Source of the DNA: a virus
Direction: 5' to 3' (one strand)
DNA length: 20,880 nt
Virus record (IMG/VR): IMGVR_UViG_3300021961_000767
Location: 1 to 20,880 of that record
How positions within the stretch are numbered: position 1 is the stretch's first letter; every line of letters starts with the position of its first letter. The position numbers and the translations under genes were made by a program. The notes under the pieces were generated by a model. The model searched no databases, had not been told where the DNA came from, and was given only the letters and a program-made list of their open reading frames with translations. This document shows, piece after piece, positions 1 to 20,880 of this stretch.

Positions 1-62
1 GTCAACTTCCGCTAGACGGAAAGGGGGGAGGGCGTGTAATATCTCTGGGAGGGGGGTAAGAC
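1..62 (+). promoter_or_regulatory. Leader with G-rich tracts and ribosome binding site of the small terminase gene
   Basis: No coding region is visible here. G-runs lie at 23-28, 30-32, 47-49 and 51-56; the last two (GGGAGG, 47-52) give a Shine-Dalgarno site about 10 bases before the ATG at 63. A 5-bp inverted repeat, TTCCG (7-11) and CGGAA (17-21), precedes them. Phages with P27/HK97-type terminases often carry the cos site just upstream of the small terminase gene, but I see no feature that would locate one here. Confidence 0.4.
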
Positions 63-446
63 ATGACATTGCCAAAACGCAGCGCACCAAAGCACCTGAT
101 CGCGTTCATTAACGAGCCGGACAAGTGGAATCCCGTGGTTTTTGAAGCGGCGATTTGCAAAGAAGTTGAGGATCAGACCGGGGCGCTAACGCCAAGCGAT
201 GCGTTGCTGGTGGGAATGCTGATCACGCAAGTGAATGCGTTTGTTGAAGCTCACGCAAAGATTCAAGAGCTTGGATCGCTGTATGCCTACAACTCTGGCG
301 ATGCAACAAGCCCTTGGACAAAGCTAAGAAACGAAACTTTGGACCGGACCATTAAGCTACTTGGCGAGCTAGGCCTTGTGGCGCGAGGCCGTCCGAAAAA
401 ACAGAATAAGGCGTCAGACGTAGATGAGTTATTCCTCGCTGCTTAA
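63..446 (+). CDS. terS: Terminase small subunit, P27-like
   Basis: Likely the DNA-recognition subunit of the packaging terminase, which binds the packaging site and loads the large subunit. The 127-residue product is mostly helical. Its second half has the P27-like pattern (Terminase_4): a helix with LYAYNSGDATSPWTKLRNE at about 73-91, then a long helix (LDRTIKLLGELGL, 93-105), then a basic tail with RGRPKK. Size and position directly before the large terminase fit. The RGRPKK tail resembles an AT-hook core and could contact DNA, which is inference. A strong G-rich Shine-Dalgarno precedes the ATG. The 3' end overlaps the large terminase gene by 23 bases, so the two are probably translationally coupled. 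Confidence 0.82.
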   Translation: MTLPKRSAPKHLIAFINEPDKWNPVVFEAAICKEVEDQTGALTPSDALLVGMLITQVNAFVEAHAKIQELGSLYAYNSGDATSPWTKLRNETLDRTIKLLGELGLVARGRPKKQNKASDVDELFLAA

Positions 447-2103
447 CCCTGCATTTGAGTATGCAGCCCAAGTTACCCGCGGAGATGTTTTAGCCTGCCA
501 GGATGTCAAGCTGGCCTGCCAGCGATTCCTGGACATGGCAGAGCGCAAGGACGCTCCGTATGAGTTTGTTCCAGCCAAGGCTGAACACATCCTAAAGTTT
601 GTGCGGTTTTGCAATCATGTGAAGGGGCCGGAGGCTGGCAAGCCGATTGAGTTGCAGCCCTTTCAAGCCATGTTCTTGGCGGGAATCTACGGGTTTCGCA
701 GCCGCAAGGATCATTCAGTCCGCTGGACAACAGATGTCATTCTGTTCGTGCCGCGCAAGTCCGGCAAAACAACGCTGGCGTCAATCATTGGCTTGTATGA
801 GCTTCTGTTCGGCGATGCCGGGGCTGAAGTCTTTACATTGGCGACAAACCGAGAGCAGGCGTCAATCTGCTTTGATTCTTCTCGCGCCATTGTGGATACG
901 ATGCATCCTGACCTGGCGGCGAAGTTCTTGGTCTACCGCAATGAGATCAAGAAGCAGGGCGATTCCACCTCGACCTATCGGTCGCTGTCTCGCGAGAATC
1001 GTAAGACGGGCGACGGCAAGAATCCAAGTTGCGCCTTGGTGGACGAGGCGGCTCAGATCACAGAGCGGTCTAGCATTGAGGTTCTGCATTCGGGTATGGG
1101 CGCAAGGAAGAATCCATTGCGCCTATACATGACCACGGCCAGCTTCACCCGTGACACCAAGTTTTTCGAGGACTTGAGTTACTTTCGCAGCATCCTTGCT
1201 GGTGCTGCCGAGGATTCTGGCCGCTGGTTTGGTTTGCTGTACTCGGTTGATACTGGCGACGCATGGCAGGACGAATCAACCTGGGGCAAAGCCAATCCCA
1301 TGCTAGGGGTCTCTGTCACTACGGAGCATATTCGCCATATGGCGCAGGAGGCCGCGGCGAAGCCTGCGTCGCTCAATGAGTTCCTTTGTAAGCAACTGAA
1401 TATCTACGTTAGCGCCAATGCCGCTTGGGTTGACCGGCGCTTCTGGGATGAGTCGGTTGCCGCTTTTCCGAGCGACAAGCCGGAATCTGTGTTCCTGGCA
1501 TTTGACTTGGCGCATTCTCGGGACTTGAATGCGGTTTGCACCTTGTTCCGGTATGACGAGGAGAAGTTCTTTGCCAAGTTTCAATTCTTCCTGCCGGAAG
1601 AGTCGATTGACTTGGTGCCAAACCACTATTTGCCGATTTATGGGCAGGCCAAGGCGACTGGAATACTGAAGCTAACTCCCGGCAACGTCACCGATCATGG
1701 CGAAATTGAGGCGTATATCCGAAAACAATGCGCGGAATATGAGGTCAAAGAGATTGCTTATGACCCATACAATGCCGCGGGATTAGTCGCCAATTTGTAC
1801 TCGGATGGCCTGCCGGTCAAGAAAGTCGGCCAGGGCATGGCAATTCTGAGCAATCCAAGCAAGACAACCGAGCAAATGATCCTAAAACGAGCCATTGAGC
1901 ATGATGGCAACGCGTTTTTAGGATGGCAATTGAGCAACTGCGAGGTTTATACGGACGTTAACGGTAACGTCAAAATCCGCAAGAATGAGGCTGATCCGTC
2001 TGCCAAGGTGGACGGGATCATCTCTTTGATCATGGCAATGCATTGCCATCTGGACAATGTATTTGTCTCCGATAGCTATGGATTTCGTTCGCTGGAGTGG
2101 TAA
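424..2103 (+). CDS. terL: Terminase large subunit (HK97-type ATPase-nuclease)
   Basis: Motor that translocates phage DNA into the procapsid and cuts it into genome lengths. The 559-residue protein has the Terminase_1 layout. The N-terminal ATPase has Walker A PRKSGKTT at 110-117, Walker B ALVDEA at 204-209, and a coupling-like TTAS at 237-240. The C-terminal RNase H-like nuclease has candidate acidic metal ligands D361 (AFDLAHSRD), D447 (AYDPYN) and D530 (KVDGIISL). All are present, so the enzyme looks intact and full length. The ATG lies inside the end of the small terminase gene, with AAGG at 408-411. The gene ends 33 bases before the portal gene. Long ORFs in other frames over this gene look like shadows. 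Confidence 0.95.
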   Translation: MSYSSLLNPAFEYAAQVTRGDVLACQDVKLACQRFLDMAERKDAPYEFVPAKAEHILKFVRFCNHVKGPEAGKPIELQPFQAMFLAGIYGFRSRKDHSVRWTTDVILFVPRKSGKTTLASIIGLYELLFGDAGAEVFTLATNREQASICFDSSRAIVDTMHPDLAAKFLVYRNEIKKQGDSTSTYRSLSRENRKTGDGKNPSCALVDEAAQITERSSIEVLHSGMGARKNPLRLYMTTASFTRDTKFFEDLSYFRSILAGAAEDSGRWFGLLYSVDTGDAWQDESTWGKANPMLGVSVTTEHIRHMAQEAAAKPASLNEFLCKQLNIYVSANAAWVDRRFWDESVAAFPSDKPESVFLAFDLAHSRDLNAVCTLFRYDEEKFFAKFQFFLPEESIDLVPNHYLPIYGQAKATGILKLTPGNVTDHGEIEAYIRKQCAEYEVKEIAYDPYNAAGLVANLYSDGLPVKKVGQGMAILSNPSKTTEQMILKRAIEHDGNAFLGWQLSNCEVYTDVNGNVKIRKNEADPSAKVDGIISLIMAMHCHLDNVFVSDSYGFRSLEW

Positions 2104-2136
2104 AGTTACACGAAATCCTACGTTTCCGAGGCAATC

Positions 2137-3534
2137 ATGGCGATTCTCGATATCTTCAAACGCAAGAAGGCCGTTGCCGAAAGCAATACGCTATTCGGTC
2201 AAACTGCCCTCGGAAATAACATTGTCTATCAGGGCAATGACAGTCGCCCGACTGTAAATACGCAGATTCTGTATGTCACCACATCCGGCTCGACCGATGC
2301 CGGAAGGGTGGTTGATATTGGTACGCTGACGCGCAATAGCACCGTGATGGCCTGCGTCAATCTCAAGGCTAGGGCGCTCAGTCAGTTGCCAATCAAGATT
2401 ATGCGGCGCATGGAAGATGGGACGATGGTAGATGCCTTGGCGTCACCGGATGTTCCGACGCGGGAGAAAACTCGCGCCAAAGCGGTTATGTCGCTGCTGG
2501 AGTCTCCCAATCAATTCCAAAGTCAATATGAGTTTTGGTATCAATGGCTCATGTGGCTGGAACTGTCGGGGGAATCCTTTACGCTGTGGTGGCGCAAGGA
2601 TCAGGAGAATCCTTCGCAGGTTCCGATGGAGATGTATATCTTGGACAGCACCTTGATTGCTGTTCAGATTACTCCGACGCGCTATCCGTCTTATCGCCTA
2701 TCCACGCCGTCCTACGGGTTTAGCAAAGATGAGCCTTTGAAGGCGCATCAGGTAATGCACGTTAAAGAGGCTGGATGGCAAGGGTCTGCTGGCTTTAACA
2801 AGGGGTTGCTGGCCGTTGAGCTTGTCGGGCTGGATCAAGACATCGACCTATACGCCAACTATGTGATGCTCAATGGCGCAAAGCCGAGCGGAATGTTTAC
2901 CACCGAATCGGTGATTCCAGACCAAAAGTACAAAGAGATTGCCAGCCGGTTAAAGGAAGCCTGGGCGTCAATGACGGCCAGCCGCCGCCAAGACCCGTCG
3001 AAGCCGGGACAAGGAATGCTGCTCGACCAAGGCATGAAGTATGTGCCGCTGGATATGCTGACCTTGCAAGATGCGGATGCTGCCAATCTAAAAATCCAAA
3101 CCATGAAGCGCATCTGCGGCCTGTTTGGCGTTCCTCCGTCGATGATCGGGATAGCAGACCAAAAGTACAACAATACGCAAACGGTCATGGATGAGTTTTA
3201 TAAGAGCGCAATGTATCCGATGGTTGTGAACATCCAGCAAAAGCTCAAGCAGCACCTTTTAAATGGCTATCCGTCCTTGTATGTAGAGTTTGATACCAAG
3301 GACTTCTTGAAGGGTGCGCCATTGGATCAGATGAATTTTGTTGCGTCTGGCGTAAGCAATGGCATAATTAGTCCTAATGAGGCGCGTGAATACCTCAACA
3401 TGGCGAAGATGGCCGGTGCTGACGCGCTCAAAGACGATGCGAAACCTTCAGATGGGATTGCCGGAACATCGCCTCAAGATACTGGTGGGGGCGGTGGAAA
3501 CCAGCGCAGAAGGATGAACATTGGGACAACCTGA
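2137..3534 (+). CDS. Portal protein (HK97 family)
   Basis: Forms the dodecameric ring at one capsid vertex through which DNA enters and leaves and to which the connector binds. The 465-residue product starts with the typical MAILDIFKRKK. It carries family-like segments: GRVVDIGTLTRNSTVMACVN near the N-terminus, GLDQDIDLYANYVMLNGAKP mid-protein, FGVPPSMIG, and YNNTQTVMDEFYKSAMYP at about 344-361, which belongs to the long helical stem and wing. Length is normal for the Phage_portal family. The C-terminus is Gly-rich (GGGGGN) and probably disordered. GAGG (2128-2131) before the ATG serves as ribosome binding site. The end overlaps the next small ORF by 14 bases. Confidence 0.94.
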   Translation: MAILDIFKRKKAVAESNTLFGQTALGNNIVYQGNDSRPTVNTQILYVTTSGSTDAGRVVDIGTLTRNSTVMACVNLKARALSQLPIKIMRRMEDGTMVDALASPDVPTREKTRAKAVMSLLESPNQFQSQYEFWYQWLMWLELSGESFTLWWRKDQENPSQVPMEMYILDSTLIAVQITPTRYPSYRLSTPSYGFSKDEPLKAHQVMHVKEAGWQGSAGFNKGLLAVELVGLDQDIDLYANYVMLNGAKPSGMFTTESVIPDQKYKEIASRLKEAWASMTASRRQDPSKPGQGMLLDQGMKYVPLDMLTLQDADAANLKIQTMKRICGLFGVPPSMIGIADQKYNNTQTVMDEFYKSAMYPMVVNIQQKLKQHLLNGYPSLYVEFDTKDFLKGAPLDQMNFVASGVSNGIISPNEAREYLNMAKMAGADALKDDAKPSDGIAGTSPQDTGGGGGNQRRRMNIGTT

Positions 3535-3739
3535 TATAAGATATTTACTGGCGCTTCAGCGGCAAATCAAAGCCAAATCTTTGAAATTGCAGCCAAGTGT
3601 GGTAAAACCCCCTACAATACAAGACATTAACCAGTCTATTGTGCAAGGGGTCATCCATGACTCAGCAAATGCTGCTGATGTGCGAAGCGAAACTGTCGCT
3701 CAACGAAAGCGCGGCAGGCCGAAAAAGCGGCCAAATTGA
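3521..3739 (+). CDS. Small basic hypothetical protein, TTG start, AT-hook-like tail
   Basis: A 72-residue ORF squeezed between portal and protease, overlapping both. I do not recognise its family. The only start is TTG at 3521, but it has a good Shine-Dalgarno, AAGGA at 3510-3514, with a 6-base spacer, which supports real translation. The protein is basic and Gln-rich. It ends in QRKRGRPKKRPN, whose RGRPKK hexamer also occurs near the end of the small terminase and resembles the AT-hook core. A DNA-binding or head-assembly role would be inference. The protease ATG (3657) lies within it in another frame. It could instead be a fortuitous ORF in the portal-protease junction. Confidence 0.5.
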   Translation: MGQPDIRYLLALQRQIKAKSLKLQPSVVKPPTIQDINQSIVQGVIHDSANAADVRSETVAQRKRGRPKKRPN

Positions 3740-4436
3740 GGCTCGCATTACAACTTGGGGTCCGCGAGAAGGTTGCGATGGCCGCAAGTTTAATTACAAG
3801 CCCGAGGCATTTATGTCTTGGGCTGAATCTTTTGGGGCGTCCGGCAGGCCGCTTCCCATGTATGTCAACCACGAATCTCAGGGAATTCCGGTCGGAGAGT
3901 GGACCGAATTTGCTTTTGACGATGAAGGGATGACTGCGACAGGTCGAATCTATACAGAAACCAGTTCTGGCAGCGATCTGTATAAGATTATGAAAGAATC
4001 TCCGGCCATGTTTGGTGGGGTTTCTGTCGGTGCATATGCCGACGAATATGAGATGGTTGACTCTGCTGGCGAACCGGATGACTCGGATGACGCCTATTTC
4101 TCCATCGTCAAGGGTGGGCTGCGCGAAGTTAGCGTAGTCATGCATCCCAACAATCCCTCGGCTGCGGTTCATTCGCTGGAGTTCTTCCGCGAGGATGGAT
4201 CAGCCGATCTCAAGATTCTTGAGCAAACCCTGCGCGATGCTGGGTTGTCGAGGAAAGATGCGGTCGCTGCCGCGTCTATTTTCAAGCGCGTTCTTGAGCA
4301 ACGTGATGTTGTTCAACCTGCGCCTGAGAACGCGCCGGTTCAGAGCGATTCTGATGCGGAAGCGACCACCCAATTGCTCGCTGCGCTACAGCAACGCGAG
4401 CTTCTTAAAGCTCTTACCTCAAAGGTTTCCCAATGA
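3657..4436 (+). CDS. Prohead maturation protease (HK97 gp4-like, S78)
   Basis: Serine protease that is packaged in the procapsid, removes the scaffold domain of the capsid protein and then degrades itself. I chose ATG 3657 (259 residues) because AAGGGG (3645-3650) lies 6 bases upstream; an upstream in-frame TTG at 3639 would add 6 residues without a ribosome site. With this start the core runs from about 27 to 180. The candidate catalytic residues are H72 in MYVNHES and S123 in FGGVSVGA, with E157 in LREVSVVMHP as the possible third member. The C-terminal 80 residues are helical, acidic and Gln-rich, as is usual for the part that targets the enzyme to the scaffold. The stop overlaps the capsid gene start (ATGA). 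Confidence 0.88.
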   Translation: MTQQMLLMCEAKLSLNESAAGRKSGQIEARITTWGPREGCDGRKFNYKPEAFMSWAESFGASGRPLPMYVNHESQGIPVGEWTEFAFDDEGMTATGRIYTETSSGSDLYKIMKESPAMFGGVSVGAYADEYEMVDSAGEPDDSDDAYFSIVKGGLREVSVVMHPNNPSAAVHSLEFFREDGSADLKILEQTLRDAGLSRKDAVAAASIFKRVLEQRDVVQPAPENAPVQSDSDAEATTQLLAALQQRELLKALTSKVSQ

Positions 4437-5779
4437 AAGAGATCATTGAAAAGCTGGACGCTATTGAAGCGTCCAATCTGTCGAAGGTCGAAGCAGTCAC
4501 CGCCAAGGTTGACGAGGCCATCGAGTCCATGAAGAACGAAGTGGCTGAGAAAGTTTCGGCCCTGGAAGCCAAGGTTGCTGCGGTTCAAGCTCCCGAGATC
4601 ATTCGTCCGGTCGCCAAATCCGTTCGTCAAGACGTTAACCGTTTGGTGCGTGAGCAACTGCGCGACATCGCCTCTGGCAAGTCCGCTTTTGAGCGCGAAC
4701 TGAAGATGTTTGCTGATGAAGCTCAGTATCACGCCTACCTGCAAGAAGCGTCCGCGCTGACCGCTGGCGGCGACGGCAAAGGCGGCCGCACCGCGTATGA
4801 TCCGGTGTTTGCTGCGCTGCGTCTTGGCAATCCGATGCGCGGCATTTCGCGTACCGTTGCTACTGATGGTTCCAGCTACCAGTTCCGCGTCAAGACCGGC
4901 AATGCTGGCGCTCAATGGGGTTATGGCATCCAGAACAACGGATCGGCCACGACTGAAAACACCAGCATTTGGCAGATCGTGATGAAGGACATCAACGTCC
5001 AGTTCCCGATCCGCACGGCGGCGCTCGATGACATCGACGGCCTTGAGGCCAATGTCGTTGACGATATGCTGGCCGAGTTCGCGCAAAGCGAAGCTCTGTC
5101 GATGGTGCAGAACGATGACCAAAGCGGCACCGGCACGACCGTTGCCACGGGCGGCGCTGATGGCCTGCGTGGCTTGAATCAGTATGGCGGCGCAAACAGC
5201 GTTTACGCTGGCGGCACTACCTCGGCTGCGGCCTTTGGTTCTTCCGGCACCGGCTCGACTTCCGGCCTGCATGACCTGGCAACTTATGATCAGTTGACCA
5301 CCAACGCGAACACCGTTGGCGCAAACAACGTCACCTATAACGACGTTATCAATCTGATCTATGCGCTTCCGCAGCAGTATTGGACGGATGCGGCGCGGTT
5401 TATGATTAATCCGGTTCTGCTCAACGCCATCCGCGCACTCAAGGATGACAATGGCGCTCCGATCTTTAATCGTAACGAAGGTCTGTCGGTTAACGGCATC
5501 GTTGGTCAGTTGCTTGGCTTTGATGTGGTGGTCAACAAGTATGTTGACAACCCGTCGCAAGCCTCGGCAGGTTCGGCTGGCACGACTTCGCTTTATCCGA
5601 TGTACTTTGCCGACTGGTCGCGCTTCCATACCATTGTTGATCGCCTCAACATGGTGATGCGTCGCTACGATCAGACCCTCCCTGGCTACATCACCTTCTT
5701 TGGCGAGAAGCGCCTGGGAACCTCGGTTCGTGACCCGAACAGCGGCGTTCGTTATCGCTCGACTGGCACAGCGACCTGA
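4433..5779 (+). CDS. Major capsid protein 1 (HK97 fold, with scaffold delta domain)
   Basis: Main shell subunit, probably made as a fused scaffold-capsid precursor. Residues 1 to about 104 are charged and helical (coiled-coil pattern EKLDAIEASNLSKVEAVTAKV), matching the HK97 delta domain in size and place. The mature part probably begins near LQEASALTAGG (103-113) and has the Phage_capsid pattern: YDPVFAALRLGNPMR (122-136), a central beta-rich region, and a C-terminal GYITFFGEKRLGTSVRDP (418-435). AAAGG (4421-4425) precedes the ATG, which overlaps the protease stop. From 4433 to 5629 the gene has no TTA, CTA or TCA codon. That bias fits very high expression and explains a 429-codon open frame on the other strand. 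It is followed by a hairpin and then a paralog. Confidence 0.93.
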   Translation: MKEIIEKLDAIEASNLSKVEAVTAKVDEAIESMKNEVAEKVSALEAKVAAVQAPEIIRPVAKSVRQDVNRLVREQLRDIASGKSAFERELKMFADEAQYHAYLQEASALTAGGDGKGGRTAYDPVFAALRLGNPMRGISRTVATDGSSYQFRVKTGNAGAQWGYGIQNNGSATTENTSIWQIVMKDINVQFPIRTAALDDIDGLEANVVDDMLAEFAQSEALSMVQNDDQSGTGTTVATGGADGLRGLNQYGGANSVYAGGTTSAAAFGSSGTGSTSGLHDLATYDQLTTNANTVGANNVTYNDVINLIYALPQQYWTDAARFMINPVLLNAIRALKDDNGAPIFNRNEGLSVNGIVGQLLGFDVVVNKYVDNPSQASAGSAGTTSLYPMYFADWSRFHTIVDRLNMVMRRYDQTLPGYITFFGEKRLGTSVRDPNSGVRYRSTGTAT

Positions 5780-5780
5780 T

Positions 5781-5813
5781 AGGGGTCAAGGGGTGGACGG
5801 GCGTTCACCCCTT
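5781..5813 (+). terminator. Terminator-like hairpin between the two capsid genes
   Basis: AAGGGGTG (5788-5795) pairs perfectly with CACCCCTT (5806-5813). A further G-T and A-T pair inside closes a six-base loop. The T-run is short (the stem ends in TT, then TACTT), so it may be a weak or partial terminator, an RNA-processing site or a 3' stability element, not a full stop. A second 5' arm, AGGGGT at 5781-5786, could compete for the same 3' arm (ACCCCT), giving two alternative folds. Placed right after capsid protein 1, it could set the ratio of transcripts for the two capsid proteins. Confidence 0.6.
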
Positions 5814-5839
5814 TACTTCAACCAGTAAGCGAGAACAAC

Positions 5840-6859
5840 ATGACGGTCACAGAAAAAATTCTTGATGGCATCAAAAGCGCGATCCATGAGGGCGGTAAGC
5901 AAGTTATCAGCCTGACGGAAGCGTCGAGTATCACCGGATCAGGTTCCGGTGTGGGTGGCCGAATTGTCTTTGATGACGTATTTGCGGCCTTGCGATACGC
6001 CAATCCGTTTCGGATGGGTTCACGAATCATGCCGGTTTCCGGTTCTGACGCGATGTTTGTCGCCAAGACAGGCAACGCGACAAATCAGGCGGGAAATCCC
6101 TGGGGCTATCCGGTCCAGGATAACCAAGGCAGTCCCAATACAAATACAACGATCTGGCAATTGCCGGTTCGTGCAATTGCAGCCACTCTTCCAATCCGCA
6201 CCGCGGTCATGTCCGATGTCAATGGACTTGAAGCGGAACTGGTTGAAGATTTGATGATGGAATTCGCGCAGCTAGAAGGCGCTTCAATGGCGATCAACAA
6301 TGATCAGGCCGGAAGCACTACCACCACAACTGGCGCAACCTCCGGGCTTCGCGGTTTGGATAGCTACGCGGATGGCGCGTCTGTTTCTGCGTTTGGAACC
6401 TCGGGCACCGCAATCACCAATGGTATTCATTCGATCTCGACGCAGACTGCAACGACTTCGATTGCTTACACAGACATTACGGCGGCGGCTTCTCGGCTAC
6501 CGGCTCAGTATTGGGCCATGCCGGATGTTGCTTGGCACATCAATCCTTCGACGATTCAAGCTCTGCGCGATCTGACTGACTCGCAAGGGCTTCCATTGTT
6601 CCTGGAGATTGGTGACGAAGATGGCGCTGCGGTTGGTCGCATCTTTGGATGGCCGGTCATCCCGAATCCATATCTGTCTGCCTCTTATCCGGTTTATCTA
6701 GCGCATTGGCCGCGGTTCCTGACCATTGGCGATACGGAAGAGATGTCGATTCAGATGATGGAGCAAAGCGCCCCTGGCTTTGTGACGCTGTTTGCTGAGA
6801 AGCGAGTAGTGTCCACGGTCAAAGACCCGTTCGCTGGCGTTCGTATTAAGGTGGTCTGA
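5840..6859 (+). CDS. Second HK97-fold capsid protein, paralog of capsid protein 1, without scaffold domain
   Basis: A 339-residue protein that aligns with residues of about 102-442 of capsid protein 1. Shared patterns include L-EAS-ITG-GGR (25-41), DDVFAALRYANPFR (45-58), LPIRTAVMSDVNGLEAELVED (within 117-137, near-match to FPIRTAALDDIDGLEANVVDD), GLRGL, LPAQYW, and GFVTLFAEKRVVSTVKDP (313-330). It lacks the ~100-residue charged N-terminus, so it has no delta domain of its own and probably cannot start assembly alone. It uses codons that capsid protein 1 avoids (TCA, CTA). The ribosome site is weak (AAGCGAG before AACAAC-ATG). Both suggest a lower dose. It could be a minor or vertex subunit or an alternative shell protein. 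Which one is unknown. Confidence 0.85.
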   Translation: MTVTEKILDGIKSAIHEGGKQVISLTEASSITGSGSGVGGRIVFDDVFAALRYANPFRMGSRIMPVSGSDAMFVAKTGNATNQAGNPWGYPVQDNQGSPNTNTTIWQLPVRAIAATLPIRTAVMSDVNGLEAELVEDLMMEFAQLEGASMAINNDQAGSTTTTTGATSGLRGLDSYADGASVSAFGTSGTAITNGIHSISTQTATTSIAYTDITAAASRLPAQYWAMPDVAWHINPSTIQALRDLTDSQGLPLFLEIGDEDGAAVGRIFGWPVIPNPYLSASYPVYLAHWPRFLTIGDTEEMSIQMMEQSAPGFVTLFAEKRVVSTVKDPFAGVRIKVV

Positions 6860-7524
6860 TGTCAACCGGCACGTTGTACGATGCAGTTCCCGCTTTAGGC
6901 GGGACTCGGAATCCATTCAATTACGAAAAGATTGAGGAGATTTCTCGCGACAATGTGACTGCTTGGCTGACAATGGAAGAGGTTACGCAGCATCTTAATC
7001 TCTTTGATGATGAGAGTCAGGACGTATACATCGCTAGTCTTGAGCTTGCGACGAGACAGGCTATTGAGGACTATCTAGGCATCTCCATTTTCCCAATTTC
7101 CTATCGGGTTTGGTATGCCGCCTCTTCGCTCTATGGCGAACCTCTTGCGCTTGATTTGCCGGAAGTTTCTCAGAGCAACTACCCAAGTCCGCTTGGTATC
7201 ACGATCATCAAAGTTGCGTATTACAACTCCAGCAATGTCGCCGTTACGTTAAGCAATACCGATTACTTCTATGATGGGTCAGGCAATCGGATTGTTGTTG
7301 ATACGATGCCATCTGACATTAGCTATCAGATTGCTAATCCGGTGTTTGTGGAATATTCGACTGCGGCCAATCTGCTTGCTGCCTATCCGGTAGTCAAGCA
7401 GGCGGCTTTGTTGATGCTCACGCATTTGTACAACCATCGCAGCGACACCGAGGATCGGATCGTCAGAACGATTCCTTATGGCGTTGCTTCGCTGCTGCGT
7501 AAGTACAAGCCGCTGGTGATGTGA
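6859..7524 (+). CDS. Head-tail connector protein (HK97 gp6-like)
   Basis: A 221-residue protein probably forming the ring directly below the portal. The helical first half has the connector pattern: VTAWLTMEEVTQHLNLFDDE, then a helix ending in RQAIEDYLGISIFPISYRVW, followed by a beta-rich middle and a C-terminal helix pair (AALLMLTHLYNHRSDTEDR, then IPYGVASLLRKYKP). That last motif is typical of gp6/Phage_connect-type adaptors. The ATG overlaps the stop of the second capsid gene (TGATG), with AAGGTGG at 6848-6853 as ribosome site. It is somewhat longer than the HK97 protein, with an N-terminal extension of about 30 residues. Confidence 0.78.
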   Translation: MSTGTLYDAVPALGGTRNPFNYEKIEEISRDNVTAWLTMEEVTQHLNLFDDESQDVYIASLELATRQAIEDYLGISIFPISYRVWYAASSLYGEPLALDLPEVSQSNYPSPLGITIIKVAYYNSSNVAVTLSNTDYFYDGSGNRIVVDTMPSDISYQIANPVFVEYSTAANLLAAYPVVKQAALLMLTHLYNHRSDTEDRIVRTIPYGVASLLRKYKPLVM

Positions 7525-7868
7525 TGGCAATCGCTAGGTTTGAGAATATTGCAGTCAACAACTTGACGTTTGGAATCTCAAGTTTTGGCGAACAATCAAC
7601 GACTCAGACAAAGTGGTTTGACACTCGCGCTAGGGTGGCAGATGTTGCTAATAACGTCAGGATTTCTGAGAAGTATCGTTTGTACAGCGACCTAGTGGAG
7701 TTCACGTTAAATTTCACGCCAAACACTAGGGCGATGGCAAACGATCAGAATCTGTACTCAATCACCTGGCGCGGCAAGGATTGGCGAATTACGGATTGTC
7801 GAGAATCCAATGATCGGATGACCGTAATGTTTATGTGCTATCGCAACGACCCGGAAACGGCGGTCTGA
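7524..7868 (+). CDS. Head closure / head-tail joining protein
   Basis: A 114-residue, mainly beta-stranded protein. ITWRGKDWRITDCRESNDR near the C-terminus matches the Phage_H_T_join pattern (strand, GxxWRI, strand, charged loop). Proteins of this family close the bottom of the filled head and dock the tail. I chose ATG 7524, which overlaps the connector stop (TGATG), over the GTG one codon upstream at 7521. The ribosome site is poor (GGTGAT), so translation probably depends on coupling to the upstream gene. Its place between connector and tail terminator is the standard one. Confidence 0.72.
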   Translation: MAIARFENIAVNNLTFGISSFGEQSTTQTKWFDTRARVADVANNVRISEKYRLYSDLVEFTLNFTPNTRAMANDQNLYSITWRGKDWRITDCRESNDRMTVMFMCYRNDPETAV

Positions 7869-7869
7869 T

Positions 7870-8286
7870 ATGGGTCAAAATAGCGTTATTGCATATGCAC
7901 AGGCAATCCAAGCTCAGTTGCAGTCAATAGTGACGCCGGTTCCTGTATATGCGTCCTTTAACCGCAACTTTGCAACCGATCCTAAGTTTTTGGTGTGGAT
8001 GTTGCGCGATGTTCATCAGCCTGTGTATACAGGGCCGGTGCAAAGTGTAAAAGGCATTGATCGACCTATCTTTCAAATCTCCATCTTTACGCAGCAAATT
8101 CAAGATGGGTTTGAACTTAGTCAGTTGGTGATTGATGCGTTGCATGGATACAGCGGGTTATTTGGTGGCCCGACTTATGGTTTCCAGATTTCAAAAGCTG
8201 ATGTAATGTGGCTTTTTAATAGTTACAATAACGACGAAAAGATGTCGCAAATCTACTTGGATTGCACTCTGGACGTTCCGACTTGA
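7870..8286 (+). CDS. Tail terminator/completion protein (DUF3168-like)
   Basis: A 138-residue protein with the DUF3168 layout: an N-terminal helix (IAYAQAIQAQLQSI), then PVYASFN, the loop VYTGPVQSVKGIDRPIFQIS, and a helix FELSQLVIDALHGYSG, followed by strands. Members of this family form the ring capping the tail tube at the head end (lambda gpU/HK97 gp11 type). It starts one base after the head closure stop and ends 35 bases before the first tube gene. Family assignment rests on pattern and position, so a moderate doubt remains. Confidence 0.68.
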   Translation: MGQNSVIAYAQAIQAQLQSIVTPVPVYASFNRNFATDPKFLVWMLRDVHQPVYTGPVQSVKGIDRPIFQISIFTQQIQDGFELSQLVIDALHGYSGLFGGPTYGFQISKADVMWLFNSYNNDEKMSQIYLDCTLDVPT

Positions 8287-8295
8287 CAAGACAGC

Positions 8296-8305
8296 GTTTA
8301 TAAAC
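8296..8305. repeat. Perfect 10-bp AT-rich palindrome before the first tail-tube gene
   Basis: GTTTATAAAC is its own reverse complement and sits in the 35-base gap between the tail terminator and the first tube gene. A TTGACA hexamer overlaps the preceding stop (8283-8288), but the TATAAA in the palindrome is only 10 bases away, too close for a sigma70 promoter. AGAGGAAA (8309-8316), just downstream, is the ribosome binding site for ATG 8322. The palindrome may be an operator or chance. Confidence 0.3.
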
Positions 8306-8321
8306 TTTAGAGGAAATTGTC

Positions 8322-8816
8322 ATGGCTCTGCCTAATCTTGTTTTGCCGGGGTTCAGCGCCGCGCTGTATTGCCAGCCGGGATCAACTCCTACTCCGCTGA
8401 CCGTTACTCAGCTTTCGCTGGTTGCCAGCGTATCTCCAATTGCCGTGTCCGGTAATTTGCTTCCTGTTGAGGCGATTCCCGCTTTCGGTACGGACGATGC
8501 GGTCGCTTCCTATGGCGTTGCTGGTTCGCGGCAGGGAGACAAGATTCCCGTGCAAAACGCTCCGACTTCGATGTCAATCACAGCGGCGTGGAACCCCTCG
8601 GATGCCAATCTGCTGCTGGTTCGCGCTGATTCTTATTCTGGCGTGATTGACCGGACGTTTGTGATCTCTGCGACAGACGGCACCAATATCGTCTATTACG
8701 CATTTAACGGTCGCGTCGGCAATTTCCAAATTGACTCGGCCCCCGGCGCTGAAGCGAAATGTATGTTCACTATTCATCCGCGTGGCAACCAGTTTGGTTG
8801 GTCGAACAACGCATAA
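8322..8816 (+). CDS. Major tail tube protein 1 (first of a tandem pair)
   Basis: A 164-residue, Ala/Gly/Ser-rich, beta-predicted protein. I identify it as a tail tube subunit from position (after the tail terminator, before the assembly chaperones and tape measure), size, and its tandem homolog. It begins MALPNLVLPGFSAALY and ends with IHPRGNQFGWSNNA. Residues 49-83, from VEAIPAFGTDDAV to QNAPTS, are identical to residues 58-92 of the neighbour. A strong AGAGGAAA ribosome site precedes the ATG. It does not obviously match a named tube family, so the role is inferred. The alternative is that one of the pair is a head or tail decoration protein. Confidence 0.7.
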   Translation: MALPNLVLPGFSAALYCQPGSTPTPLTVTQLSLVASVSPIAVSGNLLPVEAIPAFGTDDAVASYGVAGSRQGDKIPVQNAPTSMSITAAWNPSDANLLLVRADSYSGVIDRTFVISATDGTNIVYYAFNGRVGNFQIDSAPGAEAKCMFTIHPRGNQFGWSNNA

Positions 8817-8828
8817 GGAGTAAATAAA

Positions 8829-9347
8829 ATGGCCGCACCTAATGCAGTTCTTCCTGGTTTTTCTGCCGCCCTGTGGATGCAGGACGATGTTACGCCGACC
8901 CCGCTTTCGACCGCCAATTTAGCGGTTTGGGTGGGTCAAGTCGCCGATATTGCAGGCACCGCCGCCAATGGAACCGGCACCGCTGGCGTTCAAGTTCCCG
9001 TTGAGGCAATTCCAGCCTTTGGAACTGATGATGCTGTCGCATCCTATGGCGTAGCTGGCTCCCGTCAGGGCGACAAGATTCCGGTGCAGAACGCCCCGAC
9101 ATCGCTGTCCATCACAGCGGCATGGAATCCTTCCGATGCAGCGTTGCTGCAAATCCGGGCTGATTCTTATGCAGGTACCGTTGATCGGACCTTTGTTGTT
9201 ACGGCGACCGCCGGGGCTTCCACGGTTGCGTATGCGTTCAATGCTCGCGTTGGCAACTTTCAGATTGACGCAGCGCCTGGGGCTGAAGCGAAGTGTATGT
9301 TTACGGTGCATCCCCGCGGCAACCAGTTTGGATGGAGTAACACATGA
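8829..9347 (+). CDS. Tail tube protein 2 (paralog of tube protein 1)
   Basis: A 172-residue homolog of the preceding gene, collinear over the full length: MAAPNAVLPGFSAALW at the start, AAWNPSDA in the middle, VGNFQIDAAPGAEAKCMFTV near the end, and HPRGNQFGWSNT at the C-terminus. The clearest difference is a 9-residue longer Gly/Thr/Ala-rich loop before the conserved block (GTAANGTGTAG, 43-53). A strong AGGAG (8816-8820) overlaps the stop of tube protein 1 and lies 8 bases before this ATG, so the pair is coupled and both should be well made. At DNA level the two copies differ at many synonymous sites, so this is not a recent duplication or an assembly echo. Confidence 0.7.
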   Translation: MAAPNAVLPGFSAALWMQDDVTPTPLSTANLAVWVGQVADIAGTAANGTGTAGVQVPVEAIPAFGTDDAVASYGVAGSRQGDKIPVQNAPTSLSITAAWNPSDAALLQIRADSYAGTVDRTFVVTATAGASTVAYAFNARVGNFQIDAAPGAEAKCMFTVHPRGNQFGWSNT

Positions 9348-9514
9348 CATTAGATGAGTTCGTCGCAGTCTTGGTGGACTTTCACGGCGACCTTGATCTG
9401 ATGGTGCGCGGCCATCCATTCTCGCTGGAGGAAGTGTCTGACGCTTTTGATTTAGCGGAGAATGAAGCGGAGCAAATCATTTTGGCTAAGATGGTTGAGG
9501 CCGCTTCTCAATAG
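9344..9514 (+). CDS. Small acidic hypothetical protein (56 residues)
   Basis: ATG overlaps the stop of tube protein 2 (ATGA) and has TGGAG at 9333-9337 with a 6-base spacer, so translation is credible. The product begins MTLDEFVAVLVDFHGDLDL. It is acidic and probably all helical, with the central segment HPFSLEEVSDAFDLAENEAE and no membrane segment. I do not recognise a family. It sits between the tube and chaperone genes, where lambda-like phages usually have nothing else, so it may be another tail-assembly helper, which is inference. Confidence 0.65.
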   Translation: MTLDEFVAVLVDFHGDLDLMVRGHPFSLEEVSDAFDLAENEAEQIILAKMVEAASQ

Positions 9515-9517
9515 AGA

Positions 9518-9745
9518 ATGTCCACAATACAAAACACGACAGATTTATTAAGCTACTTGTTGCAGCAGGCAGAGTTAAGGAAAGACTGGTTTGGCTTTCT
9601 TCAGCAACGCCTGACTGCAATTTCTTTAGCCCATGACATTGCAAAATGCCATGCGGACAAAATGAACCCTTCTGAAGTTGTCGCCTACGCGATTGAACTG
9701 AATGAAGAGATTTACCAGAAGATAGTTAGAGGACATAAGACATGA
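9518..9745 (+). CDS. Small helical hypothetical protein (75 residues)
   Basis: Starts 3 bases after the previous stop without a clear Shine-Dalgarno, so it probably relies on translational reinitiation. It ends overlapping the chaperone start (ATGA). The product is alpha-helical: LLSYLLQQAELRKDWFGFLQ at about 10-29, then LTAISLAHDIAKCHADKMNP, then VVAYAIELNEEIYQKIV. I recognise no family. Being locked by overlap between the tube and chaperone genes argues that it is a real gene, possibly involved in tail assembly. Confidence 0.62.
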   Translation: MSTIQNTTDLLSYLLQQAELRKDWFGFLQQRLTAISLAHDIAKCHADKMNPSEVVAYAIELNEEIYQKIVRGHKT

Positions 9746-10191
9746 CAAAACTCTCTGCCTTGATTGGCGATTCTGCCGCCATTCGCACTAGAACCTTTCA
9801 AATTGGCGGCGTTGACTTCCGAGTCAAAGTGCCCTTGAGCGCCGAAATTGACGCCATGAATAACCGTATCAATATGGTTAGCAAGGAAGAAGTCGAAGCG
9901 CGATTTGAGAAGTCTAAAAAAGACTTTACGGAAAGCGAAACGGTCAAATTTACTGAAGATGACGTTTTGCTTGAGGATCGGTCTTTGCGGGAGATCAGCG
10001 AGACTGCCATCAAGGCAGAGCGCAGAATCCTTGAGTTTGTGAAGCTCATTGTGCCGCAAGGTGGTGGCACAATGGACGATTTAACGTATGATGACATCGA
10101 GGCTGAATGGCCGTTTGCTATTCAGTTAGAGATTCTCAATAAGATTGTCGAGGCCATCCAGCCTGGGTTTGAAAGTCAGCGAAAAAACTAA
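9742..10191 (+). CDS. Tail assembly chaperone, short (gpG-like) product
   Basis: A 149-residue protein in the place of lambda gpG, which coats and solubilises the tape measure during tail assembly. The N-terminal part looks beta-rich (RTRTFQIGGVDFRVKVPLSA), the middle helical and charged (SKEEVEARFEKSKKDFTESE), and the end acidic/helical (YDDIEAEWPFAIQLEILNKI). AGAGGA (9728-9733) lies 8 bases before the ATG. The last codons before the TAA are CGA AAA AAC, which form the frameshift heptamer. Most ribosomes should stop here; a minority should continue in the -1 frame into the next ORF. The function is inferred from gene order and the frameshift architecture, not from strong sequence recognition. 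Confidence 0.82.
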   Translation: MTKLSALIGDSAAIRTRTFQIGGVDFRVKVPLSAEIDAMNNRINMVSKEEVEARFEKSKKDFTESETVKFTEDDVLLEDRSLREISETAIKAERRILEFVKLIVPQGGGTMDDLTYDDIEAEWPFAIQLEILNKIVEAIQPGFESQRKN

Positions 10192-10248
10192 TACAGGACA
10201 TCCATCAGCAGGTTAGAGCGTGGATATACGCGCATGGTGGATGTCCTG
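10182..10248 (+). promoter_or_regulatory. -1 programmed ribosomal frameshift signal (A AAA AAC heptamer and stem-loop)
   Basis: The heptamer AAAAAAC (10182-10188) is in the correct phase, as CGA-AAA-AAC then the stop TAA. Five bases later CAGGACATCCA (10194-10204) pairs perfectly with TGGATGTCCTG (10238-10248). One G-T and two Watson-Crick pairs extend the stem to 14 bp (10194-10207 with 10235-10248). The 27-base apical region can itself fold through GCGT and ACGC. After a -1 slip the reading continues CTA ATA CAG and stays open to the stop at 10536. Heptamer, spacing, stem and open downstream frame all agree. Confidence 0.92.
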
Positions 10249-10538
10249 ACAATGTGCCAACCGATGATATGCGTAACATTGAAATCATGTTCCATGATGG
10301 CATCATTGGGCCAAAGGCAAGCCTGTTGGCGATTTCTGCGCTGACAACCGGCAATTTAAACTCCAAGCTACAGAAGGGCGCAAAGCCTTATTCCATCAGG
10401 AACGTGCTTCCGTCAACGGTCGATTACGTTTTCCCTCCTCTGTCTCCTGAGCAACAACGCGAACAAGCAAACAGAAGTTTGCTGGCATTTATGCTGCAAA
10501 GCCCTGGCGGCGAAAAGCATTTGCAGGCAGCAAAATGA
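10188..10538 (+). CDS. Tail assembly chaperone, frameshifted T domain (part of the gpG-T fusion)
   Basis: This is the -1 frame extension of the 9742 gene. The fusion joins 149 residues to 116 more (LIQDIHQQVRAWIYAHGG onwards), about 265 in all. In lambda the T domain of gpG-T binds the tape measure and recruits tube subunits. There is no independent start with a ribosome site: the first candidate, GTG 10254, lies just past the stem with no Shine-Dalgarno. The segment carries MRNIEIMFHDGIIGPKASLL and a Pro-rich VFPPLSPEQQREQANRS near the C-terminus. The stop overlaps the next gene (ATGA). Annotating it as a separate GTG gene would be wrong, in my reading. Confidence 0.85.
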   Translation, partial: LIQDIHQQVRAWIYAHGGCPDNVPTDDMRNIEIMFHDGIIGPKASLLAISALTTGNLNSKLQKGAKPYSIRNVLPSTVDYVFPPLSPEQQREQANRSLLAFMLQSPGGEKHLQAAK

Positions 10539-11032
10539 CTAAAGACGTTGAAACCCAATTCTTTGAGCTTGAAGGGTTTGCGGACCTTGAATGGCAGATG
10601 AAGGAAATCATTCATCACGTTCGCGCTGACACAGCTATTCGCCAAAACTTTGTTAAGGCTTTGCGGGTTGCCATGCAGCCAGTATACGAAGAGGTAAAGC
10701 GAACGGCCCCTTATGACAACGAGAATCCTCGCAGTCAATACCGCCCTGTTCACATGAGGGATACGGTTAAGCTCAAAGCTCGATTGCCTACAGACAAAGA
10801 TATGGAATCGGTTTACGCAAACGAGAATGTTGTTGCCGTGGGACTTGTAACGGTCAAGAAGTCAGCCGTTTCTTTGGCGATGGAGTTTGGAACTTCAAGG
10901 ATAGCGCCAAGGGCTTTTATGAGGACTGCATTGAAGGTGAAAGCCCCGGACGCATTAAGAATCTTGAAGTCAGAGCTTTCTAGAATGCTGCCCGAGTATA
11001 TGGCAAAGTTAAATAGGCGAAGAGGTAAGTAA
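10535..11032 (+). CDS. HK97 gp10-like minor tail / tail completion protein
   Basis: A 165-residue protein with the HK97-gp10_like pattern. After a helical N-terminal part come VYEEVKRTAPYDNENPRSQY, then HMRDTVKLKAR, then the hallmark LAMEFGTSRIAPRAFMRTAL (about 119-138), and a basic C-terminus (KLNRRRGK). In HK97 and many relatives this family is encoded between head closure and tail terminator and helps complete the tail end. Here it sits after the frameshifted chaperone and before the tape measure, a displaced position. No good ribosome site is visible, so it probably depends on translation of the frameshifted upstream product or on reinitiation. Confidence 0.75.
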   Translation: MTKDVETQFFELEGFADLEWQMKEIIHHVRADTAIRQNFVKALRVAMQPVYEEVKRTAPYDNENPRSQYRPVHMRDTVKLKARLPTDKDMESVYANENVVAVGLVTVKKSAVSLAMEFGTSRIAPRAFMRTALKVKAPDALRILKSELSRMLPEYMAKLNRRRGK

Positions 11033-11034
11033 TC

Positions 11035-13524
11035 ATGGCTACAGGGCAAACGGCGGCGACACTAGATGTCCGTATGCGAATGGAGACTGGCGAGTTTGTT
11101 GCCGGGGCCACCAAAGCAGCGCAAGAGACAACCAAATTAAAAAATGCCATTGCCCGTGAGATGAAACTTGCGGAAAAGGAGCTTAAAGCTCTTGATTACG
11201 CTACGCAAGACTACGGCAAGACAGTCACTAAAGTCGCTCAGATGGAGCGTGAATTGGCCGAGGGCCGATTCAAAAACTTGCGTCAATCTGAGCAGGGCAA
11301 GTCAGTCGCCGCTCAATTGCTGGCCCAAGCAGCGGCTTATGACAAGATGGCGGCTTCCACGAAAGCCGCTACCAAAGGCTTAACTGAGCAACAAAAGATT
11401 CAACTGTCATATCAGTTGACTGACTTCGTGACGCAGGTTGGTTCTGGTCAAAACGCTATGGTTGCATTCTTGCAACAGGGCGGTCAGTTCAAAGATGTGA
11501 TGGGCGGCTTTGGCAATACGTTCCGTTGGCTAGGAACGCTATTTACGCCATTTCGCGTCGCTGTTGGCGGGGCGGCAACCGCTCTTGGAGTGCTTGTCAC
11601 CGCGTTTTATAAAGGTGCTAAAGAGTCTGCCGACTTTAGGGACAGCATGATTCTAACCAGCAATTTTGCTGGCGTCACAGAGCAATCCATCACTAAATTA
11701 GCCGAGTCATCAAGCAAAAAGCTGAATGTATCAGTCGGGAGCGCAAGGGAATCTTTATATGCACTAGCGGCATCCGGGAAGTTTACGCAGGAGTCTATTG
11801 GCTCAGTCAATCAGATGATCTTGAATCTCTCCAAGCTGACTGGAGATTCCGCTAAGACAACTGCCGAAAAGCTTATTCCATCTCTAGATGGATCAGCTTC
11901 TTCTGCCAAACGCCTTAATGATCAATATGGCTTTTTAACTCTTGCGGAATATAAGCGAATTGAGGCGCTGGAAAAGGCTGGAGATAAACAAAAGGCAATC
12001 AAAGAACTTACTGATTCTTTTAATGCCAATGTAGAAAATCAAAAAAGAAGCCTTGGAGTCATTGAAAAAGCATGGAATGCGATTGGCAATGAAATCAGTC
12101 GAGCCTGGGATGCTATTAAAGGATTTGGACGGGAGAACTTAGAGCAAGACTTGGCGGCAATTGATCGCCAAATTCAAGCAATCCATGAGTCTCAGGCTGA
12201 TATTGCAAAAGCCGCCGGATTGCGCGGCCTTACTCCTGGGCAAATGACGGACCAGTTGTCAAACACTCTTGCGTCTTTGGACGCAAGAAGAACGGCAATC
12301 ATGGCGAAGATTGAAGCTGCCGATAAAGCCGCCAGGAAGGCTCAAGAGGAGCGCAGAAAAATAGATGACCGCGCCGCTGCTGGAGGCATAGACGCGGAGC
12401 TGAAAAAGCAAGAAGAGCTGACCAAAGCTGGCTTTAGACTTCAGCTTGTATCGTTTCAAGACTACGTTGATCAGAAGGCAAAGCTAGAGGCTGAAGCCAA
12501 CGTCAAGATTGAAGAGTTAAGAACAGAAACCACGCGCCAAAATGTTCGCGAAAGATTTCAATTCCAGTTTCTCAACGCCCAAATCTTGGCGAAAAATGAG
12601 CTTGCAATCAGAGAGCAATTAAAGCGTGATCTCAATAAGATTGATATGGATCGCATTTTGGCGATTGCCAAGGCAGAAGGTGAACGCCAAGATATTGCTC
12701 AGAAGGCTGCGGATGACCTTGCGCTTCGCGTTGCCAATGCGACAAGAAGCCTAGGAGAAAAACTTTATCTAGAGAAGATTTCTCTTGATGTTGACAAGGA
12801 AAGAGTGGCGCTTCAGAACAATCTTTTATTCGCCACCGATGCTCAAAAGAAGTCCGCAGAGCAACGCTTTGAGATGGAAAAGCGCATTCAGCAGATTGAG
12901 CAGGATCGTCTGATTGACCCACAGGGCAAGATTGCCATCATCGCCCAACTGCGTAATCTGCAAGATCAGCGAGATGCGTTCAACAAGCTAGAAGAATCGG
13001 TCAAGCGCGTGGGCGACAAGTGGGAGTCCGTGTTCAGCAACATGACTCGCGCCATTGAGTCTTTTGTCAGAACCGGGAAGATGTCCTTTAGCGATCTGAC
13101 TCGCAGCATTATTGCTGACATCTTGGCAATGGAGATGAAGGCTCAGGCAAGCGTTTTGTTTCGTGCGTTCAAAGGCATGGTGATGACTGCCCTGGCATCA
13201 AATACCTCCTTTACAACAGCACCTGGCGTATTTGATACCGGGGCGGTGGCATACGGCAGGGCCACGGGAGGTCCGGTATCTGCCAACACGCCATACATGG
13301 TTGGCGAAAGAGGTCCGGAGTTGTTTATGCCTAGCGGGGCAGGAACGATCATTCCTAACCATGCCCTGGGCGGCATGGGAGGTCAGACAAATATCACCAA
13401 TTACAACATTAGTGCCATTGATGTGAAGTCCTTTGAAGATCGCATCCTTGGAAGTTCTAAAGCAGTCTGGGCGGCAAATGCGTATGCCAGCAAGGGCATT
13501 GCAATGGCTGGCGGGAGAGCGTGA
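11035..13524 (+). CDS. Tail tape measure protein (lambda gpH-like)
   Basis: 829 residues. Sets tail length, fills the tube lumen and is ejected ahead of the DNA. The N-terminal third resembles the TMP_2/gpH family: QKIQLSYQLTDFVTQVGSGQ at about 119, a hydrophobic segment VAVGGAATALGVLVTAFY at about 176-193 that may cross the host membrane, then YALAASGKFT. The middle (about 370-650) is a long charged coiled coil. The C-terminus has the lambda tape-measure C-domain (WESVFSNMTRAIESFVRTGK, about 663-682), then GPVSANTPYMVGERGPELFM and a Gly/Asn-rich end. AGAGGT (11021-11026) precedes the ATG. At about 0.15 nm per helical residue it would suggest a tail of very roughly 120 nm. Confidence 0.93.
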   Translation: MATGQTAATLDVRMRMETGEFVAGATKAAQETTKLKNAIAREMKLAEKELKALDYATQDYGKTVTKVAQMERELAEGRFKNLRQSEQGKSVAAQLLAQAAAYDKMAASTKAATKGLTEQQKIQLSYQLTDFVTQVGSGQNAMVAFLQQGGQFKDVMGGFGNTFRWLGTLFTPFRVAVGGAATALGVLVTAFYKGAKESADFRDSMILTSNFAGVTEQSITKLAESSSKKLNVSVGSARESLYALAASGKFTQESIGSVNQMILNLSKLTGDSAKTTAEKLIPSLDGSASSAKRLNDQYGFLTLAEYKRIEALEKAGDKQKAIKELTDSFNANVENQKRSLGVIEKAWNAIGNEISRAWDAIKGFGRENLEQDLAAIDRQIQAIHESQADIAKAAGLRGLTPGQMTDQLSNTLASLDARRTAIMAKIEAADKAARKAQEERRKIDDRAAAGGIDAELKKQEELTKAGFRLQLVSFQDYVDQKAKLEAEANVKIEELRTETTRQNVRERFQFQFLNAQILAKNELAIREQLKRDLNKIDMDRILAIAKAEGERQDIAQKAADDLALRVANATRSLGEKLYLEKISLDVDKERVALQNNLLFATDAQKKSAEQRFEMEKRIQQIEQDRLIDPQGKIAIIAQLRNLQDQRDAFNKLEESVKRVGDKWESVFSNMTRAIESFVRTGKMSFSDLTRSIIADILAMEMKAQASVLFRAFKGMVMTALASNTSFTTAPGVFDTGAVAYGRATGGPVSANTPYMVGERGPELFMPSGAGTIIPNHALGGMGGQTNITNYNISAIDVKSFEDRILGSSKAVWAANAYASKGIAMAGGRA

Positions 13525-14159
13525 TGTCGTTTCAAACCATTTTTGAGATTCAGCAATCCATGACGGTGAACAACCGTCGAACGGTTGGGCAGCAGGTAAG
13601 CCGCAGCGGTCAGATTCGTACCGCGCAATATCTCACTTCAGTTCCTTGGGTGTTCACGATCACCCCGCACAACTATCTCTACTATCCGCAAGTTAGAGAT
13701 GTGATTCAGTCCATCGACAACCTAGATCGCCAAACCTCAATGGTGATTACATTTGATACGCCAGAGCTTGAGTGGTTTGTAGCCTATCAAGGCGGGGCAT
13801 CTTCTGCCCCGACTACGATGACGCTGGATTCAACGCCAGCCCCAAACGCAACGACGCTTTCTATTACGGGAGTGCCATCTGCTTCTGGGGACATCTTCAA
13901 GGCTGGCGACTTCATCATGGTAGATGGTTACACCTACAAGGTGACTCAGGATGTCGCAAGGGCAGACACGATTTCTGTGCCTATTCATCGTCCTGTGATT
14001 GGATCGCCGACTGCTGGCGCGGCTGTCGCCTGTGCAGAAAACTGTACGTTCAACGTCTATGCGGAAGCTTGTCCAACCTACACGCTGACGCCCATGACTG
14101 ATGGGGCATTTGTCAATTGGGATGGTCCGTTTGTCTTTCGGGAGAACGTCGCACCATGA
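13524..14159 (+). CDS. Distal tail / minor tail protein (lambda gpM position)
   Basis: A 211-residue beta-rich protein directly after the tape measure, where the distal tail protein lies in siphophages. It opens with FQTIFEIQQSMTVNNRRTVG and has SVPWVFTITPHNYLYYPQVR, a strand-helix pattern seen in tail-end ring proteins. A central insert (about 85-165: TMTLDSTPAPNATTLSITG, then FKAGDFIMVDGYTYKVT) looks like a small beta domain, possibly carbohydrate-binding or Ig-like. I chose ATG 13524, overlapping the tape measure stop (TGATG), with GGGAG at 13513-13517; GTG 13521 one codon earlier leaves too short a spacer. Function is assigned by position. Confidence 0.65.
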   Translation: MSFQTIFEIQQSMTVNNRRTVGQQVSRSGQIRTAQYLTSVPWVFTITPHNYLYYPQVRDVIQSIDNLDRQTSMVITFDTPELEWFVAYQGGASSAPTTMTLDSTPAPNATTLSITGVPSASGDIFKAGDFIMVDGYTYKVTQDVARADTISVPIHRPVIGSPTAGAAVACAENCTFNVYAEACPTYTLTPMTDGAFVNWDGPFVFRENVAP

Positions 14160-14812
14160 GTACCACAATGACTGCGCTTAGTAGCGCAAACATCAATCAC
14201 GCAGAATTTATCAAGATGACGGTTGGCGATCCTGCCACCTATTACTTCTTCTGCAACGCGGCATCTCCCATCTCTGTTGATGGGATGACCTTCAATGGTC
14301 TTGGCTCCCTGCTGTTGCTTGGCGAGATCAATCGAGAGGTCAAAGCAACATCTGTCGATCTGTCCGTTTCCCTGATTGGCATTGATCCGTCAAACATTGC
14401 TTTGCTGCTCTCTACGGACATCAAGGGATCGCTGGTTGAAGTCTGGCGCGGGTTCTTGGATTCCGACAATCAAATCATTACTTCCCCGTCGCAGCAGTTC
14501 TTTAAACGATACACAGGCATCGTCAACAGCGTTGCCATCAATGAGGACTGGAACGAGCAGTTGCGTTCTCGCGTGGCAACTTGCTCGATTGCTTGCACAA
14601 GCATGAGGAAGGTTTTGGAGAACAGGATTGCAGGGCTAAAGACAAACCAAGCAAGCTGGCAGTTTTATCACGCTGGCGACACTTCGATGGATCGCGTTGC
14701 CGCAATCTCTAATACCTACTTTGATTTTGGCAAGCCTCCGACGAAAGGTGGCTCTGCATCCAATCCTGCGGACACGGCGCAGGAAGTGGTGGATAGCGTT
14801 GGCGCACCCTGA
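14156..14812 (+). CDS. Minor tail / tail-hub protein (lambda gpL position, DUF2163-like)
   Basis: 218 residues from ATG 14156, which overlaps the previous stop (ATGA) and has GGGAG at 14140-14144. An in-frame TTG at 14117 would add 13 residues but lies inside the upstream gene with no ribosome site. The pattern ISVDGMTFNGLGSLLLLGEI, then VDLSVSLIGIDPSNIALLLS, then GSLVEVWRGFLD resembles the N-terminal hub domain of DUF2163-type tail proteins. Near the C-terminus are QASWQFYHAGDTSMDRVAAI and a Gly/Ser/Pro-rich tail. The four-cysteine cluster expected of lambda gpL is not evident; only CSIAC and one further Cys are seen. Family placement is tentative. Confidence 0.6.
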   Translation: MSTTMTALSSANINHAEFIKMTVGDPATYYFFCNAASPISVDGMTFNGLGSLLLLGEINREVKATSVDLSVSLIGIDPSNIALLLSTDIKGSLVEVWRGFLDSDNQIITSPSQQFFKRYTGIVNSVAINEDWNEQLRSRVATCSIACTSMRKVLENRIAGLKTNQASWQFYHAGDTSMDRVAAISNTYFDFGKPPTKGGSASNPADTAQEVVDSVGAP

Positions 14813-15252
14813 TGATTCGTCTAGCAAACAAGATTGATTTGCCTGTATTGGTGGAGATGATGCGGGGCTATGCAAGTGAATCGCCAATGCCATTGCTTGC
14901 TGACCCCGCGAACCATGATGAGCAGCATATTTGTGACCTGTTGATTTCTTTGATTGCTGGAAGAGGGTTCGTTCTGCTTGATGACAAAAACAGAGGGATG
15001 CTGGCGGCAATTGTTGTACAGAATGTTTGGTGTCCTGCGGTGCTGGAGTTAAAAGAACTTGCATGGTGGGTTGAACCCGAACACCGAAATGGATCGGTTG
15101 GCGGCAGACTGTTCATTAAGTTCAATGAAATTGCAGACGCTTATTTGCAGAGCAACAGGGTTCAAAGTGTGGCGATGTCTTTGCTGGAGAGCAGCAAGGT
15201 GAAGAATCTGCCGGGATACAAAAAGATTGAAGCGACGTTTTTGAGGATGTAG
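14812..15252 (+). CDS. GNAT-family N-acetyltransferase in the tail-tip operon
   Basis: A 146-residue protein with the GNAT layout: MIRLANKIDLPVLVEMMRG (first strand and helix), then FVLLDDKNRGMLAAIVVQ, then motif A, ELKELAWWVEPEHRNGSVGG (79-98), where RNGSVGG fits the acetyl-CoA pyrophosphate-binding R/QxxGxG/A loop. This is followed by the helix RLFIKFNEIADAYLQS and a final strand/helix pair. The gene starts inside the previous stop (TGATG) and ends 3 bases before the tip protein, so it belongs to the tail operon. It takes the place where lambda has gene K (NlpC/P60 peptidase). Substrate is unknown: it could be a phage structural protein, a host protein or a small molecule. Confidence 0.82.
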   Translation: MIRLANKIDLPVLVEMMRGYASESPMPLLADPANHDEQHICDLLISLIAGRGFVLLDDKNRGMLAAIVVQNVWCPAVLELKELAWWVEPEHRNGSVGGRLFIKFNEIADAYLQSNRVQSVAMSLLESSKVKNLPGYKKIEATFLRM

Positions 15253-15255
15253 GAA

Positions 15256-18200
15256 ATGCCATCGTCACTCATTTTGACCGCAATATATGGAAGCATGGCG
15301 GCGGCAACTGCTGCGCTTGGAGCAATTGGCGTTGCCGTTACAACCTTTGCAATCAACTTTGCTGTGTCTGCCGTTATGGCAAGGGCATTTACTCCAAAGA
15401 AAGATTCCCCGCAGGACTTTGGAGTACGCCAGCAAATCCCTCCAAGCTCAGACAATCCGGTTCCGGTGGTATATGGCGAGGCGTGGCTTGCAGGAACATT
15501 CGTTGACGCGGTGCTGAGTACCGATCAGAAAACGATGTACTACGTTCTTGCTATTAGCAATATCTCTGCTAATGGGCAAGTAACGTATGACACCACAAAG
15601 TTCTATTACGGGGATCGGCTAGTCACGTTCGACGGCACCGATCAAACAAAGGTTGTCTCGCTGACGGATACCGCTGGAAACGTAGACACCAAGATTGCGG
15701 ATCAGATGTATGTGTATCTGTACACATCAAACGCATCAGGAGTGATCTCTCCTGTCAATACCGCGCAATATCCGCATCAGGTGATGGGCGGTGGAGACAT
15801 TGACGCTGCGCTGCAATGGCCCTCTACAAACCGGCAAATGACCGGACTGGCGTTTGCCATTGTCAAGCTGATCTATTCCGCTGGAGATGGCGTCACAAGG
15901 CTTGAGCCGCTGACCTTTAAGATCAATCATTCCTTGAATGGAACTGGCGTAGCAAAGCCGGGGGATGTTCTCTATGACTATCTGACCAACGAATTCTATG
16001 GTGGTGCTGTTCCTGCTTCACAGGTCAATGCAACTGCTTGTACTGCGCTGAATTCCTATTCAGATCAAGTTATTACTTACACGCCCTATTCTGGCGGGAG
16101 TGCGACTCAGCCTCGATACAGGATCAATGGCGTTCTGAATACGGGCGACACCGTACTGGCGAACTGCGAGCATATTCTGACTGCTTGCGATTCGTGGTTA
16201 TCGTATGACGCGGCAAGCGGTCAATGGACGCCAGTCATCAATAAAGCGGAAACTGCATCGTTGGCATTTGATGATTCCAACATCATTGGAGAGATCAAGG
16301 TCAGCGTTACCGATCTTTCTTCGACCTACAATCAGATCGAAGTTTCGTTCCCGTTCAAAAACAACAAAGACCAACCTGAGTACATCAGAGCAGCGGTTCC
16401 TGCTGGATTGCTGTTCACCAATGAGCCGGTAAATAAACTTAGCACTTCGTTCAATCTGGTGAACGATAGCGTTCAAGCGTCTTACCTTGCCAATCGAATC
16501 CTAGAGCAATCCCGCGAGGATTTGATTGTTACGTTTGCCTCGGCGTACCCCGGCATTCAGTTGAATGCTGGTGATGTGGTCAGCGTTACTAATGCGGAAT
16601 ATGGATGGAGTGCCAAGTTATTCCGAGTGATGAAGGTCGCGGAGGCATCGCTACCTGATGGCAATCTTGGGGCAAGGTTTGATCTGGCTGAGTACAACGC
16701 CCAAGTCTACGATGACTTTGACATCACCCAATACGAACCTGCGCCAAATGGCGATCTGCCTTCGCCCGAATACTTCTCTGCCCTTGGCGCGCCAACGATT
16801 GCAGCGTCAAGGCCCAACGAGAACCCGCCCACATTTGATGTGCAGGTCACACTACCTTTGACTGGTCGCATTACTTGGGCGACGCTCTACTACACCACAA
16901 ACCCTTCTCCAGCCGCGTATGACTGGAAGGTGCTGCGGCAAGCATCTGCTCCACAGGGAACTGCTGCAACAAATGGCGCGATCTATGGCTGGACAAAGAT
17001 TTCATTGCCAGTTGGGGCTTACTATTTCACTTGGATTGTGGGCAATGAGGTTGGTCAGTCAGCAAGGTCAACGACAAGCGCAGTATTTAACTGGACGCCC
17101 CTAGACGTCTCAGGAGCAATCACGGGGCTGGAGGATGAGATTTATATCCTCGGGTTAGACATCGACGATAAGCTCAGTAAGACTGGCGCAAATATCCTGA
17201 CCGGCACAATCGTCCCGGAGGACTCTGGCGGCATTAAGGCTGGATCAATCACTTGGAATTCCTCGACTGGTCAACTGACTGGTGGAAGCGGCGTCGCAAT
17301 CACAGAAGCGGGAATCATTGGCGCACAGAGCGGCACCGCAAAGTTCACTATTGATACGGCAGGGAATGCCACTTTTGCTGGAGACATCAGTACAGACGGG
17401 GATGCGTATTTTGCTGGCAAAACACAAACCGCAACGCAAATCTTTATTCTTGGAAGTTACTATAACGTGGACTATTCCACGTTTTCGTATGCGACATCGA
17501 ACGCGACAAGCGGTTCAGTTGCTAGGGCGGGGACGTATGGTTATGCCGACGCATCAACATCTGCATTGAATATTGGAATTATTGGATACGCTCCATCAAG
17601 CACAAAAGGGGTCGGAGTTTTTGGGCAAGGTGGTGAATATGGCGGGTACTTCATCAATTCATCTTCTGGCGGGATTGCAGTAGTTGCCTCCGCTTATACT
17701 TCCACAAGTATTGCATTGGCAGTATTAGGCAGGATTCAATGGGGCGGCACTTATATCTATAACGAACCAAGTGGATCAGGCGCATTCATGCGTGATGATG
17801 GTTCTTGGTCTTATGCCGTTCGCCAAACTCCATCAAACTCAGGGACCGCGACAGTCAACTCCAGCAGTCAAATCAGTCTGCTTGGAAGCACCAGCACCGG
17901 GATTGCTGGCGCATACGTTGGGACTTCTGCCTCTGGAAGCACCGTCACATGGACAATCCAAACCACCAGTCCTTCTGATCGCAAGCTCAAACAGGACATT
18001 GAGGATTCCGATCTTGGGCTAGATTTCGTCAATCAACTTCAGCCAAAGAAATACAAACTCAAGGCTGACCCAAAGCAGCAGGTGGGTTATGGTTTCATTG
18101 CTGACGAGGTTGCTGCTCTTGGCGTCCGAGATACTTCTTTGGTGTATCACGAACCGGAGTGGCAGGTTGGGGAGGAAACCGGATTTGACACGATACATTA

Positions 18201-18300
18201 CCCCTCATACGTTGCCATTCTGACCAAGGCAATTCAAGAATTGAGTGCCAAGGTTGATAGTCTGCAAACAGAGATTGCAGCCCTCAAAAACACCCCGTAA
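15256..18300 (+). CDS. Central tail tip protein: gpI-like segment, gpJ-like core, fibre and S74 chaperone
   Basis: 1014 residues, probably the host-recognising tip. Residues 5-45 are hydrophobic and Ala/Gly-rich, followed by SSDNPVPVVYGEAWLAGT; together they resemble the C-terminal half of lambda gpI. A gpJ-like core (tip attachment pattern) spans about 100-500, with an FN3-like domain at about 515-615. Gly/Ser/Thr-rich fibre sequence follows (about 620-895), with GNATFAGDISTDGDAYFAG. The C-terminal 108 residues form an S74 intramolecular chaperone: SDRKLKQDI (S907 is the likely self-cleavage serine), VGYGFIADEV, YPSYVAILTKAIQEL and a closing coiled coil. S74 domains trimerise the fibre and then cut themselves off. 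GAGGA (15243-15247) lies 8 bases before the ATG. Confidence 0.87.
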   Translation: MPSSLILTAIYGSMAAATAALGAIGVAVTTFAINFAVSAVMARAFTPKKDSPQDFGVRQQIPPSSDNPVPVVYGEAWLAGTFVDAVLSTDQKTMYYVLAISNISANGQVTYDTTKFYYGDRLVTFDGTDQTKVVSLTDTAGNVDTKIADQMYVYLYTSNASGVISPVNTAQYPHQVMGGGDIDAALQWPSTNRQMTGLAFAIVKLIYSAGDGVTRLEPLTFKINHSLNGTGVAKPGDVLYDYLTNEFYGGAVPASQVNATACTALNSYSDQVITYTPYSGGSATQPRYRINGVLNTGDTVLANCEHILTACDSWLSYDAASGQWTPVINKAETASLAFDDSNIIGEIKVSVTDLSSTYNQIEVSFPFKNNKDQPEYIRAAVPAGLLFTNEPVNKLSTSFNLVNDSVQASYLANRILEQSREDLIVTFASAYPGIQLNAGDVVSVTNAEYGWSAKLFRVMKVAEASLPDGNLGARFDLAEYNAQVYDDFDITQYEPAPNGDLPSPEYFSALGAPTIAASRPNENPPTFDVQVTLPLTGRITWATLYYTTNPSPAAYDWKVLRQASAPQGTAATNGAIYGWTKISLPVGAYYFTWIVGNEVGQSARSTTSAVFNWTPLDVSGAITGLEDEIYILGLDIDDKLSKTGANILTGTIVPEDSGGIKAGSITWNSSTGQLTGGSGVAITEAGIIGAQSGTAKFTIDTAGNATFAGDISTDGDAYFAGKTQTATQIFILGSYYNVDYSTFSYATSNATSGSVARAGTYGYADASTSALNIGIIGYAPSSTKGVGVFGQGGEYGGYFINSSSGGIAVVASAYTSTSIALAVLGRIQWGGTYIYNEPSGSGAFMRDDGSWSYAVRQTPSNSGTATVNSSSQISLLGSTSTGIAGAYVGTSASGSTVTWTIQTTSPSDRKLKQDIEDSDLGLDFVNQLQPKKYKLKADPKQQVGYGFIADEVAALGVRDTSLVYHEPEWQVGEETGFDTIHYPSYVAILTKAIQELSAKVDSLQTEIAALKNTP

Positions 18301-18317
18301 AATGTAACCCACGCACC

Positions 18318-18335
18318 CCGCCCGTAGGTGGGCGG
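18318..18335 (+). other. GC-rich hairpin between tip protein and adaptor gene
   Basis: CCGCCC (18318-18323) pairs with GGGCGG (18330-18335) around a six-base loop, in the 61-base gap after the tip gene. No T-run follows, so it is not a typical intrinsic terminator. It may protect or process mRNA. A strong GGAAGGGGA ribosome site lies downstream, before ATG 18362. Confidence 0.4.
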
Positions 18336-18361
18336 CGTCATCACCCTCGGAAGGGGAAGCC

Positions 18362-18844
18362 ATGCCAAAGTTTTCAAAGAATGTCATTACCCAAGTTAGC
18401 GGTTTTGACAATGCCCTGCTCTCAGGCGAACTGGTCTGGGATCAAAAAACCTACTGGAATTTGCAACTCAAATCCGGTGGGGTTCCGATTGACCTGACTG
18501 GCGCAACGATTGAAGCATCCATCGTCAGGCGCACAGTAGTTAATCTCACAGATACTCGAAACGGATTATCGTTTGACGTTGGGGATTATGACCCAACTCC
18601 AACGCCAGTTTCGTTGACGATTACCAATATTGTCGCGGCTAATGGGTCTTTCACGCTTGTCATTGATGATTCCACTTGGAGTCTCATCAATAGCGATCCC
18701 GAGCTTGCCATCGACATCAATGACCCTGTGGCATTTAGCGGCAGGTTGAAAGTCGAGTATCCAGCAGTCAGTCCTGATCCAGCACAGGACTTCATCATCT
18801 TTTTGTTTTTCTTGGTTCGATCTGACGGCATCGTGAAGGTGTAA
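18362..18844 (+). CDS. Hypothetical tail protein with Ig-like adaptor pattern
   Basis: A 160-residue beta-predicted protein. WNLQLKSGGVPIDLTGATIE at about 32-51 resembles the Ig-like N-terminal domain of baseplate/fibre adaptors (BppU_N type: extended strand, GxPIDLTGAT). The rest is strands with LTITNIVAANGSFTLVIDD and a hydrophobic AQDFIIFLFFLV near the end, which reads as a buried strand, not a membrane anchor. It has a strong ribosome site (AAGGGGA) and lies 2 bases before the tail fibre gene. A role linking fibre to tip is inference. No enzymatic motif is seen. Confidence 0.6.
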   Translation: MPKFSKNVITQVSGFDNALLSGELVWDQKTYWNLQLKSGGVPIDLTGATIEASIVRRTVVNLTDTRNGLSFDVGDYDPTPTPVSLTITNIVAANGSFTLVIDDSTWSLINSDPELAIDINDPVAFSGRLKVEYPAVSPDPAQDFIIFLFFLVRSDGIVKV

Positions 18845-18846
18845 TC

Positions 18847-20568
18847 ATGGACGTTACTGTTATCAACGAGAACACCGTCGAAGTCAACATTGGAGCGCAA
18901 GCTCCAGTTGTTGTCGAGGTCGATCAGGGAAAGGCTGGCAGAGGGATTGCCAGCGTCACCTACGAGCCGGATGGTACGGTCTATTACCTTGAAATCACCT
19001 ATACCGATGGAACTACCGAGCTAGTAGGCCCGATCCCGGTTGATGAACCGGCGACTCTAGTCAATTACTACATCAAAGCCAGCGCAGCGATTACCAAGGG
19101 CGATCTGGTGATGTTCAGCGGAGCCGTAGGGGCATCAGGTGTCCTGCAAGGTGCGCCAGCGTCAGCGGGGCTTGCAGAGGGCTTGTTGGTGATGGGGATC
19201 GCCTCAGAATCAATGGCGCTCAATGGGTTTGGCTACGTCACCAGTTTTGGTTTGGTTCAAGGCATTAACACCACCGGATCGGCAGTTGGTGAGACTTGGG
19301 CCACAGGTGACATTCTCTATTACAACCCCGCCTATGTTGGGAAGTTGACCAAGGTTCGCCCGACTTCCCCTGCTGAAGTGGTGGTGGTTGCAGCGGTCAC
19401 AAATGCCAATGCCGGGAATGGGTCGCTATTTGTCAGGGTCAGTTTTTACCCCAAGCTGACTGAACTTTCGGATGTCTATGCGGTTTCCCCTGCGAACCTT
19501 GACCTGATCCAATGGAGTTCAGCGAATAACCGCTGGCAAAAGACCACCAACCTTGTGACTGGTGGAACGATCAGCGAAACGGTCAATAGCGTTGTTTACC
19601 CCGTTGCCAGCCAGTACGACATTGGCACCGATCCCAATCAAATCCCGCTGAATCAATACCTCGGCAACCTTGCCTATCAAGACGCAGGAAGCATTGCTGG
19701 AAACGTAGTGATTGGCGGGACGGTTACGTCTGCCGGTATTACTTCGACTGGCCCCTCCGTCATCAGCGTCAACTCCACCAGCAACGCCCTGCGAATCACC
19801 CAAACCGGGACTGGCAATGCGCTGGTGGTGGAGGATTCAACGAATCCTGATAGCTCTCCGTTTGTGGTGGATGCGAGTGGGAATTTGGGGATTGGAACAA
19901 CGTCTCCCGGTGGGAAGTTGGACGTTAATGGAGATGCTTATTTTGGCTCAACCAGCTTTGGGTACTCGGTTTATTCGCGCTCTACGAACAACTGGAATTA
20001 TGCCAATCTCAGCTTAATTCGGAACTCAACCAATACTGCAACGCCTCGATTTTTATCAATGATGTTAGATGGCGATTCAACCTCTAGCACAACTATTGGT
20101 GGATACAACGCCATCTGGGGCGCTTACGATTCCTCCCCAACCACAGGGTCAACATCAGCCGCGTTGAACGGAGCGATGGTTTATGGGGCGTATGCCGGTC
20201 ACCGTTGGTACACCAATGGCACCGAGCGTCTGCGTATCGCCAGCGATGGCAACGTCACTTTCAAAAACGCCATCACCGAAACGGTCTACACCCTCGGCAC
20301 TTCCGGCAGCATTGCCCTGAACCCCGCTAACGGGACGATCCAAACCTGCGCTGCTGCGGGGAATATCACTTTTACCGACTCACTCAGCGCGGGTCAATCT
20401 TTGACGCTCATGTTGACCGGCGGTGCAAGTTATACGATTACATGGCCCACAACAACATGGGTTACCGCTTCTGGGAACGCGGCTCCAACATTAACCGCTG
20501 CTGATACGGTGGTGTTCTGGAAAGTGTCTACGACACTATATGCGGCATACGTCGGGAGCTATGTGTAA
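18847..20568 (+). CDS. Tail fibre protein
   Basis: 573 residues. The N-terminus has a Gly-containing linker then DGTVYYLEITYTDGTTELVG, typical of fibre attachment ends. Residues of about 72-200 form a common fibre-head domain (VNYYIKASAAITKGDLVMFS, GYVTSFGLVQGINTTGSAVG, GDILYYNPAYVGKLT), then DVYAVSPANLDLIQWSSANN. The shaft carries GNLGIGTTSPGGKLDVNG (345-362), a motif usually found in fibres ending in an S74 chaperone, but there is no S74 domain: the protein ends with ADTVVFWKVSTTLYAAYVGS. A different C-terminal beta domain (about 480-573) takes its place. AAGG (18836-18839) is 7 bases before the ATG. Confidence 0.82.
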   Translation: MDVTVINENTVEVNIGAQAPVVVEVDQGKAGRGIASVTYEPDGTVYYLEITYTDGTTELVGPIPVDEPATLVNYYIKASAAITKGDLVMFSGAVGASGVLQGAPASAGLAEGLLVMGIASESMALNGFGYVTSFGLVQGINTTGSAVGETWATGDILYYNPAYVGKLTKVRPTSPAEVVVVAAVTNANAGNGSLFVRVSFYPKLTELSDVYAVSPANLDLIQWSSANNRWQKTTNLVTGGTISETVNSVVYPVASQYDIGTDPNQIPLNQYLGNLAYQDAGSIAGNVVIGGTVTSAGITSTGPSVISVNSTSNALRITQTGTGNALVVEDSTNPDSSPFVVDASGNLGIGTTSPGGKLDVNGDAYFGSTSFGYSVYSRSTNNWNYANLSLIRNSTNTATPRFLSMMLDGDSTSSTTIGGYNAIWGAYDSSPTTGSTSAALNGAMVYGAYAGHRWYTNGTERLRIASDGNVTFKNAITETVYTLGTSGSIALNPANGTIQTCAAAGNITFTDSLSAGQSLTLMLTGGASYTITWPTTTWVTASGNAAPTLTAADTVVFWKVSTTLYAAYVGSYV

Positions 20569-20880
20569 TGGCTAATTACTGGATGTTTGCCGACTCCACC
20601 ATTTTTGATAATGGTATCTATGGAGCAGTTTCTTACAATAACACAGTTGACTCACAAAATAATATATGGACGGCTGGAATTACCACAAGCGACGGTGGCA
20701 ATCAAAATGATATGGCTTTTTGGAAGGCAAGTCCAACGGGAAATCTTTTACTGCGGATACGCTTGGCTTTCAGTTCTACTTCGTTTGAGAATGGCACTGG
20801 TATTGGTATTGGGTCTGATGACGCAATTTATGTAACTGGTTATAGAGGAACGACACCATATTCATTAGTAACGGCAAAAT
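20568..20880 (+). CDS. Beta-propeller-like receptor-binding candidate, cut by window end
   Basis: ATG 20568 overlaps the fibre stop (TAATG) and the frame is open to the last base, 104 codons plus one base. The product begins MANYWMFADSTIFDNGIYGA. It contains two repeats of a propeller-blade type: DSQNNIWTAGITTSDGG followed by MAFWKASPTGN, and SDDAIYVTGYRGTTP followed by LVTAK. The spacing D-x-x-x-x-I-W/Y-x-x-G, then a polar loop, then a hydrophobic strand resembles SBBP-type repeats. Its place after the tail fibre suggests a receptor-binding or fibre-tip protein, which is inference. A different-frame ORF at 20587-20835 is a shadow of it. Confidence 0.68.
   Translation, partial: MANYWMFADSTIFDNGIYGAVSYNNTVDSQNNIWTAGITTSDGGNQNDMAFWKASPTGNLLLRIRLAFSSTSFENGTGIGIGSDDAIYVTGYRGTTPYSLVTAK

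Follow-up and report, generated by a model that had tools for sequence, protein, structure and literature searches.

The capsid genes and their operon

The window, by which we mean the whole analysed stretch of 20,880 nucleotides (positions 1 to 20,880 of IMG/VR virus record IMGVR_UViG_3300021961_000767), carries genes for terminase, portal, prohead protease, MCP1, MCP2 and connector in this order (Table 1). Apart from its additional capsid gene, this head operon is a standard one.

Table 1. Features of the capsid gene pair and the surrounding head operon
Feature	Position	Strand	Product or property	Matches
Terminase large subunit	424..2103	+		PF03354, PF20441
Portal protein	2137..3534	+		PF04860 (3.2e-61)
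Prohead (head maturation) serine protease, Peptidase_S78	3639..4436	+		PF04586 (9.5e-8); phrog_3244 (2.8e-8)
MCP1, major capsid protein (HK97 fold) carrying a delta (scaffold) domain at its N-terminus	4433..5779	+	448 aa, ATG start	PF05065, phrog_10
Delta domain of MCP1, residues 1 to ~102	4433..4738	+	no counterpart in MCP2	
Hairpin directly behind the MCP1 stop codon	5782..5819	+	terminator-like or RNA-stabilising; -24 kcal/mol, z -4.0	
MCP2, delta-less capsid paralog with predicted HK97 fold	5840..6859	+	339 aa, ATG start	PF05065, AlphaFold2 model
Head-tail connector/adaptor, next gene after MCP2	6859..7524	+		PF05135 (1.6e-4); phrog_40 (3e-11)

A first-pass annotation of this DNA had described two tandem HK97-type capsid genes, the second being a full-length paralog of the mature part of the first, without a delta domain of about 100 residues. 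The coordinates given there were exact and the description holds in each of its parts. Both proteins match the Pfam family Phage_capsid (PF05065; E 8.6e-30 and 104.5 bits for MCP1, E 2.4e-21 and 76.8 bits for MCP2, with a curated cut-off of 24.2), and both fall into the PHROG class 'major head protein'. PF05065 was found at E <= 0.001 by 57 of 64 MCP2 representatives. In a BLASTP comparison, 138 of 346 positions are identical (40%, E 2e-75), residues 103-442 of MCP1 being aligned with residues 25-337 of MCP2, and profile-profile comparison gives a probability of 100 and E 3.9e-87 over 308 columns that start at residue 102 of MCP1. The shared region runs from the N-arm to near both C-termini. 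Such scores rule out a chance resemblance.

The delta domain is missing in all 64 MCP2 representatives: the residues ahead of a shared EASA motif number 19-41 in MCP2 vs 98-112 in MCP1 (64 sequences each). The scaffold domain of HK97 makes up the N-terminal portion of its capsid protein and has been modelled up to residue 103 (PMC10275583), so the point where the match between MCP2 and MCP1 begins fits the boundary between scaffold and mature protein. Residues 2-50 and 64-82 of MCP1 are predicted by AlphaFold2, with low confidence, to form long helices, and the Peptidase_S78 gene lies upstream of MCP1, as is expected for a capsid protein with a delta domain.

An AlphaFold2 model of MCP2 (pLDDT 72, pTM 0.74; 63 sequences, the GenBank phage row being left out of the alignments used for structure prediction) predicts an HK97 fold in which N-arm, E-loop, spine helix, A-domain and P-domain are all present. 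Its best structural matches are the capsid proteins of RcGTA, cf-PICI EcCI2, D3 and HK97 (Z 15.7-21). The corresponding model of MCP1 was poor (pLDDT 53.5), too low for a structural comparison with MCP2. When solved structures were searched by sequence, MCP1 matched RcGTA and MCP2 gave no significant match.

What can be said from the fold and the position of the gene? Some encapsulin structural matches align from residue 1 of MCP2, and HK97-fold proteins that lack a delta domain, encapsulins for example, assemble by themselves. Both points would suit an MCP2 that forms a separate small shell of its own, or one that has an assembly role outside the virion. We regard this as very doubtful: the place of the gene inside the head operon is fixed, no cargo gene adjoins it, and its dN/dS (see below) equals that of MCP1. 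Another suggestion can be made from the gene's location between the capsid and head-tail connector genes, a place that is taken by a small accessory gene in the single-capsid phages examined. MCP2 might be a minor head protein that sits elsewhere, around the portal vertex for instance, or an HK97-fold surface or decoration element. This too seems improbable to us. MCP2 keeps the N-arm, E-loop, spine helix and P-domain strands, which is all that is needed for lattice contacts, and we know of no decoration protein with a full HK97 fold.

Beyond the missing domain, and in addition to the earlier account, MCP2 differs from MCP1 in loop lengths. Three loops of the A-domain segment are shortened (9-12 vs 19, 14-16 vs 22-31 and 5-10 vs 17-19), and their lengths never overlap between the 64 MCP1s and the 64 MCP2s. 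The E-loop of MCP2 has an insertion, with 5-9 residues in the place of 3 in MCP1. The shortened loops come after the spine helix and ahead of the last long strands, which places them in the A-domain segment of the HK97 fold; this assignment follows the order of secondary-structure elements in the model and not coordinates. In the HK97 fold this segment is found at the centre of the capsomer.

Conservation and age of the pair

IMG/VR was scanned five times with queries that included distant members and alignments. There were hundreds of matches, and no more than the 80 best from each scan were taken. Two profiles were used to sort the resulting 315 loci, from which the window's own copies and three single-capsid phages were left out; some loci overlap on the same contig and eight come from the same MAG contigs, hence the number of independent contigs is lower than 315. 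An intact MCP1-MCP2 pair is present in 286 of the 315. In two others (L128 and L149) MCP1 is followed by a frameshifted MCP2, possibly through assembly errors, and one locus (L314) contains the end of MCP1 plus MCP2. A single gene is seen in 20 loci, all of which end within 400 nt of the partner's place. In six loci none of the open frames counted matched either profile, and these loci were not used. None of the 309 classified loci has one capsid gene and room for, but not, the other, and every locus that reaches far enough has both genes in the same order. We conclude that paired capsid genes are a fixed trait of a large, mostly uncultured group of freshwater phages.

The first-pass annotation had proposed that MCP2 may co-assemble as a minor subunit, for example at the vertices in the way that T4 gp24 is related to gp23, or may take a different lattice position; this proposal gains partial support here. 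It had also suggested a homology search to see whether the pair is conserved together, and had named free loss or decay of MCP2 in relatives as what would speak against its proposal. The pair is indeed conserved together; no loss was seen in loci long enough to show it, two copies are frameshifted, and dN/dS of MCP2 is about 0.10. If the two frameshifts are real, they are what one would expect of a redundant or decaying duplicate. Such an explanation is contradicted by the locus classification, and neither the low dN/dS nor the fact that MCP2 diverged in parallel with MCP1 agrees with it. We find it hardly credible.

Among 50,697 phage records, a clear MCP2 was met only in Methylophilaceae phage P19250A (KX815270), where it lies directly behind MCP1. 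The two proteins, gene products 5 and 6 of that phage, stand in the same order as in the window and are 59% (MCP1) and 54% (MCP2) identical to their counterparts there. In P19250A, the one cultured relative that was met, MCP2 (positions 6066-7124) is annotated as 'hypothetical protein' and MCP1 as 'gene transfer agent capsid protein'; the record makes no mention of a second capsid protein. The open-access papers searched did not include the original description of P19250A, so its capsid genes may have been commented on elsewhere. In a search of host genomes, MCP2 was present on contigs of five MAGs, most of them assigned to Betaproteobacteria, with a complete MCP1 on two. No further contigs with MCP2 were found in 273 other genomes of one class.

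The duplication is old. The unrooted tree splits into an MCP1 and an MCP2 clade, and the branch that connects them measures about 1.0 substitutions per site. (Rooting with the capsid proteins of AS1, K256 and pAN introduced branches of 4.5 to 10, which made the rooted tree uninformative.) Since the smallest distance between an MCP1 and an MCP2 (0.53) is greater than the largest distances within the clades (0.37 and 0.48), the duplication predates all sampled relatives, including P19250A, and a recent local duplication is ruled out. The single-capsid phages examined are far more distant from MCP1 and MCP2 than these two are from each other. Purifying selection on the two genes is similar and strong, with a median dN/dS of 0.115 for MCP1 and 0.102 for MCP2 (752 sequence pairs). 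Overall, MCP2 is the more variable protein (median distance 0.37 vs 0.22).

The hairpin behind MCP1

A strong G+C-rich hairpin, in most cases terminator-like, stands behind MCP1 in all 106 distinct MCP1-MCP2 junctions examined. In 99 of them a criterion of hairpin plus T-rich stretch picks it out, and in the other seven it can be seen by eye. Behind MCP2 the same criterion picks out 4 of 97 sites, and ahead of MCP1 0 of 97; for shuffled sequence the figure is 5%. A strict terminator scan of the window does not call this hairpin, whose T-run is weak. Most gaps between the two genes are 40-90 nt long, so that a promoter downstream of the hairpin would have little space; a search of the MCP1-MCP2 part of the window gave no sigma-70-like site. 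Since the hairpin is present in all junctions examined, MCP2 is probably expressed less than MCP1. Ribosome-binding sites were considered as a cause of unequal expression and rejected, as no difference in strength was found between those of MCP1 and MCP2. Similar hairpins follow the capsid genes of AS1 and K256, both single-capsid phages, so that the structure is not specific to the pair and may predate it; today it would hold MCP2 below the level of MCP1.

In some relatives an extra gene sits between the hairpin and MCP2, and the hairpin then stays beside MCP1. A gene of ~180 aa is found there in L012 (positions 5425-6000) and in L056/L151; by eye its product looks like a GIY-YIG endonuclease, and it has no Pfam match. 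A different gene, of about 110-130 aa, starts close behind the hairpin in L016, L037-L039, L043-L048, L060 and L061, and matches only phrog_2859 (unknown function; E 4.6e-27).

Possible roles of MCP2 in the shell

We suggest that the capsid gene was duplicated long ago and that MCP1 and MCP2 have since divided the work of shell building between them. MCP1, which would have kept the delta scaffold, may nucleate the procapsid together with the portal and form the hexamers, to judge by its sequence features. MCP2 would have lost the delta domain and shortened its A-domain-segment loops. If the observed hairpin does act as we suppose, MCP2 would be made in smaller amounts. It would join the growing MCP1 lattice, in all likelihood by forming homopentamers at the 11 vertices without a portal. 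From the ~38-kb genome of P19250A one may expect a T=7 shell, in which there would be 55 MCP2 and 360 MCP1 subunits. Cleavage by the prohead protease would then take away the delta domains of MCP1 and perhaps also a short N-terminal helix of MCP2. That MCP2 is such a dedicated minor subunit, with the penton as its most likely place, is the reading we favour, with some confidence.

How could a subunit without its own scaffold enter a procapsid? At the ordinary penton vertices of HK97, unlike at its portal vertex, the surrounding delta domains do not engage the penton subunits to any substantial extent (PMC10275583); this makes a scaffold-less penton subunit mechanically plausible. Pentamers of phiKp24 have disordered central loops, for which a shortage of space may be the reason (PMC9700779), and a shortening of these loops in a pentamer specialist would be in line with this.

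A known division of this kind exists in T4. According to one 2025 paper, no virus other than T4 is known to assign hexamers and pentamers to two different HK97-fold proteins. As with T4 gp23 and gp24, there are two HK97-fold paralogs per genome here, and the second has a short N-terminal extension only. The propeptide of gp24 has 10 residues vs 65 in gp23, and the bypass mutations that allow gp23 to replace gp24 include sites in the gp23 A-domain, at the intra-capsomer subunit interface (PMC9958956). Taken with the loop loss in the A-domain segment of MCP2, these facts strengthen the analogy with gp24, and together with the HK97 vertices and the phiKp24 loops they make the vertex role the most likely one. 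Some results go against it. MCP1 and MCP2 have diverged throughout their mature domains, with a consensus identity of 43-57% in each, and no single interface stands out. The hairpin is also present in the single-capsid phages AS1 and K256, and the ribosome-binding sites of the two genes are of similar strength.

Unlike T4, the phages considered here are small (~38 kb) siphoviruses whose scaffold is fused to the capsid protein, and MCP1 and MCP2 are about 40% identical as compared with about 20% for gp23 and gp24. MCP1 and MCP2 belong to PF05065, the only family that was matched; kinship with T4-type capsid proteins was not found. The duplication is apparently independent of the one in T4. We would put the case for a second, independent origin, in a widespread group of freshwater siphoviruses, of a dedicated HK97-fold penton protein whose subunit enters the procapsid without a scaffold domain of its own, at slightly better than even.

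The main rival to the vertex role is that MCP2 shares mixed (hetero) capsomers with MCP1 or takes a non-vertex position in the lattice. Irregular co-assembly of two HK97-fold paralogs is documented for Enc1 and Enc2, the Family 2B encapsulins of Streptomyces lydicus, where composition is variable and tiling irregular (PMC12407261). Mixed contacts between MCP1 and MCP2 are conceivable, since their similarity in the A-domain is about the same as elsewhere. However, the consistent loss of three loops in the A-domain segment would disturb the centres of mixed capsomers, and the hairpin between the genes suggests unequal amounts. The encapsulins also differ from the present system in that they form a cellular nanocompartment with mixed pentamers and have no portal, protease or terminase, whereas the MCP1-MCP2 pair is flanked by genes for terminase, portal, prohead protease, connector and tape measure. 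Mixed capsomers are, in our opinion, unlikely, though to be taken seriously.

HK97, D3 and RcGTA share the predicted fold of MCP2; RcGTA also resembles MCP1 in sequence, and HK97 has the delta-domain architecture of MCP1. They differ in using one capsid protein for all capsomers, as do HK97-fold capsids other than that of T4 (PMC12407261).

If MCP2 is the penton protein, the division of labour between hexamers and pentamers can evolve again, and some 300 loci and one culturable phage, P19250A, represent such a case. It would also be a natural experiment on the need for the delta domain at vertices, and it would account for the 'hypothetical protein' that this group of phages of freshwater bacteria invariably carries.

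The window has a further pair of tandem paralogs (8322-8816 and 8829-9347), of 164 and 172 aa and 72% identical, which are weakly similar to a major tail protein (phrog_158, E 0.024). Sufficient sequence was available for 110 relatives, of which 37 carry both copies and 73 a single one; unlike MCP2, this duplication comes and goes. Further downstream, a long tail protein (15256-18300) matches Phage-tail_3 and has an intramolecular chaperone of the Peptidase_S74 type (4.8e-10) at its C-terminus.

Follow-up and report, generated by a model that had tools for sequence, protein, structure and literature searches.

Two independently evolving duplications, of the capsid and the tail tube genes, in one morphogenesis module of aquatic phages

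SPP1 has two major tail proteins, which are produced by frameshift. In T4, the pentameric vertices are formed by gp24, a paralog of gp23, according to PMC5694885, in which a figure legend also assigns a maturation cleavage site to gp24. The Family 2B encapsulin of Streptomyces lydicus has two HK97-fold shell proteins, which according to PMC12407261 co-assemble into mixed shells. For tail tubes, passages of PMC8718954 state that in solved structures the ring-to-ring contact is made by the beta2-beta3 loop, and that T5 pb6, a fused duplicated tube protein, makes its inter-ring contacts mostly through the beta2-beta3 loops and the N terminus. In the full-text literature searched, mostly open-access papers judged by title, opening of the abstract and selected passages, we recognised no report of a siphophage with HK97 capsid paralogs in tandem, and none of a siphophage tail tube encoded by two genes. 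When 398 genomes of one phylum were searched for PF05065 copies in tandem, the known second copy in genome G001 was missed, so the result provides no evidence of rarity. Among the matches listed in that search, G293 had partial copies next to each other, and in G272 a gene was split.

The window analysed here, i.e., the whole stretch of DNA under study, comprises 20,880 nucleotides of the virus record IMGVR_UViG_3300021961_000767, and all genes of the module lie on the + strand. The terminase large subunit (424..2103; PF20441, 1.5e-42; PF03354, 3.1e-22), the portal protein (2137..3534; PF04860, 3.2e-61) and the prohead protease (3639..4436, start codon uncertain; PF04586, 1e-7; phrog_3244, 2.4e-8) are followed by two capsid genes, MCP1 and MCP2, a head-tail connector (6859..7524; phrog_40, 3e-11; PF05135, 1.6e-4), two tail tube genes, MTPa and MTPb, and the tape measure protein (11035..13524; PF06791, 5.5e-46). 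The first-pass annotation had claimed that the building blocks of both the shell and the tube are duplicated in this module; all four genes were confirmed, and both pairs are homologous.

Our main reading, to which we assign a probability of about 0.6, is that the module contains two unrelated and uncoupled solutions for making a polymer from two paralogs: a shell of bulk MCP1 with minor MCP2, and a tube co-assembled from MTPa and MTPb. MCP1 would be the bulk shell protein and would bring its own N-terminal scaffold-like region, and a terminator-like hairpin after its gene would lower downstream transcription. MCP2, without the N-terminal region, would be made in a smaller amount and would have its own dedicated place in that shell, with the pentamer vertices or a position near the portal as the likeliest candidates. 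Where both tube genes are present, their products would co-assemble in one tube; the common beta2-beta3 loop, being kept matched, would allow any ring to stack on any other, and the divergence of the remainder would give either two ring types or rings of mixed composition, the mixing possibly occurring within or between rings. The capsid part is based on the homology, the predicted fold, the absence of the N-terminal region from MCP2, the universal linkage and the conserved hairpin, and the tube part on a single old separation of a from b, on a loop match that exceeds the synonymous similarity and on where the loop is predicted to lie.

MTPa (8322..8816) is a tail tube protein of the short type, classified as a-type by the position of the FGxDDA motif, and MTPb (8829..9347) is of the long type, with an insertion of ~9 residues preceding the loop. 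They are encoded separately, with a start codon for each, by adjacent genes 12 bases apart in the window, and the proteins are 72% identical (E = 3e-89). The tube genes had no match to any Pfam or PHROG family and no relevant sequence match in the PDB; they were identified by the gene order and by a predicted model that resembles the lambda gpV tail tube. The MTPb model (pLDDT 78) matched a lambda-like tube with a VIA Z of 12.8 (133 residues, rmsd 3.9) and lambda gpV entries with a VIA Z of 12.0–12.5, and it has the long beta2-beta3 loop (57–92), flanked by strands 53–56 and 93–98. The tube pair is optional in the clade: 102 of the 152 assessable clusters had two tube genes and 50 had one, in a sampling biased towards pairs, and the singles included 12 of the a-type and 10 of the b-type. 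MTPa and MTPb separated long ago into distinct types; in the tree of 80 pair members built without the loop, a was split from b by one change, and the loop tree of 80 pair members contained 25 a/b changes. Pair and single phages showed no clear difference in the length of the tape measure (medians 811 vs. 797; 66 vs. 21 clusters; p = 0.25). The b-type singles had a shorter tape measure, with a median of 665, from a number of clusters (n = 8) too small to use.

The matched loop, recognised by within-genome a/b identity, occupies 8475..8582 in MTPa (residues 52–87) and 9009..9116 in MTPb (residues 61–96). Its a/b identity was 95.5% within a genome vs. 84.7% across genomes. In 12 divergent genomes, loop identity was 0.951 to the own partner vs. 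0.856 to others, and none of 20,000 shuffles gave a value as high. The edge of the own partner over the nearest relative was small (0.955 vs. 0.939; 40 better, 16 equal, 22 worse; p = 0.03), which indicates that the matching is a lineage-level trait. The loop changes in 1,176 closely related genome pairs were mostly not parallel (474 parallel vs. 1,494 in a and 1,242 in b, in counts that overlap). The matching was concentrated in the loop and in residues about 142–151, and elsewhere a and b differed systematically. From the loop match, we infer that MTPa and MTPb co-assemble in one tail; the small edge over the nearest relative and the mostly non-parallel changes count against this reading.

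Both the concentration of the matching and the systematic difference of the remainder would also be expected if MTPa and MTPb were alternatives or end-specific, with one forming the bulk tube and the other a few end rings, the loop match then reflecting a common stacking neighbour. We regard this as unlikely, but as an alternative to be taken seriously. Against it, the ribosome-binding sites of both tube genes are strong (median predicted Shine-Dalgarno pairing, −5.7 kcal/mol for MTPa and −7.1 for MTPb; −3.4 for MCP1 and −4.2 for MCP2) and there is no terminator between them, which fits similar amounts of the two proteins, and the existence of a-type and b-type singles suggests that either type is sufficient for a whole tube. 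The similarity of the loops could also be maintained by a third partner common to both proteins, such as the tape measure or a chaperone.

MCP1 (4433..5779; PF05065, 8.6e-30) is a major capsid protein with ~105 N-terminal residues before its HK97-fold part, and MCP2 (5840..6859; PF05065, 2.4e-21) is a second HK97-fold capsid protein without such a region. The two are 40% identical over 346 aligned columns (E = 2e-75), and both exceed the curated PF05065 cut-off of 24.2 bits (104.5 for MCP1, 76.8 for MCP2). The nearest solved sequence relative is the Rhodobacter capsulatus GTA capsid Rcc01687 (E = 8e-7 for MCP2 and 9e-8 for the MCP1 profile). The AlphaFold2 model of MCP2 (pLDDT 75) contains a complete predicted HK97 fold; it matched the mature HK97 head (1ohg) with a VIA Z of 15.9 (rmsd 5.2, 245 residues), the capsid chains of cf-PICI and the R. 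capsulatus GTA with 21.1–21.6, and both Streptomyces lydicus Family 2B encapsulin shell chains with 15.6–15.7. In the 117 of 120 genomes in which the shared motif was found in MCP1, 93–108 residues preceded it, and this region is likely delta/scaffold-like. In MCP2, with the nearest start codon, 22–34 residues preceded the motif in 120/120 genomes; in three of the 120 MCP2 genes, a possible start ~133 residues upstream would add another, unrelated N-terminal domain of ~100 residues.

Judged from the genomes compared, the capsid pair is ancient and obligatory in the clade. MCP2 was present downstream of MCP1 in 182/182 testable clusters (those with at least 1,200 bp downstream of MCP1; 64 of 246 were untestable), MCP1 was present upstream of MCP2 in 166/166 (at least 1,500 bp upstream of MCP2; 80 of 246 untestable), and loss of the pair was never seen. 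A terminator-like hairpin followed by a T-rich tail lies between the two genes (5789..5812). Such a hairpin was found after MCP1 in 117/120 genomes, against a mean of 2.6 and a maximum of 5 in dinucleotide shuffles, and the post-MCP1 hairpins comprised 81 distinct stem-loops. It was found after MCP2 in 1/119 genomes, after MTPa in 0/60, after MTPb in 9/57 and within MCP1 in 2/480 segments. Its presence after MCP1 and near absence after MCP2 suggest that one shell subunit is major and the other minor; since the hairpin precedes every downstream gene, however, it may not concern MCP2 in particular. The absence of the MCP1 N-terminal region would also fit a protein that acts as a decoy, modulates head size or stays outside the virion, instead of a shell subunit, but we consider such a role for MCP2 rather improbable: the complete predicted HK97 fold, the strict conservation and the constant position in the operon argue against it, although size modulation is still conceivable. 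No partner matching was detected between MCP1 and MCP2 (identity 0.411 within vs. 0.411 between genomes, no column above 0.10), including in 13 divergent genomes (0.399 vs. 0.400; 3,161 of 5,000 shuffles as high).

Adjacent paralogs are prone to gene conversion, and a and b are intermingled in the core tree, both of which are in line with an origin of the matched tube loops in recurrent conversion instead of selection. If conversion acted by itself, synonymous sites would bear its trace, so the background level of synonymous identity speaks against this explanation, which we consider doubtful: within genomes, the fourfold third-base identity of the loop was at background (median 0.33, maximum 0.62, n = 78), whereas orthologs with a loop identity near 0.955 had a fourfold identity of about 0.6–0.8. 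Similarly, orthologs with a core fourfold identity of 0.3–0.4 had a mean loop amino-acid identity of 0.839, with 7% at ≥ 0.944, vs. 0.955 and 82% for within-genome a/b pairs, in which the mean fourfold identity was 0.342. Recent conversion of the loop was rejected because synonymous sites showed no raised similarity; gene conversion long ago may have been the origin of the match.

The first-pass annotation had further proposed one paired design, in which each polymer is built from a major and a variant subunit, and had named independent occurrence of the two duplications as the outcome that would contradict it. Each pair is conserved and maintained and looks two-component, and this part of the proposal stands; the functional link between the pairs was not borne out. 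Within the clade, the tube state varied while the capsid pair was constant, and we therefore rejected a link: both duplications are real, and they arose and evolve independently. The MCP pair was found in the same cluster for 47 of the 50 single-MTP clusters, the remaining three being without MCP1. That both duplications were selected together as a single two-component particle design is barely credible. In its favour, MCP2 was present in each of the 77 pair-MTP clusters that had at least 2,600 bp upstream of the MTP genes. Against it, MCP2 was also present in 48/48 single-MTP clusters with this length, the tube state changed at least 15–17 times on the MCP1 tree, the two pairs differ in their evolution, with matched loops in the tube proteins and no matching between the capsid proteins, and the isolate P19250A combines the MCP pair with one MTP.

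These results draw attention to a large, little-studied and widespread group of aquatic phages with an obligatory yet unannotated second capsid protein, and the sequences offer evidence for a tail tube of two components. If this is true, paralogs can specialise within a symmetric polymer by keeping an identical interface and diverging elsewhere. We tentatively suggest, with somewhat less than even confidence, that the module combines a siphophage tube of two paralogs, which share one selected stacking interface and differ elsewhere, the first such phage tube in the literature searched, and MCP2 as a fixed minor head component. As with T4 gp23/gp24, there are two HK97-fold paralogs per phage, one major and the other presumably minor, but the module here is siphophage-like and MCP2 has no long N-terminal propeptide of the kind found in MCP1. 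Family 2B encapsulin is a cellular nanocompartment, whereas the genes here belong to a phage head, surrounded by terminase, portal, protease and tail genes. T5 pb6 likewise provides two tube domains per repeat, but in one fused polypeptide, whereas here each protein has a gene to itself and the pair is optional in the clade. The Hcp2-Hcp3 heterohexamer of Bacteroides fragilis T6SS (PDB 9vne, by the title of the entry) similarly places two tube-fold paralogs in one ring, but it belongs to type VI secretion instead of a phage tail, and its structural similarity to the MTPb model is weak (VIA Z 8.3). Methylophilaceae phage P19250A (KX815270) has the same gene order from the terminase through the MTP, with identities of 58.6% for MCP1 and 54.0% for MCP2; its one MTP is of the a-type, and its MCP2 is annotated merely as a hypothetical protein.

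The 20,880-base virus record holds a siphophage-like late module, with genes for terminase, portal, protease, capsid proteins, connector, tail proteins, tape measure and tail fibres. The first-pass annotation placed in it two capsid genes, MCP1 (4433-5779) and MCP2 (5840-6859), and two tube genes, MTPa (8322-8816) and MTPb (8829-9347), and these positions were borne out. Both duplications are real and far beyond chance, with 40% identity between MCP1 and MCP2 over 346 aligned columns and 72% between MTPa and MTPb. MCP1 and MCP2 both matched PF05065 in Pfam, and no family match was obtained for MTPa or MTPb in Pfam or PHROGs. The predicted model of MCP2 (pLDDT 75) is a whole HK97-fold subunit, and its nearest structures were the cf-PICI and GTA capsids (Z 21.1-21.6). 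Through its predicted model (mean pLDDT 78), MTPb matched lambda gpV itself and other lambda-like tail tubes (Z 11.6-12.8). Residues 66-86 of this model are at pLDDT < 50 and lie inside the long loop that joins strands 53-56 and 93-98; a review (PMC8718954) describes the beta2-beta3 loop as highly dynamic in the lambda, SPP1 and YSD1 monomers. Further downstream, an acetyltransferase-like gene (14812-15252; phrog_1249, 1.6e-7) is flanked by tail genes, and a central tail/fibre protein (15256-18300) combines a Phage-tail_3 domain with a Peptidase_S74 chaperone domain close to the protein's end.

Relatives were gathered from IMG/VR (four queries) and from genome contigs (one query), with up to 80 loci taken per search, and the sample, including the window and the Methylophilaceae phage P19250A (KX815270), comprised at least 302 loci, which formed 246 clusters by near-identity. 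P19250A was the sole relative in the phage collection (MCP1 and MTPb at E ≤ 1e-5, MCP2 at E ≤ 1), further MCP1 matches there being weaker and mostly partial; it has both capsid genes and a single tube gene. The contig that holds one relative (L087) was placed in a Candidatus Nitrosotalea genome and is probably a mis-binned phage contig.

The capsid pair was invariably linked. MCP2 was present in all 182 clusters having MCP1 with at least 1,200 bp downstream, and MCP1 in all 166 clusters having MCP2 with at least 1,500 bp upstream; these counts exclude 64 and 80 of the 246 clusters, respectively, which were not testable. After MCP1, 117 of 120 genomes had a GC-rich hairpin with a T-rich stretch behind it (mean 2.6, maximum 5, in 20 dinucleotide shuffles), as 81 distinct stem-loops, and a GC-rich stem without the T run was visible in two of the three genomes missing it. 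The same test was positive after 1 of 119 MCP2 genes, 0 of 60 MTPa, 9 of 57 MTPb and 6 of 39 single tube genes. We read MCP1 as the major and MCP2 as the minor shell gene; the hairpin lies upstream of every later gene and so on its own does not point to MCP2 in particular. The two proteins also differ ahead of their common motif, with a median of 105 residues in MCP1 (motif located in 117 of 120 dereplicated genomes) vs. 26 in MCP2 (range 22-34; nearest start, 120 dereplicated genomes). In three of the 120 genomes (L185, L180 and L193), an alternative start in the MCP2 frame, about 133 residues upstream, would add an unrelated N-terminal domain of about 100 residues, perhaps a displayed domain, which in L185 (5862-7199), the locus used for the match, corresponds to phrog_2859, a phage family of unknown function. 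In the relative L042, a homing-endonuclease-like gene (5704-6246; phrog_314, 5e-15) sits between MCP1 and MCP2.

The tube genes were variable. Where 700 bases were available on either side of them (152 of the 246 clusters), there were 102 pairs and 50 singles, a pair share that is inflated because the number of loci per search was limited and two of the IMG/VR searches used tube-protein queries; the MCP1-seeded set alone (82 records including the window and P19250A) gave 11 pairs and 34 singles where at least 3,750 bases followed MCP1. Wherever the FGxDDA motif is normally placed, the short type (a) comes first and the long type (b) second, the motif being at 54 in 136 first members and at 62-63 in 138 second members; the other pair members were truncated, had no such motif or carried it at unusual positions. 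In an MCP1 tree covering 82 genomes, which omits 38 of 120 with unreadable tube-gene state and has branch support by a quick method, pair vs. single requires at least 17 changes, and well-supported branches force 15 for the ab label. Among the 50 singles, 12 were of type a, 10 of type b and 28 of a third type, c (L004, L009, L016 and others), which has a GARTG motif, forms a separate clade and occurs on this tree solely as a single gene. Tape measure ORFs had a median of 665 aa in 8 b-type singles vs. 811 in 65 ab pairs.

Within tube pairs, the loop region is matched. Residues 61-96 of MTPb were 0.955 identical to their MTPa counterpart within genomes and 0.847 between genomes (78 dereplicated pairs), and none of 5,000 shuffles reached the observed value. 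Orthologs across genomes were not more alike (0.81-0.89 in 12-residue bins). At fourfold sites, within-genome MTPa/MTPb similarity equaled the background; orthologs of equally low synonymous similarity had a loop identity of 0.839, and those near 0.955 had much higher synonymous similarity. Some positions were almost perfectly matched, such as 94 (0.99 within, 0.54 between) and 143 (1.00, 0.62). In 11 of 12 divergent genomes, the own partner was the best or joint-best match, and the observed mean was reached by 0 of 20,000 shuffles, or by 41 of 20,000 under a stricter cut that left 6 genomes. The advantage over the nearest relative was small (40 better, 16 equal, 22 worse) and recent loop changes were mostly not parallel between MTPa and MTPb, so the match is slow and lineage-level. 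Partner matching was not seen in the capsid pair, which served as an internal control. In solved tail tubes, the beta2-beta3 loop forms the contact between successive rings. If rings holding either MTPa or MTPb must stack on each other, matched loops on otherwise diverging proteins would be expected. The strong predicted ribosome-binding sites of both genes, with no hairpin between them in the test after MTPa, would suit similar amounts of the two proteins. The main alternative is that a common third partner keeps the two loops alike.

The proposal that one paired particle design underlies both duplications was not supported. A better reading than this paired design is two separate two-component systems, an obligatory, asymmetric capsid and an optional, interface-matched tube. 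Literature searches found no report of the capsid-plus-tube combination or of a two-gene siphophage tube. T4 gp23/gp24 (PMC5694885) and two-component encapsulins (PMC12407261) are parallels for the capsid half, and T5 pb6 (PMC8718954) and, going by its entry title, the T6SS Hcp2-Hcp3 heterohexamer (PDB 9vne) for the tube half, showing that both halves of the idea already exist in other systems.

What the first reader, a model, noticed from the sequence alone, without database searches (positions are those of the whole stretch)
8322..9347. Tandem tail-tube paralogs with an identical 35-residue block but about half of its codons changed
Residues 49-83 of the first and 58-92 of the second are identical, yet 18 of those 35 codons differ, all synonymously. 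Protein identity with heavy silent divergence means an old duplication (or acquisition of a homolog) with strong purifying selection on both copies. The copies differ mainly at a Gly/Thr-rich loop before the block, which could face outward. A mixed or two-zone tail tube is one possibility.
Basis: partly seen in the sequence, partly recalled or inferred. Interest (0 to 1): 0.78.

Follow-up and report, generated by a model that had tools for sequence, protein, structure and literature searches.

The report
Phage tail tube with two paralogs
This virus of bacteria carries two neighbouring genes for the protein that builds its tail tube, and across many related viruses the parts that should hold one ring to the next change in step in both copies while a loop that probably faces outward stays different, which suggests that two kinds of ring share one tail.

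Summary
In detail: TTa (8322-8816) and TTb (8829-9347) share a 36-residue identical run with 19 codons changed silently. Both are siphophage tail-tube proteins: 98 of 99 relatives match PHROG 158 'major tail protein'; the TTb model fits lambda gpV at Z 12-13. Of 156 deduplicated loci with both neighbouring genes in view, 87 carry A+B, 53 only A, 14 only B; the A/B split is old. New here: the block is the beta2-beta3 loop, the main ring-to-ring contact of tail tubes (PMC8718954), and it co-varies between the two copies of a genome. When A changes there, B changes too in 54 of 67 cases, 50 of 54 identically; in the paralog-specific segment in 6 of 36. Close relatives show parallel amino-acid changes without DNA transfer. 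Columns that always separate A from B lie only in the beta1-beta2 loop, outward-facing by homology. Best reading: A and B rings stack in one tube, alike at the joints, different on the surface. Ring order and presence in virions are untested; old gene conversion is not fully excluded.

The parts
8322..8816 (+). TTa, tail tube protein paralog A (164 aa, short beta1-beta2 loop)
   Evidence: ORF; PHROG 158 major tail protein at E 0.024 for this copy, 98 of 99 relatives match it; same fold as TTb in the read-through model
8829..9347 (+). TTb, tail tube protein paralog B (172 aa, 8-residue longer beta1-beta2 loop)
   Evidence: ORF; AlphaFold2 pLDDT 72, pTM 0.72; lambda gpV fold, Foldseek E 1.7e-5, VIA Z 12.6
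   Evidence: lies between strands, residues 54-79 pLDDT under 50 in the read-through model
   Evidence: between strands 53-56 and 93-98, residues 66-89 pLDDT under 50
8409..8456 (+). paralog-specific segment of TTa, residues 30-45
   Evidence: columns with no state shared between 92 A and 92 B; residue numbers derived from the alignment printed
8916..8990 (+). paralog-specific segment of TTb, residues 30-54, Gly/Thr/Asn-rich with 8 extra residues (beta1-beta2 loop)
   Evidence: loop between strands 12-18 and 53-56
8715..8813 (+). C-terminal hairpin of TTa, second segment that co-varies with TTb
   Evidence: B changed in 53 of 89 cells where A changed
9249..9344 (+). C-terminal hairpin of TTb, second segment that co-varies with TTa
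   Evidence: strands 131-147 and 155-171
8310..8314 (+). Shine-Dalgarno-like GAGGA of TTa
   Evidence: sequence; same kind of site upstream of the A genes of relatives
8814..8820 (+). TAAGGAG: stop codon of TTa overlapping the Shine-Dalgarno-like site of TTb
   Evidence: sequence; gap between A and B is 8-15 nt in 92 of 92 A+B loci
11035..13524 (+). tape measure protein (829 aa)
   Evidence: PF06791 5.5e-46, phrog_24 5.5e-79

Best explanation
TTa and TTb are two old paralogs of one siphophage tail tube protein that are made together and stack in the same tube. Shown: they have the tail-tube fold and gene place; they are adjacent, with the stop of A inside the ribosome site of B; the paralogy predates the radiation of the A+B phages; the beta2-beta3 loop (the block) and the C-terminal hairpin change in step in both copies of a genome; the one part that is always different is the beta1-beta2 loop. 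Inferred: each paralog forms hexameric rings; because a ring must dock on A and on B neighbours (or on one shared partner), the docking loop and its seat are held alike in both copies by selection, while the outward loop is free to be different, giving a tube with two kinds of ring surface. The segment after the block (beta3 and helix), which I take to belong more to lateral contacts, drifts more independently, which mildly favours A rings on B rings over A/B mixed inside one ring. Not shown: presence of both in virions, ring order, and what the second surface is for.
For: Fold and family. Three architectures, A+B 87, A only 53, B only 14 of 156 loci with both neighbours seen, so both types can build a tube. 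Old split, 100/99 branch of 0.23 changes per column. Within-genome block identity 0.965 against 0.866 between genomes over 31 representatives under 92% identity, 0 of 5000 permutations. Of 33 disjoint genome pairs: 22 identical double changes in the block against 1.5 in permuted pairs; in a permutation stratified by divergence, block plus one flanking column 25 against 7.5, 0 of 1000. P(B changes | A changed): block 54/67, C-terminal hairpin 53/89, residues 112-139 33/82, N-terminus 19/58, beta3-helix 11/48, paralog-specific segment 6/36. Parallel changes in close relatives with DNA left distinct. Control pair MCP1/MCP2: 9 identical of 27 double changes in shared columns against 69 of 96 for the tube pair. 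beta2-beta3 loop = largest inter-ring contact, dynamic in monomers, deletion abolishes tube growth (PMC8718954 section 17).
Against: No ring or hetero-assembly could be modelled: the read-through A-B model gave pTM 0.49 and no confident packing. Co-variation could also come from a shared third partner (tape measure, terminator, tip). The rest of the protein also co-varies somewhat (within 0.713, between 0.668). Old gene conversion followed by silent saturation is not excluded for distant pairs (one search has no power there), and L047 (22 of 32 block codons the same) looks like a possible recent case. A single tube protein suffices in many relatives. The division of the protein into lateral and axial contacts is by homology, not from a ring model.
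Confidence: 0.6

Rival explanations
1. Gene conversion: short tracts are copied between A and B from time to time, which keeps the block alike; silent sites then saturate and hide the event. No co-assembly is needed.
For: Paralogs lie in tandem. Silent sites saturate fast here (window A and L002 A: few protein differences, pS 0.51). L047 has 22 of 32 block codons in common and a 29-nt shared run. In one search the test on distant pairs cannot tell.
Against: Within-genome silent likeness is not higher in the block (0.418) than in the rest (0.481), although protein likeness is. Longest in-register DNA run within genomes: median 17, top 29; between genomes 99th percentile 29, maximum 47. In close relatives 37 distinct parallel changes have flanking silent identity 0.70 between orthologues but 0.57 (the larger of the two genomes) between the two copies of one genome; several pairs (L049/L202 col 147, L022/L038 and L016/L038 col 73, L034/L078 col 147) have 0.86-0.96 against 0.33-0.45. 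In 12 of the 37 the own value reached the orthologue value.
Confidence: 0.17
2. One paralog is the bulk tube and the other a minor ring at an end (starter or cap ring next to the tip or the terminator), as AFP and PVC particles have several tube-like proteins.
For: End rings also need the same stacking loop; one paralog-specific loop would suit a special neighbour. Multiple tube-like chains exist in eCIS (recalled).
Against: Both types occur as the only tube gene in relatives (53 A-only, 14 B-only of 156), both have good ribosome sites, and overall constraint is similar (mean protein distance 0.198 for A and 0.164 for B over 66 representatives).
Confidence: 0.2
3. Redundancy or dosage: two interchangeable copies raise the supply of tube protein; differences in the outer loop are drift.
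For: A+B phages have longer tape-measure-like ORFs (median 686 aa, n 54) than A-only phages (598, n 37), so need more tube protein (not corrected for kinship).
Against: The beta1-beta2 loop states are fixed: all 92 A against all 92 B, always A first and B second, which drift would not keep.
Confidence: 0.12
4. The two proteins make alternative tails (one or the other per particle), for instance to escape a host defence that senses tail tube protein such as DSR2.
For: DSR2 recognises phage tail tube proteins (abstracts of PMC11087589 and PMC10981675 as shown in the search listing).
Against: Tight tandem, coupled start, and parallel change of the stacking loop, which separate tubes would not require of each other.
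Confidence: 0.05

Closest known systems
Lambda gpV-type major tail (tube) protein; PHROG 158
   Same: Predicted fold with long flexible beta2-beta3 loop; family match of 98 of 99 relatives; gene place before the tape measure gene.
   Different: Two genes instead of one; no C-terminal Ig-like domain; window TTb itself has no family hit and TTa only E 0.024.
T5 pb6 (duplicated and fused tube domain, pseudo-hexameric trimer ring; PMC5717097, passages seen)
   Same: A tube built from two non-identical copies of the tube domain.
   Different: Here two separate polypeptides from two genes; ring make-up unknown.
T6SS Hcp2-Hcp3 heterohexamer of Bacteroides fragilis (PDB 9vne, title; Hcp heterohexamers mentioned in PMC13323088 discussion, passages seen; source paper not held)
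   Same: Paralogous tube proteins of one system that co-assemble; same fold class (Z 8.9).
   Different: Secretion system with effector loading, mixed within one ring; no phage tail.
SPP1 gp17.1 / gp17.1* (recalled)
   Same: Two versions of the tube protein in one tail.
   Different: SPP1 makes both from one gene; the longer form carries an extra domain.
Methylophilaceae phage P19250A (KX815270)
   Same: Same gene order, tandem capsid-type genes, tube homolog 58.7% identical to TTb.
   Different: Single A-type tube gene.

Membership tests
Siphophage major tail tube protein (lambda gpV type) | beta-sandwich with flanking helix and long beta2-beta3 loop | tested here: met
   AlphaFold2 model of TTb pLDDT 72; Foldseek best hits YDC107 and lambda tube, E 7.8e-6 and 1.7e-5; VIA Z 12-13 over 127-135 residues
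Siphophage major tail tube protein (lambda gpV type) | sequence family match | tested here: met
   98 of 99 relatives match phrog_158 at E up to 0.5, best 2.9e-8; the window's own copies: TTb none, TTa E 0.024; Pfam and NCBIfam none; no PDB sequence relative
Siphophage major tail tube protein (lambda gpV type) | gene place between head-tail connector genes and tape measure gene | tested here: met
   head-tail adaptor 6859-7524 (phrog_40), tape measure 11035-13524
Siphophage major tail tube protein (lambda gpV type) | hexameric rings present in the virion | not testable with these tools
   no particle data; multimers cannot be modelled here
T5 pb6-type fused tube | two tube domains in one polypeptide | tested here: not met
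   two ORFs with a stop and their own starts
Hetero-oligomeric tube (Hcp heterohexamer-like working) | two paralogs of one system co-assemble | tested here: inconclusive
   co-variation of the stacking loop supports contact; the read-through model showed no confident packing

The most novel reading that the evidence does not exclude
A widespread group of siphophages builds a tail tube from two kinds of ring encoded by two paralogous genes; the ring-to-ring interface of both paralogs is kept matched within each genome by parallel amino-acid replacement and not by DNA exchange, while one outward loop is kept different, so that the tail has two surface types along its length.
Probability: 0.5. 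Interest if true: 0.75.

Novelty: new variant of a known kind. Interest (0 to 1): 0.6.

Why it matters
Siphophage tails are generally taken to be one tube protein repeated. [quoted passage not shown] It would also be a clean case of paralogs that co-evolve residue by residue at a shared joint without gene conversion, a pattern that could be used to find other mixed assemblies in sequence data alone.

Tried and rejected
Plain 'frozen block' reading: rejected, because the block varies between phages and moves together in both copies. Recent tandem duplication: rejected by the tree.

Independent-pairs test of single columns on a tree of 66 A+B genomes: few starred pairs (1-4 in the columns whose output I saw; the print was cut), no such column could reach significance; not used. 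Gene-conversion test on all 33 pairs: silent sites saturated (orthologue 0.45, crossed 0.41), no power; replaced by close pairs. Read-through A-B model: both halves fold alike, no confident arrangement, so no support for or against hetero-contacts.

The tape-measure length difference is confounded with kinship: the A-only loci that I listed, from both A clades, have 571-651 aa, but no formal correction was made. Prevalence cannot be read, because each scan returned the 80 loci most like its query (tube B of the window, P19250A, L051). 17 of 173 deduplicated loci lack one neighbour in view and are left out of the 156. Two loci carry a broken copy: L014 (A) and L127 (B); they may be assembly faults. 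They are left out of the pair analyses, as are all loci with incomplete genes. L127's two rows were dropped before alignment A1 (102 selected rows, 100 used). Genome contigs gave 2 loci only.

Literature: phrase searches for two tail tube or major tail proteins gave no report of a two-paralog siphophage tube in the listings; only the held open-licence library was searched, and few of the listed papers were opened. [quoted passage not shown] Sf11 has two chains in the fold list, but its paper lists one tail tube protein, gp24 (passages).

Full report
What is there. The window is a 20,880-base virus record with the left part of a siphophage structural module: terminase 424-2103, portal-sized ORF 2137-3534, two capsid-type genes 4433-5779 and 5840-6859, connector 6859-7524, two small ORFs, TTa 8322-8816, TTb 8829-9347, small ORFs, tape measure 11035-13524, distal tail protein 13521-14159. 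TTa and TTb are 123 of 163 aligned residues identical; the 35-residue block is exact, with 18 silently changed codons, and the true identical run is 36 residues with 19 changed codons. Silent sites of the pair are saturated (pS 0.73), replacement sites are not (pN 0.20, block 0).

What they are. Neither copy has a Pfam, NCBIfam or strong PHROG hit of its own, but 98 of 99 family members match PHROG 158, major tail protein, with a best E of 2.9e-8. The AlphaFold2 model of TTb (pLDDT 72.1, pTM 0.72, 99 rows) matches solved tail tubes: YDC107 and lambda gpV by Foldseek (E 7.8e-6, 1.7e-5) and by VIA-align (Z 13.2 and 12.6). The order of elements is that of a tail tube protein: strand 12-18, strand 53-56, long loop, strand 93-98, helix 104-115, long strands to the end. 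The block is exactly the long loop between the second and third of these strands, with pLDDT under 50 at 66-89. In the review PMC8718954 (section 17 read) the beta2-beta3 loop is the largest inter-ring contact of most tubes, is mobile in monomers, and its loss stops tube growth. TTa shows the same loop in the read-through model (residues 54-79 under 50).

How the pair is distributed. Three scans of IMG/VR and one of genome contigs with P19250A and the window gave 220 loci, 173 after removal of repeats; in 156 both neighbours of the tube gene are in view: A+B 87, A only 53, B only 14, and two with a broken copy. A proteins have 160-165 residues, B proteins 172-176. B lies 8-15 nt behind A in 92 of 92 loci, in the window with the stop of A inside the ribosome site of B. 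The tree separates A from B on a 100/99 branch of 0.23 changes per column, with A-only and B-only genes inside or beside the A+B genes; one B-only row, L219, sits at the dividing point. So the two types are old, both can serve as the only tube gene, and copy number has changed several times. The scans were similarity-ranked, so the fractions are not prevalences.

The new observation: matched joints. For 92 A+B genomes, A and B of the same genome are 97.8% identical in the block, A and B of different genomes 88.8% (0 of 2000 permutations); outside the block 71.5% and 66.9%. With 31 representatives under 92% identity the values are 96.5 and 86.6 (block) and 71.3 and 66.8 (rest), 0 of 5000 each. 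In 33 disjoint genome pairs (from 66 representatives) the block shows 38 changes in A, 49 in B, 25 sites changed in both, 22 of them identically; permuted pairs give 1.5. The C-terminal segment (alignment columns 140-173) shows 79, 65, 32 and 24 (permuted 2.8). Counting cells in which A and B agree in one genome, the chance that B has changed in the other genome when A has is 54/67 in the block, 53/89 in the C-terminal hairpin, 33/82 in 112-139, 19/58 at the N-terminus, 11/48 in beta3-helix and 6/36 in the paralog-specific segment; of the double changes 50/54 and 48/53 are identical in block and hairpin (each genome pair is counted in both directions). Permutation within divergence strata leaves the block (25 against 7.5), the hairpin (24 against 8.0) and, less, 112-139 (12 against 5.9, 3 of 1000) above chance; N-terminus 47 of 1000, beta3-helix 272 of 1000, paralog-specific segment 910 of 1000. 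The tandem capsid-type pair, as a control for shared composition, has 9 identical of 27 double changes in shared columns, against 69 of 96 for the tube pair.

Gene conversion or selection? Within-genome silent likeness is 0.418 in the block and 0.481 outside (permuted between genomes 0.394 and 0.421): the part most alike in protein is not the part most alike in DNA. Shared DNA runs within genomes (median 17, top 29 nt) do not exceed the between-genome range (median 14, 99th percentile 29, maximum 47). In close relatives, 37 distinct parallel changes have flanking silent identity 0.70 between orthologues, and 0.57 (the larger of the two genomes) between A and B of one genome; in 12 of 37 the latter reached the former. 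The clearest cases have orthologue identity 0.86-0.96 and A/B identity 0.33-0.45, for example L022/L038 S to A at column 73, which is block residue 74 of TTb. For distant pairs silent sites are saturated and nothing can be said, and L047 may be a recent conversion (22 of 32 codons). So parallel replacement is well supported for some changes and is the better account for the rest.

What stays different. Columns in which no A of 92 shares a state with any B of 92 lie only at TTb residues 30-54, with eight extra residues in B. That is the loop between the first two strands. PMC8718954 says of this loop that it touches the Ig-like domain in lambda and the outer sheath in the V. cholerae T6SS, i.e. 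it faces outward.

Mechanism. The simplest account is that A rings and B rings stack in the same tube. The loop that docks on the next ring and, by my inference, its seat in the C-terminal hairpin must fit whichever ring comes next, so selection keeps both copies alike as the joint drifts; the outward loop has no such duty and carries the difference. The weak coupling of the beta3-helix segment mildly favours whole A rings and whole B rings over mixed rings, but which residues make lateral contacts was not modelled. A shared third partner (tape measure protein, terminator) would give the same pattern and would still place both proteins in one tube. A+B phages have longer tape-measure-like ORFs (median 686 against 598 aa, n 54 and 37; B only 658, n 6), uncorrected for kinship.

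Known relatives. T5 pb6 holds two tube domains in one chain and forms pseudo-hexamers (PMC5717097, passages). T6SS Hcp paralogs form heterohexamers (PDB 9vne title; PMC13323088 discussion passages). The tandem phage pair may work like these but is a member of neither. Five phrase searches found no report of a siphophage tube from two paralogous genes in their listings. The one cultured relative, P19250A, has a single A-type gene; PMC8163748 (passages) describes it as a siphovirus of freshwater Methylophilales.

Noticed in passing
4433-5779 and 5840-6859: Two tandem HK97-type capsid genes (PF05065 8.6e-30 and 2.4e-21; 146 of 333 aligned residues identical). All 72 deduplicated loci with enough upstream sequence (A+B 38, A 26, B 8) carry both, including phages with one tube gene, so this pair is the more constant of the two duplications. 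The second gene lacks most of the N-terminal region of the first.
   Followed up: partly
L014 about 7622-7991 and L127 3955-4485: Broken tube genes: A of L014 has an internal loss and a frame shift with B intact; B of L127 changes frame near its end. Real decay or assembly fault.
   Followed up: partly
L047 7494-8519: Highest block codon likeness between A and B (22 of 32) and a 29-nt shared run: the best candidate for a recent gene conversion.
   Followed up: partly
window 11035-13524 and relatives: Tape-measure-like ORFs are longer in A+B phages (median 686 aa, n 54) than in A-only phages (598 aa, n 37); not corrected for kinship.
   Followed up: partly
10535-11032: An HK97-gp10 / 'tail completion or Neck1' type gene lies just before the tape measure gene, not with the connector genes.
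   Followed up: no
9344-9514: A 56-aa ORF starts inside the stop region of TTb; some relatives have a gap of similar size after the tube gene, others none.
   Followed up: no
15256-18300: Large tail protein ending in an endosialidase-type chaperone domain (PF13884, residues 907-954).
   Followed up: no
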